Assembly: GCF_015169395.1 (NCBI RefSeq)
Contig: NZ_CP063458.1
Location: 4,588,001 to 4,652,000, forward strand
Origin: Humisphaera borealis
Lineage (GTDB): Bacteria > Planctomycetota > Phycisphaerae > Tepidisphaerales > Tepidisphaeraceae
Length of the DNA: 64,000 nucleotides
Direction: 5' to 3'
The position numbers and the translations under genes were made by a program. The notes beneath the pieces were generated by a model. That model worked only from the letters and a program-made list of their open reading frames with translations, was not told where the DNA came from and ran no database searches. Numbering within the stretch: position 1 is the first letter of the stretch; each line of letters starts with the position of its first letter. Shown piece after piece: positions 1 to 64,000 of the stretch.

Positions 1-330
1 AGGAACTGGTTCTGCCGCTGTATTGGCATAACCAAGCGCAACGATGCCCGGCGGTGCAACCGTGGTATCGGCCGACAGCGGCTCTGCTGGAATGGCGTCT
101 CTGGCATTGGCCTTGGCGATCGCATGGACTAGCGCCGGCCCCAGTCCGAGCGATGTGTAGCTGAGAATTGAAATCGTTCCCCGTAGAAGAGCGAAGATGC
201 CGAATGCGACCGGCCCGGCTTCACGGTAGAGAAAGGCTGTTACGCCCGCCCACGAGAGGATGCGGAACAGCGCCAGCAAGTAACCGCTCGCCACATCCAA
301 GCGGAGCGATCCCGTCGGTCGCGACTCCAT
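1..330 (-). CDS. Polysaccharide flippase-like membrane protein, C-terminus beyond window
   Basis: An open frame runs from an ATG at 330 to the window edge (110 codons, no stop). The peptide begins MESRPTGSLRLDVASGYLLA and continues with hydrophobic stretches separated by charged loops (LALFRILSWAGVTAFLYREAGP, then FGIFALLRGTISILSYTSLG). This start, with a helix followed by a glycine-rich turn and a second helix, resembles the first two transmembrane segments of Wzx/MATE-type lipid-linked polysaccharide flippases, which move lipid-linked saccharides across the inner membrane. The frame is open for about 35 codons upstream of the ATG, back to a TGA, but no better start was seen. With only the first fifth of a typical flippase visible, the family call is tentative; that it is coding and membrane-bound is more secure. 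Confidence 0.5.
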   Translation of the reverse strand, partial: MESRPTGSLRLDVASGYLLALFRILSWAGVTAFLYREAGPVAFGIFALLRGTISILSYTSLGLGPALVHAIAKANARDAIPAEPLSADTTVAPPGIVALGYANTAAEPVP

Positions 331-487
331 TTTGTTGGGCGTGGATGGGTTGGGGCCGGATGTCGTCAAGCGGAATCCACGCTTACGCCGGAGTCTGAGC
401 GTACTCGCGAAGACCCGGATTCCTCGCAATTGCCGCGCAGATCATCCGGGTCTGTGGACCATTGACACCGGCGTCGCTCGGTTCGTC

Positions 488-655
488 TCAGCCGGGGTTC
501 GTCGCCGGCAGCGGCGCAGGTTGAGTCACCGGCGTTCCGGGGGTCGCGGGCTGCTTGGCCCGTTCTTTCTCGTCGGATTTACGGTTGAAGTACAGCACCG
601 CCCACACGATCAGCAGCACCACGCCAAGCCATTGCCAGATATTCAGTTTTCCCAT
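488..655 (-). CDS. Small single-pass membrane protein, 55 residues
   Basis: A short frame starts at the ATG at 655 and reads MGKLNIWQWLGVVLLIVWAV, followed by a basic patch (FNRKSDEKERAK) and a Pro/Thr/Ala-rich tail ending at a TGA at 488. The layout is one N-terminal transmembrane helix of about 18 residues, a positively charged cytoplasmic-side segment and a flexible tail. No family is recognised. It lies between nuoI and the flippase-like gene on the same strand, separated from each by about 140-160 bases. Support is the sensible membrane topology and coding-like composition; no homology claim is made. Confidence 0.5.
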   Translation of the reverse strand: MGKLNIWQWLGVVLLIVWAVLYFNRKSDEKERAKQPATPGTPVTQPAPLPATNPG

Positions 656-795
656 AGTTCCTCCTCAAATCGATGATTGGCCCGGTACCTTTACTCGTAC
701 CGCATTCTATACCAACCAGGTTACTGACGTCATCGGTCCTTGGCATGCCGATCCGTCACGATCCTCAACACATCGCAATTGGCATTCGTCACCAG

Positions 796-1389
796 CTACT
801 TCACCGGCGTGATGTCCCCCGCGTGGTTCGCCAGCTTTCCGGCCTTCACCCGTTCGTACTCGTCGCCAACCCATTCGATCTTGTCCTTGTTCCGCTCCAT
901 CCAGAGCGGGATCGGGGTCCGCAGGTTCTCTTTGTCGAGCTCCGCGAACTCCACCACCGCATCATCGCGGCTGTAGCCGCTTAAATCGTGCAGCTTTCCC
1001 ATATGGATGCAGAGCGTCGGGCAGGGCTCGGTGCATAGTGCGCAGAACAGGCATTTGCTGTAGTCGATCGCGAACCGCAGGAGCTTGCCGGTCTTGGGGT
1101 CGTCCTCGTTGACGATGCCGGTCGCCTTGTCGATTTTTCTCGGGCCGGATTTATCGATGTAGATGCAATCCACCGGGCAGGCCTTGGCACACAGGTCGCA
1201 AGCAATGCACTTGTTGGCTTCGAACTCGTGAATGCCCCGGTACCGCGGCGCGAAGCTCAGGTGCTGCTCGGGGTAATTGACCGTCACCGTCTTCTGGAAA
1301 CAGTACTTCAACGTGATCTTCATTCCGATCACGATCGAAGTGATGTTGTCGTAGATGTTGCGGAAGTATTCGCGGACGGGGGATGACAT
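796..1389 (-). CDS. nuoI: NADH-quinone oxidoreductase subunit I
   Basis: The 197-residue product carries the two classic 4Fe-4S motifs of NuoI: CIACDLCAKACP at about residues 60-71 and CLFCALCTEPCP at about 112-123. These clusters (N6a and N6b) pass electrons along the peripheral arm of complex I towards the quinone site. The N-terminal helix (about residues 8-35, YFRNIYDNITSIVIGMKITL) also fits, as does the YFPEQ-like YCFQKTVTVNYPEQ region that precedes the first motif. Length is in the usual range for the family. Odd point: no other nuo gene lies beside it. Upstream is a pseudopilin gene on the same strand and downstream a small membrane peptide, so it is either a detached or an extra copy. 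No strong Shine-Dalgarno precedes the ATG. Confidence 0.93.
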   Translation of the reverse strand: MSSPVREYFRNIYDNITSIVIGMKITLKYCFQKTVTVNYPEQHLSFAPRYRGIHEFEANKCIACDLCAKACPVDCIYIDKSGPRKIDKATGIVNEDDPKTGKLLRFAIDYSKCLFCALCTEPCPTLCIHMGKLHDLSGYSRDDAVVEFAELDKENLRTPIPLWMERNKDKIEWVGDEYERVKAGKLANHAGDITPVK

Positions 1390-1496
1390 CGGGCCGGATT
1401 GTGCGAGGTCGCGTCTCGAAAGTCGAGTCGGGCGGCGCGCAAGATCAGCCGGCGGAGTTGATCACAGCCATCGGGAATTACTTTCAGGCCGGTCCG

Positions 1497-2435
1497 TCAA
1501 GGCAGTGGATTTGGCAGTTTGTTCGGCGGCGGGGGCGGTGCCGGCGTGACAGGAGGTGTCGTCGGCGGCGGGGGCGTCGTTGGTGGCGTGGGTGCGACCA
1601 CGGGCAAAAGCCCGAAGAACGTGTAGCCGTTGCCGCTGCGATTATCGAACTGCAGGGTCGAGCGCCCCCGCAGATTCTGCAGCGGGCCGTCGTACATCTC
1701 CCGGCCCCAGTCGGCCACATGACCGTCGGCGTACAAGACGGCCTGGCGGTCCACCTCTCCGGTCTTGGACTGGATCGGGTGATTGATGTGATACCGTCGT
1801 CCGGCGCCAGCCGAGTAATACACCGCATCGGCGGCCAGAATCAGTTCGGTGGAGTTGCGGCTGTGAGAGCGTACCGCCGGCACGTACAGCGTTCCCCATC
1901 GGGCCACGCTTTTGCCGAGGGTGGCGGTGTTGTTCACCAGACCGCCGACGTACGCGTAGTCGGTGTAGACGATTTCACCCCAGGCCGGGTCGGCGGGAAT
2001 ACCATCCGTGCCGTTGTAAGCCCGGACATCAAACTCCGAGCCCGGGCATTTCCACACCCCCGGAGCGGCCCCGAACTGCTGCCAGATCGACCAGGGTGTG
2101 CCATACTTCTTCCAGTCGGCGTCACTGTTGGCGATCCAGTCGGTGCGATTCACCAGCATCGGAAGGCGCCCCATATCGGCAACCGGTGCCTGCCCGATCG
2201 ACGGGGGCGTGCCGGTTCCAAAGCTCATGGGGAAGTAGCCTTTGTTAGCCCCGGCAAACCCCATCGCGGCCATGCCAATCTGCCGCAGATTTGACGAACA
2301 CTGGGTCCGCTTGGAGGCCTCGCGCGCTCGAGACAGCGATGGCATGATGATGCCGATCAGCAGGGCAATGATGCCTATCACGACAAGTAGCTCAACGAGC
2401 GTAAATGCCCGCGACAACGACCTTCGGCAGATCAT
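1497..2435 (-). CDS. Pseudopilin-like protein with N-terminal methylation motif and H-X9-DG tail
   Basis: The 312-residue protein opens with a prepilin signal: basic leader [10 protein letters not shown], then the [20 protein letters not shown] helix with Phe at +1 and Glu at +5, the hallmarks of PilD processing and methylation. The rest is a globular domain with the motif HINHPIQ...[10 protein letters not shown] near residue 225-250, the H-X9-DG arrangement typical of the very large DUF1559-like pseudopilin family of planctomycetes. The C-terminus is a Pro/Thr-rich tail ([15 protein letters not shown]). It would be inserted in the inner membrane and may be polymerised or secreted by a type II/IV-like system; no assembly gene adjoins it, although a Tad-like locus lies about 10 kb away. 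Substrate and role are unknown. Confidence 0.85.
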
Positions 2436-2667
2436 CGACCACCTCTGGTTTAGCGAACAGCAACAGCAAGGCCGAATCGGCCCAAGACAGGATCCCCACC
2501 ACGCAGCACTGCTTTCGGAGCAGCATTCTGCTTCGATGAGTATGACTGAAGTATCACGTTTTCGTCAAGAGCAGACGTGGCATCGGCGTACCGGCTGCGT
2601 CGCGGCAACAGGATGACGCTCGCCCTGCGGCCAGCGGCCGTCATGCAAACCTACGCGCCGCAGCCCG

Positions 2668-3744
2668 TTAGCTCTCCGGGCAAGCAAAGTCGGGCGCGCG
2701 GACGAGCCGGGTTGTCCCTTGGAGTGCCGAGATGATGCGCTCGATGTGCACGTGGCAATTCTCAAGGAAGACCGTGTATCGCTCCTGGGTCCCGCCGGTC
2801 GCCGTGCCGGCAACGTATACACCGGGCACGTTGGTCTCCATCGTCCGCTCGTCGAAGATCGGTCGGCATTCGCCATCTTCAGAGAACTTCACGCCCGTCA
2901 GTTTCAGCAGCGTGTTGTCCTGTTCATAGCCCGTCATCAACAGTACGAAGTCGGCGGGAACATCGTATGGCTCACCTCGAGGTTGAAAGGCGGCATCGAC
3001 CGGTTGCAGGGAGACGTGCGTCCCGGTGATGTGCGTGGGGATCGTCGCAAAGTGCCCGGCGATTCGGCCAGCCTGGGTGAGGCCGGTGATCTCCGGCAAC
3101 AGCCAGTACTTGATGCTCTTGGCCGGCAGTTCCGGTCGGCGATAGCTGATGGCGACCTGTGCCGCGGCCTGGTAGCAACGCAGCGCGGCCTCGACTGCCG
3201 AGTTCTTTCCCCCGACGACGAGCAGGTTTTGGCGGAAGTAGGTGTGTGGGTCCTTGAAGTAATGGCTGACGTGGGGCAAGTCTTCGCCGGGAATCCCAAG
3301 CTTGCGCGGCCGGTCGGTTCCACCGGTGGCCAGGACGATCCTCCTGACGCGATAGGTCGACGTAGCGCCGGCGCTTCCCCCCGCGCCGCGACGGCTGGTC
3401 AGGATGAATCCGCCGTCCGGTCCCTTGCCGTCGGAAGTGATGCCGACGATCGGTTCGTAGCACTTCACCCGCAGCCCGAACTGGAGAACGATGGACCGAA
3501 GGTAGGCAAGATACTCTTCGCGCGATGCCTTGGATTGGTCGGCCGTCTGGAGCGGGACGCCAGCGATCGCGATTCGTTCGTTACTGCTGAAGAACCGGGT
3601 TTGCGGCGCGAACCAGGAAATGGTCTGGCCGATCTGGCCGGCTTCGAAATGCAGATAGTCGAGACCTGCCTTCTGGCAGGCCACGGCAAGCTCCAGGCCA
3701 ATCGGGCCTCCGCCGATGATCGCGATGTCGGTCGTGTCAGACAT
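2668..3744 (-). CDS. YpdA-family FAD/NAD(P)-dependent disulfide reductase-like protein
   Basis: The 358-residue product has an N-terminal FAD Rossmann motif IIGGGPIGLE (about residues 10-19). It is followed by the characteristic FEAGQIGQTISWFAPQTRFF region of the YpdA family, where thioredoxin reductase-like flavoproteins bind FAD and NAD(P)H. The second Rossmann element LLVVGGKNSAVEAALRCYQA (about 178-197) binds the pyridine nucleotide. There is no CxxC redox pair between them, as expected for YpdA rather than TrxB. YpdA proteins in Firmicutes reduce bacillithiol disulfide; the substrate here is not known. The ORF could start nine codons earlier, but MSDTTDIAIIGGG begins right before the FAD strand and is preferred. 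It is followed by a DUF1361 gene upstream on the same strand, 38 bases away. Confidence 0.85.
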   Translation of the reverse strand: MSDTTDIAIIGGGPIGLELAVACQKAGLDYLHFEAGQIGQTISWFAPQTRFFSSNERIAIAGVPLQTADQSKASREEYLAYLRSIVLQFGLRVKCYEPIVGITSDGKGPDGGFILTSRRGAGGSAGATSTYRVRRIVLATGGTDRPRKLGIPGEDLPHVSHYFKDPHTYFRQNLLVVGGKNSAVEAALRCYQAAAQVAISYRRPELPAKSIKYWLLPEITGLTQAGRIAGHFATIPTHITGTHVSLQPVDAAFQPRGEPYDVPADFVLLMTGYEQDNTLLKLTGVKFSEDGECRPIFDERTMETNVPGVYVAGTATGGTQERYTVFLENCHVHIERIISALQGTTRLVRAPDFACPES

Positions 3745-3782
3745 GCCGGGCATCATAGGGTAGATGAGCAAGGCAGATGCGA

Positions 3783-4571
3783 TCAGCGTTCAAATCCACG
3801 TCCTGCTTGGGGATCGGGCTCACGGCGTCCACCATGGACGGCGGCGATGTAGAACATCGCCAATAGCGCCCCGAACACCAGTGTAAAAACGCCGACGCGA
3901 GGCACCTGCATCCATTGAAAGATCTTCTCGAAGGTCTCGATTGGTTGTGTGAAGACTTCCCAGCTGTTGAGCCTGGCGTAGCGGCCGAGGGCGACACCGA
4001 AACTTGCGAGCAGGAATATCCAACCCGCCAGCGCCAGCGACATCAGCCGCCCCCCGCGACGGGCGATGGAGCGCTCTACGAGCCGCATCGCAGTGAATGC
4101 GGTGAGCAGCCCGTTTACGACGATCGAGGACAGGAGCAGGAAGTCGAACCATTCCGGCGACGACTGGGGGGCCATCGCCGGTAGCAGTTTGTCGAGCCAG
4201 GCCGGCAGGATCTCGGGGCTGGGGCCGTATTGGGGACTGAGGTGGATCATCTCCGTGATCAGGTAGGGTGCGTTGGGGAAGAACAGAAGCCAGACGCCGG
4301 CCAGGAGAATCAGAAGCAGTCGGTTGATTCGCGGTCGGCGGCAGAGGTGGTAGATGCCCAGGGCCGGCGCGACCGGAAGCCAGGCTAAAAACAGATCCCA
4401 GACGAGCGAGAGATGTCCGACCTGACGGGTAGCCGCGAGGCGCGCCGCCAGCAGCGACATCGACAGACCCGAGCACCCGATGACGGCAAGCCAGTAGAGA
4501 ACGGGGAACCCGGTCGCGCTGTGAATTCGATCACCCATCGATGGGTAGGTCTTGCCGGAACGACTGTTCAT
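3783..4571 (-). CDS. DUF1361 family integral membrane protein
   Basis: The 262-residue protein has about six or seven predicted transmembrane helices (for example LAVIGCSGLSMSLLAARL, LLLILLAGVWLLFFPNAPYL and FLLLSSIVVNGLLTAFTAM). The WLLFFPNAPYLITEMIHLS stretch around residue 95-112 is the diagnostic core of DUF1361 proteins. Function of the family is unknown. It sits immediately upstream of the YpdA-like gene and may be co-transcribed with it. An alternative start at MGDRIHS, eleven codons in, is possible. Confidence 0.82.
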   Translation of the reverse strand: MNSRSGKTYPSMGDRIHSATGFPVLYWLAVIGCSGLSMSLLAARLAATRQVGHLSLVWDLFLAWLPVAPALGIYHLCRRPRINRLLLILLAGVWLLFFPNAPYLITEMIHLSPQYGPSPEILPAWLDKLLPAMAPQSSPEWFDFLLLSSIVVNGLLTAFTAMRLVERSIARRGGRLMSLALAGWIFLLASFGVALGRYARLNSWEVFTQPIETFEKIFQWMQVPRVGVFTLVFGALLAMFYIAAVHGGRREPDPQAGRGFER

Positions 4572-4643
4572 GCGACGACTTTAACACGCTTGCTTTGCAT
4601 TGCAAAGTGTCTTGAGGAAGAGGCGTGGCTGGCAAACGTTGGT

Positions 4644-5342
4644 TCACTTCGCAGGCAGCGACGCAGGTCGAGTCGCAGCGGGTTGAGGGATCGGCGACGT
4701 CGTGAACGAAAGGACGGCTTGTTGCGTTCGCCCCATCAGGACAGCCTTGGCTTCGTCGGCTGACGACAGTTTAGCGCTGGCGATCCCGTCGGCGACATCG
4801 TTGTAGGCGCTGGCCATCGCGGCGGCCATCTCGTTGGCCGATGCCGACGACGCGTCGAGCCCGACGTGCCGGGCGCGATCGACTTTCCATTGGCTGCCCA
4901 CCTTGCGAAGCTGAATCGAGCCCAGCCCCTGACCGATCGTCGCCACCTCGCCGTTCACCGTTTCGGGTGCCGAGTCAATGTTCCGTGCCATGACGGCATA
5001 GTGGTCGCGGGCTCGCGGATAGGCGAGCACTGAACGGGGATCACCAAACTTCTCGGCGGCGACTTTCTCAAGCCGGGCATAGGCGGCGTTGACCTTCGCC
5101 ATGACGAGCAACTGCTGCAGCGACGCGTCGTCGCCGGTGCTGACGGCGGAAATCGTGTCGGCGTCGCTGGTGTTCATCGCGGTAACAAACGCCTTGGCGG
5201 CGGCCCGGGGGGAAGCCGTCGTGGCAGGGCCGCGGTCACATCCGGCCGTGGCCGATAACACGAGTGCCACCCCAAGTCGCCAGGCCAAGGGCCTGAACAG
5301 GTTCGCGCTTCCAATTCTGAACATTACGTATAACCGTTGCAT
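4644..5342 (-). CDS. Putative lipoprotein of unknown function
   Basis: The ATG at 5342 is chosen because GGAGAGG lies six bases ahead of it; a longer frame begins at 5378 without such a site. The 232-residue product has a signal sequence ending in the lipobox-like LVLSATAGC, after which a DRGPATTASPRAAAKAFV segment starts the mature protein. The remainder is alanine-rich and probably helical (AKVNAAYARLEKVAAEKF and EMAAAMASAYNDVADGIASAK), somewhat like small alpha/beta NTF2-like envelope proteins, but no family is recognised. It likely sits in the outer or inner membrane as a lipoprotein. Confidence 0.7.
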   Translation of the reverse strand: MQRLYVMFRIGSANLFRPLAWRLGVALVLSATAGCDRGPATTASPRAAAKAFVTAMNTSDADTISAVSTGDDASLQQLLVMAKVNAAYARLEKVAAEKFGDPRSVLAYPRARDHYAVMARNIDSAPETVNGEVATIGQGLGSIQLRKVGSQWKVDRARHVGLDASSASANEMAAAMASAYNDVADGIASAKLSSADEAKAVLMGRTQQAVLSFTTSPIPQPAATRPASLPAK

Positions 5343-5617
5343 CAGGACCTCTCCACGCGGCCGGGTGAAAGACCGCAATGGCTGTCACTATAGGCGTTTG
5401 TGCGGAATCAAACGAGAAGTCAGAGAACGCTTCGCGGTGAAAACAGAATCATACTTCGTCACCAAACTTCACGAAGTTTTTATCGTCCTACTATTGGCAG
5501 GCGAGCGTAAAGGAAGGGTCGAAGCGGAGATGGAATCTCCTGGTGCCGTGCAAGGTGCCGACCCCTTCCGAAGCGACCCGCCTCCCGAGGAGTGAGTGGG
5601 CTAAACCCCTCAAGGCC

Positions 5618-5995
5618 ATGATTAAGGTCAAGCACCTGATGGATGCTCTGGAACCCGATGACGGGCAACGCCTGTGGGTCGAGGCCGTCGGCCTTGCCCG
5701 GGATCTTCGCGAATGGTGCAAGGTCGACCATGTGCTATCACACCTCGGGCCGTCGGCGAATCTGACGGACTGGTTTGAGAAGCACCCCGACGGGTACGAC
5801 TACTTCCGCACCCGCTATCACGAGGCGCTCGCCAAGAGTCCGTACAAGGTTGCGCTGCAACATCTGGCGAAAGCAGCGATTGATGAGAACTTCACCCTGC
5901 TGCATACCGGCGACGATCCGAGCCAGAACGCGGCTTCGGCGCTTCACGAGTTTCTCAGTGAGTTGCGGGCATGGTCCCCCAAGCAGGAGGGCTGA
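5618..5995 (+). CDS. DUF488 family protein
   Basis: The 125-residue product matches the DUF488 layout: an N-terminal DGQRLWVEAVGLARDL segment, a central WFEKHPDGYDYFRTRYHEAL block and the terminal LLHTGDDPSQNAASALHEFL. In typical members the last block reads LLYAAKD...NHA. The function of DUF488 is not established. The start is placed at MIKVKHLMDAL (AAGG lies just ahead); an in-frame ATG at 5543 would add 25 residues with no family resemblance. The gene is followed by a strong terminator at 6041, so it appears monocistronic. Confidence 0.75.
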   Translation: MIKVKHLMDALEPDDGQRLWVEAVGLARDLREWCKVDHVLSHLGPSANLTDWFEKHPDGYDYFRTRYHEALAKSPYKVALQHLAKAAIDENFTLLHTGDDPSQNAASALHEFLSELRAWSPKQEG

Positions 5996-6040
5996 GCGCG
6001 TCCGGCTTCGTCGGGGGCTTCGCCAAACTTGACACATGCA

Positions 6041-6072
6041 AGCGGCCGTAGGCTCTACGGCCGCTTTCTTTT
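6041..6072 (+). terminator. Rho-independent terminator after the DUF488 gene
   Basis: An 11-bp near-perfect stem AGCGGCCGTAG / CTACGGCCGCT closes over a three-base loop and is followed directly by TTCTTTT. It sits 45 bases past the DUF488 stop codon. Confidence 0.85.
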
Positions 6073-6171
6073 GTCGCGAGACCCTGCCGAGGGCCGTGAA
6101 TCACCGATTCTCAATTGGCAATTCGTCCCCCTGTTCCTACACTTCCGGACCCGAACCGAAAGGATATCTAC

Positions 6172-7218
6172 ATGGACCTCCGCCAGCTCGGCAACAGTAA
6201 TGTCAGCGTTTCACCGGTGACCTTTGGTGCCTGGGCAATTGGCGGATGGATGTGGGGCGGGTCTGAGGAACAGGACTCGATTGCCGCCATTCAGGCGAGC
6301 ATTGACGCTGGTGTCACCTCGATCGACACCGCCGCGATCTACGGGCAGGGGCACAGCGAAGAGCTCGTCGCCAAGGCAATCAAGGGCCGCCGCGATAAGG
6401 TGCAGATCCTGACCAAGTGCGGCATGCGCTGGGACGACGCCCGCGGTTCCGATCCCTGGGCAACGCTGAACAACCAGGGCCGGGCGATCACCGTCACGCG
6501 CAACAGCAAGGCCGATAGCATCGCGCACGAGTGCGAACAGAGCCTGCGCCGGCTCGGCGTCGACGTAATCGACGTCTACCAGATCCACTGGCCGGACCTG
6601 ACGACGCCGATCGACGAATCGATCGAAGCGATGTACAAGCTGCAGAAGGCCGGCAAGGTTCGGGCGATCGGTGTCAGCAATTACAACCTCAAGCAGATCT
6701 CAACCGCCGACAGCTGGCTCAAGGAACACGGCTCGGTGCTCGCGAGTCATCAGCCGCCGTACAGTGTGATCAATCGGGGGATCGAGAAGGAGATTCTTGC
6801 ATACTGTCGGCAGATGAACGTTGGCATCGTCTGTTATTCGCCGATGGAACGCGGACTACTCACCGGCAAGTACGGCCCCGACCACAAGTTCCCCGCCGGC
6901 GATCACCGGAACAACTACAAGGCATTTAAGCCTGACGTACGCAAGTCGGTGGCGGCAGCGTTGGCGCAGGTCAAGTCCATCGCCGACCGACATAAGGCGA
7001 GTTTCGCACAGCTGATCGTGAACTGGACCTTCAGCGAACCGGGGATTACCGCCGCTCTGGTCGGCGCACGCAACGCCGAGCAGGCGGTTCACAATGCCGG
7101 TGCGATGGCGTTCCGGCTTAGCGATGTCGAACGCCAGCAGATCCGCGCCGCATTTTCCCCTGCCGCCGAGCTCATGGGTGGCGATGGCGCACCAGCCCGT
7201 CCCGGCGCGCAGACCTGA
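6172..7218 (+). CDS. Aldo/keto reductase
   Basis: The 348-residue protein shows the NADP(H)-dependent aldo/keto reductase signature in order. GTGVSPVTFGAW-like strand LGNSNVSVSPVTFGAW is at the start. DTAAIYGQGHSEE carries the catalytic Asp and Tyr at about residues 53-65. The catalytic Lys is in ILTKCG (about 80) and the catalytic His in VYQIHWPD (about 137). IGVSNYN (about 168) and a C-terminal cofactor loop GARNAEQAVHN complete it. It reduces carbonyl substrates in the cytosol; the substrate is not identifiable. The start at 6172 is preferred because AAAGGATAT precedes the ATG and the family begins at MDLRQLG; an upstream TTG would add 19 unrelated residues. It stands alone between a terminator and the DUF883-like gene. 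Confidence 0.93.
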   Translation: MDLRQLGNSNVSVSPVTFGAWAIGGWMWGGSEEQDSIAAIQASIDAGVTSIDTAAIYGQGHSEELVAKAIKGRRDKVQILTKCGMRWDDARGSDPWATLNNQGRAITVTRNSKADSIAHECEQSLRRLGVDVIDVYQIHWPDLTTPIDESIEAMYKLQKAGKVRAIGVSNYNLKQISTADSWLKEHGSVLASHQPPYSVINRGIEKEILAYCRQMNVGIVCYSPMERGLLTGKYGPDHKFPAGDHRNNYKAFKPDVRKSVAAALAQVKSIADRHKASFAQLIVNWTFSEPGITAALVGARNAEQAVHNAGAMAFRLSDVERQQIRAAFSPAAELMGGDGAPARPGAQT

Positions 7219-7385
7219 CGTCCAGCGCCGCGACCGAGCGACTGGTCTACTGTTGATCCCATCTTCTCAGTGCGCCGGGGGCGGCACGTCGCCATTTACC
7301 AGATAAGGGCTCCTTCATCTCGAATTCAGGCCCGGCTCAGTCCGGCACGCAATCATCTGGCGGTCAAGAGACAAGGAGACCGCCC

Positions 7386-7610
7386 ATGACAACCCTTACC
7401 GACATCTCCAGCACGGCCGCCAAACCCGCAAGCGAGGAAGGTGCCGTCTGTCACACCCGCCAGGCCGTCGCCGACATCAGCTCCGCTGTGAAGGCCGACG
7501 CTCAGGAACTCCGCTATCTCGCCGAGGACTATGTGATCGAGCACCCGCTTCGCGTCGTTGGTCTCGGCATCGGGCTGGGCTTTCTGCTCGGCGTCATCTG
7601 GACTCGTTAA
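7386..7610 (+). CDS. Small ElaB/DUF883-like membrane protein
   Basis: The 74-residue protein has a soluble helical N-terminal part (AVADISSAVKADAQELRYLA) and a single C-terminal helix VVGLGIGLGFLLGVIW ending TR. This is the same arrangement as the ElaB/YqjD/DUF883 group, which are inner-membrane, ribosome-associated or stress-linked proteins in enterobacteria. A clear AAGGAG lies seven bases ahead of the ATG. It is followed 46 bases on by a small lipoprotein gene and a shared terminator, so the two probably form one transcript; such pairs are often stress-induced, though nothing in the sequence shows this directly. Confidence 0.7.
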   Translation: MTTLTDISSTAAKPASEEGAVCHTRQAVADISSAVKADAQELRYLAEDYVIEHPLRVVGLGIGLGFLLGVIWTR

Positions 7611-7656
7611 AGATTTGATTTCAAACCCCATGTCTTACGCTTCAAGGAGCTATCGT

Positions 7657-7857
7657 ATGCGCAAGCTATTCCCATTCGTGTTGTGCGGCGCTTTTCTGGC
7701 AGTTCCCGCCATTTCGGGCTGCGATCGAACCGTCTCGAAGGAAACCGAGACCGTGAAATCCACCGATGGAACATCGAAGACGACCGAAAAGAAGGTGACC
7801 GAGCAGCCGGACGGAACCCTCAAGGAAACCACGACCGAGAAGAAGGTCGAAAAGTAA
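7657..7857 (+). CDS. Small charged lipoprotein
   Basis: A 66-residue product with a signal sequence MRKLFPFVLCGAFLAVPAIS and a lipobox ending at Cys22 (ISGC), followed by a repetitive Thr/Lys/Glu-rich tail. In the tail, SKETETVKSTDG and KTTEKKVTEQPDG, then KETTTEKKVEK, look like three copies of a short unit. AAGGAGC lies upstream of the ATG at 7657; an in-frame ATG at 7558 overlaps the preceding gene and lacks a ribosome site. Probably a periplasmic lipoprotein of unknown role. Confidence 0.75.
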   Translation: MRKLFPFVLCGAFLAVPAISGCDRTVSKETETVKSTDGTSKTTEKKVTEQPDGTLKETTTEKKVEK

Positions 7858-7883
7858 ATTCAACACGCGGAGTTGAAAACGAG

Positions 7884-7922
7884 AACGGGCGGATCAATAA
7901 GCTTGATCCGCCCGTTTCTTTA
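7884..7922 (+). terminator. Rho-independent terminator after the small lipoprotein gene
   Basis: A perfect 14-bp stem (AACGGGCGGATCAA at 7884-7897 with its complement at 7903-7916) is followed by TCTTTAT. It is 27 bases past the stop codon and before a convergent gene. Confidence 0.9.
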
Positions 7923-7962
7923 TACCTGTCGTCAGCACCGAAATCGCGCGGACGGCGCGGGG

Positions 7963-10605
7963 CTACTCCTTTTTGGGCGATTCGGCGGCAGCGCCGGGTT
8001 GTTTTGCGGCGAGCCACTTTTCCAGGACCGGGATCACGCGGTTCTCGCGTTCCGCCCCAGCCTTGTCGCCGGACTTCTCACAGGCTTCTTTCAGCAGTTG
8101 ATGAGCCGTCAGGTCATAGGGGTCGATGTAGATGGCCTGCAGGCCGTACTTGGCGGCTTCCGCCCACTTCTCCTGCCGGCCGTAGATGCGTGCGATCTGC
8201 TTGGCGTAGCGGTTGTCCTTGATCTCCACCTTGTGCAGGATTTCCAGGTGCGCGATCGCTCGATCGTATTGCTTGGTGAACAGGTAAAGCCCGGCCAGCC
8301 GGGTGTGCGGCAGGGCGTCGACCGGGCGAAGGAACAGCACCTTTTCCCACAGCGGAATCGCTGCCTTGGGATCGGTCTTCATCATCGCTTCGGCCTGCTC
8401 GCGCACGGAGTCGTACTTCTTGCTGGTCTCTTCGTCATAGCCCCAGCCCTCGACCTGCTGATCGCACCAGACGAGGAAGTCCTTGTAGAAGTCGTCGAGC
8501 GGCTTCCCGGTGACGGCGGGGAAGACGTCTTCCATCCGGCCGGCATTCTTGAACATCTCGAGCATCTTCAGGATCGCGCCGTGGCCGTAGGTGTCCTGAA
8601 CGTACTTGCACACCCAGTACGACTGGGCATAGGCCAGCGCGCGGTCGGTCGGCTTTTTCGGGCGAACGAACCCCCAGGTGAGGTTCTCCATCGTGAACAA
8701 TTCGCGGTCGCGAACCGCCTTGTTCAGCATGGGGACCCATTCCCATCGCATTGGCGTTCGTTCTTCGAGGACGGCCAGTCCCTCGGTCATCCAGTGCTGA
8801 ATGCGGTTGTCGGTCGCGGCCAGGGTGACGGTGTGGGTGTACTCGTGCCGCAACACTTGTGCCCAGTTGAAGGGCTCCATATTGCTGCCGCCCTTACGCG
8901 GACTGACCAGAGCGATGACCCGCCCGGTGCTGGCACCCACGGTGCCGATCCAGGGTGACCCGGTTGTCCGAACGCTGAACGCGGCATGCGACGGAAAGAT
9001 TTCGATGAACGTCTTCACCGGCGGGGCGCACTTGTATTCGCCGGCCACGTCGGCGTGGATGCTCTCGAGATACTGCGGCAGGTATTCACCGAGGATCGGA
9101 TCCTTCGTTTCGTCAAAGATCAGTACGAAGTGCTCGGATTCGATCCGCTTGTACGAATCCATGTCGTTCAGCAGCTTTAGGTAGTTCGTGGTCTCCAGGT
9201 TGAACGGGTCCAGTTCCCTGGCCGACTTGATTACCGCGTGGGCCTCGGCTTCGTCGCCGGACTGGGTGTAGAGCAGCCCCAGGCCGTTCCATGCCGCGGT
9301 CCACCAGGGGGCTCGGGCGATCGCCACTTTGTACTTCGCTGCTGCCCGCGGGTACTGCCGCATCGCCGACAATTGCTCGGCGACTTCGAGATATGCACTG
9401 GCGTTGTTGTTGCCGACGTCAACGGCATCCACCTGCGCCAGGATCTGCTCGGCCTTGTCTTCCTCGAGCTGCAGGGCGTAGGTCGCGGCAAGCAGGCCAA
9501 GTGCCTCCATGTTCCGCGGCTGGGCGCTGATGACCCGCTGAATGGGCGTCTCGGCATCCTTGGGCAGCCGCTGGTGCATCAGGTTGCGGCCTTCCAGCAG
9601 ATCGGCGGTGACGGAGTCTGGGTCAAACTTCCGCAACGCCGAGATGGCCGCATCGCAGCGGTTAAAGTCGAACATCGCCAGCGAAATCTGACCGGCCAGC
9701 CGAAGCGCGCGGACGTCCTGAGGGTTGGCGTTCAACGCCAGGCCCAGTTCTCCCATCGCCTGCTTCTTGTCGTCCCGTTCGGCGAAGTACTCGGCCGCCG
9801 CGACATGGGCGGGCCACCAGTCTGCGTCGATTTCCTTTGCTTTGACGAACGTGTTCAGGATTTGCCGCGGCAGTTCCTTGTTGTTGCGGTACTTCTCGTT
9901 AAGCGTTGCCCATCGATCGACCGACCGACCAAGCCAGGTGACTTTTTCGGCGTCGTCGAACTCGGGGATCGATTGCTTCGCGGTCCATTTGGCCCAGAAC
10001 TCGCCGGGCGCATCGACAAACCAGGCGTAAAATGTCTTGGCCGATTCGGTGTCCCCGAGCCGTTCGGAGACTTCACCCGCCCAATAGTGACCGCCCCAGG
10101 AGTCGGGGTATTGCTTGAGGTGGGACCGCAGCACCTTGATCGCGTCGTCGGCACGGCCGGCTTCGGCGAGGATCTCGGCGTGCAGTAACTGCACGCGCGG
10201 GTGCGCCGACAGTTCGATCTGCTCCTTGCCGAAGGGAACTTTCGTCGTCTCCGTCAGGGCCTTGATGGCGTCTTCCGTGCGGCCGGTCACGGCCAGTGCC
10301 TTACCCTTGCAGAGTGCGATGATGACCAGTTGCTCTGGCTTGGGGTTGGCGATCCTGCGGAGCGTGAGCAATGCCGTCTTGTATCGACCCGAATGCACCT
10401 GCGCCTTGGCCTTGTCGAAGTCGTCGAAGTATGCGGGGTACTTCAGCGGCGGCAGGTCTTCAGTCATCGCCTGTTCGACCCATCGCACCGGGGCGGATTC
10501 GCGGACGAAGTCGTGTGCAGGCAAAGGCCGGGGGCAGACCACGACACCACCGACGGCGGCCAAAAGTGCGGATCGAACCAGGCGCGAATTGCGAAGCGTG
10601 GGCAT
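7963..10605 (-). CDS. TPR protein with peptidase MA-like (HEYTH) metallopeptidase domain
   Basis: The 880-residue product begins with a signal-like segment (SALLAAVGGVVVCPRPLPA) and is then mostly tetratricopeptide-like helical repeats from about residue 60 to 460 and again after 760. Between them sits a domain with HEYTHTV at about residue 583 and GLAVLEE about 20 residues on, the HExxH...E arrangement of gluzincin zinc peptidases of the peptidase MA/DUF1570 type. This implies an exported zinc-dependent peptidase carried on TPR scaffolds. Substrate and partner proteins are unknown. It is convergent with the small lipoprotein gene and has no same-strand neighbour nearby. The frame continues to the stop with no gap. 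Confidence 0.8.
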   Translation of the reverse strand: MPTLRNSRLVRSALLAAVGGVVVCPRPLPAHDFVRESAPVRWVEQAMTEDLPPLKYPAYFDDFDKAKAQVHSGRYKTALLTLRRIANPKPEQLVIIALCKGKALAVTGRTEDAIKALTETTKVPFGKEQIELSAHPRVQLLHAEILAEAGRADDAIKVLRSHLKQYPDSWGGHYWAGEVSERLGDTESAKTFYAWFVDAPGEFWAKWTAKQSIPEFDDAEKVTWLGRSVDRWATLNEKYRNNKELPRQILNTFVKAKEIDADWWPAHVAAAEYFAERDDKKQAMGELGLALNANPQDVRALRLAGQISLAMFDFNRCDAAISALRKFDPDSVTADLLEGRNLMHQRLPKDAETPIQRVISAQPRNMEALGLLAATYALQLEEDKAEQILAQVDAVDVGNNNASAYLEVAEQLSAMRQYPRAAAKYKVAIARAPWWTAAWNGLGLLYTQSGDEAEAHAVIKSARELDPFNLETTNYLKLLNDMDSYKRIESEHFVLIFDETKDPILGEYLPQYLESIHADVAGEYKCAPPVKTFIEIFPSHAAFSVRTTGSPWIGTVGASTGRVIALVSPRKGGSNMEPFNWAQVLRHEYTHTVTLAATDNRIQHWMTEGLAVLEERTPMRWEWVPMLNKAVRDRELFTMENLTWGFVRPKKPTDRALAYAQSYWVCKYVQDTYGHGAILKMLEMFKNAGRMEDVFPAVTGKPLDDFYKDFLVWCDQQVEGWGYDEETSKKYDSVREQAEAMMKTDPKAAIPLWEKVLFLRPVDALPHTRLAGLYLFTKQYDRAIAHLEILHKVEIKDNRYAKQIARIYGRQEKWAEAAKYGLQAIYIDPYDLTAHQLLKEACEKSGDKAGAERENRVIPVLEKWLAAKQPGAAAESPKKE

Positions 10606-10752
10606 GTAGATGACCTCGGCTGAAACGACGGCAAGAGCGAAGCGGGCCGACCTATTGAACAGTTACGCGCGGCGGAGGCAAGAGTTGCGAGCCACACCGC
10701 GATGTCGGGATATTCCAGAGCAGGCTTCCCGCCTGTCCGGCCGCATGACACC

Positions 10753-10876
10753 GCAGGGCAATCGCATGTGCCCATTGTGGTGCAGGCTTTAGCCTGCATC
10801 CGAGCATGTGCAGGCTGAAGCCCGCACCACAAACGCCACCGCGCATATTCTAGTCAGGCACATGCGATTGCCCTGC
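10753..10876. repeat. Nested inverted repeat with two internal hairpins
   Basis: Outer arms are a perfect 20-bp inverted pair at 10753-10772 and 10857-10876. Inside are two further mutually inverted units, 10776-10799 and 10806-10831, each itself a hairpin (GCAGGC-TTTA-GCCTGC and GCAGGC-TGAA-GCCCGC) flanked by GTGGT / ACCAC. It fills most of the 347-base gap between the TPR-peptidase and aminotransferase genes, where no coding sequence was seen. Confidence 0.8.
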
Positions 10877-10952
10877 ATGACACCGCCAGGCAGGAGGCTC
10901 GACACTTTCAAGTATCCCGAGCGTACGTATCATACGCCCACTGCGGTCACGA

Positions 10953-12116
10953 ATGTTCGGTGAAATACGACAGCTTATCGGCAACTCTGAAGCCTTTCCC
11001 GTTCTGAAGAACTGGACGTTCTTTAACCATGCCGGTGTTTGCCCGCTGCCGGCGGCGGCGGCCGACGCATTCCGTAAGTACGCGGGGCAGGCCGAGGAGC
11101 GGGCTTACCTCTTCACCGGCTGGTATCAGGACATCGAGAAGCTTCGGCACATCGCCGCCGAACTGATCGGCGCTCACCGGGACGAGATCGCGTTCATCAA
11201 GAACACCAGCGAAGGCCTGAGTATCGTCGCCAACGGGATCGACTGGCAGTGGGGCGACCGCATCGTCACGACCGCCGTGGAGTATCCGGCAAACGTCTAT
11301 CCCTGGATGGAGCAGGTACGTAATCGCGGCGTGAAGCTGGTGACAGTGCCGGAGATCGACGACGAGAACGGTCGGCGTTGCGTGCCGGTCGATCGTATCC
11401 TCCAGGAAGCCGCCGATGAGCGCACCCGCATCGTCTCGCTGTCCCACGTCGAATATGCCAGCGGACAACGGCACGATCTGACAAAGATCGGCGAGTTCTG
11501 CCGTGCCAACAACAAGCTGTTCTGCGTCGACGCGATACAGACCGTCGGCGCGCTTCCGGTGGACGTCAAGGCGATGAAGATCGACTACCTCTCGGCCGAC
11601 GGGCACAAGTGGATGCTCGGCCCCGAGGGTGCCGGCATCTTCTACTGCCGCAAAGAACTTATCGAACGCACCCGCCCGATCATGGTCGGCTGGATGAATG
11701 TGGTCGATGCGCAGAACTACGGCGATATCAACTACACCCTGCGTTCGGATGCCCAGCGATTCGAATGCGGGACGTACAACGTTCCGGGGCTGCTTTCGCT
11801 GAAGGCGGCGCTGGAGCTGATTCAAACGGCGCGGCTCGGCCATGTCGCGCAGCGAATCCGTGAATTGACAGATCTGATGATCGAAATGCTTTCCAAGAAG
11901 GGTTATCAGATTGTGTCGCCGCGCGACAAATGGCAGTGGAGCGGCATTGTCAGCTTCACGTCACCGCGTCATGAGCACAAACGCCTTGTCGCCGAGTTGC
12001 GCAAGGAGAAAAAGATCGAGATCGCACTGCGCGAGGGGCGGCTGCGGGCCAGCCCGCACTTCTACAACACGGAAGATCAGGTCGCGCGTTTGGTGGAGGC
12101 GCTCCCCGCGCATTGA
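10953..12116 (+). CDS. Class V aminotransferase / cysteine desulfurase-like PLP enzyme
   Basis: The 387-residue product has the fold-type I PLP layout: NHAGVCPLP near the N-terminus, the cofactor segment FIKNTSEGLSIVANGI (about residues 81-96), Asp-Ala-x-Gln in FCVDAIQTVGALPVD (about 189-203), and the Schiff-base lysine in LSADGHKWMLGPEG (about 211-224). The family includes cysteine desulfurases, isopenicillin-N epimerase-like and kynureninase-like enzymes; the missing cysteine loop near the C-terminus argues against a SufS/IscS desulfurase, so the substrate stays open. It appears monocistronic and meets the convergent 1030-residue gene end to end with a 26-base gap. Confidence 0.88.
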   Translation: MFGEIRQLIGNSEAFPVLKNWTFFNHAGVCPLPAAAADAFRKYAGQAEERAYLFTGWYQDIEKLRHIAAELIGAHRDEIAFIKNTSEGLSIVANGIDWQWGDRIVTTAVEYPANVYPWMEQVRNRGVKLVTVPEIDDENGRRCVPVDRILQEAADERTRIVSLSHVEYASGQRHDLTKIGEFCRANNKLFCVDAIQTVGALPVDVKAMKIDYLSADGHKWMLGPEGAGIFYCRKELIERTRPIMVGWMNVVDAQNYGDINYTLRSDAQRFECGTYNVPGLLSLKAALELIQTARLGHVAQRIRELTDLMIEMLSKKGYQIVSPRDKWQWSGIVSFTSPRHEHKRLVAELRKEKKIEIALREGRLRASPHFYNTEDQVARLVEALPAH

Positions 12117-12142
12117 CTGTCTCACGAGCACGCGGCATCAGT

Positions 12143-15100
12143 TCATCGGCTGAGAAAGACCAGCGTTCCCTCGGGAAGGTCGCGAACGGCAGCCTCGTCG
12201 ATTGTCCAGGTTTCGCCGTTGTGCGTTGCGACTTTCACCAGCCGAGCCGCCGCCGATGGGAGCGGTGCGGTGACCACCGCAGGGGCTACCGGAAGTGTTG
12301 CCGGCTGAGAAGTCGACACCGGTGGCGGGGCGGGAGGAGCATCAGGAGCAGCACTGGGCAAAGCGCTGTTCGAAACGGCAGGCATCCCGCTCGCCGCGCC
12401 ATCGGGGGGCTTCACTGCAAATGCCGATGTCGCGCTGGCGGTCCCGGCGGCCGTAGCAACCTTCCACTTGCCGGCATCGTCTTTTAGAAGCATCGCTGTT
12501 CCGACGAATGGCGGTTTGAGTCCGGAGAATAGGCTTGCCCGCCTTTCGGCGACCAGCTTTCTTGCCACGTCGCCGCGGGGAATCTTGCCGATGATGGACT
12601 TGAGGCTGTCCATGGTGACGGCCGGCACCGGATTCGTCTGGTCGTACCAGACAATGTTGTCGAGGCGCTGCCGTTCGAGGTCGGCAATCGCCCGGTCGTA
12701 GAGATCTCCGATCGCCCATCCGTCCACGCGTGAGGTGGCGCGAAGCAGATCTCGCAGAAGGATCGCCCGCACGACAGGGTCGATCGCAGTGTTAGCGATC
12801 AGCTTATCCACCTGATCAATTCCCCAGGTGTCCCAGCTACGGTCGTCCACCGTCTTCATCTGCTCTGCCATTTCACGCACGAACAAGGCGTGAGGCAGCA
12901 GCACAGGCTTCTCGCTGACGAGATTCTTCGGCGCCAGGAGCGTAACGGTCTTCTTCCTCGCCAGGTTCTGCGGATCGATCGAGTCGAAGATACATCTTAC
13001 GCGCGTGCCCACGCCCTGCCGCTGCACCGCCGGATCGCCGAGCACGTAGTAGCGGGACTTGTCGTTGACCTCGAGGTAACTCAGCTCCGACATCAACGGC
13101 GACGTCAGGATATCGCCCATTTCCGTCTGCCACGCGTTGGGAATGGACATCGCGGCAGCGGCCTGCTGCAGGTAGTCGATGTACCCTGCCGCGCTCTGTG
13201 GTAACGGAGATTGCGGATTGTCGCCGATGAACTGCCGCAGGGTGTCCAACCGCTGCCGGGCGACCTTTTCGTTCGGCGGTGCGGGTGCGGCGGCGAAGGG
13301 CGTCATCAATGCGGAATACCGGTCGACCGACTCATAAAGGTCGAGCGTCGCTGCGGCCTTCGTGAAGTCGGGGCTCACTGACGATTGTGGGAAACGCGAT
13401 GCAAACTGCTGCAGTGCCTGCCGCGCGGCGGCCACCGACCCGGCGGACTCGTGAATCGCAAGTCGGGCATCATGTTCGTCGCGGGCGCGGCGGATGGCGT
13501 CGCGGATGGCGGCAAGGCGCGGACCGACGGCATCGGCGGCGGCCTTTGCCGCATCGCCGCCCCGGTCGAGTTGCGGGATGATAACGCTCAGGTCCTTCTC
13601 GGCGGCGGCGAGTGCAGCCTCGGCTGTGGCGATGTCACTGGCGCGCGGGGCGACGACCAGTACCCCAGCCTTCTTCGACGCCGCGTCGATCTGCGCGACC
13701 AGCCACGAGGCGTATCGGGCTCGCAGTGACTCACGCTCCTTCTGCAACCGTTCGGCAGCGGCGGCGACCTGATTCCTGGGGTCCATCCGCTTGGCATCCT
13801 GCGGCTTGCCCCAGCTTCCCAATGCCTCGTCGGCCGACAGCGATGCCGTCCACCAGTCGTCGGGGCTTCCGTCGGCCAACGCCTTCGTCGCCTTGTCGGA
13901 TGCAGCCGCGAAGATCGTCGTCATTCCCTTGACCCAGTCGCGATCGCGTTCGACTTGCTCGGCCAGAACCGTGGCCGATTTCTTGGCCGCCGCCACCTGC
14001 GGGTCATTGCTGGCACCGGGTGCGAGTGATTCCTGCTCCGAGACCAGCTGCTTCGCCAGATCGACGTTCCTGTCGGCGACTGCCTTCTCGATGCGGCGAG
14101 CCCATTCCCGGGCGATTCCCTGTTGGGTCTGCCAGTAGAACACCCCGAACGCGAGTGCCAGAAGGGCCGCAATGCCGGCGACGATCGCGATGTTGCGAAA
14201 GCGTGCCGCCTTCGCACGCGCCTTGAGCCGGGCGTCGTAGCGTGCCTGCAATTCTGGCGGAACAGGCTTGGTTCCCAACGCCACGATGGCGTTGTAGGCG
14301 ACCGCCAGATCACGGTCTTTCGCTTCGGCGTTCAAGGCATCGGCCAGCGCGTCGCAGGCGTCGGTGTGGGCTTTTCGGCGAGCGAGCGACTGATTCTGCT
14401 GTTGCACCCATGCGGCGGCGGCGCGGATATCGGCGGCGGCGTCGTCATTCAACGAAGCAACCCCCAGAGTCGCCGACTGGTCCTTGAGCTGCTCGAGCAA
14501 CGCCGAGCAATCCGGCAGCGATTTGGCGGCATATGCCGACCGCAGCTTGCTCAGCAGCTCAGTCACCTGCGACGTTGCCTCGGCTTGCTGGGCCCGGGTG
14601 TCGATCTCGCGCGCCATCGACGCCAGATCCGGTGGAACGGTTTCGTACCACGGCACCTGCAGGACCTCGGCAGCAAGCGATTTGAATGCGGGTACGTCGC
14701 GTTCCTTCGCGGCGACGGCAAAGCCCACGCGCAGTTCCTTGAATCGGGCGGCCTCGAACGTGCGGATGTCCTTCTCCCAGAAGGGGCCGGGATCAGCCGC
14801 GGCCAGTTGCCGCATCACATCCAGTCGATCTGCGAGCGGGCCCTTTGCCAGCGCCAATCGCCGATGGGTCGCGTAAAGCTGTTGGAGGGGCTGGTCCTGG
14901 CCGTAGGCATCGTTGAGCTGCGCCGCCCGGTCCATCTGTAACGGCGGCGGAACGGGCATGTCGTTCCGCTGGCACATCTCGACCCACCCCTCGGCATCGG
15001 GCAGATCAAGCGCCGCGACGAGGTCCAGCAGATTCGGGGGAGCCTCCGCGGCGTGGACCGCCTCGGCGCGAAGGCCGCGCTGCAGCAGCATGGCGCACTG

Positions 15101-15235
15101 CCGAAGACGGTCGTTCGCCGTGGCGCATAGTGACGCATAGGCCGCCGCGGCTTCGCGGACTTCATCGCTGACGACTTGGACCCCCGATGCACGGAAGTCG
15201 CGAAGGAACTCGATGGTTCGTTGATGGTCGCTCAT
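12143..15235 (-). CDS. Large single-pass membrane protein of unknown function, last gene of the Tad/GAP1 operon
   Basis: The 1030-residue protein is alanine-rich and predicted to be almost wholly helical. A soluble N-terminal part (residues 1-342) precedes one transmembrane helix (FRNIAIVAGIAALLALAFGV at about 343-362). Then come long charged helices with coiled-coil character (for example AAAERLQKERESLRARYA around 500). The C-terminal part is more globular (about 700-930), with a Pro/Ala linker and a short terminal segment KVATHNGETWTIDEAAV that looks like a small beta domain. No catalytic motif was found. It begins 23 bases after the GAP1-like gene on the same strand, the tightest spacing in the operon, so translation is probably linked. 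A membrane scaffold for the GTPase/GAP1 pair is a plausible role, but this is inference only. Confidence 0.75.
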   Translation of the reverse strand: MSDHQRTIEFLRDFRASGVQVVSDEVREAAAAYASLCATANDRLRQCAMLLQRGLRAEAVHAAEAPPNLLDLVAALDLPDAEGWVEMCQRNDMPVPPPLQMDRAAQLNDAYGQDQPLQQLYATHRRLALAKGPLADRLDVMRQLAAADPGPFWEKDIRTFEAARFKELRVGFAVAAKERDVPAFKSLAAEVLQVPWYETVPPDLASMAREIDTRAQQAEATSQVTELLSKLRSAYAAKSLPDCSALLEQLKDQSATLGVASLNDDAAADIRAAAAWVQQQNQSLARRKAHTDACDALADALNAEAKDRDLAVAYNAIVALGTKPVPPELQARYDARLKARAKAARFRNIAIVAGIAALLALAFGVFYWQTQQGIAREWARRIEKAVADRNVDLAKQLVSEQESLAPGASNDPQVAAAKKSATVLAEQVERDRDWVKGMTTIFAAASDKATKALADGSPDDWWTASLSADEALGSWGKPQDAKRMDPRNQVAAAAERLQKERESLRARYASWLVAQIDAASKKAGVLVVAPRASDIATAEAALAAAEKDLSVIIPQLDRGGDAAKAAADAVGPRLAAIRDAIRRARDEHDARLAIHESAGSVAAARQALQQFASRFPQSSVSPDFTKAAATLDLYESVDRYSALMTPFAAAPAPPNEKVARQRLDTLRQFIGDNPQSPLPQSAAGYIDYLQQAAAAMSIPNAWQTEMGDILTSPLMSELSYLEVNDKSRYYVLGDPAVQRQGVGTRVRCIFDSIDPQNLARKKTVTLLAPKNLVSEKPVLLPHALFVREMAEQMKTVDDRSWDTWGIDQVDKLIANTAIDPVVRAILLRDLLRATSRVDGWAIGDLYDRAIADLERQRLDNIVWYDQTNPVPAVTMDSLKSIIGKIPRGDVARKLVAERRASLFSGLKPPFVGTAMLLKDDAGKWKVATAAGTASATSAFAVKPPDGAASGMPAVSNSALPSAAPDAPPAPPPVSTSQPATLPVAPAVVTAPLPSAAARLVKVATHNGETWTIDEAAVRDLPEGTLVFLSR

Positions 15236-15258
15236 GATTCGTGCGGACGGGAGAAGGA

Positions 15259-17718
15259 CTAGTGAGAGCTCAGCCGCAGTGTCGCCACACGGAGTCTACC
15301 CGGCAATTCGACGATGATCTGTACATCCTGGAACTGCTCGAAGGCGCGGAAGGTTTCGGCTGCCGCCCGCCGGGCCATTTCCGCCGGCTCTCGCTTGTCC
15401 GTGGCGGCGGCGACTTCAGCGTCCCACAAGTTCCTGGCTTCTTCGATTCTTGCCTTTTCGCCCTTGATTCGCTCTCGCAGTGCCGGCCGGTTTGTAAATC
15501 GGTTAGCCAGTTCGGTATCGGTCAGCTTGAGCTGCGCGACCGCTTCGGCAAGACGTGCCTGCATCGGATCGATCGCCGCCTTCTGCGCTTCCTTCAAACG
15601 GGCGATCTCATGATCGGCCTTGGCGAGTGCCGCCTCGGCGACAGAGACGGCTTTCCTTGCCCCGGCGGTCTGGATGGCAAAGTCGCTGCGGAGGGCACCC
15701 CACCTAGGTCCGACGCGGACTGCGAATTTGGCGGTCTCGCCGCCCAGGCTGTTGGGTCGCTCAAAAAGAAGCACGCCCACATCGGTCTCTCCGGCGACTG
15801 CGGCCCGGGTTGCGGGGCCGGCGGCCCAAGCGAACGTCCACTGGTCGGGCAGGTCGCTATCGGGCTGGCAGATGGCATCCGGCAACGTGGACAACGTCAG
15901 CGGCGTTGTCGATGCCGTCAGGTTTACGTCGATCGGCGTCGGCTGCTTGAATCGGATGGCCTGTGGCCGGCGGTTGGCTGCGTCGGCGATCGTCAGTTCC
16001 GTGTTGTGCAGCAGTACGCGTACCAGCGAGATCACCTCCGGCCGATTGAGCAATGCCTTCATCCGCCAGGCGATCTCCAGTGTTCCGCCGGCCTGGGAGG
16101 TCTCCAGTGAGATGGTTGCGACATCGAGCGGAACGGACTTATTGGCGTCATCGCGCCAGACGAGCTGATACCGGAATCCTCCTGAGGCATCGGCCGTCAG
16201 CACGCCGGCAAGGTCCTTCTGTCGGTACGTGTAAGAGCTGCCGCCCCCGGGAAACGCGATTCTGAACGCCGCGATCGCGGGCAGGTTGTCGAACTGGGCC
16301 GCGGGGATCGAGAACGCCTGCGCCGGCGCTTTGAGCGCTGCGCCGGTCGTCGCCGGCGGTTGCACCTCCGTCGGTAACTGGATCGGGGTGGGAGGAACGA
16401 CCGGCTTTACCGGCACTGGGGTTACGGGAATCGGTTCCACCACAACCGTCTCGGCGGTCGTTGGCGCGGTCGGTGTCGGCGGCACCGGTGGGGCGATCTT
16501 GATCACCGGCTGTGTTACGGGGTCGGGCGTCACCGGCAGGGCGGTGGAATCGGTGTCTTCGTGAGAGGTCGGCGTGCTCGGCCGCTCGGCCGTTGCCTGC
16601 CGGGCGGACATCCGCAGCCAAACGCCGGCAGCGATGAAGATCAGTGCGACGAACGACACACCAATCAGCAGCCACATCCGAGACGATTTCTGGTGATCGA
16701 CCCAGGACGTATCGACACTGCGAGCCGTGCCGGTCGTCGTCCCCCGAACGGACTGGGCCTCGATCTGATCAAAGACCGATGACAACGGCCTGGCGGCGGG
16801 CGTGTCAAACGCTTCGGGCATCAGCTCGAGTGGTTCCACCTCGACTTCAACCGGGGTGGCCGGCTTGGCGCGCGACGGTACCGGCCGTGGCTTCTCCGAT
16901 GGGCCGCTGACGACGGGCGATCGGCCGGATCTTGCCGCATCGACCCACGGCCCGGCCGGAGGTGCACCCAGACCGCCGGAACGCGTCAGGTCGATGACGA
17001 GCCCACCGCCGGCGTGACGGACGGCATCGGCGGCAGCAGGCGTGCCGGCGAGGCAGCATCGCCAGGCACAGATGGCATTGCCGGGCAGCCCCGTGAAGTA
17101 GGTGCTGAACGTGATGTCCCATCTCTTGGACGCCGGCAGGAGCGCGATCGCCTCGGCAATCAGGGGCAGTACGTCATGATCGGGGCCGAAGAGAATACAG
17201 ACAGGCTTTCGCGGCGATTTCAGTCCCGCCTCGGCGAGCACGCCACCCCAGCCGGCGTCGCCCGTCAGTCGCTGCCATGCACTGCAGGGCGCTGGCCGAA
17301 CGTCGCCGATCGGAAGCGGCGAGCGGCGATGGATCGACCCGACCATGCCGTCCCACCGGGATTGCATCGTTCCCGGTCGCGCGATCATCCAGGCCGGCCC
17401 ACCGGCCGCTCGCTCGGTCGCTTCGATCGCGATGTGATGAGCGAAAGAGTTGGTCCGCTGCGTGTAGTCGAGCCCCGAATCGCAGATCCGCGACAACGTG
17501 CTGATCTCACGCCCTTGCACCTGTAGCAGCCAGTGCGCCCACGTCACCGGGTTGCGGCCGCCGCTGCCGGTGGTGAACTCGTGGCGGTAACCGCTGACCG
17601 ATTCGAGCCTGTCCCACAGCGGGCGCGGAATGCCATCGGTTGTCGCAACGGTGCAGAAGCCCCGTTGTCCCGGCCGAAGGCCTTCTGGGGCGGAGGTGTA
17701 GTAGATCTCGTGGCTCAT
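15259..17718 (-). CDS. GAP1-like GTPase-associated protein with transmembrane helix
   Basis: The N-terminal region (about residues 3-150) reads IYYTSAPEGLRPGQRGF, with DYTQRTNSFAHHI around residue 85-97. These match the conserved YTSxxxGL...G and D-x-x-x-R-x-N-x-x-AH signature of GAP1 N-terminal domains. A second block ASKRWDITFSTYFTGLPG (about 192-209) matches the GAP1 middle domain. Both were defined in proteins encoded beside small GTPases in NTPase-dependent conflict systems. A transmembrane helix (LLIGVSFVALIFIAAGVWL, about 351-369) follows a Pro-rich linker, then a Pro/Thr-rich stretch and a C-terminal domain ending in a coiled coil. The start is set at MSHEIYYTS; the frame extends 38 codons further through an inverted repeat. 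The GTPase gene is directly upstream. The role is presumably control of, or signalling from, that GTPase at the membrane. Confidence 0.75.
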   Translation of the reverse strand: MSHEIYYTSAPEGLRPGQRGFCTVATTDGIPRPLWDRLESVSGYRHEFTTGSGGRNPVTWAHWLLQVQGREISTLSRICDSGLDYTQRTNSFAHHIAIEATERAAGGPAWMIARPGTMQSRWDGMVGSIHRRSPLPIGDVRPAPCSAWQRLTGDAGWGGVLAEAGLKSPRKPVCILFGPDHDVLPLIAEAIALLPASKRWDITFSTYFTGLPGNAICAWRCCLAGTPAAADAVRHAGGGLVIDLTRSGGLGAPPAGPWVDAARSGRSPVVSGPSEKPRPVPSRAKPATPVEVEVEPLELMPEAFDTPAARPLSSVFDQIEAQSVRGTTTGTARSVDTSWVDHQKSSRMWLLIGVSFVALIFIAAGVWLRMSARQATAERPSTPTSHEDTDSTALPVTPDPVTQPVIKIAPPVPPTPTAPTTAETVVVEPIPVTPVPVKPVVPPTPIQLPTEVQPPATTGAALKAPAQAFSIPAAQFDNLPAIAAFRIAFPGGGSSYTYRQKDLAGVLTADASGGFRYQLVWRDDANKSVPLDVATISLETSQAGGTLEIAWRMKALLNRPEVISLVRVLLHNTELTIADAANRRPQAIRFKQPTPIDVNLTASTTPLTLSTLPDAICQPDSDLPDQWTFAWAAGPATRAAVAGETDVGVLLFERPNSLGGETAKFAVRVGPRWGALRSDFAIQTAGARKAVSVAEAALAKADHEIARLKEAQKAAIDPMQARLAEAVAQLKLTDTELANRFTNRPALRERIKGEKARIEEARNLWDAEVAAATDKREPAEMARRAAAETFRAFEQFQDVQIIVELPGRLRVATLRLSSH

Positions 17719-17726
17719 TGGTCTCG

Positions 17727-17817
17727 AGTAGGCAGTACGCAGTACGCAGAGAAGAGACGTTGCGGTTCGAACTCGCCTCTTTCCTAACTGCGTACTGCTT
17801 ACTGCGTACTGCCTACT
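17727..17817. repeat. Inverted repeat with GCAGTAC-word arms
   Basis: Left arm 17727-17749 repeats AGTACGC with an 8-base period; right arm 17788-17817 is the imperfect reverse complement, again with tandem words (CTGCGTACTGC twice). It fills the spacer between the GTPase and GAP1-like genes and overlaps the GTPase stop codon. Confidence 0.8.
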
Positions 17818-19114
17818 TTCCCTTGGCCCCATGAATCAGGCCCTGCGTCCAGCGTGCATAGGCGTACAGGATCGGTACCGTCACCCAGCGGGGATGGATG
17901 TCTTTGGGCCGCACCACCAGGCCGCCAGCCTCGGGGTTCTTCTGCGGCGAAACGCCCAGGGCACTGACCGGGATGTAGAGAACCTCTTCGCAGAAGTCCT
18001 CGGCGGTGGTGACGATTTCGGGAGAGACGTCGAGCAACAACTGGCGGACCAGCGTCGACACGCGCTCCACATGTTCCATGTCCACCGCAGACAGCGGCGA
18101 GCCAGCGGCGGGCGGTAGAACGGGTTCCTTCGTCAGATCGGCCTGAACCAGCGGTGCCCAGACGTCACTTTTGGCGACCAGTACCAGCAGCGGCGCGTTG
18201 TGCCGCTGATACGTTGACAGGCCCGTATGCTTCCGCACCCGCTGGGCCGCTTCACTCAGGATGCTTTCCTGCCGGATCGTATGCAGAGGCTCGACAACCT
18301 GCGGGTCCCTGGAGATCGGCCGGCACTTCTCGCGGAAGCGCGGGTCCTGTGTCGGATCGAACAGGAACATCAGCACTTTGGCCTTCGACAAGTGCCGCGT
18401 AACCGGGGAGACGGCCGTATCCTGCCCGACCGCGTAATGCTCGCCTGCGTTGTCGTAAAGGCAGACGATGTTGCCGGCGCGACGGCGGTGCTTCTCCCAC
18501 GGATGCCCGGCTGCCGGGTGCATGCTGAACAGGAACGGCTTGGGCACCTGCACTTCCTGTCCGTTCAGGCGGACCGAGCGATAAAGATCTCCCTGCGTAC
18601 GGGTCTTCTCCAGCACGGTCAACCGCTCGGGGTCGTCCGGCAGGAACAGCAGCTCCTCGTAGCGGTTCAAGGCCCAGTTGGATTCCTTGTCGGCGTCGGC
18701 GAACGTAATCGCGAACTGCCGGGCCAGCACGCGGCGCAGCTCCCAGGTCATCGCCGCCAGGAAGTTGGACTTCCCGCTGCCCACGCTGCCGACCAGCGAG
18801 AAGAACGTGATCGGGTTCTCCAGCAGCAGCCTCGGGATGACCAGATGACACTCGGGGCAGGCGAGCGTGCGGCAGACCATCTCACGCGCATCGATCGCCG
18901 AGCCGTCGAGCGTAAACCGCGTCGGCAGGAAGCGGATCGGCTCATCTTTGACGATCGGGTCGCCGACAAGTTCCTCGTGTTCGGACACCCAAAGGACCTC
19001 CTCCGGCTTGAACGTCCGCCAGCAGTGCGGGCAGACAACCTTGCGGACGAGGGGGTTGCCGTCGTCCTTCGAGGGCAGGCGTTTGGAGGATGGCGAAGCG
19101 ATGTCGGCGGTCAC
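17813..19114 (-). CDS. GTPase with zinc ribbon, GAP1 partner type
   Basis: The 433-residue product has two Cys pairs (CPHC at about residue 28 and CPEC at about 88) forming a probable zinc ribbon. Then comes a P-loop GSVGSGKSNF (about 108-117), a Walker B/G3-like LYDNAGE (about 216-222) and a G4-like LLVLVAKSDVW (about 310-320). The P-loop followed by D-x-AGE is the pattern of the GTPases that accompany GAP1 proteins in NTPase conflict systems (DO-GTPase type in domain nomenclature). It would be cytosolic. Its stop is 94 bases ahead of the GAP1-like start, with a hairpin element between. The initiation codon is GTG; upstream GGAGATCC is a modest ribosome site. Confidence 0.78.
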   Translation of the reverse strand: MTADIASPSSKRLPSKDDGNPLVRKVVCPHCWRTFKPEEVLWVSEHEELVGDPIVKDEPIRFLPTRFTLDGSAIDAREMVCRTLACPECHLVIPRLLLENPITFFSLVGSVGSGKSNFLAAMTWELRRVLARQFAITFADADKESNWALNRYEELLFLPDDPERLTVLEKTRTQGDLYRSVRLNGQEVQVPKPFLFSMHPAAGHPWEKHRRRAGNIVCLYDNAGEHYAVGQDTAVSPVTRHLSKAKVLMFLFDPTQDPRFREKCRPISRDPQVVEPLHTIRQESILSEAAQRVRKHTGLSTYQRHNAPLLVLVAKSDVWAPLVQADLTKEPVLPPAAGSPLSAVDMEHVERVSTLVRQLLLDVSPEIVTTAEDFCEEVLYIPVSALGVSPQKNPEAGGLVVRPKDIHPRWVTVPILYAYARWTQGLIHGAKGK

Positions 19115-19149
19115 GAGTGCGGATCTCCGGTGGTTTTAATTCGGAGGCC

Positions 19150-19258
19150 GAACATCGAACATCGAACACCGAACATCGAACATCGAATGCAGGAGAATGA
19201 CGATTCGCTCCTCTCCATTCGGTGTTCGGCGTTCAGTGTTTGATGTTCGATGTTCGCC
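19150..19258. repeat. Inverted repeat with GAACATC-word arms
   Basis: Left arm 19150-19190 is a tandem of the 9-base word GAACATCGA and close variants; the right arm 19216-19258 is its imperfect reverse complement (TTCGATGTT words). It occupies the spacer between the pseudokinase and GTPase genes. Similar arrays give spurious translations such as NIEHRTPNIEHRM. Confidence 0.85.
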
Positions 19259-19288
19259 TTCATGGACTTGTTCTCATAGCGATGTCGC

Positions 19289-20515
19289 TCACCCAATCAG
19301 TCCTTCAACGCTTCCCGCCGGCTTCCAGGTTCGCTGGTCGATCGATACCTGGTGCAGGCGTGAGAACTGGCCCTGTCGGCTCATCCGTTGCAACGTGGCG
19401 ACATCGAACGGGCCGCTGGTCTGGTTTCGCAAACGGATGAAGTAACGTTCGTTGCCGGTCGTCACCTGCATGCCACCAGAAGGTGCCTGCGGTGCAGACC
19501 CCAGACCGACGGACACAGATCCCAATGGCCGGTTCGGCGCGGCCGGCGGGGGCCTTGCACCGAACCTTGGCGCAGCCGGGGCGCTCATGGGTGCGTTGAC
19601 GGTCGGCGGCAGCGGGCCGGGAGCCATGGGGGGAGTATCGACCGACGAGCTCTCGCCCGCGCTTGCCAGGTCAGTCAGAAGATCGGTCGTGGACGCATAT
19701 CGCGCGTTGATCGGCTTGGCGATCAGCCTGGCGATGATCTGGCCGAGGCGCTCGGGGAAGCCCCGGACTACTTCGTGTGCTGGTGCGGGAACGGTGGGCA
19801 TCGAATGGTGCCACGCCTGCCACTTGGCCGGGTTCACCGACCGCAGGTCTCCGCCGCTCTCGGCGACCGCAGGAAACTGCTGGCGGTGCAGCTTGGCGCC
19901 CAGCGCCATCTCGTAGGCGATGTGCCCCAGGGCATACAAGTCGGTCGAAGGACCCGGCTTGCCGGACTCGGACGTGACCAGCTCCGGGCCTGCGTAGCGG
20001 ACGGACTCGGCCGAAAGCATGGGCTCGGCCGTCGGTGGGGCGGCCAGGCCGAACTCTGATACCTTAAAGTGCCGTCCGCCGTCGAACACGAGGATGCTGG
20101 TCGGCGACAGCCGATTGTGCAGACGCAGAGGTTGCAGGGCGTGCAACGCCGCAACGCCACGCGCGACTTGTTCGATCATCCGCAGCACATCGGCCGACGC
20201 CGCCGGAGCCTGGCCCAGAAGCTGTTCGAGCGTCGCAGCCGGACGTTCCATCGCGATCCAGGGGACGCCATCGGTCAGGCCCATGCCGTAGAACGTGACG
20301 ACGTGCGGGTGAGATGCGAGGGACGCAAGGATGCGGACTTCTTCGACAAACCGCGACTCGCCCGAGGGATCGGCCTTGGAGAGAGCCGGGAGGACTTTCA
20401 CCCGCACCGGTCGCGTGACCCCGCCGTGCAGCTTCTCGTCGCCATCATAAAGCGTCCCGCCGGGGCCGGTGGCGAGTTGGTCGGTGAGGGTGAATCGGTC
20501 GAACTGCTTTTTCAT
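19289..20515 (-). CDS. Ser/Thr pseudokinase fused to a GYF-like domain
   Basis: The 408-residue protein has a protein-kinase fold in residues about 8-270. The ATP-anchoring lysine is kept (RVKVLP), but key catalytic residues are changed. The HRDLKPxN loop reads HNRLSPTSI, losing both Asp and Asn, and DFG reads EFG. AGPEL corresponds to the APE motif. It is therefore probably a pseudokinase. After a Pro-rich linker (PMAPGPLPPTVNAPM) the last 50 residues (YFIRLRNQTSGPFDVATLQR) form a GYF_2/DUF4339-like domain, a module that binds proline-rich peptides. The start at 20515 is preferred because the frame before it runs through a repeat element. Its neighbours are an FHA protein and a GTPase, suggesting an adaptor rather than an enzyme. 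Confidence 0.82.
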   Translation of the reverse strand: MKKQFDRFTLTDQLATGPGGTLYDGDEKLHGGVTRPVRVKVLPALSKADPSGESRFVEEVRILASLASHPHVVTFYGMGLTDGVPWIAMERPAATLEQLLGQAPAASADVLRMIEQVARGVAALHALQPLRLHNRLSPTSILVFDGGRHFKVSEFGLAAPPTAEPMLSAESVRYAGPELVTSESGKPGPSTDLYALGHIAYEMALGAKLHRQQFPAVAESGGDLRSVNPAKWQAWHHSMPTVPAPAHEVVRGFPERLGQIIARLIAKPINARYASTTDLLTDLASAGESSSVDTPPMAPGPLPPTVNAPMSAPAAPRFGARPPPAAPNRPLGSVSVGLGSAPQAPSGGMQVTTGNERYFIRLRNQTSGPFDVATLQRMSRQGQFSRLHQVSIDQRTWKPAGSVEGLIG

Positions 20516-20551
20516 TAGATTGCGATGCCTGGATCGGTAAACATCGACATC

Positions 20552-20642
20552 GGGTGGCATTGGGCAAGCGTACTCGCTTGCCCGTGTCGAACGTCGGATG
20601 GCGCTCGTCATGGGCAACGGGGTACCATTGCCCATGCCACCC
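20552..20642. repeat. Two-hairpin element, family A copy 1
   Basis: A 91-base element bounded by GGGTGGCA and TGCCACCC. It contains a perfect hairpin GGGCAAGCG-TACT-CGCTTGCCC and a second hairpin GGGCAAC...GTTGCCC. Near-identical copies are at 50475-50564 and 62243-62332. It lies in the spacer between the FHA-TM and pseudokinase genes. Confidence 0.9.
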
Positions 20643-20649
20643 GGACGGG

Positions 20650-21441
20650 TCACATTCTCTTCAGAATACCACCCTTGTTCTGTTTCGACGCAAATGCCAG
20701 TCTTCGATTCACAAACTGCGCCAACGCCGCCGCCAGCTGGTCATCCGACGGCTGGGTGGCGGGCTGCTTGGGGTTGGGCCGAAGCAAGGCGGTCAACTGC
20801 TTGCCGTCGGGGTCTCTACCGGCCAGTTCGAGTGCTTTGAGGTTCTTTTCGGTAGTGGACAGCACGATCTGCATGCGGAGCCAAAGCTTGGCGGCGTTTT
20901 CGTAGTCGTGGGTCTGTTCCAGGCGCCAGACGCGGTCGAACAGGTCGACGGCTTCACGCGGGACGCGGCCCTTGGTGGCCTGCTTCTCCAACCAGGGGGC
21001 GAGGATGCGGTGGGCATTGTCCCAGTCGTCAACGGACGAGCCGGAACCTTCGAACTCGCCGGAATAGAACACTGCCGCCACGGCTAGTGACAGCATGACG
21101 CTTAGCAGCAACCCGAGGAACGCCCGACTGGAGAACAAGCCCCCGCCGCCCGGTGGCTCCAGCCGCACGATGCAGTCTCCGGACAGGCGGATCTTGTCGC
21201 GCGGGCGAAGGCGTACCCGCCCGGCGACCTTGGTATCGCCGACCCAGGTGCCCAGGGCCGATAGGTTCTCGATGAAGTAGTCGTCGCCTTCGCGGGTGAG
21301 GACGGCGTGTTCCCAGGAAACGTCCTCGGGCGAGAGCTTGACCGCCGCCTTCTGTCCCCGGCCGATGACGTGCGACCCCGGCGGGACAGGGAAGGTCTGT
21401 CCTTTCTCGGGGCCGGAGATGACGTTGATGACGAGGTCCAT
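20650..21441 (-). CDS. FHA-domain membrane protein
   Basis: The 263-residue product has an N-terminal FHA domain (residues about 5-95) with the phosphothreonine-binding signature HVIGRG, then SWEHAVL and ENLSALGTWVG, corresponding to the GR, SxxH and NG(S/T) loops. A transmembrane helix follows (FLGLLLSVMLSLAVAAVFY, about 108-126). The rest is a helical domain with TPR-like flavour (RVWRLEQTHDYENAAKLWLR). The protein would present a phosphopeptide reader in the cytosol. Since the adjacent kinase homologue lacks catalytic residues, its phospho-ligand would have to come from another kinase. It lies between tadC and the pseudokinase on the same strand. Confidence 0.88.
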   Translation of the reverse strand: MDLVINVISGPEKGQTFPVPPGSHVIGRGQKAAVKLSPEDVSWEHAVLTREGDDYFIENLSALGTWVGDTKVAGRVRLRPRDKIRLSGDCIVRLEPPGGGGLFSSRAFLGLLLSVMLSLAVAAVFYSGEFEGSGSSVDDWDNAHRILAPWLEKQATKGRVPREAVDLFDRVWRLEQTHDYENAAKLWLRMQIVLSTTEKNLKALELAGRDPDGKQLTALLRPNPKQPATQPSDDQLAAALAQFVNRRLAFASKQNKGGILKRM

Positions 21442-21448
21442 GGGAGTT

Positions 21449-21598
21449 AATGACGAATGGCGTAATCCGAATGGCGAATGAAGTCAGAATGTTAAATGAC
21501 GAATGGAGGCGTACGCCGAACTGCTTTCGATTTAGTTTTGAATATTGAACATTCACTCGTCATTCGAGTTTCGCCATTCGTCATTCCCACTCGTCATT
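21449..21598. repeat. Inverted repeat with GACGAATGG-word arms, copy 1
   Basis: Left arm 21449-21484 (AATGACGAATGGCG, then GAATGGCGAATGAAG) and right arm 21555-21598 (CGTCATTCGAG, CGCCATTCGTCATTC) are imperfect reverse complements. It fills the spacer between tadC and the FHA-TM gene and overlaps the tadC stop codon. Confidence 0.8.
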
Positions 21599-22532
21599 TC
21601 AGTTGAAATCCTCCCTGCAGAAACCGCACGAGCATCGGCCCGAACAGCAGGATGACCGCCGCCACCAGGACGAGCGTGGAGGGGATCATCACCATCACGC
21701 CCGCCGCGCCGGCCTTGCTCTGCGCCTGCAGCACGCGCTCGGCGGCCATCCGGTCGGCCTGGCGTTCGAGCGTGTCGGCCAGCGGCCATCCTAACTCTTC
21801 CGACTGCACAATGCTGTCGGCGAGCGCGTTGATGTCAGGGCTGGGGACGCGGTCGGCCCATCGCCGCAGGGCCTCGACCCGGGGCGAGCCCATATCGATC
21901 TCGGCCAGCACCTGCCCGAGTTCGTCGCCGACGGGATGATCGGCATAGTCTTTAACCACGCGCTGCAAAGCCACGTTGAGCGAGGTTCCCGATCGCAGGA
22001 TGAGCACGATCAGGTCCAGCACGTAGGGCATCGACCGGACGATGCGCAGTTCTCTTGCTTCGGCCTTGCTCTTGAGGCTCGAGACCATCACCAGGAAACC
22101 CGCCGGCAGAAAGCCGATCCCGAGCAGGGCGAACTGCGGCCCGAAGACAACGGCCGCAGAAAAGCCCGAGAAGACGGCCATCACGATGCCCAGGACGACG
22201 CCAAGCGAGAGCAGTTCGTCGTCATCCAGCCCGCCGGGATAACCGGCGCGGGCGTAGGGAGCGCGAACGTACTTTCGAAGCGCCGGCAGCCCGAGCCGCG
22301 AGATGAAGGTGGCCGGTATCCGCAGCCAGGCGAGCAGAATGGTAATGCCCGGCGAATCCTGCATCGCCCGGCGGCGCATCTCGCTGCGGCGCATCGACGG
22401 GTCGACGTTGGCGTTGGACGCCGACCCGTCCGATTGCAGCGATCGATACCCCGCAAAGCCAAGCAATGCCGCCGCCATGCCGAAGCAGAGCGACGAGATG
22501 AGCTTGACGAGGGTGGGGTCGAGAGAGTCCAT
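21594..22532 (-). CDS. tadC: Type II secretion F-domain platform protein, TadC-like
   Basis: The 312-residue product has an N-terminal helix, then the T2SSF domain. In it VRSMPYVLDLIVLILRSGTS and ALQRVVKDYADHPVGDEL form the conserved cytoplasmic helical region, followed by LGWPLADTLERQADRMAAER and two C-terminal transmembrane helices. This is the layout of TadC, the smaller of the two inner-membrane platform proteins that work with the TadA ATPase in Flp/Tad pilus assembly. The start is placed at MDSLDPTLV; the frame extends through the upstream repeat. It directly follows tadB in the same orientation. Confidence 0.9.
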   Translation of the reverse strand: MDSLDPTLVKLISSLCFGMAAALLGFAGYRSLQSDGSASNANVDPSMRRSEMRRRAMQDSPGITILLAWLRIPATFISRLGLPALRKYVRAPYARAGYPGGLDDDELLSLGVVLGIVMAVFSGFSAAVVFGPQFALLGIGFLPAGFLVMVSSLKSKAEARELRIVRSMPYVLDLIVLILRSGTSLNVALQRVVKDYADHPVGDELGQVLAEIDMGSPRVEALRRWADRVPSPDINALADSIVQSEELGWPLADTLERQADRMAAERVLQAQSKAGAAGVMVMIPSTLVLVAAVILLFGPMLVRFLQGGFQLK

Positions 22533-22538
22533 CGGGGT

Positions 22539-22682
22539 AATGACGATTGACGACATTCGAATGGCGAATGAACGTCCAATGATCAAATCTCAAACTGACT
22601 TGGCGTTGGTGATCACCTTTCGTTCATTGATATTTCGAGTTTGGAGCTTCATTCGCCATTCGGGCTTCGGCGTTCGTCATTT
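22539..22682. repeat. Inverted repeat with GACGAATGG-type arms, copy 2
   Basis: Left arm 22539-22595 starts AATGACGATTGACGACATTC and the right arm 22605-22682 ends GGCGTTCGTCATT. The pairing is imperfect but extends for more than 50 bases. It lies in the spacer between tadB and tadC and is related to the element at 21449-21598. Confidence 0.75.
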
Positions 22683-22698
22683 CGTGGCACCGCCGCCA

Positions 22699-23538
22699 TC
22701 AAATTTCCGCGTGCGTGATCTTCCCCGCAAAGAAGATCCCTGCCGCGATGAACACACCGGCGACCATCAGCACGGCGTAGCCTTGCGACGTGGTGAAGAG
22801 CATCTTCACGCCTTCGGCGTCAGCCGTGGACATCATCAGCAGCAGGATCACCGGGGCTACCAGCAGCACCTTGATGTTGGTGCGCCCCTCGGCCGTGTGC
22901 GCTTCGACCGTCTGCCGCATGTGGTGCAGTTTGTCGAGAGAGCGTGAGATTCGGCTGAGTGTCTCGGCGGCGTCGCCGCCCATCTCTCGGTTGACCAATA
23001 GCGCCGAAGCGAACAGGTTGAAGTTCTGCGACTTCAGCCGGTCGCGGGCTTCGTCGATGGTCACCTCGATCCCTGCGCCGAACGAGTACCGATTAGCCAT
23101 GATGCGGAACTCAGTCCGGATCGGTTCGGGCGCATTTTCTGACAGCCGCTGGATGGCCTGCACCAGCGTTAACCCGGCCCGCAGGCTGTTGGCGAGCGAG
23201 GAGATCGCCGGAGGCAACTGCAAATCGATCTGCCGTCGGCGTTTCTGCCACATGGATTCGACGATGATCTTCGGAACTGCCAGCAGGATGAGCCAGAAGA
23301 CGACGCCGAACAGCGGGTTTGGCGTAATGAAGACGAGCACCAGCAGCAGCAGGATAAATGCGACGTAGTAGTAGATGGTCCATCGCTTGGCATCGACCGG
23401 TTCAGGGTTGAACCGCTGGCGGTTCCGGGCGATCCAGTCGGCGTCGCGCTGGAATCGGCGCGTGAGATAACCCCGCAGCCCCCAGACGAGGAGGACGATC
23501 GAGAGGCCGATGAGTGCTGCGATGCCTAACGCTTTCAT
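22699..23538 (-). CDS. tadB: Type II secretion F-domain platform protein, TadB-like
   Basis: The 279-residue product has one N-terminal helix (GIAALIGLSIVLLVWGL) and a pair around residues 55-90. The T2SSF core reads LPPAISSLANSLRAGLTLVQ...LSENAPEPI...FNLFASALLVNREMGGDAAETL, and a C-terminal membrane region follows. This is the usual TadB arrangement. TadB and TadC together form the inner-membrane platform. The start MKALGIAAL is taken; thirteen extra codons upstream are not family-like. Confidence 0.9.
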   Translation of the reverse strand: MKALGIAALIGLSIVLLVWGLRGYLTRRFQRDADWIARNRQRFNPEPVDAKRWTIYYYVAFILLLLVLVFITPNPLFGVVFWLILLAVPKIIVESMWQKRRRQIDLQLPPAISSLANSLRAGLTLVQAIQRLSENAPEPIRTEFRIMANRYSFGAGIEVTIDEARDRLKSQNFNLFASALLVNREMGGDAAETLSRISRSLDKLHHMRQTVEAHTAEGRTNIKVLLVAPVILLLMMSTADAEGVKMLFTTSQGYAVLMVAGVFIAAGIFFAGKITHAEI

Positions 23539-23567
23539 TTCAATACCGCTTTCGGCGGGCGAAGAGC

Positions 23568-23710
23568 GGATCACCACGGAGGCACGGAGACACGGAGGGT
23601 CACTCGGCGATCATCAAGTGGCGCGCTCCCAACCTGTCATTCGGAGTACCTCAGGATGACAAGTGAGGACGCCGTTTGCCGAGCGAGCCTCCGTGCCTCG
23701 GTGGTGATCC
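23568..23710. repeat. Inverted repeat with GGAGGCACGGAG arms
   Basis: Left arm 23568-23608 (GGATCACCACGGAGGCACGG...) pairs with the right arm 23678-23710 (...TCCGTGCCTCGGTGGTGATCC). A second smaller hairpin sits inside at 23634-23662 (TGTCATTCGGAG / CAGGATGACA). It occupies the spacer between tadA and tadB. Confidence 0.85.
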
Positions 23711-23720
23711 CTTTCTTTCT

Positions 23721-25604
23721 TCATACCTTCACCTGATCAAACCATGGCCGCAATTGCAGGTGTCCCTGATCGACCATTTCTCCGAGAAACGTCGGCATGT
23801 ACCCGGTCGGACGGAGCTCGAGGGTATTGCCGACGTGGGCCACCTTAAGGATGTCGCGGGTTTCCAGTTCGCCGGTCACCGGGTGCAGGCCGGTGACCTC
23901 GGTGAGCTGGCAGACCAGCCGCCGGCCGTCGGGCATGCGTTCGGTGTGGATGATCAGGTGAATCGCCGACGCGATCTGTCGTCGGACGGCGGCCAGCGGG
24001 ATGTCGGCACCCATCAGGACCATCGTTTCCAGGCGAGACAGCGCGTCGGCGGCACTGTTGGCGTGAAGGGTGGTCATCGAACCACGGTGGCCGGTGTTCA
24101 TGCCCTGCAGCATGTCGATCGCTTCGTTGCCGCGGACTTCGCCGACGATGATGCGATCCGGCCGCATGCGCAGCGCGTTCTTCACCAAGTCGCGAATGGT
24201 GTATTCGCCGGTGCCCTCGGCATTGGCCGGCTTGGTTTCCAGCGTGACGACGTGCTCCTGCTGCAGTCGCAACTCGGCGGAGTCTTCGACGGTAATCAAA
24301 CGATCAGCGCCTGGAATGAAGCCGCTCAGCACGTTCAGCAGCGTCGTTTTGCCGCTGGAGGTGCCGCCTGACACCAGGATGTTGCACCGGTGCAGCACGC
24401 ACGCCCGCAGCAGTGTTACGGTGAACGGCTGGAGCGACCGCCAGCGGACGAGGTCATCGGCACTGACGTGCGAGACGGGAAACTTGCGGATAGTGACGCA
24501 GGGCCCTTTGACGGCCAGGGGCTCGATGATCGCGTTGACGCGCGAGCCGTCGCGCAGCCGAGCGTCCACCAGCGGTTGAGAGCGGTCGATCCGGCGGCCG
24601 AGCGGCGCGACAATGCGCTCGATGATCGTTACGCACGCCGCTTCGGACGGGAACGTCTGCGGGGCCTTAGTGATGCGCCCGTTCCGCTCGACGTAGATGC
24701 GCGTCGGGCTGACCACCATGATTTCGGTGATGCTCTGCGATCGCAGCAGGTCTTCCAGCGGCCCGAGGCCGAAGACCACGTCATACAGCACCTTCTTGAG
24801 ATAGCTCGTGATGATGTAGGTGCGGGCGTTGTCCAGCAGCTCGGCGGCAACGGGACCGACGACGCCGTCGAAGCGGGCTTCGACCATCTGCTCTGCGGTC
24901 ACGGCGGACGTCTTATTCTCGACGATGCCGACCTTGGCCGACAGCCGCTTGATCGCATCGGTCGCCGAACGTTCCAGTTCGGAGCTGATGCCGACGGCGG
25001 CCCAACCGGTCGTCGTGCGTTGCTCGCGGCCGAGGTGGGTGAAGACCCAATCGAGCATGCGGGCGCGTAGCGCGCGGGCGAGGATGATCGGGGGCAGGTC
25101 GGACTCGAACACCCGCGATTTGAACTCGCCGGACAGCAGGTCGTCGAGCACCGAATTGAGCTTTTCGGTCCGTTCGCCGGCGGCGCCGTTGGAGGAGAAC
25201 GAACCCAGTCGAAGATCAAGCCGGCGGAGCAGCTCGGCGTGCAGCGCATTCTGCACCTCCGTCAGCCGGTCGCTCGCCGATTCCTGCTGCTGGGCTTCTG
25301 GAGAAGCTTCGGCGGCGTCGAGCGCGAGCACGAACTCCATGAGCCGCAGTCGGGCTGTGCCGCGAACCACGACCTTCTGACCGGCGGCATACTCCTGGCC
25401 GTCGATCTCGACGGGGTTCACGCCGGGCAACAACTCTATTTCCCATGCCCCATCATTGCGCTCTACGCGTGCGTGCACGCCGGCGATGAAGCGCGACTCC
25501 AGCCGCACGTCACAGGTGGGATCGCGGCCGATCAGAAAACCGGCCGGGCCGTCGACGGCGACCCACTGTCGGTTGGTGAGGGTGTTTTGAACGACGACGC
25601 GCAT
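23721..25604 (-). CDS. tadA: Tad/CpaF secretion ATPase with N-terminal FHA domain
   Basis: The 627-residue protein starts with an FHA-like domain (residues about 1-90: AGFLIGRDPTCDVRLESRF, then VHARVERNDG), which is not part of ordinary TadA/CpaF. The C-terminal half is the secretion ATPase: LGPLEDLLRSQSITEIMV (about 285-302), Walker A GGTSSGKTTLL (about 414), Walker B RPDRIIVGEVRG, and the His box TGHRGSMTTLHANS. It powers assembly or export through TadB/TadC. The ATG at 25604 is used; the longer frame runs back through a hairpin element. The FHA fusion suggests that motor activity is tied to phosphorylated partners, for which FHA and kinase-like genes lie downstream in the same operon. Confidence 0.93.
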   Translation of the reverse strand: MRVVVQNTLTNRQWVAVDGPAGFLIGRDPTCDVRLESRFIAGVHARVERNDGAWEIELLPGVNPVEIDGQEYAAGQKVVVRGTARLRLMEFVLALDAAEASPEAQQQESASDRLTEVQNALHAELLRRLDLRLGSFSSNGAAGERTEKLNSVLDDLLSGEFKSRVFESDLPPIILARALRARMLDWVFTHLGREQRTTTGWAAVGISSELERSATDAIKRLSAKVGIVENKTSAVTAEQMVEARFDGVVGPVAAELLDNARTYIITSYLKKVLYDVVFGLGPLEDLLRSQSITEIMVVSPTRIYVERNGRITKAPQTFPSEAACVTIIERIVAPLGRRIDRSQPLVDARLRDGSRVNAIIEPLAVKGPCVTIRKFPVSHVSADDLVRWRSLQPFTVTLLRACVLHRCNILVSGGTSSGKTTLLNVLSGFIPGADRLITVEDSAELRLQQEHVVTLETKPANAEGTGEYTIRDLVKNALRMRPDRIIVGEVRGNEAIDMLQGMNTGHRGSMTTLHANSAADALSRLETMVLMGADIPLAAVRRQIASAIHLIIHTERMPDGRRLVCQLTEVTGLHPVTGELETRDILKVAHVGNTLELRPTGYMPTFLGEMVDQGHLQLRPWFDQVKV

Positions 25605-25619
25605 GGGGAAGTCATCGCG

Positions 25620-25685
25620 GCATGGGCATGTACCCATGCCCGTGTGGTCGGACGAAGACACGGGCATGACTACATGCCCATGCCA
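25620..25685. repeat. Two-hairpin element, CATGCCC variant
   Basis: Two perfect short hairpins, GGGCATG-TACC-CATGCCC and GGGCATG-ACTA-CATGCCC, are set as mirror copies around a 10-base centre flanked by GTGT / ACAC. It has the same design as family A but a different stem sequence. It lies in the spacer between cpaB and tadA. Confidence 0.85.
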
Positions 25686-25698
25686 CAAAACGATCACC

Positions 25699-26463
25699 TC
25701 ACGGAAGAGGCGTCGGTGGCGGACACAGTAACAACGTAATCGGCAACTGCCCGCTGCCGCCTCCGGTCTGTTCCAGGATCGTCTTGGCCTGGGCCTCGCT
25801 TACGTCCAGCGTCACAGTCTGCTGTGATGTCGATTCGCCCGCCCCCTGATACTGCTCGGCTGCGGTCAGCTGCGAGCGCGAGCGGGAGAGCCGCTGATTG
25901 ACGGCGATCACGCGGAAAGCCTGCGGGCTGACGATGACGGTCTCGTAGGTCGCTTCTGTCGGCGTTTCGACCTCGGTACCGGCCGGAAGTGTCGCCGGCC
26001 GGGCGGCGGGCTTCGGACGGGTGACGAGGACCTTCACATAGTCCCCGGGGATCAGCAGCCCGCCGAGCGCGCTCGATCCCTTCACCTGAATCGAAAGGGC
26101 CCGGCTGTCGCCGCGAAGTTCCAGCGTGGCGGCGGCCGCCAGGTCGGCGAGAAGGACTGGTGTGCCTGCAAGAATGTCGCGGTTGATCCTCTGGCCTTTG
26201 TAGGATGCCTTCAGCTCCGGCGTCAGGCCGCGGGACTTGAGCTCGACCAGCTTCGCGGGGATCTCCAACTCGACAAAGTCCTTCTCCGGATCGAGCAGCG
26301 CCCCCGATCGCAGATCGCGCTTCGCGACCAGGATGACCGACTTGGGGCCGCGGTCCTGCGACGCGCCCGTCTCCAGGTAGACGAACGCCGCCACCATGGC
26401 TACCACACCCAGGAGAACGGAACTCAGCAGAAAGACACGGCTGTTTGATCGCGATTCTGCCAC
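25699..26463 (-). CDS. cpaB: Flp pilus assembly protein CpaB/RcpC-like
   Basis: The 254-residue product has an N-terminal transmembrane helix (VFLLSSVLLGVVAMVAAFVY) and then an SAF/CpaB domain: SVILVAKRDLRSGALLDPE, GQRINRDILAGTPVLLADL and ALSIQVKGSSALGGLLIPGDYVKV. In Tad systems CpaB/RcpC is a periplasmic protein acting with the secretin channel. It is the first gene of the minus-strand Tad/GAP1 operon; a divergent MFS transporter lies upstream. The GTG at 26463 is chosen because GGAGG lies four bases ahead; a GTG seven codons earlier is also in frame. No secretin (CpaC/RcpA) gene accompanies it here. Confidence 0.87.
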   Translation of the reverse strand: MAESRSNSRVFLLSSVLLGVVAMVAAFVYLETGASQDRGPKSVILVAKRDLRSGALLDPEKDFVELEIPAKLVELKSRGLTPELKASYKGQRINRDILAGTPVLLADLAAAATLELRGDSRALSIQVKGSSALGGLLIPGDYVKVLVTRPKPAARPATLPAGTEVETPTEATYETVIVSPQAFRVIAVNQRLSRSRSQLTAAEQYQGAGESTSQQTVTLDVSEAQAKTILEQTGGGSGQLPITLLLCPPPTPLP

Positions 26464-26778
26464 AGGTCCTCCGTCGATCGCCACGTCGGTTTTTGGGAAC
26501 GGTGAGAATGCTGGGTGTCGGCGTTCTGCCGTTCACCTTGGGGATGACACGATTCAAGCCCGGTCGTACCCGCTGCCAAACCCACACGGAATCCCGCTGC
26601 AACTCCGTGCGCGGATTGTGCGCAGGAAAGGGTGTGCGAGCAAGAGACCGTTCAGCCCGTCTTGAATCAAGTCGTATACGCCGTACCCACGATGGCGGAG
26701 TGACGACCGGAATCCTGCCGATCGCGACAGAGTCAGAACCTCGCGAAATGCTGCTTGCCCGACCCTGACTTCCCGACC

Positions 26779-28116
26779 ATGATCGCCGGCATGGCTCACT
26801 CCGCTGCCGACTCGGATGATTCTTCCGCCACTGCCATTTCGCCCTCGGGCGACGCGGCGAATCCGCAGTTGACGGCGGCCGCGCCCATTCCGGGGGCTCG
26901 TAAGGCCCTGGTCCTCCTGCTGTCCATCAACCTCTTCAACTACGTCGATCGTTACATCCTGGCCGCCGTGGAGAAGCCGATCAGTGAGGAGTTCGGCGTC
27001 TCCAAGGGGCAGATGGGAATGCTGGTGACGGCTTTCCTGCTGACCTACATGATCGTCTCGCCCGTTTTCGGCTGGCTCGCCGATCGGGTGAGCCGCTGGT
27101 GGCTGATCGGGACGGGCGTCATTCTGTGGAGCATTGCCAGCGGAGCATCGGGCCTGGCAATGGGTTTCGCGACGCTTTTCGCGATGCGTTGCCTGATCGG
27201 CGTCGGTGAAGGGGCTTACGGCCCCGTCGCGCCGACGGTGATCAGTGACCTCTACCCCGTCTCGATTCGGGGTCGTGTCCTGGCATGGTTCTATGCTGCG
27301 ATTCCGGTCGGCAGCGCGCTGGGGTATGTGATCGGCGGGTTCTTTGCCAAACCCGGGCAGTGGCACTGGGCGTTCCTGCTTACCCTGCCGCCGGGCATCC
27401 TTCTGGGCGTCTTCTGTTTCATGATGAAGGAGCCGCCACGTGGCGGCGTCGATGCCGCCAAGCCGCACAAGGCGACCCTTCAGGACTACAAGAGCCTGTT
27501 GAGGATCAAGTCTTACGTGCTGAACTGCGCCGCGATGACCGCGATGACGTTTGCGATCGGCGGAATGGCGTTCTTCATGCCCAGGTACCTGGAAGAGCAG
27601 AAGGGCATCCCTCTGGACCGCGCCAGCATGTACTTCGGCGCCATCACGGCGGTCGGAGGACTGCTGGCAACGCTTGCAGGCGGAATGGCCGGAGATGCCC
27701 TGCGTAACCGGTTCGGCGGCGCCTACTTCATCGTTTCGGCGGCGGGCATGCTCGTCGGCTTTCCCATCTTTCTGGCGATGCTTTACGTCACGGAGCCCTG
27801 GCTCTTGTGGACGCTGCTATTCTTCGCCGTCTTCTGCCTGTTCTTCAACACCGGTCCGTCGAACACCGCTCTTGCCAACGTCACGCACCCGTCCGTGCGT
27901 GCCACCGCGTTTGCCGTCAACATCTTCGCCATCCATGCGCTGGGCGATGCGATCTCGCCGGCCATCATCGGCGTGATTGCCGACCATTCCAACCTGCAGA
28001 CCGGCTTCCTGCTGGTGTCTTTAACCATCCTGGTCGGCGGCGTGCTGTGGCTCTGGGGTGCTCGCTACCTCGCGGCGGATACCGCCGCCGCCCCCACCAG
28101 CCTCGGCAACAAGTAG
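26779..28116 (+). CDS. Major facilitator superfamily transporter, spinster-like
   Basis: The 445-residue protein shows twelve likely transmembrane helices. It carries MFS signatures: NYVDRYILAAVEKPISEEF in helix 1, GWLADRVSRWW in the loop between helices 2 and 3 (the conserved G-x-x-x-D-R/K motif), and RCLIGVGEGAYGPVAPTVISD in helix 4-5. The NYVDR and GVGEGAYG motifs are typical of spinster-like MFS proteins (putative sphingolipid, sugar-phosphate or lysophospholipid carriers). The substrate is unknown. A TTG eight codons upstream is an alternative start. The gene is divergent from cpaB, with 315 bases between the two starts that hold no other gene and presumably both promoters. Confidence 0.88.
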   Translation: MIAGMAHSAADSDDSSATAISPSGDAANPQLTAAAPIPGARKALVLLLSINLFNYVDRYILAAVEKPISEEFGVSKGQMGMLVTAFLLTYMIVSPVFGWLADRVSRWWLIGTGVILWSIASGASGLAMGFATLFAMRCLIGVGEGAYGPVAPTVISDLYPVSIRGRVLAWFYAAIPVGSALGYVIGGFFAKPGQWHWAFLLTLPPGILLGVFCFMMKEPPRGGVDAAKPHKATLQDYKSLLRIKSYVLNCAAMTAMTFAIGGMAFFMPRYLEEQKGIPLDRASMYFGAITAVGGLLATLAGGMAGDALRNRFGGAYFIVSAAGMLVGFPIFLAMLYVTEPWLLWTLLFFAVFCLFFNTGPSNTALANVTHPSVRATAFAVNIFAIHALGDAISPAIIGVIADHSNLQTGFLLVSLTILVGGVLWLWGARYLAADTAAAPTSLGNK

Positions 28117-28244
28117 CCCGGCCGAAGGTCGATCCGAGTGGCCTGCGATACGATTGCGAAAGAATCGCTGGAAAGGCTCTCGACGTCAGCCCCGGCCGGG
28201 CAGATTCGAGTTGGTGCGCCAAAACTTATGGCCGGAGGGGGGAG

Positions 28245-28298
28245 GGCAAAATAGAGCCGCCCGGGCGAGAACCCTCCAAAGGCTCGACGCCGGGCGGC
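28245..28298 (-). terminator. Probable terminator of the first beta-helix gene
   Basis: On the minus strand a GCCGCCCGG / CCGGGCGGC stem (28290-28298 with 28256-28264), extended inward by a second short pair (CGAGCC/GGCTCG type, imperfect), is followed by TCTATTTTG. It lies 63 bases beyond the stop codon of the 28362-31121 gene. Confidence 0.65.
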
Positions 28299-28361
28299 AA
28301 TAGTCAAATGAAATGATGATCCGATCCGGCATCAGGGCGATCGATCCCTGAGCCGATTCGC

Positions 28362-31121
28362 TCAAACACGCTTGAACACGTCGCCTTCAACTTCGGCATA
28401 AGCGAGCCATTCGGTCGGATCCTTGTAACCTACCTGGCCGGCGTAGGTCGGGTCGACCCACATCACGCCGCCCTGGGCGTACTTGATCGTCGCAGCCGGC
28501 ACGGGCCAGATGTTGTTGAAGATCCGCTTGAATGCGTTGAGGTTGTACGACGAGACGCTGACGCCGGCAGTGTTGTTGTTGCCGATGGTCATGTTCGGCA
28601 TGACGTAGGTGTTGCGGCCGAGCGTGATCGTGTCGGCCTGGGCACCGCCTTCGACGCGAAGGAAACGCCCGTACGTCGCGTAGTTGTAGCCGGTGTTGTC
28701 CAGGATGATCAGGTCGGTCACCGGGCGACCCTGTGGATCGCTCGGGTTGACGGCGATCGCCGACTGATTGGCGGTGTTGGTGAACACGTTGTTGCGGATC
28801 ATCGTGTGGACAGCGCCCGGGAAGATGATCATCTCGTAGTTGCTGATCTTGTTGTTGGCGACCACCGTCCACGACGTCCGCGTGGTGGAGGGCTCGGTCG
28901 CCTCGCCGCGCGGACCGACGTGCAGCGGGCCGTCCTTGACGATGTTGCCGTAGATGTACGACCAGCTGCCGCGCTGCATCACGATGGTGCCCTTGCGGAT
29001 GTCCTCTTTGTCCACACTTTCGCGTGAAACGTTCGTGAAGTTGTTGTAGGCGATCAGAAGCCGGTTGGCGTCCTTCACCCGCATGCAGTGCTCACGGGTG
29101 GAGTTGGCCGCGTAGTTTCCGAGGGCGACGATGTCATTGCCCTCGGTCCAGAGCAGGTAACCGCGAATGCCCGTCGTCAGTGGCGCGTCGTTGTCCTGAG
29201 CGATGAAACCGGTCGGCTGGCCGTTGGCGTTCATGCCGTCGTCGACATTCAGGAAGGTGCATCCCCGGATGCCAATACCGACGCCGCGAACGAAGATCCC
29301 GCTGACGCCGACTTTCGGGGCCAGAACCCCTGCCTTGTACGGGCTGTCGAAGGTCAGGTTTTCGATCAGAACATTCTGTGCCGAGTCGAAGGTCTGGATG
29401 GCGCTGCCGCTGACGACGTTCAGCACCGGGTTGGCACCCGAGCCGTAGGCGCCGATGTAGACGTTGTCCGAGGTCACCGACAGGTGGCCGCTGGTGTTCC
29501 ACGTCTCGCCACGCTTGAACAGAATGCGCGTGTTGTGCGTGGTGAGCGAAGCAGCCTTAGTGTACGACTTGATCGGGGCGCCGATCGTGCCCGGATTGGC
29601 GTCGCTGCCGTTGCTGGCATCGACGTAGATCGTCTTGCGGTTGTCGCTGGCGACCGTCACGGTCTTGGTGGTCGTCGCCGAGTTGCCGTTTCCGTCGGTG
29701 ATTGTCAGTTTGATGGTGTACGTGCCCGGCTGGTCATAGATATGACCGGCGGTCCAACCCGGGAGCCGATTGTACTGGCCATTGGGGTCGCCGAAATCCC
29801 ACTGGTACGTCGCGTACAGCGGGGAATTGGGCAGGTCGCTGTCGACGGCGTTGACCACCACCGGCAGGCCGGCGACGCCGGCGCCGTTGATCACCTTGAC
29901 CACCGGAGCGGGCGCGCCGCCGTTGGTTGCTTCGCCCGGGGGCGGCGCATTGTCGTCGTTGCCGGTGATGATCGGCGGGGGCGGTGGTGAGACCGGGGGC
30001 GGCGGCGATGTCGGCGGCGGAGGGGACACCGGAGGCGACGTCGGCGGAGGTGAAACCGGCGGGGGCGAAACCGGGGGCGGCGGAACCGTCGTTACGCCGA
30101 CCACGTCGAGCTTCAACGTCGTCGTGCCCATCAAGGTGCCGGTCGCATCGGCCTTGCTGAACTGCAGCACCTGGAGCGTGTGCGAGCCGACCGGCGGCGT
30201 CCAATCGAGGAAGTTTGTGCCGGCGTCGCCGCCGATGGTGTACGGCGCGTACGTCTCGTTCTTGACCACGACGCCGTCAAGCTTGAACTGGATGCTTCCA
30301 GCCGTGCCGACCGGCGTTGCCGCGATATTCAGCTTCGAGCCGAGGGTGTTGAGGTCGATCTTCGCGCCGTCCGTGAGCCGGAAAAGCTTCTTGTCAGTCG
30401 CCGAGTTGTACAGGTCGGCGGCCGGTCCTGCCGGCGGGGAAGATGGAACCGTGACCGGCGGGGGCGGCGGAACGGTCACCGGCGGCGGCGGAGGCACGGT
30501 TACCGGGGGCGGAGGCGGTACAGTCACCGGCGGCGGGGGCGGCGGCGGTGGGGGAACCGTCACCGGCGGGGGCGGTGGAACCGTGGTCGGCGGCGGAACC
30601 GTCGGCGCATCCACCACCGTGAACTTCAGCGACGCTTCGGCCTGAATCGAACCCGTACCACCCGCCGCAGACCACTGAACCGCCTGCACCGTGTGCGTGC
30701 CCAGCGGCGGCGTCCAGTCGAGGTAGTCCTGCCAGCCGGCGTCTCCGCCTAGGGCGTATGGCGCGGCGGTTTCCTTGCGAACCGAGACTCCGTCAATCTT
30801 GAACTCGATGCTGCCGGCCGTCGTTGCCGGTGTGGCGACGATGTTCAATCGCGAACCTGTCTTGGACAGGTCGATCGTCATTCCGTCGGTCATTCGCGTG
30901 ATGACCTTTTCCGTCGCGCTATTGAACAGATTCAGTGTCGGCGCAACCGCAAACAGCTGCCGTACTTCAAGCTGTTCGACCACGTTCGTTGCCGCTCGGC
31001 GGACGATGTTCGCAACAGGCTGGGTCATGCTTTGTGTCTCGAGAGAGGTACGGCCAGGTGACCTGTCCACGCCCGCGGTCGGAAGAGGGGGCAACGATTT
31101 GCTTCCAGAGGGATGGACCAT
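28362..31121 (-). CDS. Exported PKD/right-handed beta-helix protein with proline-rich linkers
   Basis: The start at 31121 is fixed by an AAGGAGGT at 31129-31136, seven bases ahead of the ATG. The 919-residue product has an atypical long leader with VEQLEVRQLFA (about residues 47-57), the LExRxL motif seen in planctomycete exported proteins. Two similar beta-sandwich modules follow (TRMTDGMTIDLSKTGSRLNI and FRLTDGAKIDLNTLGSKLNI). They are separated by linkers of repeated VTVPPPPP. Next is a PKD domain (YQWDFGDPNGQYNRLPGWTA...GTYTIKLTITDGNG, about 435-485). A right-handed parallel beta-helix follows to about residue 850 (IYVDASNGSDANPGT is the usual beta-helix opening). Probably a cell-surface or secreted polysaccharide-binding or -cleaving protein. 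It is a paralogue of the next gene. Confidence 0.85.
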   Translation of the reverse strand: MVHPSGSKSLPPLPTAGVDRSPGRTSLETQSMTQPVANIVRRAATNVVEQLEVRQLFAVAPTLNLFNSATEKVITRMTDGMTIDLSKTGSRLNIVATPATTAGSIEFKIDGVSVRKETAAPYALGGDAGWQDYLDWTPPLGTHTVQAVQWSAAGGTGSIQAEASLKFTVVDAPTVPPPTTVPPPPPVTVPPPPPPPPPVTVPPPPPVTVPPPPPVTVPPPPPVTVPSSPPAGPAADLYNSATDKKLFRLTDGAKIDLNTLGSKLNIAATPVGTAGSIQFKLDGVVVKNETYAPYTIGGDAGTNFLDWTPPVGSHTLQVLQFSKADATGTLMGTTTLKLDVVGVTTVPPPPVSPPPVSPPPTSPPVSPPPPTSPPPPVSPPPPPIITGNDDNAPPPGEATNGGAPAPVVKVINGAGVAGLPVVVNAVDSDLPNSPLYATYQWDFGDPNGQYNRLPGWTAGHIYDQPGTYTIKLTITDGNGNSATTTKTVTVASDNRKTIYVDASNGSDANPGTIGAPIKSYTKAASLTTHNTRILFKRGETWNTSGHLSVTSDNVYIGAYGSGANPVLNVVSGSAIQTFDSAQNVLIENLTFDSPYKAGVLAPKVGVSGIFVRGVGIGIRGCTFLNVDDGMNANGQPTGFIAQDNDAPLTTGIRGYLLWTEGNDIVALGNYAANSTREHCMRVKDANRLLIAYNNFTNVSRESVDKEDIRKGTIVMQRGSWSYIYGNIVKDGPLHVGPRGEATEPSTTRTSWTVVANNKISNYEMIIFPGAVHTMIRNNVFTNTANQSAIAVNPSDPQGRPVTDLIILDNTGYNYATYGRFLRVEGGAQADTITLGRNTYVMPNMTIGNNNTAGVSVSSYNLNAFKRIFNNIWPVPAATIKYAQGGVMWVDPTYAGQVGYKDPTEWLAYAEVEGDVFKRV
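30446..30600. repeat. 24-base tandem repeat encoding VTVPPPPP units
   Basis: Degenerate 24-base units read on the minus strand as V-T-V-P-P-P-P-P, about six copies with one expanded proline run. It forms the first flexible linker of the beta-helix protein; a second, Ser-Pro-rich linker is encoded at about 29960-30085. Confidence 0.8.
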
Positions 31122-31605
31122 CACACCGACCTCCTTCCAAGGGGGTGAAAAAACGCGGTAACCGGATTGACGCTTCGTTAAGGGGCAAGCACAGACACCG
31201 GACCTGGTTGGGAGTCCGGACGCGCTTCCCTTCTCGGGTGACAGACATTTAGGCGGTGCCTATATCTCGATCAATACAAAAATCGGCGATCGATGCCTAA
31301 ATTTCGCGCTGACACTTCCATCCCCTAGGTCGGTCGTAAAGGTATAGGGGTTAACCGGTCTGGGCCGGAAAACCCCGTTTATTAGTCGATATCGCAATTT
31401 CCGGCAGCGCGCTTGGAATGGAATGCTCCAGAAGTCGTGCCCCATACACCTTTTGGGGATGGGTAGTCTCCCGATCCTTTGCAAACTCCTGTGGAGAGAT
31501 GGGGGGAGTTTGTCGGAATTATCGCGAGCCAAACATCTGTAGAAAATTGCGCTCGCCTGTCGTGGACGAGCGGCGGCGTGACACAGTCTGCTGAGCTTTA
31601 CGGCA
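31122..31605. other. Long upstream region of the first beta-helix gene
   Basis: This 484-base gap between the two paralogous genes holds no credible coding sequence. On the minus strand it provides the leader of the downstream gene, including a CCGGAC...GTCCGG hairpin near 31200-31225 and the strong ribosome site at 31129-31136. No terminator with a U-run was found for the upstream paralogue. Confidence 0.5.
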
Positions 31606-34095
31606 TCAGTTACGGAAAACGTCGCCGGTTACTTCGGGGTAGGCGAGCCATTCCCGGGCATCCTTGTAACCCGATTGTCCGGTATAGCCGGGGCTCACCC
31701 ACATGATCCCGCCTTCGGCATACTTGATGGTATCCGCCGCGATCGGCCAAACGTTGTTGAAGATCGCCTTGAAGCCACTGAGGTTGTTGGCGGCGATGCT
31801 CACGCCGGCGGTATTGTCCGAGCCCACGTGCAGGTTGGGCGCGATGTAGGTGTTCTCGCCGAGCGTAATGGAATCAGGCTGAAGTCCGCCTTCCACGCGC
31901 AAAAACCTGCCGGTAGTTGCGTAGTTGTAGCCGGTGTTGTTGAGGATATGGATGTTGGATAGTGGCCTGCCCTGCGGATCGCTGGGATTGACGCCTATCG
32001 CAGCCTGCGCGCTGTTGTTGAACACGTTGTTGCGGATCATCACGTTGGTCGCCCCGGGATACAGATCGAGCTGGTAGTTGCTGATCTTGTTGTTATCCAC
32101 GACGACCCAGCTGGTGCGGGTGCTGGCCGGCTCGGTGGCTTCGCCGCGGGGTCCGATCCGCATGGGGCCGTCTTTCACACTGTTACCGTAGATGTAAGCC
32201 CAGCTTCCTCTCTGCATCTGGATGGTGCCCTTGCGAATATCCTGCTTGTCGATGCTTTCGCGGGAGATGTTCGTGAAGCTGTTGTAGGCGACGAGAAGCC
32301 GGTCGCCGTCCTTGATGCGCAGATTGTGTTCGCGTGTCGAGTTGGCCGCGGAATTGCCGAGGATGACGATGTCCTGTCCTTCGGCCCAGAGCATGTATCC
32401 GCGGACACCGGTCAACAGCGGGGCATCGTTATCCTGGAAGATGAATCCCCTGGGCTGCTGATTGGCGTTCACGCCGTCATCCACGTTCAGGAACGTGCAT
32501 CCACGGATCGCCAGGTTGGTGCCGCCGGCGAAGATTCCATTGACGCCCACCTTGTTGGCTAGGTTGCCGGCCTTGTAAGGGCTGTCGAACGTGAGGTTTT
32601 CGATCACGGTCCTGTCCGACCCGCCGAACGTTTGTATTGCCGTCTTGTTGGAGACCACGTTCAAGACGGGATTGGCACCGGAACCATAAGCGCCGACATA
32701 GACGTTGTCGCCGGTGATGCTCATCCAGTAGTTGGTGTTCCAGGACTGTCCGCGTTTGAAAAGGATCTTCACGTTGTTGGTCGCGAAATCGCTGGCGCGG
32801 TCGAACGAGCGGATCGGAGCGGTGATCGTCCCGGGGTTGTTGTCACTACCCGACGCGGCATCCACATAGACCGTTCGGCGTGTATCGGCGGCGACGTTGA
32901 TCGACTGCGTCGCGGTGGACGATTTGCCATTGGCGTCTGTGACGGTCAGCCGGACCGTGTAGGTGCCGGGATTGTCGTAGATGTGACCCGCCGTCCAACC
33001 CGGCAACCGGTTGTAGCCGCCGGTGGGATCGCCGAAGTCCCACTGGTACTTCGCGAACAGCGGCGAATTAGGGACGATGCTGTCCACCGCATTCACTACG
33101 ACGGGCATTCCGGCGACGCCGCTCGCGCCGCCGACCAACTTCAGCACGGCTTGCGGTGAATTGCCGTTGAGAGGGCCGCCGGGCGACGGTGTGTTGTCGT
33201 CTTCGTTGCCAGTAATGGGTGGGGGCGGGGAAGCCGGCGGTGAGGTAACCCCGCCGTTGACGACGTTCACCGTCACGGACTTACGGCCGACGATGACACC
33301 CTGCGCGTTGATCTTGCCGTAGGCGATCGCCTCGAGCGTGTGCTGACCGCCCGAAGGCGTCCAGCTGTAGAAGTCGCGCCGGCCGTTATCGCCACCGATC
33401 GCGAATGGTGCCGCGCTTTCGGTTCTCAACGTCTTGCCGTCGAGCTTGAACACCACGCTCTGCGACCCGGCCGGAGGAATCGCCTCGACACTCAGTTGGT
33501 TGCCTACCTTGGCGATGTCGATCGTCGTCGATCCGGTCAGTTCGAACACGGCCTTATCGGTGCGGGCATTGATCAGATCCAGCTTGATGTTGCCGCCGCT
33601 CCCGGAAGACGGGATGCCCGACCCCTGCGACGACACCACGGTGAATGCCACCGTCCTCTGACCCTGAAGTGTCCCCTTGCCATTGGCGGCCGCAAACTGT
33701 TGCACTTGCAGCGTGTGCTTGCCGGTCGTTGGCGTCCAGGCGTTGAGATTGCCGTTGGCGTCGCCGGCGATCGAATACGGCGCGTACGTTTCCGTCGAAA
33801 CGGTTTTGCCATCCAGCTTGAAGACGACGCTGCCAGCCTTGCCGGCGGGCTGAGCGGTGATACTGAGCGCCGTTCCGACAACCCCGGTATCGATGGTCAT
33901 CCCGTCCGTCATCGCCGAGATCGTTTGATCTGTCGCCGCATTGGCAAGCTGAACCAAGGGCTGGGCGGCCATAAGACGCCGATTCTCCAACGCTTCGAAA
34001 ACCGATGGTGTGGTGTCCGCCACAATCCGTGCCAGCTTGCGCTGGGTACGACGACGCACGAACAAACGACAACTGTGGCGGGACAGTTTGGCCAT
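31606..34095 (-). CDS. Exported PKD/right-handed beta-helix protein, paralogue of the neighbour
   Basis: The 829-residue product has a basic leader (MAKLSRHSCRLFVRRRTQRK) and the motif FEALENRRLMA (LExRxL) at about residues 35-45. Two beta-sandwich modules (ISAMTDGMTIDTGVVGTALS and FELTGSTTIDIAKVGNQLSV) and a PKD domain (YQWDFGDPTGGYNRLPGWTA) come next. The beta-helix opens with VYVDAASGSDNNPGTI. From the PKD domain on it is closely similar to the product of 28362-31121, but its linkers are short and lack the polyproline arrays. A CAGGAG lies nine bases before the ATG at 34095. The pair arose by tandem duplication (inference from order, orientation and similarity). Probably a surface protein acting on polysaccharide. 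Confidence 0.85.
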   Translation of the reverse strand: MAKLSRHSCRLFVRRRTQRKLARIVADTTPSVFEALENRRLMAAQPLVQLANAATDQTISAMTDGMTIDTGVVGTALSITAQPAGKAGSVVFKLDGKTVSTETYAPYSIAGDANGNLNAWTPTTGKHTLQVQQFAAANGKGTLQGQRTVAFTVVSSQGSGIPSSGSGGNIKLDLINARTDKAVFELTGSTTIDIAKVGNQLSVEAIPPAGSQSVVFKLDGKTLRTESAAPFAIGGDNGRRDFYSWTPSGGQHTLEAIAYGKINAQGVIVGRKSVTVNVVNGGVTSPPASPPPPITGNEDDNTPSPGGPLNGNSPQAVLKLVGGASGVAGMPVVVNAVDSIVPNSPLFAKYQWDFGDPTGGYNRLPGWTAGHIYDNPGTYTVRLTVTDANGKSSTATQSINVAADTRRTVYVDAASGSDNNPGTITAPIRSFDRASDFATNNVKILFKRGQSWNTNYWMSITGDNVYVGAYGSGANPVLNVVSNKTAIQTFGGSDRTVIENLTFDSPYKAGNLANKVGVNGIFAGGTNLAIRGCTFLNVDDGVNANQQPRGFIFQDNDAPLLTGVRGYMLWAEGQDIVILGNSAANSTREHNLRIKDGDRLLVAYNSFTNISRESIDKQDIRKGTIQMQRGSWAYIYGNSVKDGPMRIGPRGEATEPASTRTSWVVVDNNKISNYQLDLYPGATNVMIRNNVFNNSAQAAIGVNPSDPQGRPLSNIHILNNTGYNYATTGRFLRVEGGLQPDSITLGENTYIAPNLHVGSDNTAGVSIAANNLSGFKAIFNNVWPIAADTIKYAEGGIMWVSPGYTGQSGYKDAREWLAYPEVTGDVFRN

Positions 34096-34476
34096 CTCGC
34101 AAACTCCTGTTGTAAATGTGACGCGAGTGCGTCGCCTCTGCGGCGAAGCAAAAGACGCGTGGGGCGCTGGTACGACAGGCCCGGCGTCTAACGTCATGTA
34201 GGCTCTGTTGATTTACGAGCCAGAGCTCGGATCGACAAGTACGAATCGACCCAGGAAGTAGAAATAGTGCAGGACGATTTGTCGTGATCCGGCGAACGTG
34301 TGGCGCAACCCCTGTTGTGGAAAGTCGGCATTGTGAAATGTGCATCACATGAGCCGATAAGCGACCGCTTCTTACAGCAGTCCGAAGGCGACGCTTATGA
34401 TTGCATTTGATACAAATGACATAGACGTATCGTAAAAAAGTTTGTGTTGAACTCATCAAATTCGTCGAACACGATC
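34096..34476. other. Upstream region of the second beta-helix gene
   Basis: About 380 bases without a credible gene, markedly more AT-rich than the surroundings around 34370-34480. It separates the beta-helix gene from the terminator of the FG-GAP gene, and so probably contains the promoter of the beta-helix gene; no box sequence could be assigned with confidence. Confidence 0.45.
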
Positions 34477-34517
34477 AAAAAAAAAGAACCGGGCGACACC
34501 CTGAGGTGTCGCCCGGT
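34477..34517 (-). terminator. Rho-independent terminator of the FG-GAP gene
   Basis: On the minus strand a perfect stem (ACCGGGCGACACC with its complement, four-base loop) is followed by an uninterrupted run of about nine T residues. It is 40 bases past the stop codon at 34557. Confidence 0.93.
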
Positions 34518-34556
34518 CTGCGTTGCATGAATTCGCATTCGCGCTGCGGTCGCGAT

Positions 34557-35900
34557 TTATCGAGAGGTCGTTTGCGTGACCGGCTGCTGAATGTGAACGA
34601 ACACACCTTTCTTATTGCCGACGACCACATCGGGTCGCTTGTCGCCGTTCATGTCGCCGGCCATCACCTGCGTGCCGATGCCGCTGTTGTTATCGATCTC
34701 GAACGCGGTGTAGGTCGCCTTACCGCCTTCACGCGTGAGACGGAACCAGACCAGCATGGCGGGGGCCTCGGGGTCCTTGTCGCCTTTGGGGCCGTGGGCC
34801 CACCAGCGTTTGCCGGTGACCAGATCCTTGATGCCGTCGCCGTCCATGTCGACCAGGTCGATTGCATGCAGCTGCGCAATTCGCAGGCCCTGCGCGTTCT
34901 CTTCGGCCTTCTCGTTCATGATGAGATGGGCCTCGAATTGATCCGACGGCTTCTGCTCGTACCAGACCAGGCCGAAGCCGTGCGCGGCGATCGAGGTGAT
35001 CACATCATTCTTCCCGTCGCCGTTGACGTCATACGCGTACATCTGCGCGCCGCCGGTACCGAAGTTCGCCTTGTGCAGCTTCCACTCGGGGTCGCCTTTG
35101 AGGTCGGCCGGCTGTTCCCACCAGCCGCCCTTTTCGAGGATGTCCATCTTGCCGTCGCCGTTGACGTCGCCGATGCCCAGCCCGTGTGTGAACCGCTGGT
35201 AGCCCTTGTTCCGCGGACTGATCGCGTGCCAGGTCCACTTCGCGGTCGGGTTGGCCCAGTCGGCGGTCGCGTAGCCAAGCGTTCCGCCATCCTTGTTCGT
35301 GCCATCGGTGTTGCAGACGATCTCGGGCTTGCCGTCGCCGTTGATGTCGGTGAGCTGTGGCGACTCGTTGTCGACCATGTCGAGCGCGATGTGCCGAACC
35401 CACGGCTTTTCAGATTTGGGGTCCTTAGGGTTTTCAAACCAGCTGGCGTCCTTCCCGGGGAAGCCATAGATCATGATGTCGTCCCAGCCGTCGGCATTGA
35501 AGTCGTAGACGAAGGCGAAGAAGTTGTCGGAGTACTTGATCGGGTCGAACGCCTGCGGCTCGACCTGCTTGCCGTCCTTCTCGCCGTAGCTGTAATACTG
35601 GTGCTTCTTGACGGTGCCGAAGTCCGGGCCTTCGTACCAGTAGGGCCCGGCGACGACGTCCATCTTGCCGTCTTTGTTGAAATCGCCGATCGCAGCGCCT
35701 TCGGAGTAGAACTTGTCGGTGAGCTGGTACTTGGTCCACTTCATCGGCGAAGGGCCGGCCGGCTTCGCCGGAACTGCCTTCGGAGGTTCTGCCGGCTTGA
35801 GAAGTTCGGCGGGCTTGTCGGCGGCGAGAAGCGTGCCGCAGGACAGGACGCAGGCCGCAATGACGGCGCGAGGAAGCAATCGGTTGACGGAAGTCTTCAT
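34557..35900 (-). CDS. Secreted FG-GAP/VCBS repeat protein
   Basis: The 447-residue product has a signal peptide (MKTSVNRLLPRAVIAACVLS... cleavage near AADKPA). A short Pro/Lys linker follows, then six or so repeats each containing a calcium-binding loop of the type GDFNKDGKMDVV, YDFNADGWDDIMI, TDINGDGKPEIV, GDVNGDGKMDIL, YDVNGDGKNDVI, VDMDGDGIKDLV and GDMNGDKRPDVVV. These are the blades of an FG-GAP/VCBS beta-propeller. Such proteins are exported in planctomycetes, but the ligand is not known. The start at MKTSVNRLL is preferred; the upstream in-frame extension has no signal peptide. Confidence 0.9.
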   Translation of the reverse strand: MKTSVNRLLPRAVIAACVLSCGTLLAADKPAELLKPAEPPKAVPAKPAGPSPMKWTKYQLTDKFYSEGAAIGDFNKDGKMDVVAGPYWYEGPDFGTVKKHQYYSYGEKDGKQVEPQAFDPIKYSDNFFAFVYDFNADGWDDIMIYGFPGKDASWFENPKDPKSEKPWVRHIALDMVDNESPQLTDINGDGKPEIVCNTDGTNKDGGTLGYATADWANPTAKWTWHAISPRNKGYQRFTHGLGIGDVNGDGKMDILEKGGWWEQPADLKGDPEWKLHKANFGTGGAQMYAYDVNGDGKNDVITSIAAHGFGLVWYEQKPSDQFEAHLIMNEKAEENAQGLRIAQLHAIDLVDMDGDGIKDLVTGKRWWAHGPKGDKDPEAPAMLVWFRLTREGGKATYTAFEIDNNSGIGTQVMAGDMNGDKRPDVVVGNKKGVFVHIQQPVTQTTSR

Positions 35901-36065
35901 ACGGATTCTCGTTTCCAATTCGAACACGGAAATGTGCGGGCGACGATGCCCGATCCACTCGCCGAGGCGATCGGCAGGCACACATCTATTGTGACTCTAC
36001 TGACGGGTCGCGCCTAGCGTTGCGGAGCTCGATCTCCGGTGTTGCGAACGCCGCCATCATGCAAC

Positions 36066-36108
36066 GTAAAACACCCCCGATCAGCCTGGTCGGCGGATCG
36101 GGGGTGTT
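36066..36108 (-). terminator. Rho-independent terminator of the EF-hand gene
   Basis: On the minus strand AACACCCCCGATC pairs with GATCGGGGGTGTT across a short loop and is followed by TTTA. It sits about 50 bases past the stop codon at 36156. Confidence 0.85.
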
Positions 36109-36155
36109 CAGTCAACTTGATATCAGTTAGCCGATACCTGGTCGGGCAACATGCC

Positions 36156-36530
36156 TCAGGCCTTGGGGGCTTCAGGCTTCTTGCCTTCGGGCTTCTTCTC
36201 GCCGGGCTTGCCTTCGCCACGCTTCGCGGCGGCGGCCTTGAACTCGGCTTCGTCGATGAAGCCGTCGCTGTTGGCGTCCAACTTGGCGAAGTTCTCCGTC
36301 AGGCGGGGGTTGCCCTTGGCTTCGTCCTTGGAGATCTTGCCGTCCTTATCGGTGTCGAGGCGTTTGATCATCTCGCCGGGGCCGCCGGCCGGGCGTTCAC
36401 CGGGCTTGCCTTCGGGACGCTTGGGCTTGTCGCCTTCGGGTTTGGGCTTGTCGCCGTCGGCCGCGAGGGACATACCGCTGATGGTCATCGTGGCCGCGAT
36501 GGCCAGGGACAAAATCGTCTTGATCCGCAT
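36156..36530 (-). CDS. Small secreted EF-hand protein
   Basis: The 124-residue product has a signal peptide (MRIKTILSLAIAATMTISGM, cleavage after SLA), then a Lys/Pro/Glu-rich segment (DGDKPKPEGDKPKRPEGKPG). Two EF-hand loops follow: DTDKDGKISKDE (about residues 58-69) and DANSDGFIDEAE (about 84-95). The tail is again Lys/Pro-rich. AGGAGCG precedes the ATG at 36530; the longer frame to 36584 has no ribosome site. Probably a periplasmic or secreted calcium-binding protein. It stands alone, with its own terminator. Confidence 0.88.
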   Translation of the reverse strand: MRIKTILSLAIAATMTISGMSLAADGDKPKPEGDKPKRPEGKPGERPAGGPGEMIKRLDTDKDGKISKDEAKGNPRLTENFAKLDANSDGFIDEAEFKAAAAKRGEGKPGEKKPEGKKPEAPKA

Positions 36531-36810
36531 GAACGCTCCTAAGCGAGACTCGGTTCCACCTCGCGATCCGGCATCACCCGACACCGTTGAACCCGACGAG
36601 AGGACTCCACCAGAGCCTGTAACGCGAGATACCGGGAAAAATTACAGGCCCGCCATAAATGCGGATCGGACTCCGCCTGCCGGCCTACCAGAATCCCTGT
36701 AGTGACACCCCGGGTTTGCCCGGCTTTTGAAGATTCCTCTCTCCAATCTGCGCCAGCGTAGAAGATTCGAACTGTCCTCCGTGCCCCCCGTGTCTGCTCT
36801 GAAAATGCCG

Positions 36811-36889
36811 GAATGAACCGCAGATTTCACAGATTGCGCAGACGGGAAAGAGTCCAATCTGCGACATCTGCGTAATCTGCGGTTCATCC
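36811..36889. repeat. Inverted repeat with CGCAGATT-word arms
   Basis: Left arm 36811-36842 (GAACCGCAGATTTCACAGATTG...) and right arm 36856-36889 (AATCTGCGACATCTGCG...GGTTCATCC) pair imperfectly, each arm holding repeated CAGATT/AATCTG words. It lies in the 413-base gap between the SBBP and EF-hand genes, where no other feature was seen. Confidence 0.8.
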
Positions 36890-36943
36890 CATGTCCGGAC
36901 CCATTTGGCGTCCGGCGTTCATTCTCTAGACCGGGAACAGAGG

Positions 36944-39900
36944 CTACCTGTCCAGCGACGTCACAAGTTCGCTCGCGTCGATCCCGCCCGTGATCGCCGC
37001 GTTGCCGAATACCTCAGTCTGCCCGAAGGACGGCGTTGACGGCGTCGTGCCGGGGTTGAACTTCATCACGAAGATGTCGCTCGATCCCGCCGTCAGCGGG
37101 AAGTTCGTCGCCGCGCCGGGATCGAAGTCGGAACCGGCGAAGCTTGAGAACGTGCCGACCACGTGAGCCACGCCCGCGGCATCGACGGCGATGTCATTCG
37201 CGGTGGCGCCAAACTTGTGGATCGCCCGGAACGCACCGGCGTCGTTCAGCTTCCAGGCAAAGCTCGAGATCGCGCCGCCGTTCAAGGTCGCGGAGTGCAG
37301 AGTCGACGGGTTGAAGTCGACGTTGTTCCTGAAGGTGCCGACGGCGTTCACGCTCCCGTCGGTGCCGACGTCCAGAGCGTTGACGGTGTCGTCCAGCGCC
37401 GCGCCAGCCTTGGCGCTGAACAGGTGCGCACCGGCGCTGCTGAGCTTGACGAGGAAGGCATCCTTTCCGCCGGCGCTGGTGCGGTTGACGATCCCGGCCG
37501 ACGGGTCGAAGTCGGTCGTCAGCGTGAATTCGCCGCCGACCCATGTGTTGCCGCTGGCGTCGACGTCGATCGCCTTGGCCGTCGTCGCGCCGGTTCCGCC
37601 GAGGCCGACGACCTGGTTGGTGTTGCCGTTGCTGGTTGCGTACTTGGCGACGAAGGAATCGAGCGTGCCCTTGCGCGAGACGGTCGCGCTGTAGTAGCTC
37701 ATGTGGTTGGAGTGGAAGAACTCTCCCTTGAAGGTGCCGGTGACATACACCTGCCCGTTGGTCGAATCGACGGCAATGCCCGTCGGGCGGTCGTCGTCAC
37801 CGCTGCCGCTGCCTTTGACCCACTGGATCGTGCCCGACGAGTTGTACTTGGCGACCCACACATCGTCCGATGCGTAGTCGCCGAGGCTGAAGTTGCTCGA
37901 CTCGATGATCTGCCCCGCGCCGGGGCCCCATTGAACCGAGTAATCGAACATGCCAGTGACGTAGATGTTGCCGCTGGAATCGACGGCGACGGCGTCGGCG
38001 GTTTCGATGTTTTCGCCGCCGAACTTGCGGGCAAAGACGTGCCCGCCGTTGGTGTTGAGCTTCCAGATGAATCCATCGGTACGGTTGTCGGTGCTTTGCA
38101 GGTCCTCGGACGTATTGGGGAAGTCGAGCTTGTTGACGCCGGTGGTGAGGAACGTGCCGACGACGACGACATTGCCGAACCCGTCGACGGCGAGTCCCCC
38201 GATCTTCTCGTCGCCGAGCGACCAGTCAGGGTTCTCGCGGTGGGTGGCGACGCGCGACCACATGTACGTGCCGTCGGGGGCGAACTTGGCGACGAAGACG
38301 TCCGCGCCGCTGCCGATGGGGCCGTAGCCCGCAAAACCGGCGGACGGATCAAGATCCGGCGCGCCGCGAACCAGGCCGGCGACGTAGATGTAGCCGTTGG
38401 AATCGACCGCGATCTGCCGGCCCTCGTCTTCGCTGACGCCGAATCCGGTGCTGAACGCCCATTCCAGCGGGCTGGCGGTGCGCTGCAGGCGAAGCAGGTA
38501 GAGGTCGGTGCCGCCGTTGCTGCTGGCGTTCTGCACGCCGGCCTTGGGGTTGAAATCGACGGTGTTCGCAAATGACCCGCCGACCCAGATGTTGCCGCGC
38601 AGGGCATCGACGGCGATGGCGCGGCCCTGGTCGTTACCGGTGCCGCCGTAGCTGACCGCGTGATGGAAGCCGCCGTCGGTGCTCAGCACGCTGACGAAGG
38701 CGTCGCTGCCGCCGGCGCTGCTGGCGAGGCTGAAGCCACTCGGATGGAGCGTGACGAGCCCGCGGAAGTACCCGGTGACGTAAACGTTCCGCCCGCCGTC
38801 GACGGCGATGTCCAGGCCCGCCTCGTCGGCTTCGCCGCCGCCCAGCTTCTTCGCCCACTGATACGCGCCTTCGCTGTTGTACTTGGCGACAAAGATGTCG
38901 GACCCGCTGTTACCGAATGCGCTGAGCGTGCCTCCTGCGCCGTTGAACTTGGCGCTGTAGGTGAACTTGCCGGTGACGTAAGAGTTGCCGATGGCATCGA
39001 TCGCGATCGCGTTGCCTTCGTCCCAGAATCCGCCGCCGAACTTTTTGGCAAAGCCCAGTGTGCCGTTGGATTTGATCTTCCAGACGAAGCCGTCGTAATT
39101 GGTGCCGTAGGTGTTGTCGGCGACAAGGTTGGTGGTGCCGGAACCGGGGTTGAAGTCGGCGGTCTTGTCGAACCGGCCGGCGGCGTAGACCGTGCCGGTG
39201 TCATCGACGGCGAGGTCGTTGACGTACTCGCTGCCGTTGCCGGCGAGCTGGCTGACGCGCGAGTAGTTCCCGTTGCTGGTGAGCTTCAGGACAAAGCCGT
39301 CGGTCAGCGTGGCGGTTTTGTTGACGGTGGACGGGCCGGGATCGAAGTCGACGGTACCGGCGAATGATCCGCCGACGAAGACGTTGCCGACATGATCGAC
39401 GCCGACGGTATTGCCGAAATCCGAGAAGCCGGCCCCGCCGACTCGGCGCGCCCATTGAAGGGAGCCTTCCGAATTGAACTTAACGATATAGATGTCCTCA
39501 AATCCGGCGCTGGTGAGATTGGTAACCCCGGCCGAGGTATCGAAATCCTTCGTTCCGCTGAAGGAGCCGGTGACCAGGATGTTGCCGTTCTTGTCGACCG
39601 CCACATCGCTGACCGAGCCGCCCAGCTGTCGGACCCAGACCATGTTGCCGGCAGTGTTGTACTTGGCGACGTAACCGCTGCCGCTCGTGGCATCCAGGAA
39701 GACATTCACGCCACCGGGAGAGAAATCCACAATGCCGGTAAATGAACCTGCGACGACGCCGTTGCCGTCGAGGTCATAGGTGGCGGCATTGGCGGTGTCG
39801 TTGCCCACCGTGCCGCGCGTGACAAGTGATCCGAACTCGCCGTCCATCAGCAGGCGGTTCTCGAGTGTTTCGAGGAGCGGCCGAACAGCGGCAGCGAGTA

Positions 39901-39964
39901 CTGCGTTGGGCTCCGAATCCACCGGGCAAATGGACGTTGCTTCTGACTTGAGTCGCGGTTGCAT
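36944..39964 (-). CDS. Large exported SBBP/beta-propeller protein
   Basis: The 1006-residue product opens with a non-classical leader and the motif LLETLENRLLMDGEFGSLV (LExRxL at about residues 33-39). The remainder is a chain of SBBP-type beta-propeller repeats. Each has the form VAVDKNGNILVTGSFSGTKDFD...VAKYNTAGNMVWVRQLGG, repeated about fifteen times with F-x-G-T-V-D-F-D-P-G and N-I-Y-V-T-G sub-motifs. A short C-terminal segment (GNAAITGGIDASELVTSLDR) follows, possibly an anchoring tail. AAAGGAGACC lies just upstream of the ATG at 39964. Probably a cell-surface or extracellular protein; the ligand is unknown. It is divergent from the RTX gene across a 338-base region. Confidence 0.88.
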   Translation of the reverse strand: MQPRLKSEATSICPVDSEPNAVLAAAVRPLLETLENRLLMDGEFGSLVTRGTVGNDTANAATYDLDGNGVVAGSFTGIVDFSPGGVNVFLDATSGSGYVAKYNTAGNMVWVRQLGGSVSDVAVDKNGNILVTGSFSGTKDFDTSAGVTNLTSAGFEDIYIVKFNSEGSLQWARRVGGAGFSDFGNTVGVDHVGNVFVGGSFAGTVDFDPGPSTVNKTATLTDGFVLKLTSNGNYSRVSQLAGNGSEYVNDLAVDDTGTVYAAGRFDKTADFNPGSGTTNLVADNTYGTNYDGFVWKIKSNGTLGFAKKFGGGFWDEGNAIAIDAIGNSYVTGKFTYSAKFNGAGGTLSAFGNSGSDIFVAKYNSEGAYQWAKKLGGGEADEAGLDIAVDGGRNVYVTGYFRGLVTLHPSGFSLASSAGGSDAFVSVLSTDGGFHHAVSYGGTGNDQGRAIAVDALRGNIWVGGSFANTVDFNPKAGVQNASSNGGTDLYLLRLQRTASPLEWAFSTGFGVSEDEGRQIAVDSNGYIYVAGLVRGAPDLDPSAGFAGYGPIGSGADVFVAKFAPDGTYMWSRVATHRENPDWSLGDEKIGGLAVDGFGNVVVVGTFLTTGVNKLDFPNTSEDLQSTDNRTDGFIWKLNTNGGHVFARKFGGENIETADAVAVDSSGNIYVTGMFDYSVQWGPGAGQIIESSNFSLGDYASDDVWVAKYNSSGTIQWVKGSGSGDDDRPTGIAVDSTNGQVYVTGTFKGEFFHSNHMSYYSATVSRKGTLDSFVAKYATSNGNTNQVVGLGGTGATTAKAIDVDASGNTWVGGEFTLTTDFDPSAGIVNRTSAGGKDAFLVKLSSAGAHLFSAKAGAALDDTVNALDVGTDGSVNAVGTFRNNVDFNPSTLHSATLNGGAISSFAWKLNDAGAFRAIHKFGATANDIAVDAAGVAHVVGTFSSFAGSDFDPGAATNFPLTAGSSDIFVMKFNPGTTPSTPSFGQTEVFGNAAITGGIDASELVTSLDR

Positions 39965-40119
39965 AAAGGTCTCCTTTCGGTGTTGGTTGGCTGGTCAGAA
40001 GCAACCCTACGCCATGCCTCCGAAAAGGCCGGTGACCTAAAGCGGCCAGCCTGAGTCGCGCGGTTGGGGAATCCCGTGTGGAAGATCACGAACAGCTGAA
40101 GGCTCTCATCACACGATAA

Positions 40120-40302
40120 ACACAATGGTCATATGTGTTTGCAGATTGCTGTGATCGCAAACATGTGGCGTTGGTCCCGGCGGGCCGGAGCCAACGGCTC
40201 GGGGTGAATAGCCCCGCAAGTGCGTTGGGTTCATGACCGAATTACGGGATGACACAAGTGAACAGCCGGCCGAGCCCGGCCAACTCCTGGAGGAAACATT
40301 CG
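40120..40302 (+). promoter_or_regulatory. Structured leader candidate of the RTX gene
   Basis: In the 338-base gap between the divergent SBBP and RTX genes, the plus-strand leader shows several nested pairings. TGGTCAT near 40123 pairs with ATGACC near 40233. TGTTTGC pairs with GCAAACA across 14 bases, GTTGG with CCAAC, and CGGGG with CCCCG over a seven-base loop. No match to a known riboswitch consensus was recognised (c-di-GMP, cobalamin and TPP were considered). CTGGAGGAAAC gives the ribosome site for the RTX gene. The opposite strand shows a GGCTGG...CCAGCC pair in the SBBP leader. Confidence 0.4.
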
Positions 40303-41619
40303 ATGAAAAAGTCATTCTTCTCGCGCTGGCGCAAACCTGCGGTTCGTATTCCCGCCGGCCGATCGCTCTTGATCGAAGGACTTGAGGGTCGCCGGCTGCT
40401 GGCCGCCGACCTGGTCGCTTCGCTGGACAACGGTGTGCTGGAGGTCGTCGGTACGAAGAAAGCCGACGCGATCACCGTCAACCTGAGCACCACGGTCACC
40501 GGCCAACTGGATGTGCTCTCCGGCGCGGTCATCAAGCAGTCGTTTACCGCCGCCGAAGTGACGTCCATTCGCATCGAAGGCAGAGGCGGCAATGACGTCA
40601 TTGTCGTTGACCCGACGATCACTGTGCCGGTTACCGTCGAAGGCGACGGCGGCAACGACACCATCACCGGTGGCGGCGGCGACGACGATCTCAACGGCGA
40701 CGCGGGCAATGACACCATCAACGGATCCGCCGGCGACGACAACTGCAGCGGCGGTGCCGGTAACGACACCGTCAACGGCGGCGACGACAACGACCTGATT
40801 CGTGGCGACGCGGGTAAGGACGATCTCAACGGCGGCACCGGCGACGACAACTGCGACGGCGGCGCCAGCAACGACGACGTCAGCGGCGACGACGACAACG
40901 ACTTCCTCACCGGCGGCAGCGGCAAGGATGTTGTCTCCGGCGGTCTCGGCGATGACGACATCGACGGCGGTTCCGGCAACGACGACGTCAACGGCGACGA
41001 CGGCAACGACCGCGTCCGTGGTGGCAGCGGCAGCGATGACGTGGACGGCGGCGCCAATGACGACGTCATTCGCGGCGACAGCGGTAAAGACAACCTGACC
41101 GGCGGCGAAGGGTCCGACTCCTTCGACGACAACGAGGACAACGAGAAATCCAGCGACCGTGGTGAAGGTGACGTTTCCGACAACAGCCAGCACCTCACGC
41201 TGGCCGATCTGCCGGCACCGGTGGTCACCGCATTCAACACGCAGTTCCCCGGGGCGAAGATTCGCGAGATCGAAAGCGAGACCGAGGAATCCGTCGTGGT
41301 CTATAAGATCGATTACCTGAACACCGCGGGCGTCCGCCAGCGGGCCGTCCTCGACGCCGCCGGAACGCTGCTTCGCAACGGCGGAAAGGGCGGGCACGAC
41401 GACGACGGCGGCGGTCAGCAGATCACCACCAATGACCTCCCGACCGCGGTTCAGACCGCGTTCAATACCGACTTCCCGGGTTCGACGATCGGAGAAATCG
41501 AGCGCGAGGTGGAGGACGAGGGGACGATCTTCAAGATCGACTTCACCGACGCCGCGACAATCCGCAAGCGGGCCGAGTACACCGAGGCTGGCGTGCTGAA
41601 GGACGTCGACCTGCGGTAG
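40303..41619 (+). CDS. RTX-type calcium-binding repeat protein with duplicated PepSY-like tail
   Basis: The 438-residue product has a basic leader, then the motif GLEGRRLLAADLVASL (LExRxL at about residues 26-31), a short domain, and a long array of glycine/aspartate nonapeptides (GGNDTITGGGGDDDLNGDAG and similar) from about residue 125 to 280. This is the RTX parallel beta-roll that folds on calcium outside the cell. The C-terminal 130 residues are two copies of a domain (LTLADLPAPVVTAFNTQFPG and ITTNDLPTAVQTAFNTDFPG starts) that resembles the PepSY-like DUF2874 beta-lactamase-inhibitor-like fold. The ATG at 40303 is backed by CTGGAGGAAAC. No type I secretion genes are nearby; the leader motif suggests another export route. 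Confidence 0.87.
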   Translation: MKKSFFSRWRKPAVRIPAGRSLLIEGLEGRRLLAADLVASLDNGVLEVVGTKKADAITVNLSTTVTGQLDVLSGAVIKQSFTAAEVTSIRIEGRGGNDVIVVDPTITVPVTVEGDGGNDTITGGGGDDDLNGDAGNDTINGSAGDDNCSGGAGNDTVNGGDDNDLIRGDAGKDDLNGGTGDDNCDGGASNDDVSGDDDNDFLTGGSGKDVVSGGLGDDDIDGGSGNDDVNGDDGNDRVRGGSGSDDVDGGANDDVIRGDSGKDNLTGGEGSDSFDDNEDNEKSSDRGEGDVSDNSQHLTLADLPAPVVTAFNTQFPGAKIREIESETEESVVVYKIDYLNTAGVRQRAVLDAAGTLLRNGGKGGHDDDGGGQQITTNDLPTAVQTAFNTDFPGSTIGEIEREVEDEGTIFKIDFTDAATIRKRAEYTEAGVLKDVDLR

Positions 41620-41664
41620 TCGGCGACTGGCCTGGCTGTTGTCAGAACCCCAGTACAAACCAAG

Positions 41665-41700
41665 GGCGGCGTGATCATCAGATCACGCCGCCTTGTTTCA
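41665..41700. terminator. Bidirectional terminator between RTX and carbonic anhydrase genes
   Basis: A perfect 12-bp stem (GGCGGCGTGATC / GATCACGCCGCC) with loop ATCA is followed on the plus strand by TTGTTTCATTT and on the minus strand by a weaker CTTGGTTTG. It can end both convergent transcripts. Confidence 0.85.
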
Positions 41701-42270
41701 TTTCGAATCTTCGGCGTACCCGTCCATCAGCAGTTCGAGCTTGCCGGTGTCGGGATCGATCATCATGCCATGAACCGGAAGGTCCGGCGGAAGCAGGGGA
41801 TGGTTGCGGATGGTGTGTACGCTCTGGCGGACACCGGTCTCGGGCGTATCGAACCCCGCGAGCCACGCCCGCAGGTCGATCCCCGAGTGGCTGAGCGTGT
41901 CGAACACCTTTGTCGACACGCCACGATTCTTCGCTTTGTCGATGATCCGCGAGCAGCTCAGCCCCGCCATGCCGCAGCCGTGATGGCCGACGACGGCGAT
42001 CTCTTCGGCGCCAAGTTCATAGACGGCCACAAGGATACTCCGCATGACCGAGCCGAACGGGTGAGAGACGATCGCCCCGGCATTCTTTAGCAGTTTCACG
42101 TCGCCGTTGCGGATCGCCATCGCCTGCGGGAGCAGTTCCGTCAGGCGGGTATCCATGCAGGTGAGGACGACCAGTTTCTTGTCGGGGAACTGGTTGGTAC
42201 GGAACGGAGCGCCGCCGTCGCGGGCGACGAACTCGGAATTGAAGGCGAGGATTTCGTTGATAACTTTCAT
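41698..42270 (-). CDS. Beta-class carbonic anhydrase
   Basis: The 190-residue product has the beta-carbonic anhydrase zinc site: CMDTRL (Cys and Asp-Arg pair, about residues 38-43) and, about 55 residues on, GHHGCGM (His and Cys ligands). NAGAIVSHPFGSVMRSI between them is also a family match. It interconverts CO2 and bicarbonate in the cytosol. The ATG at 42270 is chosen; the 17 codons before it are not family-like. Length is typical of the short bacterial members. Confidence 0.92.
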   Translation of the reverse strand: MKVINEILAFNSEFVARDGGAPFRTNQFPDKKLVVLTCMDTRLTELLPQAMAIRNGDVKLLKNAGAIVSHPFGSVMRSILVAVYELGAEEIAVVGHHGCGMAGLSCSRIIDKAKNRGVSTKVFDTLSHSGIDLRAWLAGFDTPETGVRQSVHTIRNHPLLPPDLPVHGMMIDPDTGKLELLMDGYAEDSK

Positions 42271-42410
42271 GGGACGTTGCGCGGACAGGAATGTATTACG
42301 TCTGTCGACGTCAATTGGCAATCCCTCGACCGCACGCGTGTTGACCGATCGCAGAGGATGCGGCTGCTCAGGCCGGCTCGTGTATGCTCGCCGTTTAACA
42401 AGGAGACATC

Positions 42411-42647
42411 ATGCCCGTAACCGAAGACGAGATGAAGCGAGCCCTGAAGGCATTCCGCAAACGGCTGAAGGTCACGCAGCTCGATGACGAGAGCCGCCTT
42501 GGCCACAGCCCGCTGACCGGCAATCGCGGAAAGGTGGTCGCGATCCAACCGCCCAGCGGTTTCACACGCGAAGTCTGGGAAGCGCTGGTCGAGAAGGGTT
42601 TTCTGACAAAGGACGGCTCTTTCTATGGGCTGGTGCCGGGGAAGTAG
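42411..42647 (+). CDS. Small conserved-looking protein of unknown function, 78 residues
   Basis: The product begins MPVTEDEMKRALKAFRKRLK and is basic at the N-terminus, then has a compact C-terminal part (GFTREVWEALVEKGFLTKDG) of winged-helix-like size, though no family was recognised. AAGGAGACATC lies directly ahead of the ATG. It is divergent from the carbonic anhydrase gene and convergent with the next small gene. No signal peptide or transmembrane helix. Confidence 0.7.
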   Translation: MPVTEDEMKRALKAFRKRLKVTQLDDESRLGHSPLTGNRGKVVAIQPPSGFTREVWEALVEKGFLTKDGSFYGLVPGK

Positions 42648-42664
42648 CGCATGAATTTCTTTGG

Positions 42665-42994
42665 TCACATCTGCCGTCGCCTCGCCCAACCTTCAAAGGA
42701 GGCATGATTTGCTGTCTCTTCAATGCGGTTCAGCAGCTCTTGAGTGAACTCCGGCGCGGTGACGGATAGACGAACAGTCTCTCCTTCGTATTCTTCAATG
42801 CGACCCGTCACACGGATTCGCGGTGAGCTGTGGAATTCGTAGCTGTGTTTGGCACAACTCTCGTGCGTGCGATCGGAAAACACCCGCTCGATTTCGGCCG
42901 CACGCAGATCAATGTCGAGTATCAGCGAAATGCCATACAGGACGAAGCGCAGTGAATCGTCTATGGTCCGCACGGTTTCAGTCGTGTTTGCCAT
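42665..42994 (-). CDS. Hypothetical protein, 109 residues
   Basis: The product from MANTTETVRTIDDSLRFVLY is a small soluble alpha/beta protein with a central acidic segment and a C-terminal EFTQELLNRIEETANHASF. No family is recognised. The frame is open 27 codons further upstream, where it overlaps the end of the oxidoreductase gene at 43033; the ATG at 42994 avoids this and is preferred. It is on the same strand as, and 38 bases beyond, that gene. Confidence 0.5.
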   Translation of the reverse strand: MANTTETVRTIDDSLRFVLYGISLILDIDLRAAEIERVFSDRTHESCAKHSYEFHSSPRIRVTGRIEEYEGETVRLSVTAPEFTQELLNRIEETANHASFEGWARRRQM

Positions 42995-43032
42995 CGCGTG
43001 GTTGTCCACTCGCAGTTGATATCGGAGGGTGA

Positions 43033-46000
43033 TTACTGCCGCACTTCGAGCTTCCGCAGGCAGTGATCGATCCATCGCTTAGTTAACTTCTCCTGCGTGC
43101 CGTTCTGTGTCAGGCGTTCGCGAAGGCTGTCGAAGCGGACCTTGTCCAACGGCTGATCCTGGTTGGCGCACGAGAAGACCACTTCTTCCTTGCCCGTCTC
43201 GGGGTCGCGGTGCATTTGCAGGCACTGGGCGCAGATCTCCTTCATCATGCACTGCATCGGCGAATTGATGCTTCCGATGGCCTGATGGCCGTGCATGAGG
43301 TAGGGCTTGAGAACCGTGTGCCGCGCCTGCTGAACGCCACGCATCATGCCGTCGGAGCCGATGACGATGACACGCTGGGCTTCACTGAGCGGGATTGGCA
43401 CCTCGCCCAGGTCGCCCCTGGCGTAGGCGACCATCGCCTCGACGATGTTGCCGACGAAGGCGCGGTCCTGCGTGCGGCCGGGGGTGAAGCCGGGGGCTTC
43501 ATCGGAGCACCAGGTGATGACGTCGGCGGCGCGTTCGATCTCGTCGACCTTGTAGCGGTCGATGAGCTTCTTGTACCCGGCGAAGTAGATGACGCGGGAA
43601 CCGCCGGCCCGCAGCTGCTGGCCGATCGAAAATAGCACCGCGTTGCCCAGGCCGCCGCCGGCGAGAAGGACGGTCTCGTGGGAAGGCGTTTCGGTCGGTT
43701 CGCCCGTCGGGCCCATCAGGATGACCGGTTCGCCCGGCTTGAGCAGGGCGCACAAGTCCGATGATCCGCCCATCTCCAGCACGATGGTCGAGAGCAGGCC
43801 CTTCTCGCGATCGACCGATGCGCCGGTGAGGGCGAGGCCTTCCATGCCGAGCACGGTGCCTTCGACGCGGGCAGCGAGCGATTCGTAGTTCTGCAGCCGG
43901 TAAAACTGCCCCGGCTCGAACGCCCGTGCCGCCATCGGGGCGCGGACGACAACTTCAACGATCGTCGGTGTCAGGCGGATGACTTCGTGGACGACAGCGC
44001 GGAGTTCATCGTTGAGCTTCGCGAACAGTTGCTCGGGCGAAGGTGCGGTTGTCGGTGCCTTGGCGAGCATGCGCGAGACGACCGGGTAACCCTGCTTGGC
44101 GCTGGCCATCGCCTTGACGACATTGCCGGCGTACGACGGGTGCAGGTCGCCGAAGAAGCTGAGCGCCTTGCCGTCGGGCCGAAGCGACATCAGCACCTGT
44201 GACTTGGCGGGTTTGCTGATCTTTTCGGGCCGAACCGGGTTGCCCTCTTCATCGATCGCCTGGAAGTAACGGCCATCGAGGTGCACGTTGTGGGCGTCTT
44301 CGCGGGCGAGCACCGTGTTCGGCTGAGTCCCGGCGGCGACGAGGATTGCCCGGGCCGGCAGCACCACTGACTCGGCCGACGCCGCCAGCTTGCCGGTGGA
44401 CGGGTCGATCTGTTGCCGCACCAGCCGCAGCGCCGACGATGCGCCGTACTTGTCGAGGATCACTTCTTCCGGTGCCAGGCACTCGGCGAAGCGAATGCCT
44501 TCCTCCATCGCCTTGGTGACTTCCTCGTGGTTCAGCGTGTAGGACGGCGCATCCACCAATCGGCGGCGGTAGGCGACGGTGACGCCGCCCCAGTTGTTCA
44601 GCAGGCGCTGGAGATCGGGATCGCGGCCTTCCATCTCGGCGGCTTGGCGTTCGGCGCGGATGGCCCGGGCGTGGGCCAGGAACTCGTCGCCGATCTCGGC
44701 TTCTTCTGCCGTCCAGATGTGCCGGACGGACGCTTCGCCGTAGGTGGCCGACAGCGTTTCATAGCGCCGCAGGAATTTCTCCACCTGCACGACGTAGTAC
44801 GCCATCGATTCGGTCGCGGTATCGATTGCGGTCAGGCCGCCGCCGATGACGACGACGGGCATGCGCAGTTGCAGGTTGGCGACGGTGTCGCTCTTGGCCG
44901 CGCCGGTGAGCTGAAGCGCCATCAGGAAGTCGCTCGCCTGCCGCACACCGCGGGCCAAGCCGTTCTTCATCGGGATGACGGTGGGGCGTCCCGCGCCGGT
45001 GGAAAGGGCGACGTGGTCGAAGCCCATCTCGAACGCGGTGTCGACGGTCATCGTCCCGCCGAAACGAATGCCGCCGAACATTGCGAACTCACTTCGGCGT
45101 TCCAGCAGCAGGCGGATGACCTTCAGGAAGTTCTTGTTCCACCGGACGGTAATGCCGTACTCGGCCACGCCGCCGAAACCGGCGAGCGTGCGATCGCCGA
45201 GCGGTTCGAACAGTTCGGTCGTGACGTCATACACCGGCCGAAACGCCACACGGTTGCCATGGGCATCCACGCCCGACAACCCCGGCGGCAGCGGCTCGAT
45301 CTTTAGCCCGTCCACCGCGACGACGGCATGGCCGTCGTTCATCAGGTGGTGCGACAGCGTGAACCCTGCCGGCCCCAGGCCGACAACCAGCACCTTCTTT
45401 CCCGTCGCCGGCGGCGGCAGGGGGCGCGAGAAGTTCAGCGGGTTCCACCGCGTCAGCAGGCTGTAGATCTCAAAGCCCCAGGGTAGTTCGAGCACGTCTT
45501 TCAGGTTGCGCGATTCGACCTGCGGAATATCGACCGGGTCCTGCTTCTGGTAGATGCAGGCCTTCATGCAGTCGTTGCAGATACGATGGCCGGTCGCGGC
45601 GCACATCGGGTTGTCGATGGTGACGACCGCGAGCGAACCGATGGCAAAGCCGCCATCCTTCACTTCGTGCATCTCGCTGATTTTTTCTTCCAGCGGGCAA
45701 CCGGCGAGGGGTACGCCGAACGTGCTCTGCTTGAACAGGCCCGACTTTTCCCGCAGGCCATGCGAGCAACTGTCTTTCGATTGGTGATGGCACTTGATGC
45801 AGTAGCCGACCTGGTCGAGCGCGCCGACGAGGTCGGTGCCGTGATCGGTGAGCGCAAAGCCTTCGCGATGCCGCAGGTGGTGACCTTCGCCCAGCTTCAG
45901 TTGCGGCGCGCCATGGATCGTCAGCTCGGCGATCGGCACCAGGTGCATCATGTCGAGCTTTTTCGGCAGCCTGAAAAGCGTGCCGTGTTCGTGGCGGTCG

Positions 46001-46707
46001 CGGCCGGCCGGCGTGTGCACGGCCCAGGCGGCGTAGCGGGCGGCGACTTCCAGTTCCTTCGCGTGATCGGCCTCGGCGGCAAGCCATTGCTTGAGCTTGT
46101 CGGCGATCAGGCCTTCGCCGATCGGCCCGCCGAGCAGGGATTGCAGTTCGGCCGTAACGGCCGCTCCGTCAATCGCTGCCGCCGCATCGGGTTTGGTCGC
46201 CGCGGCTTTGCGCTGGATGAACTGCCGTTTGACGTCGTAACGCGGGGCCAGCTCGGCATGGCGGGCGCGCAGGGCGTCCACTTCGGCCCGAATCCCAAAG
46301 AAGTCGGCGACGAAGTCGTCCAGGTGCGAAGCAAGCTCGATGATCAGCCCGGAGTGGTCTTTGAGCGCGATGGAGACCGGATCGTGCCGCGCCGCGAGCA
46401 ATCGAGCGTGCAGATCCGGCGACGCCGACGCAAGGCGATCGAGAAACGCGGCATCGATCCGCGCAAGGCCGTCGCGGCGGTAAAGATCCTGGAACTCGAA
46501 TCCGTCGGAGAGAACAAGATCACGGGCAGGCGAAGCCTGCAATGTGTTACTGGCAATCACTGTTTCGACATCCGCTTTGGTTGAAACGCGCCGTCTGGCG
46601 AAAGACGCCGCGTTAAAGGACGCAGAATTGTAGGGGCATGCGGCAGGCGATGCACGCGACAGTCCATATGCATTCGCGTTATGCGAGGTATTCGAAACGG
46701 GCGGCAT
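43033..46707 (-). CDS. Large fused FAD/Fe-S oxidoreductase with ferredoxin-NADP reductase-like module
   Basis: The 1224-residue protein has several modules. An N-terminal region of no known family spans residues about 1-290. A cysteine cluster follows (CIKCHHQSKDSCSHG about 302, GCPLEEK about 332, CAATGHRICNDCMKACIY about 367-384), resembling the Fe-S region of glutamate synthase small-subunit-like proteins. Two Rossmann folds come next (KKVLVVGLGPAGF about 435 for FAD, VVVIGGGLTAIDTATES about 613 for NAD(P)H). A C-terminal ferredoxin-NADP reductase/DHODB-like module (EPGQFYRLQNYE about 925, LLAGGGLGNAVLFS about 1012) closes the protein with a cysteine tail near 1152-1180 (CMMKEICAQCLQMH...FSCANQDQ). 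Together this looks like a single-chain electron-bifurcating or NADPH:ferredoxin-type enzyme of the NfnAB/SudAB type (inference). The start is uncertain; 46707 is the ATG nearest an SD-like GGAG. Confidence 0.8.
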   Translation of the reverse strand: MPPVSNTSHNANAYGLSRASPAACPYNSASFNAASFARRRVSTKADVETVIASNTLQASPARDLVLSDGFEFQDLYRRDGLARIDAAFLDRLASASPDLHARLLAARHDPVSIALKDHSGLIIELASHLDDFVADFFGIRAEVDALRARHAELAPRYDVKRQFIQRKAAATKPDAAAAIDGAAVTAELQSLLGGPIGEGLIADKLKQWLAAEADHAKELEVAARYAAWAVHTPAGRDRHEHGTLFRLPKKLDMMHLVPIAELTIHGAPQLKLGEGHHLRHREGFALTDHGTDLVGALDQVGYCIKCHHQSKDSCSHGLREKSGLFKQSTFGVPLAGCPLEEKISEMHEVKDGGFAIGSLAVVTIDNPMCAATGHRICNDCMKACIYQKQDPVDIPQVESRNLKDVLELPWGFEIYSLLTRWNPLNFSRPLPPPATGKKVLVVGLGPAGFTLSHHLMNDGHAVVAVDGLKIEPLPPGLSGVDAHGNRVAFRPVYDVTTELFEPLGDRTLAGFGGVAEYGITVRWNKNFLKVIRLLLERRSEFAMFGGIRFGGTMTVDTAFEMGFDHVALSTGAGRPTVIPMKNGLARGVRQASDFLMALQLTGAAKSDTVANLQLRMPVVVIGGGLTAIDTATESMAYYVVQVEKFLRRYETLSATYGEASVRHIWTAEEAEIGDEFLAHARAIRAERQAAEMEGRDPDLQRLLNNWGGVTVAYRRRLVDAPSYTLNHEEVTKAMEEGIRFAECLAPEEVILDKYGASSALRLVRQQIDPSTGKLAASAESVVLPARAILVAAGTQPNTVLAREDAHNVHLDGRYFQAIDEEGNPVRPEKISKPAKSQVLMSLRPDGKALSFFGDLHPSYAGNVVKAMASAKQGYPVVSRMLAKAPTTAPSPEQLFAKLNDELRAVVHEVIRLTPTIVEVVVRAPMAARAFEPGQFYRLQNYESLAARVEGTVLGMEGLALTGASVDREKGLLSTIVLEMGGSSDLCALLKPGEPVILMGPTGEPTETPSHETVLLAGGGLGNAVLFSIGQQLRAGGSRVIYFAGYKKLIDRYKVDEIERAADVITWCSDEAPGFTPGRTQDRAFVGNIVEAMVAYARGDLGEVPIPLSEAQRVIVIGSDGMMRGVQQARHTVLKPYLMHGHQAIGSINSPMQCMMKEICAQCLQMHRDPETGKEEVVFSCANQDQPLDKVRFDSLRERLTQNGTQEKLTKRWIDHCLRKLEVRQ

Positions 46708-46921
46708 TGCTCCATCTCCCCTGTACTTGGGGGAGAGGGTCGGGGTGAGGGGCCGAACGTAAGGCACCGCGATCCGCCTAACTGCACCGCTTGCGGTATC
46801 GCCAATACAGAGGCGCGACCCGGACCTCAAAACTCCTGGCAATAAATCGATTCAGGATCGACGCCCGACGTTCGGCCCCTCACCCCAACCCTCTCCCCCG
46901 AGTACGGTGGAGAGGGAGCAA
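46707..46921. repeat. Inverted repeat with CCCTCTCCCC arms between dnaX and the oxidoreductase
   Basis: Left arm 46707-46760 (TTGCTCCATCTCCCC...GAGGGGCCGAACGT) and right arm 46868-46921 (ACGTTCGGCCCCTCACCCC...GGAGAGGGAGCAA) are imperfect reverse complements over about 54 bases. The left arm covers the probable ribosome site and abuts the start codon of the oxidoreductase; the right arm ends at the dnaX stop codon. Confidence 0.85.
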
Positions 46922-46922
46922 G

Positions 46923-49115
46923 CTACTCAATCTTGACAATTTGCGCGTTCAACGTCGTCACCAACGCCTCGATCAGCGGCACCTGCGCCCGGATGGCCTC
47001 AGCCTGCTCCTGCGTAATGCGCTGGGCGGGCGCTGGTGGCGGGGGGGCGGGCCGCTCGATCGGGCGCTGGTGCCCGGATCGGCTATCGCCGCCACGCGAT
47101 GGCGGGCCCTTGGTCTGTGCCGTCGGCGATTGCGATGTCGATCCCTGCGACGGGGGCCGCTGTGCGTCGGGTTGCCGCTTGTCGACCACTGGTTCCGGTT
47201 CGGCTTCGACCTCAAACCGCACGCCTACGCCTCGCCCCATCGCCTTACCGAGGGCATCGCGGACGATGTCTTTCTTGCCGTTGCGGTCCCACTGTCGGGC
47301 GAAGGATTCACACCGTGCGGGGATCGAGATCACCGCAAAGCCGTCGGGGTCGAGCCGGTCGAGCCGGGACTGCGACATCACGCTGTGAATGCCCACCTGC
47401 GGCTTGAGTGAATCGATCGTGACAGCCCAGGCGGTGTGCAGGTCTTCAGTTCCCGCGGGGCGGGATGCCACCGCAGCGTCTACGCTGACCTCGCCCGTCG
47501 CCGACGACCCATGACCGTTCGCCGAAGCGGCCGACGAAGCCGATGAGCCCGCCTTGACCATTTCCGCCAACGACGGGCCGGTATCGTCCTCCCACACCTT
47601 GCCGGGACGCGGAAGGTCGTCGTCGCCGAAATCGATGCTGTCCAGGACCGAACCTGTGGGAACGGGGACGGATGGTGTCGAGGCCGTCTGAACCGGCAAT
47701 GGCGCGGGGGGAGAAGCCGGCGGCACCGCCGAAGCAGTGGCGGCCATCTCGGCCTTCATCGCATGGACGGCTTGGCTGACACTAGGGGTGGCCGTCGGCG
47801 AAATCGACGGTGCAGCCGGTGTTGATGGAACCGATGGCGCGGGGTCGGCACGAGGTGCTGCGGGGGCCGTCGGCGTCAGTTCATCGGTCTTTTTTTTTTG
47901 AGCGGCCGCTGACGATCCGGGTGCCGCCGCCGGCCCGGTCCGCGCCGCCGGTCGGGTGGTGGCGGCACCGCCATTGCCAGGCCCTTCCAACTGCGAAAGC
48001 AGGTTGCCGATTGCCGCGAACTGGTCCGACATCGCCATGCGGACGATCGTCGCATCCAGCAGTGCCCGCCCGGCCTGCGACTGCCGCACGTGCCGGCGGA
48101 GTTCTTCCAGGATCGTGATGTCCTGCACCAGCGCCGCCGGGTCGAACCGCTCCGACTGGCTGACCATGTCGTTCAGCGAAAGCCCCGGCACTTCGACCAG
48201 TTCGCTGTCGGCGCCGCAGGTGCGGAGGATCAGCAGGTTCCGCAGGTGGTCGGTCAGGGCGGCGATGAGCGAATCGACGCTTTGGCCGGCGTTGATCATC
48301 GACGTGGCGCGGGTAAGGGCGGCCTTGATGTCGCCGTCGCCGATCGCCTGCGCCAGGTCGAACAGCAACTGGCTTTTCGGCAGGCCGAGCATCGATTCGA
48401 TGAGGTCGGTGTCGAGCTTCTTCTCACCCACGCTCAGCAGGCGGTCGAGCAGCGACAGGGCATCACGCATCGACCCCGCGCCCGCCTTGGCGACGAGCAA
48501 TAGCGCATCGTCGCCGGAGGCAATCTTTTCCTGCTGGCAAATGTCCTTCAGGTGGGCGGCAATCTCGCGCGTCGGAATGTTGCGGAAATCGTACCGCTGG
48601 CACCGCGACAGGATCGTCGGCAGCACTTTCTCGACTTCCGTCGTTGCCAGGATGAACTTCACATGGGGCGGCGGCTCTTCCATCGTCTTCAGCAGCGCGT
48701 TGAACGCCGCCTTCGACAGCATGTGCACTTCGTCGATGATGTAGACCTTGAACCGGCTGCGGCCCGGGCGGTACTGCGCGTTCTCGATGATGTCGCGAAC
48801 GTTGTCCACGCCGGTGTTGCTGGCGGCGTCGATCTCGATGACGTCCATGTCATCCCCCTTGGCGACGCGCAGGCACGAATCGCACGTGCCGCAGGGGGTG
48901 GGCGTGGGCTTATCGAAGCTGTGACAGTTGAGCGCCTTGGCCATGATCCGGGCCATCGACGTCTTGCCGACGCCGCGCGTCCCGGTGAACAGGTAAGCGT
49001 GGGCAACGCGGTCGCACTCGATCGCCTTCTTCAGCGTCTGCCCGACGTGCTCCTGCCCGATGACCTCGTCAAAGGTCGTGGAGCGGTAACGGCGGGCGAG
49101 GACGGTGTAGGACAT
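46923..49115 (-). CDS. dnaX: DNA polymerase III subunits gamma and tau
   Basis: The 730-residue product is the clamp-loader ATPase: RRYRSTTFDEVIGQEHVGQT at the start, Walker A GTRGVGKTSMARIMAK (about residues 45-60), zinc-binding CGTCDSCL plus an upstream Cys (about 73-85), Walker B VYIIDEVHMLS, and SRCQRYDFR (about 168-176, with the sensor region). The C-terminal 320 residues are a low-complexity Pro/Ala linker and a short conserved end (ALVTTLNAQIVKIE). Midway lies a run of ten A residues in the coding strand at 47890-47899 (codons CAA AAA AAA AAG, residues 406-409). Slippage in either direction meets a stop within a few codons, giving a product of about 411 residues like the gamma form. 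This is the site class known from E. coli and Thermus dnaX. Confidence 0.95.
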   Translation of the reverse strand: MSYTVLARRYRSTTFDEVIGQEHVGQTLKKAIECDRVAHAYLFTGTRGVGKTSMARIMAKALNCHSFDKPTPTPCGTCDSCLRVAKGDDMDVIEIDAASNTGVDNVRDIIENAQYRPGRSRFKVYIIDEVHMLSKAAFNALLKTMEEPPPHVKFILATTEVEKVLPTILSRCQRYDFRNIPTREIAAHLKDICQQEKIASGDDALLLVAKAGAGSMRDALSLLDRLLSVGEKKLDTDLIESMLGLPKSQLLFDLAQAIGDGDIKAALTRATSMINAGQSVDSLIAALTDHLRNLLILRTCGADSELVEVPGLSLNDMVSQSERFDPAALVQDITILEELRRHVRQSQAGRALLDATIVRMAMSDQFAAIGNLLSQLEGPGNGGAATTRPAARTGPAAAPGSSAAAQKKKTDELTPTAPAAPRADPAPSVPSTPAAPSISPTATPSVSQAVHAMKAEMAATASAVPPASPPAPLPVQTASTPSVPVPTGSVLDSIDFGDDDLPRPGKVWEDDTGPSLAEMVKAGSSASSAASANGHGSSATGEVSVDAAVASRPAGTEDLHTAWAVTIDSLKPQVGIHSVMSQSRLDRLDPDGFAVISIPARCESFARQWDRNGKKDIVRDALGKAMGRGVGVRFEVEAEPEPVVDKRQPDAQRPPSQGSTSQSPTAQTKGPPSRGGDSRSGHQRPIERPAPPPPAPAQRITQEQAEAIRAQVPLIEALVTTLNAQIVKIE
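47881..47900 (-). promoter_or_regulatory. Probable dnaX slippage/frameshift site (A10 tract)
   Basis: The coding strand reads C-A10-G ending in A AAA AAG, the E. coli dnaX heptamer. A -1 shift (or one extra A in the transcript) reads GAC CGA TGA, a stop at 47881-47883. A +1 shift reads AGA CCG ATG AAC TGA, a stop at 47876-47878. The in-frame reading continues as tau. Confidence 0.75.
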
Positions 49116-49377
49116 GGGGAGCTATTGAGTAATGCGTACTGCGTAAGCGTCTAAAAGCACAATCAGCCGTCCGGCGTGCCTGTTTAGCGGTCGGACCGCA
49201 GGTCCACTCGGTACGGGCCCCGCATTCTACTCCGAAGGAAGGGAATTCGCGCGTTCGACGCTGCAAAAGTGACACCCACCCAAATGATCGGCGGTGGCGC
49301 TGTGCATACCGCCGGCTAATGGCTTTGACCCCTGCCGGGGGAATGAATGCGATTCGCGAAGAGGCGTCGCAAATTGA

Positions 49378-50457
49378 TCAGGGACGCGGCTCGAACGCCC
49401 GCCGAGTAACAGGCGACGATCCCGCCTTCCCCATCTCCGCATCAAACACCCGTACCGGCGTGTTCCCCGCGAGGTCTTCCAGCAGTTCGTCGGCGACGAG
49501 CTGATACCCTTCGCCGTTCCACGGGCTTGCCGGTGTGAAAGCCCAGCTCGATTCGCCTTCGCCAACGTCGACCTTGCCGTCGATTGCTCTCCCGGCGGCG
49601 TCGCCGACGGTCAGCAGGCGGGACAGCAGGGCGTGATCCAGCGGCTTGGGGAATGTCACCTTCAGCGGATCGCGTGAACCGGCTCTAATCGCGGTCAGCT
49701 GCCAAGCCTCGACGGCGATGCGTTCCCGATCCTCGGCCGTCGCGGTGAAGGTCTTCTCGAACGCCGCGGCCATCGGCTTGCCCGAGAGGTCTTCCAGCGT
49801 GGCTTCGAGTTTGAGCGTGAACTTTTGGCCGGGCATCAGGACCGGGCCAAACTCTTCGCGCAAATTGACGCCCTGTTTCACCCGGCCGGGGTGGATCCAG
49901 AGGGTCAGGCGTTTGCCGTCTTCGGACCACTGCTGGAACCGCCGCCAGGGGTCGTGAACGGCTTGGCCTTTCTCATTCAGGATGTGCATGCGGTCGAAGA
50001 TCTTGTCCGACTGGCGCATGGGCTGCGAGAAGTAAACGTAGAACTTCAGCAGGTTGGCCGGCAGCTTGTCGCTGGTGGGGTAGACGCGTTCGACGGTCGC
50101 CGGTTTTTCGTCCGGGGCGGCGGGGGCGGTGTAATCAATCGAGATTGGCGGCTTGCCGGCGATCGTCAGCGTCGCCCGGTAGCGGCCGCCGGGGCTGAGG
50201 TGGAACTCGGGTTGGAATGCAATCGTTTCGCCGGTCCGCTGGACGGTTCCGAACACGGCGGGCCCGGGTTCCCCGGTTTTGTCGTCGAGGCGAGCTAGGC
50301 GAAGTTGGCCGCCCTCGCCAGCGCCGCCCGCGGGTGCGATGGTGACGAAGCGGGGCCGAAGCAAGTCGTCGCCGGGCTCGACACGGATGGGTGCCTCCGC
50401 CGCAACTGCCGAAGCGCAGTAGAGAAGGCAGAAGAGGATGACCAGCAGCCTGTCCAT
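49378..50457 (-). CDS. Secreted protein with Ig-like/SbsA-type domains, function unknown
   Basis: The 359-residue product has a signal peptide (MDRLLVILFCLLYCASAVAA). The mature part is all-beta in character. It has two segments of the bacterial Ig-like/SbsA type: VERVYPTSDKLPANLLKFYVYFSQPM..., about residue 110-130, then LKVTFPKPLDHALLSRLLTV around 265-285 and GYQLVADELLEDLAGNTPV. These resemble domains in cell-surface proteins where a propeller or sugar-binding unit ends with fibronectin/Ig-like modules. No catalytic residues identified. The ATG at 50457 is chosen because it opens a signal peptide; the longer frame runs through the family A repeat. Confidence 0.7.
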   Translation of the reverse strand: MDRLLVILFCLLYCASAVAAEAPIRVEPGDDLLRPRFVTIAPAGGAGEGGQLRLARLDDKTGEPGPAVFGTVQRTGETIAFQPEFHLSPGGRYRATLTIAGKPPISIDYTAPAAPDEKPATVERVYPTSDKLPANLLKFYVYFSQPMRQSDKIFDRMHILNEKGQAVHDPWRRFQQWSEDGKRLTLWIHPGRVKQGVNLREEFGPVLMPGQKFTLKLEATLEDLSGKPMAAAFEKTFTATAEDRERIAVEAWQLTAIRAGSRDPLKVTFPKPLDHALLSRLLTVGDAAGRAIDGKVDVGEGESSWAFTPASPWNGEGYQLVADELLEDLAGNTPVRVFDAEMGKAGSSPVTRRAFEPRP

Positions 50458-50474
50458 ATTGAGGCACGGATAGT

Positions 50475-50564
50475 GGGTGGCATGGGCAAGCGTACTCGCT
50501 TGCCCGTGGCGATCACCAATCAACGTTCGACACGGGCAACGGAGTACCGTCGCCCATGCCACCC
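50475..50564. repeat. Two-hairpin element, family A copy 2
   Basis: 90 bases bounded by GGGTGGCA and TGCCACCC, with the same GGGCAAGCG-TACT-CGCTTGCCC and GGGCAAC...-type hairpins as at 20552-20642. It lies between the Ig-like and the next secreted-protein gene, just ahead of the Ig-like gene's signal peptide. Confidence 0.9.
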
Positions 50565-50620
50565 AATCTCAGCGATCTGCGTTCTGCACCAGCATCAGTG
50601 CATGCCCATGGCACAACCGC

Positions 50621-51733
50621 TTACGGCAACGCCAGCACCTGCAGGTCGATCTGCCCGCCGTTGTCCTTCACGACGACGGCGCGGGCGTCATCCAGCTTGC
50701 CCATGTGCATGACGCCATGGAAGCTGTCGACCATCGTCACGGCCGGGTCGGCGGGGTTCTTCACGTTGCGCTTCATCGCCTGCTCGTTCTTCTTGTCGGC
50801 CGCCAGGATCGACTGGTCGAACCGGCAGGTCCAGTAGGGCATCGGCGACAGCGGGGCCTTGGCGTGATGGAAGCGGAAGGTGTTGATGATGACCGACGCC
50901 TTGCCGTCCTTGGTGTAGCCGAACATGTTCAGCGGGCGGTTGCCGGAGCCTAGCTCGATCATGGATTCGCCCTTGACCTTCGCGCCGTTCTGGATGGCAT
51001 CGATCGGGTACTTCACCACGGGCGTGCAGCCGAAGCCGCCGACGATGTATCGCTTGCCGTTCTCTTCGTAGGGGAACATCGCCGCCATCGGGGCCTTGGT
51101 TTCCCACTTGCCGTGGGCGACGTGGTAGGTCTCGGCGGAGATGACGCCGAACGCCGCCTCCGGGCCGATGGGTGCGGGGATGACGATCAGCTTGCTGGCG
51201 AACTCTTCGCTGGTCCGGGCCGAGCAGACGAGCCGGTCCTTCGCCCAGGTCATCTCGGTCACGCGCGGCGCGCCGGCGGTGCCCTTGGGCAGCGACACCG
51301 ACGTGTGCTTGACGGCCTTGAGGCTAAGCGGGGCGATCGTGCCGTCGGGATCGACCGTCACGATCAGGTTCTGCTTCTCGTCGAGCTTTTTGACCAGCAC
51401 GTAGGTGCGGCCGGTGGCGGCGTTGACGTCGATCTCGGCGATCTCCACGTCCTTGTCCGCCGCGCCCAGCCGGCCGGCGATTTCCTTGACGATGTTCTTC
51501 ACGGCCGGGCCGTCGCCAGGAAGCTTCTTGATGTCGTCCGTCTGCACACCGACGATCCGCGAATTGGTGCCATCCGAGATCAGCAGCACGCCATCGGACG
51601 CGACGGCGATCGTGTCGATGCTCTTGATGCCCGGATCGCCGTCGGTCAGCGGCCCGGCCAGGGGATTGGCAGTTGCGACCGTGGCAAAACCAAGCGACGT
51701 CGTCAGAACGACACCCAGAAGTCTTCGCAGCAT
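50621..51733 (-). CDS. Secreted hypothetical protein, beta-propeller-like
   Basis: The 370-residue product has a signal peptide (MLRRLLGVVLTTSLGFATVA, cleavage near ATA). The rest is beta-rich: AVASDGVLLISDGTNSRIVG, INAATGRTYVLVKKLDEKQ-like blades and VIINTFRFHHA, with repeated turns that suggest a beta-propeller. No family was recognised by name. GGAG lies ahead of the ATG at 51733; the frame to 51814 has no signal peptide. It is on the same strand as the Ig-like gene and separated from it by the family A repeat. Confidence 0.7.
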   Translation of the reverse strand: MLRRLLGVVLTTSLGFATVATANPLAGPLTDGDPGIKSIDTIAVASDGVLLISDGTNSRIVGVQTDDIKKLPGDGPAVKNIVKEIAGRLGAADKDVEIAEIDVNAATGRTYVLVKKLDEKQNLIVTVDPDGTIAPLSLKAVKHTSVSLPKGTAGAPRVTEMTWAKDRLVCSARTSEEFASKLIVIPAPIGPEAAFGVISAETYHVAHGKWETKAPMAAMFPYEENGKRYIVGGFGCTPVVKYPIDAIQNGAKVKGESMIELGSGNRPLNMFGYTKDGKASVIINTFRFHHAKAPLSPMPYWTCRFDQSILAADKKNEQAMKRNVKNPADPAVTMVDSFHGVMHMGKLDDARAVVVKDNGGQIDLQVLALP

Positions 51734-51829
51734 CGGCGGCTCCTTCGAGTTTTCAGGACCTGAAAGGGGAAGTGGACTGCCGCGAATGGTAACATTCGTG
51801 GTTCGAAGCCTCAATCGATAATTGCGGGT

Positions 51830-51900
51830 TTGTCACTTGTCACTTGTCACTCGGTCCGCTGACCAGTAACCAGTGACCAGTAACAAATGACAAATGACAT
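51830..51900. repeat. Inverted repeat with GTCACTT-word arms
   Basis: Left arm 51830-51855 is TTGTCACTTGTCACTTGTCA-type tandem 7-base words; right arm 51870-51900 (ACCAGTGACCAGTAACAAAT...) is the imperfect reverse complement. It lies between the divergent genes starting at 51733 and 51945. Confidence 0.75.
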
Positions 51901-51944
51901 CCTCGACTTGACTCTCGCTCACCCGATTCACCATACTCCCGCCC

Positions 51945-52556
51945 ATGGCCAAGCCTCTGGTCCTGCGCTTCGGGGAGCGTGAGTTCCCGTTCCAACTCGA
52001 CCGCGTCGAACGGTCCGATCTTTACGGCTACGTGGAGATCGAAACGTTCGACCAGCACGGCAACCGCTGCTCGACGGCCAAGCTGCTCAGCGACGGCAAG
52101 ACCATCGTCACGTCGGGTGGGACGGCGATGGGATTTCTTTCGCCGGACGCCAACTGGCTAGAAAAGAAGGAGCTGACGGCGGTCGACAGCGACAACAAGC
52201 CGATCACGCCGGTGCCCTCGTCTTATTCCGCCCCGGTTCCTGTCGATAAGACGGTGACGATCGACGAGTACCTGAGCCACAACGTCAAGGCGGCGTATGC
52301 GATCACCTGCCTTGAAGACATGTCGCCGATCATGGACGAGCTGAAGAAGGGGGCGATCTACAGTTTCCCCTACAGCTTCCGAGGCGGGCTGGAGGCCAAC
52401 GCCGGGTTCCTGCTCCTGGCTGCCGACGGCACGCCATTCCTGATGGTCGCCGAACCGACGAAGTTAGAGTTCCTGTCATTCGAGCAGACCAGTGGCGTGG
52501 AAGACGAACCGACCGATGGTGAAGAGGACGAATCGCTGGATTTCGGGATGATGTGA
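51945..52556 (+). CDS. Hypothetical protein, 203 residues
   Basis: A soluble-looking product beginning MAKPLVLRFGEREFPFQLDR, with an acidic C-terminal tail (VEDEPTDGEEDESLDFGMM). The central part (DANWLEKKELTAVDSDNKPI...) is mixed alpha/beta. No family was recognised. It is followed by the long inverted repeat and the next hypothetical gene in the same orientation. No signal peptide. Confidence 0.65.
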   Translation: MAKPLVLRFGEREFPFQLDRVERSDLYGYVEIETFDQHGNRCSTAKLLSDGKTIVTSGGTAMGFLSPDANWLEKKELTAVDSDNKPITPVPSSYSAPVPVDKTVTIDEYLSHNVKAAYAITCLEDMSPIMDELKKGAIYSFPYSFRGGLEANAGFLLLAADGTPFLMVAEPTKLEFLSFEQTSGVEDEPTDGEEDESLDFGMM

Positions 52557-52566
52557 ACGACGAAGG

Positions 52567-52828
52567 TTTTGTCCACGAATGAACACGAATAGGGACGAAT
52601 GAAGAAGCTGTCCGTGACACGGCTTTCCTAAGCCGTGCGGGGTAGGTCACGACGCAGACCAATGCGAATCTTCAGTGCTGCGGAATTTCGATCTTGTCGA
52701 GCAATAGAAGAGGATCGATTGAAGATTGAAGTCGTCTTACGTTCGGACGCAGCCCGCACGGCTTAGGAAAGCCGTGTCACGGACAGCCGTTCCATTCGTG
52801 CCCATTCGTGTTCATTCGTGGATAAAAT
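52567..52828. repeat. Long inverted repeat with a perfect 35-bp core
   Basis: The left arm 52567-52643 and right arm 52751-52828 are reverse complements. The core (52607-52641 with 52753-52787) is perfect over 35 bp and itself contains CACGGCTT-TCCT-AAGCCGTG hairpins. The outer parts carry CACGAATGA/CATTCGTG words with a 10-base period. The 107-base loop holds no gene. It separates the genes at 51945 and 52848. Confidence 0.9.
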
Positions 52829-52847
52829 CCGGATTGATGGAGGTTTT

Positions 52848-53747
52848 GTGGGTCAGATCAACATCGCCAACAGCAAGGGCCGCGACGCCACCGTCAGCAC
52901 GCTGAGCGTGCGCAAGGCAAAGAAGGTTCGCTGGTGCGACGCTCAGCAGCGGCAGGCGGCGGGTATTCGCGTGCTCAAGGCGTCGCTGGAGAAGGACGCC
53001 GCGGCATTGACGAAGCAGGCGGGAGGGATCGAGAAAGTCGCCGACCTGATCATCGCCGCCGACCCGGAACTGGACATCGAGAACTTCGGGCGGTTTCTGA
53101 AAGAGACGTCCAACGTCTTCATCAATCCCGAAGGCAAGGTGGTCAACAAGGTCAGGCAGTTTGAGGTCGTCCGCAACCCCGACGGCAGCGAGAAGGAACG
53201 CCGGCCGCGGAAAGTCAGCACCTCGAACACCGCCGTCGAAGGCCAGCCGGTGAAATGGACCGGCAAGCTGATGAAGAAGTCGGACGTCTACAACAAGTTC
53301 GTCTTCTCCAGCAAGCAGCAGATCGGTCATATCAACGGCCTGACCTACGACTTTCTGTACGGCATGGCCAAAGAGCTGGAAGAAAAGCAAAGCCTGATGT
53401 TGCTGGGATCGGGGCCGAAGGGGACCGGGCCGCTGGTCTTTCAGCGGGGCGGGCAAAACTACCGCGGCTTCCTCGAAGGTCGCACCGACGGGAACAAGTA
53501 CTGCCTGCTGCTGCACCTTTCCAACTTGGAACTGAAGGCGCCACCAAGGCCGCCGGAGGCACCGGCTGAGGCTGCCAAGCCCGCCGCACTAGTCGCTGCA
53601 CCCGCCTCGACACCAAAGCCCGAGCCGGCCACTGCCGTGACACCAGCGGTGAAACCGCCCGCCGAGCCGGCAACGCCCTCGGCCGACGTGGCCGACGCCA
53701 AGGCGGCCAAGCCGAAACGTGCCCCGCGAAAGAAGAAGGACGCCTGA
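52848..53747 (+). CDS. Hypothetical protein with Lys/Ala/Pro-rich tail
   Basis: The start is set at GTG 52848 because GGAGG lies four bases ahead; a GTG ten codons earlier is inside a repeat. The 299-residue product is mixed alpha/beta for residues 1-220 (for example QINIANSKGRDATVSTLSVR, then KAKKVRWCDAQQRQAAGIRV). A long Pro/Ala/Lys tail follows (from about 225 on), ending PKRAPRKKKDA, similar in composition to histone H1-like tails. No family was recognised. It ends exactly where the convergent methyltransferase gene ends (53747/53748). Confidence 0.65.
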   Translation: MGQINIANSKGRDATVSTLSVRKAKKVRWCDAQQRQAAGIRVLKASLEKDAAALTKQAGGIEKVADLIIAADPELDIENFGRFLKETSNVFINPEGKVVNKVRQFEVVRNPDGSEKERRPRKVSTSNTAVEGQPVKWTGKLMKKSDVYNKFVFSSKQQIGHINGLTYDFLYGMAKELEEKQSLMLLGSGPKGTGPLVFQRGGQNYRGFLEGRTDGNKYCLLLHLSNLELKAPPRPPEAPAEAAKPAALVAAPASTPKPEPATAVTPAVKPPAEPATPSADVADAKAAKPKRAPRKKKDA

Positions 53748-54698
53748 TCATCCGATCGGCTTGCGCGCGAAGGGGAACTCGAACACCCCCAGCCGCTTGT
53801 TGAGCACCCGGCCGGCAACCGTCCAGGGCAGCAGATTGTGCCACCACTTGCGATCGCTCTGGTGAACGTTCTTCAGCACTTTGAACCGGATGATCTCCCG
53901 GCACCCGTTTCGGTAACCCAGCGGCTCTGTCGTGAAGCCCGCCGCCTTGAGCGCCATCGCGGCGTTGTCGGGATCGAAGAAGCTCACGTGAATGTCCGGG
54001 TTCACGTACTCCCACTGCGTCAGCCGATCGCGGTAGGGCCGTGCGTTGCCCGTGGTGAAGAAGAACGTGCCGCCCGGCTTGAGCAGCCGGTAAATCTGCC
54101 GGAACAGCGCGTTGGGGTCGGGAATGTGCTCGATGACTTCGATCGCCGAGACGATGTCGAACGTTCCCTCGGCGGCGGAGAGCTCGGCGTCGTTCAGGAT
54201 CGGAATGCCGGTTTCGCGCGCTTTGTCGGTGATCCAGCCGATATCGAATCCGACGCAGTCGTAACTCGTCGTCGCCAGTGCGTGCCGGACGACCCCGCCA
54301 TTGCCGCACCCGAAATCCAGCCAGCGAACCCCGGGGGCGGGCGGCACGAGTGTTTTGACGATCCGCACGACCCCTTCCCATTCGTTGCGGCGGACAGTCG
54401 TCTCGGGGTGGTTCAATTCATCGACGTAGTTCAGCAGCGGGTCGGCACCTTTGCCCTGGTAGTAGGCTTCGTCGTAAATCCGGGCGTAATCGAGGCAGGG
54501 GTTGGCCAGGAACGCGAAGTGGCAGTTCGTGCAGCGGCGGAGGTCGTACTGGTTGTGGGTTACCGGGCCGCCGACCACGCCAACGATCGTCGACGACCCG
54601 CCGCAAAGCGGGCACCGTTCGCGGTACGCGATGGAACCCGGCGTTTCGGCCGGGGGAGGCATCTGCGGGGCGGCACTCATCTGCGACGTTTCGGGCAT
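53748..54698 (-). CDS. Class I SAM-dependent methyltransferase with zinc ribbon
   Basis: The 316-residue product has an N-terminal zinc-ribbon pair (CPLCGG about residue 29 and CTNCHF about 58). A class I methyltransferase fold follows: motif I WLDFGCGNGGVVRHAL (about 125-140), motif II-like DCVGFDIG, FDIVSAIEVIEHIPDPNALF (about 180-200) and LLKPGGTFFFTTGN. This zinc-plus-MTase form matches the 2-polyprenyl/C-methyltransferase-like proteins often found in surface polysaccharide loci. The start MPETSQM is taken; upstream the frame continues through repeats with no family resemblance. The ABC-2 permease next door is divergent. Confidence 0.85.
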   Translation of the reverse strand: MPETSQMSAAPQMPPPAETPGSIAYRERCPLCGGSSTIVGVVGGPVTHNQYDLRRCTNCHFAFLANPCLDYARIYDEAYYQGKGADPLLNYVDELNHPETTVRRNEWEGVVRIVKTLVPPAPGVRWLDFGCGNGGVVRHALATTSYDCVGFDIGWITDKARETGIPILNDAELSAAEGTFDIVSAIEVIEHIPDPNALFRQIYRLLKPGGTFFFTTGNARPYRDRLTQWEYVNPDIHVSFFDPDNAAMALKAAGFTTEPLGYRNGCREIIRFKVLKNVHQSDRKWWHNLLPWTVAGRVLNKRLGVFEFPFARKPIG

Positions 54699-54798
54699 CG
54701 TCCGGCGACTATACGGCCACGACCGTCCGCCGCAACCCGGGACGCCGATGGCCGTCTGTCGCGGGTGAATCGATGACTTCTGGTACCCGCCTGTTTTC

Positions 54799-54833
54799 GG
54801 GTGCCATGGGCTGCGGTACTCCGCTGCCCGTGG
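54799..54833. repeat. Half of a family A two-hairpin element
   Basis: GGTGCCATGGGC...CTGCCCGTG over 54799-54833 corresponds to the reverse complement of the right-hand hairpin of family A, without the second half. Confidence 0.55.
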
Positions 54834-54882
54834 CGACGCGTGACTGCCGCGACACGGCCACGCACCAGGCCGACTCCAAGAC

Positions 54883-54960
54883 TGAACGCCAAGACGCCGA
54901 GGCGCCAAGAGTCACAATGTCTCGGATGTCTTACTTGGCGTCTCGGCGTCTCGGCGTTCA
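54883..54960. repeat. Inverted repeat with GGCGCCAAGA/TTGGCGTCTC arms
   Basis: Left arm 54883-54912 (TGAACGCCAAGACGCCGAGG...) and right arm 54933-54960 (ACTTGGCGTCTCGGCG...GTTCA) pair imperfectly, with a 9-base word periodicity. With the half-element it makes up most of the spacer between the divergent methyltransferase and permease genes. Confidence 0.8.
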
Positions 54961-55026
54961 TCACGTCGCACCACAAACACCCGGCGACCCTTGATCGCCA
55001 TCGCCTGCGCGGCCATGCTCTGTGGC

Positions 55027-55815
55027 ATGCTCGGTCCCGTCATCGCCCACCGCCGGCTCGTCTGGCAGCACGCCCTGTCGCACCTTCGCCACCGCTACGC
55101 GGGGACCGGGCTTGGGGTGGTGTGGAATGTGCTCCATCCGCTGGCGATGATCGTGGTCTACTCGGTCGTGTTCGGCGCCATCATGCGGCCGGCCGCCGTT
55201 CCGGGTGTTGAGGGGCCTTTCGCGTACGTCCTGTATCTGTGCGCCGGGTTTCTGCCTTGGATGTCGCTCGCCGAATCGCTGACCCGCGGCACGACGGCGT
55301 TCACCGACAACGCCGCGTATCTGAAGAAACTCCCCGTCCCGGAACCGGTTTTTGTCGCCCAGGCGGCGGCGTCCGCGTCGGTCGGCCTGGCGATCAGCTT
55401 TTCGCTCCTTCTGGTGCTGTCTCTGGCGGCCGGGCTCCGCCCGACGATGTACTGGCTGCTGATCCCCGTGCCGCTGCTGTCGATGCAGGTGACCGGCTTG
55501 GGTTTCGGCTTACTCCTGGGCACGCTGAACGCGTTTTTCCGCGATGTTTCGCAGATGCTGACGGTCGCGCTTCAGGTCATCATGTGGACCGCGCCGGTCG
55601 TCTACCTGTCCGACATCCTGCCGCCGGGACTCCGCGCCGTCATCGCCTGGCACCCGCTGACGCCCGTGCTCGACGCGACGCGCGGCCTGTTTCTGCTGGG
55701 GCAACTACCCGGCGGGCAGACATGGCTGCTGCTGCTGGCGTGGCCCGCCGTCGCAGTGGCGGTCGGCTCGTGGGTGTTCAACCGGCTGCGCCGGGAGATT
55801 CGCGACGTGTTGTAG
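55027..55815 (+). CDS. ABC-2 type polysaccharide export permease
   Basis: The 262-residue product shows six probable transmembrane helices. Its features match the TagG/KpsM/Wzm export permease family: RYAGTGLGVVWNVLHPLAMI (the cytoplasmic R-Y-x-G-x-x-L-G-x-x-W motif before helix 1), YVLYLCAGFLPWMSLAESLT and NAFFRDVSQMLTVALQVIMW. Such proteins export O-antigen or teichoic-type polysaccharide with an ATPase partner, which is not adjacent here. The start could be TTG at 54991; the ATG at 55027 is preferred. No ribosome site is clear. Just after its stop codon an unrelated glycosidase remnant follows in the same frame. Confidence 0.82.
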   Translation: MLGPVIAHRRLVWQHALSHLRHRYAGTGLGVVWNVLHPLAMIVVYSVVFGAIMRPAAVPGVEGPFAYVLYLCAGFLPWMSLAESLTRGTTAFTDNAAYLKKLPVPEPVFVAQAAASASVGLAISFSLLLVLSLAAGLRPTMYWLLIPVPLLSMQVTGLGFGLLLGTLNAFFRDVSQMLTVALQVIMWTAPVVYLSDILPPGLRAVIAWHPLTPVLDATRGLFLLGQLPGGQTWLLLLAWPAVAVAVGSWVFNRLRREIRDVL

Positions 55816-56046
55816 CCGTTTGGCAAGGAAGTCTCGCCGCGGAGGAAACGGAAGTTCACGCTCGATGTATGGGTGGGTGGCGAATGGAAGACGGTCACTG
55901 AAGGCACGACCGAAGCCAGCGACAAATCTAAGAGAATAGCATCCGTTATCGCGCTGAAAGTCCGCCTGACGAAGGAGTGCGATAAGGCCTGGCCTGGCGT
56001 GGCGGAACTTCGGTTCTATCGTGCGGGATGGCGATCATTTCTATGA
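55816..56046 (+). pseudogene. C-terminal remnant of an alpha-L-fucosidase-like protein
   Basis: Directly after the permease stop codon and in the same frame, 76 sense codons precede a TGA at 56044. Translation gives KFTLDVWVGGEWKTVTEG, then ASVIALKVRLTKECD and AELRFYRAG. This matches the end of alpha-L-fucosidase/F5-8 type C (discoidin-like) domains, where the protein reads FxLxxWxGxxWKxVxxG...VTARxVRLxI...xISExxLY. There is no start codon or ribosome site of its own, so it is a non-functional fragment of a lost glycoside hydrolase gene. Confidence 0.7.
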
Positions 56047-57455
56047 AAACAATACCACTCCTGATCCTCGCAATTTGCGCCCTGATTCCATCGGCCTCAC
56101 TCCGTGCCGCGGAGCGGCCGCCGATCAAACCAAACATTCTTCACATCCACGCGGACGACCATCGCGCCGACGGGTTGCACGCGCTCGGCAATGCAATGCT
56201 CGTCACTCCGAATCTCGATTCACTGGTCGAGCGGGGCATGACCTTCAGGCATTGCTATACGATGGGTTCGATGGTCGGTGCCGTCTGCACGCCGAGCCGT
56301 ACGATGATGCTTACCGGCCGCTCGTGGCTGCGTATTCCCGGAAGTCCTGGCGCAGCGCCCAATGCCAAGGATCCGGCGACGTTTTTGCCGCGTGTCCTGC
56401 GGACAGCAGGGTATCAGACCTGGCATATGGGCAAATGCGGCAATGGCTTCCCTGCGGGGCTGGCGGCGTTTGAAACGACTATCAGGGACGACGCCAGGGG
56501 CGCGACTCCTGAAAATGATCGTGCTCATTGCAGCCAGCGTCTTGCCGATGGCACCATCAAGTTCCTCAAGTCGCGCGCAGCGGCACACGAGGAGAAGCCG
56601 TTCTACATTTACATCGCTCCGCCCGTCCCGCACGATCCACGCTCTGCCGAGCCGCAATTCCACAAGCTCTACGATCCCGCCCAGATCCGGCTCTCGCCTG
56701 CGTTCATGCCTTTGCACCCCTTCGACAATGGGGAGATGACCGTGCGCGATGAAAAACTGGCACCGTGGCCGCGCACTGAGGCGGACACGAAGCAACAGCA
56801 CGCCGATTACTTCGCCTGCGTCACCGGACTCGATCATCACGTCGGACGAATCTTTGCAGAACTGAAAGCCTGCGGACAGTGGGACCAGACGATCATCATC
56901 TTCAGTGGCGACAACGGTCTCTCGCTCGGCGAACACGGGCTCTTTGGCAAACAGAACCTCTATGAGCTCGGCGGCATGCATGTACCGCTTGTGATTGCCG
57001 GTCCTGGCATTCCCAGGGGCCAAAGCGATGCGTTGGTTTACCTGATGGACTTGTTTCCGACCCTCGTAGAACTCGCCGGCGCGAGAGTTCCAGCCGGCAT
57101 TGATGGCCGAAGCATTGTCCCGATCCTGGCGGGCAAGCAGGCCAACGTCCGCGACGTGCTCTACACCGCATATCGCGACTGCCAGCGGGCCATTCGCGAC
57201 AAGCGATGGAAGCTCATCCGCTATCCGCTTGTGGACAGGACCCAGCTTTTCGATCTTGACGCGGATCCGCACGAGCTGATGAACCTGGCCGACAAGCCCG
57301 AACACAAGGCGAAGGTCGCCGAGCTGACCGCGCTCCTTAGTCGGGAAATGGCAGCCAACGCCGACACCTCCCCCCTGACAGTTGAGAATCCGAAACCCGC
57401 GGAGTGGACGCCACCGATTCCGGGAAGCGACGCAGGAAAGAAAGCACGAAAATGA
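56043..57455 (+). CDS. Sulfatase (type I, FGly)
   Basis: The 470-residue product has a signal peptide (MKTIPLLILAICALIPSASL, cleavage near RAAE). The sulfatase fold includes ILHIHADDHRADG (calcium site, about residues 33-45) and VCTPSRTMMLTGR (about 81-93, Cys82 being the residue converted to formylglycine in C-x-P-S-R). THMGKCG-like WHMGKCGNGF (about 127) and SGDNGLSLGEHGLFGKQ (about 289) with the other metal ligands complete the site. It would hydrolyse sulfate esters of polysaccharides in the periplasm or outside. The anaerobic sulfatase-maturating enzyme is not in the window. The ATG at 56043 is favoured for its signal peptide; an ATG at 56028 would add five residues. Confidence 0.93.
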   Translation: MKTIPLLILAICALIPSASLRAAERPPIKPNILHIHADDHRADGLHALGNAMLVTPNLDSLVERGMTFRHCYTMGSMVGAVCTPSRTMMLTGRSWLRIPGSPGAAPNAKDPATFLPRVLRTAGYQTWHMGKCGNGFPAGLAAFETTIRDDARGATPENDRAHCSQRLADGTIKFLKSRAAAHEEKPFYIYIAPPVPHDPRSAEPQFHKLYDPAQIRLSPAFMPLHPFDNGEMTVRDEKLAPWPRTEADTKQQHADYFACVTGLDHHVGRIFAELKACGQWDQTIIIFSGDNGLSLGEHGLFGKQNLYELGGMHVPLVIAGPGIPRGQSDALVYLMDLFPTLVELAGARVPAGIDGRSIVPILAGKQANVRDVLYTAYRDCQRAIRDKRWKLIRYPLVDRTQLFDLDADPHELMNLADKPEHKAKVAELTALLSREMAANADTSPLTVENPKPAEWTPPIPGSDAGKKARK

Positions 57456-57950
57456 AATCATCCTCGAAGATGATTTCCGGCTCTGCGGCGATCTTCGATG
57501 GCGGAGGTGATCGATTGGCCAAATCGATAACAGAACTGAAGCGACTTCCAAAGTGAATGAAGAGAAGGGGCATCACGATATCCCCTTCGTGTCCCCGCCG
57601 GGCGGGGGTGGGTGGCGACAGAACCTGGGGGCGTGGCCTGCCAGTCGCATCTGGCTCCTTCGGTCGCTGGCCCGGCTACTTTCTGCTTGCAAATCTGCGA
57701 GATCGTCTTAACATATACCGTACAAAATGCCGTCCTCGGATCGGATGCTTTCGGGCATTCGGTCGGGGTTGGCTGGCGCTGCCTGGTGCCTGGTCGTCGC
57801 GGGTGTGATCCGTCGTCGGCTGGGGTGTCGGACTGGGTGGCGCGTGGCGAGATGACGTGGTTCTGTCGGCGGGTCGCGTGGCTCGCCTTGGTGATTGCAT
57901 AGGGGTGCTGACTCGGACGATCCGGCGGCGGCATGTGACCTCCTAAAGGG

Positions 57951-58016
57951 GCCGCGCACGAAGTAAGCGGGCACGGGAAGCGGCATCGCGTAATTCCCGC
58001 TTCCTTCGTGCGCGGC
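57951..58016. repeat. Inverted repeat with CGCGCACGAAG arms
   Basis: Arms 57951-57971 and 57996-58016 are reverse complements over 21 bases with one mismatch, and a 24-base loop. No T-run follows on either strand. Confidence 0.75.
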
Positions 58017-58104
58017 TCCCACGGAGCGTCATGCGCGTTGGCGGATCGGGCCGAGTGGTCTTGTTTCAGGAGGTGAAAGGCAAACGCGAGAAGCCGACGG
58101 TTGG

Positions 58105-58232
58105 CTCGGGTTCGTTCGGCAAACTGATGATCGCCTCGGGTTCGTTTGGCGGATTTGAAAGGCAGCCGGGAAGAGTGCACCGGCGGTGCGACCGCTAATC
58201 TCGCGCCGGCTGTCGCCTCGGGTTCGTTCGGC
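58105..58232. repeat. Three dispersed copies of a 16-base word CTCGGGTTCGTTCGGC
   Basis: Copies are at 58105-58120, 58135-58150 (one mismatch, TTTGGC) and 58217-58232, spaced 30 and 82 bases apart, in the same orientation. They lie within the gene-free region upstream of tRNA-Pro. Confidence 0.7.
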
Positions 58233-58322
58233 GAAATGGAGTTGAAGAGCTTGGGGTCGCAGAACGGGATGATTGGCGTCGGCACCTCCGTCGGCCCCCA
58301 GAGTCCGGGCGGTAAACGCCAA

Positions 58323-58345
58323 TGGCCCCGGGATTGCCGGGGCCA
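58323..58345 (-). terminator. Possible terminator of the tRNA-Pro transcript
   Basis: A perfect 9-bp stem (TGGCCCCGG / CCGGGGCCA, five-base loop) lies 25 bases downstream of the tRNA on the minus strand; the following TTGGCGTTT is only weakly T-rich. Confidence 0.45.
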
Positions 58346-58370
58346 TCGAACGGATTGACGGATCAACGAA

Positions 58371-58444
58371 TCGGGGCGACAGGATTCGAACCTGCGACCT
58401 TCTGGTCCCAAACCAGACGCTCTACCAAGCTGAGCTACGCCCCG
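58371..58444 (-). tRNA. tRNA-Pro(TGG)
   Basis: A 74-base cloverleaf on the minus strand. Acceptor stem CGGGGCG pairs perfectly with CGCCCCG and the discriminator is A. The D-arm is GCTCAGCTTGGTAGAGC, the anticodon arm TCTGG-TTTGGGA-CCAGA has anticodon TGG, and the T-arm contains GGTTCGAATCC. The first base C1 paired with G72 is typical of bacterial tRNA-Pro. CCA is not encoded. Confidence 0.96.
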
Positions 58445-58551
58445 TAGCGTCTGCTGATTGTATCGCATTCCGTGAGCCGAGTCGACCTTGCCGGTCGAAT
58501 GACCCGCGATCACACCAGACGCTCGCACCGTGTGCTCTGCATCAGTATCGG

Positions 58552-59805
58552 TCATTTGATGCAATAAAGTGTCTGATCGGACCGAATCAGCAGTTTTCCG
58601 TCGGCCGGGGCGAGCGATGCCCGGAAGACTTCTCCGCCTTGTGGCACGAGCTTGTTGGTGGCGACGATCTTCAGCTTCTCGCCGGGCTCGATGACGACGG
58701 TTTCGCCGTTCTCGAAGTTGAAGTAGCCCTTGCCGCCGGCGGCGAGCGGGGCGGCGGTGATGTCGCCGGTCGCGATGCGCTCCTTCCAGAGCTCCTTGCC
58801 GGTCTTGGCGTCGTAGCAGGACAGGATGCCCTTCATGTTCGACACCAGGACGTGGTTGCCGATCACCAGCGGCGAGGGCTGGTCGCGGCCTTCGTTGCGG
58901 CGGGTGTGCCAGGTCATGTGCGTCTTGGTGACGTCGCCGGCACCATCGGTGCGGACGGCATAGACATCGCCGGCCAGGCCGTTGACGACAAAGATGGTGC
59001 CGTCGGCGCCGACCGCCGGTACGGGTTCGCCGCGGCCGGCGAAGCTCTTGCAGTGCCAGAACTCCTTGCCGGTCTTGGGGTCGTAGCCGGCGACGAACTT
59101 GTCGCCGTTGAGAATGATCTGCTTTTTGCCGTGGGCTTCGAGCAGGAAGGGAGAGCTGTAGCCTTCGGCGGCGGGGCGTTCGGTTTTCCAGACGGTTTTG
59201 CCGGTGGCCTTGTCGAGGCCGAAGAGGTACGGGTCGCTTTCGCTGTCGCCGTTGACGACCAGAATGTCATCGACGACGAGCAGGCTGCTGGAAATGCCGC
59301 GGGCATTCTTGGTGTCGAACTTGCCCAGCTGCTGCGACCAGACCGGCTTGCCGCCCTCGGTGTAGCAGTAGACACCGGCCGGGCCGAACCAGGCCCAGAC
59401 GTGCTGGCCGTCGGCGTAGACGGTGGGCGTGGCCCAGCCGTTCATCTTGTGGCTCTTCTCGGGGTTGCCGGTCCAGGCGACCTGTTCCCAGAGCTGCTTG
59501 CCGCTGGCAAGATCAAACGCCAGCACCACGCGCTGGCGTCCGTCTTCGAGCGCGGAGGTGAGGAAGATCTTGTCGCCGGCAACGACCGGAGAGGAGTGCC
59601 CTTTGCCTTTGAGCGGTGTCTTCCAGACAACGCTGCCGGCGTCCCACTTCGTGGGGACGGCCTTGTCGGCGGCCTGGCCCGTGCCCGTCGGCCCGCGGAA
59701 CTGCGGCCAGGAGGAGGCGGGGTCGGCGGAGAGACCAACCCCCGTGAACAACCCACAGGCCGCCATCGCCACGATCATCGATTTGCGCGAGATTCCCATG
59801 TCCAT
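58552..59805 (-). CDS. PQQ-like beta-propeller protein
   Basis: The 417-residue product has a signal peptide (MIVAMAACGLFTGVGLSA), then WPQFRGPTGTGQAAD and a chain of PQQ-like repeats (each with a A-x-D-x-x-T/S-G-K-x-x-W-x core: FDLASGKQLWEQVAW, LDKATGKTVWKTERP, YDPKTGKEFWHC, YDAKTGKELWKERI). These form an eight-bladed propeller as in BamB-like and PQQ-dehydrogenase-like proteins; the missing PQQ-binding ligands suggest a non-enzymatic propeller. Secreted or periplasmic. It is followed on the same strand by tRNA-Pro, 107 bases away. Confidence 0.9.
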   Translation of the reverse strand: MDMGISRKSMIVAMAACGLFTGVGLSADPASSWPQFRGPTGTGQAADKAVPTKWDAGSVVWKTPLKGKGHSSPVVAGDKIFLTSALEDGRQRVVLAFDLASGKQLWEQVAWTGNPEKSHKMNGWATPTVYADGQHVWAWFGPAGVYCYTEGGKPVWSQQLGKFDTKNARGISSSLLVVDDILVVNGDSESDPYLFGLDKATGKTVWKTERPAAEGYSSPFLLEAHGKKQIILNGDKFVAGYDPKTGKEFWHCKSFAGRGEPVPAVGADGTIFVVNGLAGDVYAVRTDGAGDVTKTHMTWHTRRNEGRDQPSPLVIGNHVLVSNMKGILSCYDAKTGKELWKERIATGDITAAPLAAGGKGYFNFENGETVVIEPGEKLKIVATNKLVPQGGEVFRASLAPADGKLLIRSDQTLYCIK

Positions 59806-59918
59806 CGATACCGGTCGATCTGGGAAATGTGGCGGGATGGTTGTCGACTTCAGCGAAGTGCAATAAGGGTATCCCGCCGGACGTTGACGGGGGCCGGAGT
59901 GAATGCGCAGTTAGGAGA

Positions 59919-60001
59919 CTTCCGGGACCGCCGAGCGCCTGCTCGGCACGAAATTTTGACGGATTCGAAGAGCCGAGCAGGCGCTCGGCGGTCCCAGGAA
60001 G
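59919..60001. repeat. Two-hairpin element, GCCGAGC stem
   Basis: Arms 59919-59947 and 59972-60001 are reverse complements (one mismatch). Each also folds on itself as GCCGAGC-GCCT-GCTCGGC or GCCGAGC-AGGC-GCTCGGC. The element lies between the divergent PQQ-like and sulfatase genes, 62 bases before the sulfatase start. Confidence 0.85.
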
Positions 60002-60062
60002 ACGCTGAGGCCAGAGGAGCACGGGCCGAGAACACGTGTTTGCCGCGACTTGGAGGTTACCT

Positions 60063-62225
60063 ATGAAGTCAAGAATCGCCCTATTCACAATACTCATCGC
60101 GGCTGCGATTGCCGCTCCACTGCGGGGCCAGACCGCGGCCCTTCGCCCCAACATCGTCGTCATCCTGTCCGACGACATGGGTTACTCCGATCTGGGTTGC
60201 TACGGCTCGGAGATCCGCACGCCTACCCTCGATAAGCTCGCCGGTGAGGGCCTGCGGTTCACGCAGTTCTACAACACCGGGCGGTGCTGCCCGACGCGGG
60301 CGTCGCTGCTGACCGGCCTCTATCCGCACCAGGCGGGTGTCGGGCACATGACTGAGGACAAGGGCGTCGACGGGTACCGCGGACAGCTCAACGACCGCTG
60401 CGTCACCATGGCGCAGGTTCTCAAGTCGGCCGGCTATGGCACTTACGGCCTGGGCAAGTGGCACGTGGTCAACAACAAGAACGTCAAACCCGATGGCGAC
60501 AAGCGAGCCTGGCCGCTGCAGCGCGGGTTCGATCGCTTCTACGGCACGATCACCGGCGCCGGCGACTTTTACGACCCCGGCACGCTGACCCGTGACAACA
60601 CGATGATCTCGCCCCGGGCCGACGCCGAGTATCAGCCGAAACAGTACTACTACACCGACGCGATCACCGATCACGCGATCCGCTTTGCCACCGAGCACCG
60701 CAAGGCGACGCCGGACAAGCCGCTGTTTATGTACGTCGCTTACACCGCGGCCCATTGGCCGATGCACGCGCTGCCGGAAGACATCGCCAAATACAGAGGC
60801 AAGTACGACGCCGGCTACACCGCCATCCGCGAGGCCCGGCTGAAGCGCATGCGCGAGCTCGGCCTGATCGACGAACGCTGGCAGATCAGTCCGCAGTTCG
60901 GCGACTGGGACAAGGTCTCGAACAAGGAATGGGAAGCTCGCTGCATGGAGGTGTACGCGGCGATGATCGATCGCATGGACCAGGGCATCGGCCGGATCGT
61001 ACAGACACTTCGCGACCAGGGGCAGCTCGACAACACGCTCATCTTCTTCATGCAGGATAATGGCGCCTGCCAGGAGCCCATCGGGCGTCGGCCGGTCGCC
61101 AACCAGCCTGCGTCGTTCCCAAAGATTGCCGACGACGCGATCCGGCTGGATGTCATCCCCAAGCAGACGCGTGATGGCCGGCCGGTGCGACAAGGGGAAG
61201 TCGTCATGCCCGGCGACACCGACACCTACATCGCCTACGGCGAAGCGTGGGCGAATGTGTCGAACGTGCCGTTCCGGCTTTACAAGCACTTCAACCACGA
61301 AGGCGGCATCAGCACGCCGCTGATCGCGCATTGGCCGAAGGGCATCAGCCGCAAGGGCGAGTGGGAGAAGCAGCCCGGCCATCTGATCGACATCATGGCG
61401 ACGTGTGTCGACGTCTCGGGCGCGGCGTATCCGAAGGAACTGAACGGCCAGGCGATCCAGCCGATGGAAGGCCGCAGCCTCACGCCGGCTTTCGCCGGGC
61501 AGAAGATCGACCGCCAGGCGATTTACTGGGAGCACGAGGAGAACCGGGCGATCCGCGTCGGCGATTACAAGCTGGTCGCGAAGGGTTTGGCCGGCAAGTG
61601 GGAACTTTACGACATCGCCAAGGACCGCACCGAGATGCACGACCTGGCAGAGACGATGCCGGACAAGACGAAAGAACTGGCCGATCTATGGGAAGCGTAC
61701 GCCGTTCGGGCGGCGGTCAAGCCTTATCCTTCACCGCAGCCGAAGGGGGCGAAGAAGGGGCGTGAGCAGACGTCGTTCAAGCTGAAGTCTGGCGACGAGC
61801 TGACGGGCGAGGACCTGCCCGAGATCGCCGGCAAGACGATCGCCATCACGGCGATGATCACCAAACCCGCCGCCGATGGTGTGATCGTCGCCCAGGGCGG
61901 CTCGGCTCACGGCTACTCGCTGTACATGAAGGCAGGGCGGGTCGTGTTCGCGACGCGGAACAACAACAAGCTCACCGAGATCTCGACGGAAAAGACCGTG
62001 CCGCTGGCGCCGATGAAGGTCTCGGCGACACTGGGCAAGGACGGCTCGATCATACTGTCGGTCGATGACAAGGTTGTCGCGAGCGGCAAAGCGGCCGGAC
62101 CACTCAGCAAGACGCCGATCGACGGATTGCAGGTCGGGAAGGATCTTGGCGGCTTGGTGGGATCGTATACGACGCCGTTCGAGTTCGGCGGGCAGATTGG
62201 GGAAGTGACGGTCGACCTGAAGTAG
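60063..62225 (+). CDS. Arylsulfatase (type I, FGly) with C-terminal beta-sandwich
   Basis: The 720-residue product has a signal peptide (MKSRIALFTILIAAAIAAPL). The sulfatase domain follows: VVILSDDMGYSDLGCYG (calcium ligands, about residues 34-50), FYNTGRCCPTRASLLTGLYP (Cys75 in C-x-P-T-R), LGKWHVV, FFMQDNGAC (about 333), and WEHEENRAIRVGDYKLVAK. The last 160 residues, from about 560, are a separate beta-rich domain (for example GKTIAITAMITKPAADGVIV and GYSLYMKAGRVVFATRNN) of the LamG/concanavalin-like type, as in sulfatases that bind polysaccharides. GGAGGTTACC lies directly ahead of the ATG at 60063. Likely periplasmic, desulfating a sulfated glycan. It forms a pair with the sulfatase at 56043, though not contiguous. 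Confidence 0.93.
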   Translation: MKSRIALFTILIAAAIAAPLRGQTAALRPNIVVILSDDMGYSDLGCYGSEIRTPTLDKLAGEGLRFTQFYNTGRCCPTRASLLTGLYPHQAGVGHMTEDKGVDGYRGQLNDRCVTMAQVLKSAGYGTYGLGKWHVVNNKNVKPDGDKRAWPLQRGFDRFYGTITGAGDFYDPGTLTRDNTMISPRADAEYQPKQYYYTDAITDHAIRFATEHRKATPDKPLFMYVAYTAAHWPMHALPEDIAKYRGKYDAGYTAIREARLKRMRELGLIDERWQISPQFGDWDKVSNKEWEARCMEVYAAMIDRMDQGIGRIVQTLRDQGQLDNTLIFFMQDNGACQEPIGRRPVANQPASFPKIADDAIRLDVIPKQTRDGRPVRQGEVVMPGDTDTYIAYGEAWANVSNVPFRLYKHFNHEGGISTPLIAHWPKGISRKGEWEKQPGHLIDIMATCVDVSGAAYPKELNGQAIQPMEGRSLTPAFAGQKIDRQAIYWEHEENRAIRVGDYKLVAKGLAGKWELYDIAKDRTEMHDLAETMPDKTKELADLWEAYAVRAAVKPYPSPQPKGAKKGREQTSFKLKSGDELTGEDLPEIAGKTIAITAMITKPAADGVIVAQGGSAHGYSLYMKAGRVVFATRNNNKLTEISTEKTVPLAPMKVSATLGKDGSIILSVDDKVVASGKAAGPLSKTPIDGLQVGKDLGGLVGSYTTPFEFGGQIGEVTVDLK

Positions 62226-62242
62226 GGTTTATGAGTCAGTTT

Positions 62243-62332
62243 GGGTGGCACGGGCAAGCGTACTCGCTTGCCCGTGATGTACGTCGATTGACGTTCGACA
62301 CGGGCAACGGAGTACCGTTGCCCATGCCACCC
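62243..62332. repeat. Two-hairpin element, family A copy 3
   Basis: 90 bases bounded by GGGTGGCA and TGCCACCC with the GGGCAAGCG-TACT-CGCTTGCCC hairpin and its inverted partner, almost identical to 50475-50564. It lies between the convergent sulfatase and GDSL genes. Confidence 0.9.
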
Positions 62333-62361
62333 TGTGCCGGAAGTGTCGAGTAGGACGAACC

Positions 62362-63321
62362 CTACTTTGCGGCCTGGATTTTCTTCTCGATCTCGGCTGC
62401 CTTGGCGAGCGCTTCTGGCATAGGCAGGCCGGCTTTCATGGGGCGCTTATGCCCGGCGTCGGTGAGGTAAGCGTCGAGCAGGATGCGGCCGCGTTCGCGG
62501 ACGAGTTTTTCGACCTGCGAGAACTTCGACTTCGGGTCGCCAGGGTCGCCGTAGGTCTTGGTGTCAATTTCCACTGGCGGTGTCAGGCCGGCCAGGATTG
62601 CCTTGGCCATGACGAGGTGGCCGTCGGCGTTGGGGTGGATGCCGTCGCCGCTGAACTTGAACTTGGGGTCTTTCGTTCGACCGTCGGCGATCGCCTTGGT
62701 CATCGGGCCGTGCAGGTCGATGACTTCCCAGCCGGCCGACCGTTGCGAGAGGAGCCAGTCGCCGTACGCCGCCAGAACCTCGTCGTAGCCGGCGTACATT
62801 TTGCCTTCGGTCGCCTGATCCTTCGGGACCACCTTGCCGGCGATCGGCATCGGATCGAAGACGGGCGGCGTGACATGTACCACGCGAGCGCCGATCGCCG
62901 CCGCCTTCTCGCGCAGCTTCTTCATGCCGTTCTGAAAGGCGGCGAGGCGGTCGGGGGCGAGCGGCATGTAGATGCCGTCGTTCATGCCGTAGCAGGCGAA
63001 GATCAGGTCGGGCTTGGTCTTGGCCAGCACGCGGTCGAGGCGCTCGTGCAGATCAGGCCGAGGGAACTTGCCGCCGGCGTGGCCGGCTTCCGACAGGCCC
63101 GAGACGGTTTCGCTCGGCAGGCCGCAGTTGATGTACTCGATCTTCCGGTCGGGGTACTTCAGCCGAAGCGCGGTTTCGACCGCGTCCACGTAGTTGCCGC
63201 CGTAGGTGATACTGTCGCCGAGGAACAGGACGCGTTTGGCATCGCCGAGGGTTTCGGCGGCGTGCAGCGGAGCGACGAGCAGAATCAGAGCTAGCGCAAT
63301 GAGGGAGGCGAGGTGTCTCAT
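62362..63321 (-). CDS. SGNH/GDSL hydrolase
   Basis: The 319-residue product has a signal peptide (MRHLASLIALALILLVAPLH, then AAETLGD). The SGNH motifs follow in order: RVLFLGDSITYGG (block I, catalytic Ser, about residues 31-43), CGLPSETVSG (block II Gly region), FACYGMNDGIY (block III Asn, about 108) and FSGDGIHPNADGHLVMA (block V Asp-x-x-His, about 224-236). Likely a secreted esterase or carbohydrate deacetylase acting on polysaccharide, consistent with the sulfatase genes nearby. The ATG at 63321 opens the signal peptide; the longer frame does not. Confidence 0.9.
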   Translation of the reverse strand: MRHLASLIALALILLVAPLHAAETLGDAKRVLFLGDSITYGGNYVDAVETALRLKYPDRKIEYINCGLPSETVSGLSEAGHAGGKFPRPDLHERLDRVLAKTKPDLIFACYGMNDGIYMPLAPDRLAAFQNGMKKLREKAAAIGARVVHVTPPVFDPMPIAGKVVPKDQATEGKMYAGYDEVLAAYGDWLLSQRSAGWEVIDLHGPMTKAIADGRTKDPKFKFSGDGIHPNADGHLVMAKAILAGLTPPVEIDTKTYGDPGDPKSKFSQVEKLVRERGRILLDAYLTDAGHKRPMKAGLPMPEALAKAAEIEKKIQAAK

Positions 63322-63439
63322 ATTTGCTCCGCGAGAGGGAACGACGAGCGGGACGGACAAGAATGAGGGGCTCCGGCAATTCAGCCGCAACGCGGCGGAT
63401 CAGCAACAGCCTGGGGCACAAGCCCCAAAACATTCTGAT

Positions 63440-64000
63440 TCAATGCTCTTCGACTTCCTCCGGCCCCGGCTCCGGCAGGAAGAAGCTGCAGATGAATCCT
63501 GCGAGGTACACGAACAGCGCTACGCCTGCGGCGGTGTATGCCACCTTCGTCGGCGCGGACATCGATTCGCCAAACAGGCTGGATCCGGCGATGGTCGCGG
63601 TGATCCACGCGAAGCTCGTTCCGATCATGCGCCCGCCGATGTTGGCGGCGAAGCTCTCACCCGTCCCGCGCAGGTGCATCGGATAGACGCGCGGGAGGTA
63701 GTTCCCCCAGAAGCTGAACTGGGCCACCGTGACCAGGCCGGCGACAAACATGCCGACCATGAACAGGGTGACTTCAAAGCCTCCGATGGTGAAGAACGTG
63801 AAGTTATGAATCGCTGCGTAGCCGAAGATGAGCGGCATCAGGATCAGTCCCGGCACTTGGAAGAGACGAAGCAGGGATCGGCGACTGACGATCACAACAG
63901 CCAGCATTGCGAGCAGGAACCGGCCGATCAATCCGCCGACTTCTTGCACCTTCGTGTAGTCGGATGCCATCCTTTGCTCGACCTGAGCGGTCTCCTTCTT
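63440..64000 (-). CDS. MFS-type transporter, N-terminus beyond window
   Basis: The last 186 residues of a transporter, with the frame still open at the window edge. They show about five transmembrane helices: FLLAMLAVVIVSRRSLLRLF, FGYAAIHNFTFFTIGGFEVT, LFMVGMFVAGLVTVAQFSFW, SFAWITATIAGSSLFGES and YTAAGVALFVYLAGFICSFF. The sequence FWGNYLPRVYPMHLRGTGESFAANIGGRM is typical of MFS permeases of the sugar-acid/metabolite:H+ symporter type in the region before helix 11. The substrate is unknown. An ATG at 63970 is not the start, as the coding frame extends through KKETAQVEQR upstream of it. Confidence 0.8.
   Translation of the reverse strand, partial: KKETAQVEQRMASDYTKVQEVGGLIGRFLLAMLAVVIVSRRSLLRLFQVPGLILMPLIFGYAAIHNFTFFTIGGFEVTLFMVGMFVAGLVTVAQFSFWGNYLPRVYPMHLRGTGESFAANIGGRMIGTSFAWITATIAGSSLFGESMSAPTKVAYTAAGVALFVYLAGFICSFFLPEPGPEEVEEH

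Follow-up and report, generated by a model that had tools for sequence, protein, structure and literature searches.

A DO-GTPase2-related GTPase, its GAP1 partner and a third conserved protein in a Tad-type gene run of Humisphaera borealis

In the 64,000-nucleotide stretch of Humisphaera borealis DNA analysed here (the window), a GTPase gene and a GAP1 gene lie in one tight co-directional run of nine genes, together with the motor and platform genes of a Tad-type pilus. Going by this linkage, we propose that the GTPase-GAP1 pair is probably a membrane-tethered GTP switch controlling the pilus or secretion machine. The original prediction of a GTPase/GAP1 pair in a pilus-type operon was right about the pair: both open reading frames are where it put them, and Pfam and NCBIfam matches identify the operon. 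What it could not see is that the run's order, Tad genes included, recurs in other genera, that the core extends to a third protein, P3, encoded at 15235-12143, and that related triads lie beside other type IV filament machinery.

Results

The nine-gene run

The run reads CpaB, FHA-TadA, TadB, TadC, FHA-membrane protein, kinase-GYF, GTPase, GAP1 and P3:

25699..26484, minus strand: CpaB/RcpC (SAF + RcpC), the run's first gene; Pfam RcpC 3.3e-14, NCBIfam pilus_cpaB above cut-off
23721..25697, minus strand: FHA-TadA/CpaF ATPase (motor); T2SSE 4.6e-59, FHA 2.2e-7
22699..23577, minus strand: TadB-like platform protein; T2SSF 4.6e-16
21594..22586, minus strand: TadC-like platform protein; T2SSF 3.4e-17
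20650..21441, minus strand: FHA domain, one predicted TM helix (107-125) and a C-terminal part; FHA 4.2e-11
19289..20653, minus strand: protein kinase fold and C-terminal GYF_2; Pkinase 1.4e-17, GYF_2 1.4e-6
17813..19114, minus strand: zinc-ribbon TRAFAC-type GTPase, DO-GTPase2 relative, from motifs, Pfam and aligned relatives
15259..17718, minus strand: GAP1-N2 and GAP1-M, one TM helix (350-368), Pro-rich linker, beta-rich and coiled-coil tail, from Pfam and predictions
12143..15235, minus strand: P3, with a helical domain (1-345), TM helix (349-367), long helical region and mixed C-terminus; no Pfam match

By Pfam and NCBIfam, the TadA, TadB, TadC and CpaB components of a Tad pilus locus are all in the run, while the Flp pilin, the prepilin peptidase and TadE are absent from it. 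Alignment shows that the window kinase has lost its catalytic residues (HNR for HRD, EFG for DFG), with HQD and DFS retained in two relatives. Among the nine proteins there was no FN3 match to indicate an FNIII-repeat partner (Pfam, E <= 1) and no match to an effector family (Pfam at E <= 1; NCBIfam). A scan for promoters and terminators was uninformative, with 0 promoter-like sites and no excess of terminator-like sites over chance.

The GTPase and the GAP1 protein

All motifs anticipated for the GTPase were found: the P-loop GSVGSGKS, DNAGE, AKSD and a CxxC...CxxC zinc ribbon (C28, C31, C86, C89). The key residues of the P-loop, of Walker B with its Glu, of KxD and of the ribbon are invariant in all 14 aligned GTPases. 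Among the best 80 of 471 GTPase relatives, the P-loop, DNAGE and CxxC...CxxC patterns recur in 80/80, a count biased for DNAGE, which is contained in one of the two scan patterns. Against the DO-GTPase2 profile (Pfam PF19993), the comparison that the original prediction had suggested, the window copy stays below the cut-off (4.8e-4; 20.3 versus 27 bits), but three relatives that align with it over near-full length exceed it (L146, 32.5; L112, 27.8; L132, 27.7 bits), and 11 of the 14 aligned GTPases match at E <= 1e-3. These comparisons support a DO-GTPase2-type identity for the GAP1 partner. A search of the PDB with the GTPase profile gave weak matches only, the best being GTPase Der (E 0.093), and was not used for identification. 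An FHA domain, which in the window is encoded beside the GTPase, is fused to it in 19 of the best 80 of 471 relatives.

The GAP1 protein (819 residues) is encoded on the minus strand, downstream of the GTPase. Its reading frame is open from 17832, and the family match begins at the ATG at 17718 (MSHEIYYTSAPEGL). Pfam recognises GAP1-N2 at residues 1-123 (3e-22, 79.6 bits) and GAP1-M at residues 146-246 (1.1e-14, 54.9 bits), both above the cut-off of 24 bits, in agreement with the family assignment made from motifs. GAP1-C has no match in this protein at E <= 1, so we name it a GAP1-N2/M variant and not a full three-domain GAP1; a genome-wide search for GAP1-C found no match either, but it was silent in all control genomes too and is weak on its own. 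Two of the expected motifs, D-x-x-x-R-x-N-x-x-AH and RW-x-x-TFSTY, occur as DYTQRTNSFAH and RWDITFSTY. The third, described as YTSxxGL, is present as YTSAPEGL, hence really YTSxxxGL and one residue longer. The expected transmembrane helix was predicted at residues 350-368, and the Pro-rich stretch follows it as a linker that is low-confidence in the predicted structure; the coiled coil covers the C-terminal residues 679-795. A membrane-anchored GAP1 beside a secretion motor had been called unusual. This does not hold for the anchor, which is common among complete GAP1 relatives (41/59), but it does for the surroundings: judging from the sequences compared, the unusual feature is the Tad gene context across genera. 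As to the name, GAP1 stands for 'GTPase-associated protein 1' and not for GTPase-activating protein in the text of PMC7159879; the name therefore says nothing about GTPase activation.

A third core partner

The best 80 of 471 GTPase loci contain a GAP1 match in 73 cases and a P3 match in 55. On this sequence evidence, P3 is an undescribed member of the core formed with the GTPase and GAP1. None of its 31 members matches Pfam at E <= 1e-3 (0/31), and a fold search gave no PDB match at E <= 1e-3. VIA-align was rejected as a source of identity for P3, its rows reflecting common helical arrangements only.

Conservation of the run and a second Tad block

The nine-gene order is repeated in another Phycisphaerales genome (L075), and a second one (L074) keeps the order from TadA to GAP1 (seven genes) up to its contig end. 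Identity between the window and these two genomes is 64-65% for the GTPase and 62-64% for FHA-TadA, and a quick tree unites their three GTPases in a single clade (SH-aLRT 100). L073 continues the L075 contig; after P3 it carries, in this order, genes for a second TadA, a Flp-like pilin below the Pfam cut-off, Peptidase_A24, TadE and a TadG-like protein. A matching block in the same order is found in the window's own genome at about 5.191-5.198 Mb, 0.6 Mb from the window (4.588-4.652 Mb), with a 64% identical TadA2. The Flp-like pilin, prepilin peptidase and TadE are present in this block, the pilin scoring below the Pfam cut-off (17.5 versus 32.2 bits). No secretin lies near the run or the 5.19 Mb block, and 7 are found elsewhere in the genome; we therefore term the set Tad-type and not a complete Tad locus.

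Linkage to Tad genes was seen in a single clade, made up of the window and 2 of the best 80 loci (of 471), and Tad genes are not adjacent in most GTPase relatives. L049, whose contig shows GAP1 and P3 only, is a possible further member. G145 was rejected as another case: its GTPase match (59%) covers query residues 5-140, and it sits at the end of a contig, where no Tad-looking ORFs were seen upstream. GTPase, GAP1 and P3 form a general triad in planctomycetes and Lentisphaerota. Among the best 80 of 471 loci, 47 have room after P3: PilM-like genes adjoin the triad in 10 of these and a GYF-T2SSE (PilB-type) ATPase in 5, and scored neighbours are absent in 8. Matches of triad neighbours include PilM (2.6e-20) and PilO (7e-4). 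The ExbB-like neighbour proteins have no PDB match; one of them matches MotA_ExbB (1.1e-9, Pfam).

Discussion

A switch inside a conserved pilus gene set suggests control of the pilus machine instead of, or besides, defence. In the mechanism that we envisage, the soluble zinc-ribbon GTPase would dock onto the cytosolic GAP1-N2/M domain, and GAP1, with P3 as a membrane scaffold, would tether it to the inner membrane next to the TadB/TadC platform. The FHA domains of the motor and of the small membrane protein might read threonine phosphorylation placed by a kinase; since the window kinase looks catalytically dead, its own role would be that of a scaffold, or the phosphorylation would come from a different kinase. 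Signals received outside the cytoplasm by GAP1 and P3 could then set the nucleotide state of the GTPase, which would permit or block assembly or engagement of the motor. We favour control of the machine by a GTP switch because the run is tight and co-directional, its order is kept across genera and the rest of the Tad set is linked or syntenic; the FHA domains beside or fused to the GTPase, the triads adjoining other filament genes and the existence of a described FHA-CpaF class (PMC12019362) also fit. The case is weakened by its restriction to one clade, with most relatives away from Tad genes and no nearby secretin, by the loss of kinase catalytic residues in the window copy, and by the published view of these proteins as a conflict system.

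According to that view, the triad would be an anti-invader system with extracytoplasmic parts sensing invaders and an effector at the membrane, and its position beside Tad genes would be due to chance or co-regulation. DO-GTPase2/GAP1-N2 systems have indeed been proposed as conflict systems tied to multicellular habit (eLife 2020, 9:e52696, PMC7159879), a link that the original prediction had also drawn. As described in that text, they share with the window GAP1-N2 and GAP1-M, a zinc-ribbon GTPase with a Walker B Glu encoded upstream of GAP1, a C-terminal TM segment in GAP1, a nearby GYF gene and a planctomycete host. The window has, in contrast, neither GAP1-C nor an FNIII protein or effector domain among its nine genes, and instead has a conserved P3, its pair being surrounded by a Tad operon whose motor carries FHA; the text of PMC7159879, figures and source data aside, never uses the terms pilus, pili, Tad or type II secretion. 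The order with Tad genes is moreover kept in other genera, and related triads adjoin PilM/PilO and PilB-type genes. A tblastn search of a phage collection with GAP1 gave no match, so a phage-borne system is unsupported, although the lack of a GAP1 relative in phage records is weak either way. We regard this explanation as unlikely.

Other GTPases, of the MglA or FlhF type, position machines, and the triad could similarly be a structural or positioning part (e.g. for polar placement) and not an on/off switch. A single predicted TM helix followed by long helical or coiled-coil parts in both P3 and GAP1, and P3's presence alongside most pairs, fit such a role, yet the run also encodes FHA and kinase proteins, which indicate signalling, and we find it quite improbable. 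A simple GTPase/GAP timer, with GAP1 as a true GTPase-activating protein, is compatible with the switch, and its close gene coupling and co-distribution speak for it. Many GTPases have a catalytic Gln where DNAGE has Glu, and help from a partner is therefore conceivable. Against this stand the 'GTPase-associated' sense of the name and the lack of a known GAP fold (no Foldseek match at E <= 1e-3), which leave the timer rather unlikely.

Beyond the switch itself, we tentatively raise a broader possibility: across planctomycetes and Lentisphaerota, GTPase, GAP1 and P3 may serve as a portable unit by which GTP controls machines of the type IV filament kind (Tad, PilB/GspE-type and PilM/PilO-type). 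Its input would come from FHA and kinase proteins and its gatekeeper would be TagF-like, which would amount to a type VI-style post-translational licence on pili; 'conflict' roles elsewhere would be derived or parallel. The role of DO-GTPase/GAP1 systems has so far been a proposed one; a version in a Tad operon would have effects that can be measured as pilus extension, retraction or adhesion, so that the function of the family becomes testable. With P3, the core grows to three proteins instead of two in both groups of bacteria.

The logic of the proposed switch would resemble kinase/Fha/TagF control of type VI secretion, with which, as described in PMC5995506, it shares a kinase, an FHA protein and a cytosolic regulator; the target machine in the window is Tad and not T6SS. 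For GAP1 itself, a TagF-like fold is a weak, structural lead only. In a Foldseek search with the GAP1 model, TagF structures take ranks 2, 5, 9, 10, 11 and 13 (prob 0.97, 0.89 and 0.72-0.77), with E-values of 5e-3 to 0.08 and none at E <= 1e-3. Sequence comparison did not identify GAP1 as TagF: hhalign gave 0.04% and 0.16% probability against 30 planctomycete TagF, the GAP1 profile retrieves no PDB TagF at E <= 10, and TagF_N has no match in the window genome. VIA-align rows for GAP1 were filled by the C-terminal coiled coil (679-795), GAP1-N/M being hardly sampled.

Among Tad systems, the Tad-like Kil apparatus of Myxococcus, as presented in PMC8460266, likewise has FHA fused to its TadA/CpaF motor; it also resembles the window set in its additional FHA proteins, in having two separate clusters of Tad genes and in its unknown upstream signalling. 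That text names no GTPase in the Kil clusters and describes a single ATPase, whereas the window set has two TadA-family ATPases. A GTP switch may explain how Tad motors that carry FHA, such as the one of this predatory system, are controlled. CpaF class III (FHA-CpaF) also carries an N-terminal FHA on the motor and is, in the description of PMC12019362, mostly betaproteobacterial; the window's version is planctomycete, with GTPase, GAP1 and kinase in the run.

A GTPase/GAP1 pair within a Tad-type gene run

Both minus-strand genes of the original prediction, one for a GTPase and one for GTPase-associated protein 1 (GAP1), were confirmed:

19114-17813, minus strand: GTPase, 433 aa, upstream gene of the pair
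from 17718 (likely start, not 17832), minus strand: GAP1, 819 aa, downstream gene of the pair

The GTPase sequence contains a split zinc ribbon (C28, C31, C86, C89), a P-loop (GSVGSGKS) and the DNAGE and AKSD motifs. GAP1 matched the Pfam families GAP1-N2 (3e-22) and GAP1-M (1.1e-14). The outcome for the GTPase was less direct: it scored 20.3 bits against DO-GTPase2, below the cut-off of 27, but relatives that align with the greater part of it pass this cut-off, and a family match at E ≤ 1e-3 was obtained for 11 of 14 aligned members.

The pair belongs to a run of nine co-directional genes (26484 to 12143), separated by gaps of at most 174 bases or by a 4-base overlap, in the order CpaB, FHA-TadA, TadB, TadC, FHA-TM, kinase-GYF, GTPase, GAP1 and P3. 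Its placement in a pilus-type operon stands; the operon is of Tad type, the Tad machine being a type IV filament-type pilus/secretion machine with TadA as motor ATPase and TadB/TadC as platform proteins. The flanking genes point the opposite way:

from 26755, opposite to the run: MFS transporter
10953-12116, opposite to the run: aminotransferase

P3, the third core partner, is a protein of 1030 aa. Its residues 1-345 form a helical domain, a predicted membrane helix (349-367) is preceded by a net charge of +5, and the long C-terminal part beyond it is helical and mixed; none of 31 P3 alignment members had a Pfam match at E ≤ 1e-3. In alignment, the kinase-GYF protein (20653-19289) reads HNRLSPTS and SEFG, having lost the catalytic residues kept by its two closest cassette relatives (HQDLKPAN or HQDIKPAN, and TDFS). 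For this reason it is probably inactive, apparently a lineage-specific pseudokinase, while the copies of the two relatives look active.

Conservation of the run and the second half of the locus

A GAP1-N2 match was found in 74 of 298 genomes of the class sample, and in the window genome GAP1-N2 and this kind of GTPase each occur once. Scanning one genome per species gave 471 stretches encoding a GTPase relative, of which the best 80 loci were analysed. The two nearest GTPases, from the Phycisphaerales loci L074 and L075, are 64-65% identical to that of the window. L075 has the complete nine-gene run in unchanged order; L074 carries seven, from TadA to GAP1, on a contig that begins just before TadA and ends within GAP1. 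A small two-gene insertion, presumably a BrnT/BrnA-type toxin-antitoxin pair, separates TadC from the FHA gene in L074 (4010-4590). No Tad run was present in the other 78 of the best 80 loci. In a quick tree of the window GTPase and those of 79 loci (80 in all), the three GTPases form a single clade (SH-aLRT 100), of which L049 is likely a further member: its nearest GAP1 and P3 matches fall there, on a contig too short for other neighbours.

After P3, the L075 contig continues with a second TadA, a Flp-like pilin (75 residues; Pfam 1.5e-4, below the cut-off), a prepilin peptidase (2.3e-14), TadE, a TadG-like gene and one small ORF. The window genome holds this block about 0.6 Mb away from the run (the window spans 4.588-4.652 Mb):

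L170 5760-12626, about 5.191-5.198 Mb: TadA2, Flp-like pilin, prepilin peptidase, TadE and TadG-like gene, ordered as on the L075 contig

Its TadA2 is 64% identical over 43-405, against 41-43% for other TadA relatives. Since the same block recurs in the same order, the window contains one half of a Tad-type locus whose halves are joined in a relative. No secretin was found near either half; a further Tad-like set, comprising TadE, secretin and TadA, lies at 6.43 Mb in the genome.

The density of T2SSE genes around the triad (GTPase-GAP1-P3) could be taken as support for the link, with 9 in 1.115 Mb of locus DNA. By itself it is modest evidence because these genes are common in these bacteria (59/59 sampled genomes, about 2.6 per Mb); more weight falls on strict adjacency and on the conserved gene order. 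Among the 40 loci of the class sample, a T2SSE-type ATPase occurred in three: L041 and L045, with Tad runs (the same contigs as L075 and L074, respectively, and counted once), and L060, where it lies at the outermost edge of the locus stretch.

The triad in other loci

Among the best 80 loci, GAP1 was matched in 73 and P3 in 55, some of the remainder lying on short contigs. We scored the neighbours after P3 in the 47 of these loci with at least 1.5 kb beyond it. A GYF gene without ATPase followed in 15, a GYF-T2SSE ATPase in five (a sixth, L105, truncated where its contig ends, is not among the 47), a PilM-like gene in 10, an ExbB-like gene within 4 kb in 14 (overlapping the GYF group), a second TadA in one (L075), and none of these in eight. 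The PilM assignment comes from a profile of nine sequences matching Myxococcus PilM at 2.6e-20, and the gene after it resembles PilO (7e-4). Because the PilM and GYF-PilB groups are single clades (100 each; quick tree), they represent few evolutionary events rather than many independent ones.

In many triads the GYF gene is followed by an ExbB-like gene, a small membrane protein and a third gene (L089 10739-12885, L097 18615-21209 and similar), hinting at an ion-driven partner machine. The small protein is ExbD-looking from its N-terminus, without an ExbD family match.

GTPase and FHA domain form one fusion protein in 19 of the best 80 loci, all of the Lentisphaerota clade except L089; with the neighbouring FHA genes, FHA input thus recurs by fusion or by neighbour. 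A membrane-anchored GAP1 beside a secretion motor had been considered unusual; the anchor as such is common: 41 of 59 complete GAP1 proteins have a membrane helix, and the 18 lacking it are Lentisphaerota clade proteins plus L081.

A candidate GTP switch

Considering the observed gene linkage and domains and the predicted topology, the best reading is that GTPase and GAP1 form an inner-membrane GTP switch that would license the Tad-type machine; their binding, GTP hydrolysis and the control of pili are inferred. One transmembrane segment is predicted in GAP1 (residues 350-368); its AlphaFold model is of high confidence over residues 21-270 and low around this segment. Flanking charges (0 before, +2 after) do not discriminate between the two orientations, and we assumed an outside tail because GAP1-N/M should contact the soluble GTPase.

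The proposal parallels control of type VI secretion as described in the accessible part of PMC5995506, in which assembly is switched on by a kinase pathway and repressed by TagF through binding of Fha. A Foldseek search with the GAP1 model returned six TagF chains from three entries (ranks 2, 5, 9, 10, 11 and 13; E 5e-3 to 0.08), and sequence profiles found nothing relating GAP1 to TagF; a TagF-like fold is a tentative lead from the predicted model.

GAP1-N2 systems have been described as conflict systems with FNIII partners and TM-bearing GAP1, with GYF genes in planctomycetes (PMC7159879, in excerpt); 'pilus', 'pili', 'Tad' and 'type II secretion' are absent from the accessible text. FHA-armed Tad motors are already known (PMC12019362 section 10; PMC8460266; both in excerpt). 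The GTPase-GAP1/Tad link is absent from the accessible parts of these three papers and of PMC12075869, and seems unreported in the open-access library searched, judged by title or abstract start (subscription papers and preprints being outside this scope). Overall, the predicted genes are confirmed and the original interpretation is supported in part: the window holds a DO-GTPase/GAP1-N2 pair built into a Tad-type locus, with P3 as an undescribed third partner.

Other genes in the window

Two large adjacent PKD-domain proteins, one matching a right-handed beta-helix, are encoded at 28362-34197 (minus strand). The gene at 40249-41619 encodes a protein that carries numerous RTX calcium-binding repeats (HemolysinCabind 2e-28) as well as a PepSY-like stretch.

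Follow-up and report, generated by a model that had tools for sequence, protein, structure and literature searches.

Hairpins in seven successive spacers of a Humisphaera borealis pilus-secretion operon are probably small mobile elements of two kinds

The seven hairpins that separate the genes of one operon in the genome of Humisphaera borealis are probably not one regulatory device but two kinds of small mobile element that have settled in its spacers. Two of them are REPIN-like palindromes, and the other five appear to be ORF-less copies of a hairpin element resembling the intervening sequences (IVSs) of 23S rRNA, whose full form comprises two inverted arms of 7-10-base words and a loop with either an S23 or a GxxExxY nuclease gene. 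This gene-bearing hairpin family is barely described so far, yet it occurs across many bacterial phyla. Repeated insertion of mobile palindromes in spacers, one of the explanations offered in a preliminary description of this DNA, is well supported by genome-wide dispersal of the hairpins, by their gene-bearing versions and by filled and empty spacers.

Hairpins between the operon genes

The window, a 64,000-nucleotide stretch of the genome, carries on its minus strand the genes cpaB/rcpC (25699..26484; PF16976, PF08666), tadA/cpaF for an ATPase with an N-terminal FHA domain (23721..25604; PF00437, PF00498), tadB (22699..23538; PF00482), tadC (21594..22532; PF00482), an FHA-domain protein gene (20650..21441; PF00498), a protein-kinase-like gene with a GYF_2 domain (19289..20518; PF00069, PF14237), a double-GTPase-like gene (17813..19114; weak PF19993, under its cut-off), and the gene of GTPase-associated protein 1 (GAP1; 15259..17718; PF20013, PF20014). 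The operon is of the bacterial pilus-secretion type, and a single transcript is presumed.

An inverted repeat had been described in each of the seven spacers from cpaB to GAP1, and all seven were recovered at nearly the same coordinates. The spacers, previously given as 94-207 bases, measure 94-182 bp with reannotated gene starts. Overlap with stop codons, mentioned for several of the hairpins, was found for the TAG of the GTPase gene (17813-17815) and the TGA of tadC (21594-21596), both of which lie inside word copies. The statement that most of the hairpins differ in sequence holds in part, but those starting at 21449 and 22539 have a word in common and those starting at 20551 and 25619 a common outer sequence. 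The same inverted-repeat scan identified no hairpin in an eighth spacer of this row (15092-15258), and an Rfam search of the window returned one tRNA and nothing else. All seven hairpins are located between protein genes and none within an rRNA gene.

For comparison, 264 spacers were sampled from 464 kb of the same genome, window included. Of these spacers, 30% reached an inverted-repeat score of at least 14; the corresponding figures were 0.08% for dinucleotide shuffles and 0 of 253 for stretches inside genes. All seven hairpins are far more stable than shuffled sequences when folded as RNA (z from -5.3 to -11.6). Hairpins occupy 31% of the co-directional junctions in this sample (28% when these seven are excluded), and the second-longest run comprises three junctions.

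Hairpin turnover between related genomes

Searches of 25 genomes of the family at the protein and DNA levels recovered no orthologous operon; therefore, sister pairs were compared at other loci instead of these seven spacers. In sister species, the same spacer may be filled in one and empty, or occupied by a different hairpin, in the other; many of the comparison genomes are metagenome-assembled and open to binning errors, and filled and empty sites also occur in isolates (Picosynechococcus PCC 7003 vs. 7002, Nostoc vs. Calothrix). At empty sites, the whole gene and both arms are missing. These differences would presumably reflect insertion and not loss. No obvious target-site duplication was seen in the filled/empty comparisons, in which the flanks have diverged by 10-25%, and no excised intermediate was found.

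Tuning of gene output by RNA processing or attenuation, the other explanation proposed earlier, is possible as a consequence of the hairpins; as the reason for their presence it finds no support in conservation, since the presence or kind of hairpin often differs between sister species at orthologous spacers. The best-surviving alternative, which we consider rather unlikely, is nevertheless of this sort, namely that selection keeps the hairpins as RNA processing or stabilizing elements through which expression of each operon gene is uncoupled from that of the others, their mobile origin being secondary. Several observations speak for it: the run of seven consecutive junctions (permutation P = 0.0002 in this hairpin-rich genome, in a post hoc test of a run already noticed), the start of all seven hairpins from -5 to +32 nt relative to the upstream stop codon, the strong RNA stems, and the presence of hairpins in 45% of the 90-210-bp spacers between co-directional genes vs. 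0 of 14 short divergent spacers. Random insertion is not expected to give such a seven-fold run in one operon, which counts against the mobile-element reading and leaves room for a selected role. However, the same hairpin families occur in unrelated spacers genome-wide, spacers gain, lose, or swap hairpins between sister species, and purifying selection on promoters also accounts for the hairpin-free short divergent spacers.

Transcription terminators or attenuators, an improbable explanation, might likewise be located just past stop codons, but the strand that was folded has no run of U after the stems, intrinsic terminators have far shorter stems and loops, and the hairpins are internal to a presumed single operon.

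Two REPIN-like palindromes

REPINs and REP sequences are known in connection with RAYT, or TIR-flanked tyrosine, transposases (PMC3733652). Two of the seven hairpins are likewise paired palindromes of the dispersed, many-copy, intergenic kind, namely the palindrome in the cpaB/tadA spacer (25619..25684), which consists of GGCATGGGCATGTACCCATGCCCGTG and its inverse (fold z -9.3), and the double palindrome between the FHA gene and the kinase-like gene (20551..20643). Both contain the outer sequence GGCAtGGGCA...TGCCCGTGT, and at least seven further copies of the 20551 element with 86-88% identity are present in the same genome. The GTAG end tag of GTAG-type REPs is absent at the ends of both elements; it is present in other palindrome families of this genome, for example GTAGGGTCCGCC.

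The genome encodes 11 RAYT (Y1_Tnp) genes, and most RAYT loci have palindromes of their own. The 20551 element resembles the palindrome of one of them, L010 (score 29, null 19.5), and the 25619 element scored within the null against RAYT-locus palindromes. That all seven hairpins are REPINs mobilized by these genes is nevertheless highly improbable because the REPIN appearance is confined to the two elements not built of words. Unlike REPINs, the remaining five lack such a palindrome core and are tied to S23 and GxxExxY genes instead of RAYT. Their arms were not seen at RAYT loci, by which RAYT as their source is largely refuted.

Word-array hairpins and their gene-bearing relatives

The five other hairpins (class B) have arms in which a 7-8-base word recurs in tandem and then again in the opposite orientation. 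Four have 7-base words and no ORF. The GTPase/GAP1 spacer contains an S23-type hairpin with the word AGTACGC/AGTAGGC (17727..17817), one arm of which includes the GTPase stop codon. CGAACAT is the word in the spacer between the kinase-like and GTPase genes (19149..19256; z -11.6), and AATGACG/AATGGCG is that of both the tadC/FHA gene spacer (21449..21599) and the tadB/tadC spacer (22539..22681). At 21449 the inverted repeat proper ends at 21585, and an additional word copy reaches 21599. The fifth hairpin, of the GxxExxY type, has the 8-base word CACGGAGR and an ORF-less loop (23568..23710, tadA/tadB spacer).

Elsewhere, such word arms lie tightly around either of two small genes, S23 ("23S rRNA intervening sequence", a four-helix bundle) and GxxExxY. 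Two of the five hairpins share their inverted word arms with gene-bearing elements: the 17727 word frames an S23 gene at locus L218 of the same genome, and the 23568 word frames GxxExxY genes at L098, L133/L351, L139, L258, and L372, including loci in other phyla (shared inverted arms at L098/L133/L139). The AATGACG/AATGGCG word also occurs at loci L013, L026, and L028 of this genome and in other genera, and the CGAACAT element has 14 exact 19-mer matches in its own genome and single matches in three other genera. No gene-bearing copies of either word were found in this genome or other genera, and the CGAACAT and AATGACG elements are putatively of the S23 type, as judged from word length (period 7) and form alone.

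Word length differs with the gene, being mostly 7 bases around S23 and 8-10 bases around GxxExxY; a period of 7 was observed in 39 of 54 S23 arms vs. 0 of 53 GxxExxY arms. In this genome, strong word arms surround all four GxxExxY genes and two of four S23 genes, and a third S23 gene has weaker arms. Arms scoring at least 14 flank 29 of 33 S23 and 30 of 32 GxxExxY genes vs. 0 of 85 control genes in 26 genomes of the family, and 25 of 30 S23 and 23 of 30 GxxExxY genes in 20 genomes of other groups. Plasmids of isolates likewise show arms in 7 of 8 cases. We give very little credence to word arrays made in place by slippage and palindrome-templated repair without mobility, which would suit arms of tandem 7-10-mers that nearly match each other, but not an exact 27-mer of the 23568 element recurring in about ten phyla, the same two gene families flanked by arms, or filled and empty sites distinguished by an entire gene and its two arms.

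The GxxExxY protein has a PD-(D/E)XK nuclease-like fold, and the D..ExK motif is invariant across 23 GxxExxY proteins; a sequence search of the PDB returned no relatives. The word sequences were absent from the literature searched, which lay mostly outside subscription journals, and "GxxExxY" and related family names are scarcely mentioned there.

Known elements, possible spread and consequences

The IVSs of 23S rRNA in Coxiella, Leptospira, and Salmonella combine an S23 ORF (PF05635) with an inverted-repeat stem that is cleaved by RNase III (PMC4990558). The word-array elements are similar in their inverted-repeat stem, a loop able to hold an S23 ORF, a total size of about 430 nt, and a sporadic distribution suggesting horizontal spread. 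In contrast to IVSs, they occupy protein-coding operon spacers in many, mostly ORF-less copies, have arms of iterated 7-10-mers, and may carry GxxExxY as an alternative gene; the loops of the window copies lack an S23 ORF, whereas related copies, such as that at L218, have one. They are short, non-autonomous, and dispersed with terminal inverted repeats, as MITEs are, but their arms are word arrays, and neither target-site duplication nor DDE transposase was found. S23 and the DGR accessory protein Avd have a common fold and likely a common ancestry (PMC10053308).

Gene-less copies would spread with the aid, in trans, of full copies or their proteins. We tentatively suggest, at somewhat short of an even chance, that word-array hairpins form a widespread and largely undescribed class of mobile elements in many bacterial phyla, with S23 and GxxExxY as alternative helpers told apart by arm word length, rRNA IVSs as those members that happened to land in rRNA, and spread via a hairpin (RNA or single-strand) intermediate. 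Against mobility stand the facts that S23 is not a nuclease and that no transposition has been seen. As in IVSs, RNase III would cut the operon mRNA at the long double-stranded stems that lie shortly past the stop codons, and the transcript would thus break between genes, likely as a by-product of the hairpins. Mobile elements of this kind yield testable predictions, namely that mRNA cleavage depends on the hairpin and that spread depends on the protein, and they caution that a hairpin in a spacer of such a genome is not automatically a terminator or riboregulator.

The gene families annotated as "four helix bundle protein" and "GxxExxY protein", both large and without an assigned function, gain a context through these hairpins, and rRNA intervening sequences become one instance of a more general class of element found in spacers. 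S23 genes in cas and other operons have been noted without explanation (PMC3936711), and the mobile-element reading would explain them. Whole S23 elements are among the presence/absence cases, in the cas10-cmr3 and nrdB-nrdA spacers.

Inverted repeats in the operon and genome-wide

The preliminary description placed a long inverted repeat in each of seven successive spacers of the operon comprising cpaB, tadA, tadB, tadC, the FHA gene, the kinase-like gene, the GTPase gene and GAP1; sequence inspection and inverted-repeat detection bore this out, with coordinates nearly as it had them. RNA folding of the transcribed strand was good for all seven elements, and the hairpin finder found none in the eighth spacer in this row of genes (15092–15258). 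In a sample composed of the window and 20 stretches of 20 kb scattered across the 7.19-Mb Humisphaera borealis genome, scanned for genes and hairpins with simple programs, 30% of 264 spacers contained an inverted repeat scoring ≥14, versus 0.08% of shuffled spacers and 0 of 253 gene-internal stretches, which indicates that spacer hairpins are abundant genome-wide. Such repeats occurred in 45% of co-directional spacers of 90–210 bp and in none of 14 short divergent spacers. The run of seven consecutive hairpin junctions is exceptional even for a hairpin-rich genome (P = 0.0002 with labels permuted over junctions, a post hoc test on a run already seen beforehand); the runner-up run was three.

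Two classes of elements

Once listed, the hairpins of the sample fell into REPIN-like palindromes (class A) and IVS-like elements with inverted arms of iterated short words around a loop (class B). Two operon spacers hold class A elements, at 20551–20643 and 25619–25684. The former has at least seven close copies at other sites of the genome and resembles the palindrome at L010, one of the loci of the 11 RAYT (Y1_Tnp) genes; comparison with the RAYT-locus palindromes of this genome found no partner for 25619. Most RAYT loci carry palindromes of their own, as private families at or near the gene (L004–L011). Two extra copies of the 20551–20643 family lie in the window at 50469–50570 and 62243–62332, and palindromes similar to those at RAYT genes are dispersed in the window or sample, for example at window positions 10768 (similar to L007), 59924 (L005) and 57948 (L006).

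The class B elements of the operon start at 17727 (word AGTACGC), 19149 (CGAACAT), 21449 and 22539 (both with AATGACG/AATGGCG) and 23568 (CACGGAGR). A strict periodicity rule, which overlooks some class B hairpins including 23568, assigned 23 of 87 sampled hairpins to this class. Beyond the operon, the window contains three word-array hairpins (36810–36890, 51829–51894 and 54883–54960, with CGCAGATT, TTGTCACT and CGCCAAGR) and a very long composite hairpin at 52567–52827, in which CACGAATG-type word arms enclose a GTGACACGGCTT-type palindrome as nested elements. A long inverted repeat, CCCTCTCCCC/GGGGTGAGGGG, at 46707–46921 has similar copies at L026 (15115), L287 and L309, the latter two variable between sister species. 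Word-array hairpins also lie within the loops of other hairpins (L159 7005–7206, L144, L168, L143 and L105), an arrangement that suggests insertion into pre-existing loops.

A DNA search with the operon found no orthologue of it among 25 relatives; in the same search, the 23568 arm gave exact matches of up to 28–30 bases in several genera. The exact 27-mer TCACCACGGAGGCACGGAGACACGGAG occurs at ≥120 places in a bacterial genome collection, in hosts assigned by record title to Planctomycetota, Acidobacteriota, Chloroflexota, Lentisphaeria, Kiritimatiellales, Opitutales, Spirochaetota, Bacteroidota, Nitrospirae, Desulfuromonadales, Deltaproteobacteria, Binatia, Latescibacteria and Desantisbacteria. 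Across 55 intervals from these loci, as well as in the window, TCACCACGGAGGCACGGAGACACGGAG or a near variant is followed downstream by its inverse, facing inward around variable loops. Two MAG contigs labelled Bacteroidota (L122) and Thermoanaerobaculia (L149) share the element flanks too, which could mean a recent transfer or a binning artefact.

Genes framed by word arms

In Candidatus Sulfotelmatobacter (L098), Chloroflexi (L133) and Planctomycetota (L139), the TCACCACGGAGGCACGGAGACACGGAG-type loop encloses a GxxExxY-like gene of ~120 codons; the L133 gene (L351) matched PF13366, and the L097 loop holds a remnant. All four GxxExxY genes of H. borealis lie between class B arms (TIGR04256 confirmed at L216), and S23, the ORF of 23S rRNA intervening sequences, was therefore examined next. 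Among its four S23 genes, L218 has the same arm word as window element 17727–17817, L219 is flanked by CACGAAGG arms, the GAAGTC arms around L220 are weaker, and L221 is flanked by words at one side only.

With framing defined as inverted arms scoring ≥14 within 200 bp either side of the gene, 29 of 33 S23 and 30 of 32 GxxExxY genes were framed in H. borealis and its 25 relatives, versus 0 of 85 similar-sized control genes. The counts were 25/30 and 23/30 in 20 genomes of other groups, a biased sample picked via loci with the TCACCACGGAGGCACGGAGACACGGAG 27-mer in which some misses lie at contig ends. Arms were present in seven of eight plasmid cases from sequenced organisms (Anabaena, Nostoc, Picosynechococcus, Pseudanabaena, Gemmatirosa, Bernardetia and Sphingomonas) and were not found in that of Treponema. 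S23 and GxxExxY elements are separable by arm word length: the best period was 7 in 39 and 8 in 10 of 54 S23 arms, versus 7 in none and 8–10 in 29 of 53 GxxExxY arms. Applied to the operon, this rule places four of its five class B elements with the S23 type and the remaining one with the GxxExxY type. At L331 (~1501–1812), an S23 gene has near-matched arms exceeding 100 bp (ACGGTGG/ACGGGAG), perhaps a recent expansion.

Residues D61, E71 and K73 are conserved without exception across 23 GxxExxY proteins. The AlphaFold model (mean pLDDT 97) resembles PD-(D/E)XK nucleases in its predicted fold, with lambda exonuclease and SSO0001 similar in Foldseek (best E 3e-3) and a second alignment to SSO0001 giving Z 9.8 and rmsd 3.2 over 96 residues. 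S23 matches the solved structures 2gsc and 2rld and is kin to Avd of diversity-generating retroelements (PMC10053308).

Filled and empty sites

Between sister species (~76–89% nucleotide identity), orthologous spacers differ in ways that may reflect gain or loss: G024/G008 and G002/G023 show hairpins of 131–330 bp versus 4–20 bp. One pair has a class B GATTTTT hairpin versus a hairpin-free spacer, and in two cases the same spacer bears differing words; clean absences mostly concern palindromes other than word arrays. Some elements, including the GxxExxY elements L251/L252 and L268/L270, are common to sister species. For gene-bearing class B elements, isolates give the clearest filled/empty pairs: in Picosynechococcus, cas10 and cmr3 are separated by 12 bp in PCC 7002 and by a spacer with arms and S23 in PCC 7003, and nrdB and nrdA are 40 bp apart in Calothrix NIES-4105 and have arms and S23 between them in Nostoc edaphicum. 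S23 or GxxExxY genes occupy the junctions between the core operon genes cas6-cas4, cas10-cmr3, nrdB-nrdA and fabD-fabG (L401, L403, L404, L402 and L407); S23 genes in cas loci were recorded, unexplained, in 2013 (PMC3936711).

Possible mechanism

Beyond the observed anatomy, gene association, dispersal and filled and empty sites of the elements, we infer that gene-less copies are acted on in trans by proteins or full elements. GxxExxY could plausibly act as a nuclease on the target or on an extruded hairpin, and S23 might, at a guess from Avd, chaperone RNA or single strands. RNase III cleaves the stems of rRNA IVSs (PMC4990558), and the operon stems look like suitable substrates; by this analogy, cleavage might split the operon transcript at the gene junctions. 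These stems begin −5 to +32 nt relative to each upstream stop codon.
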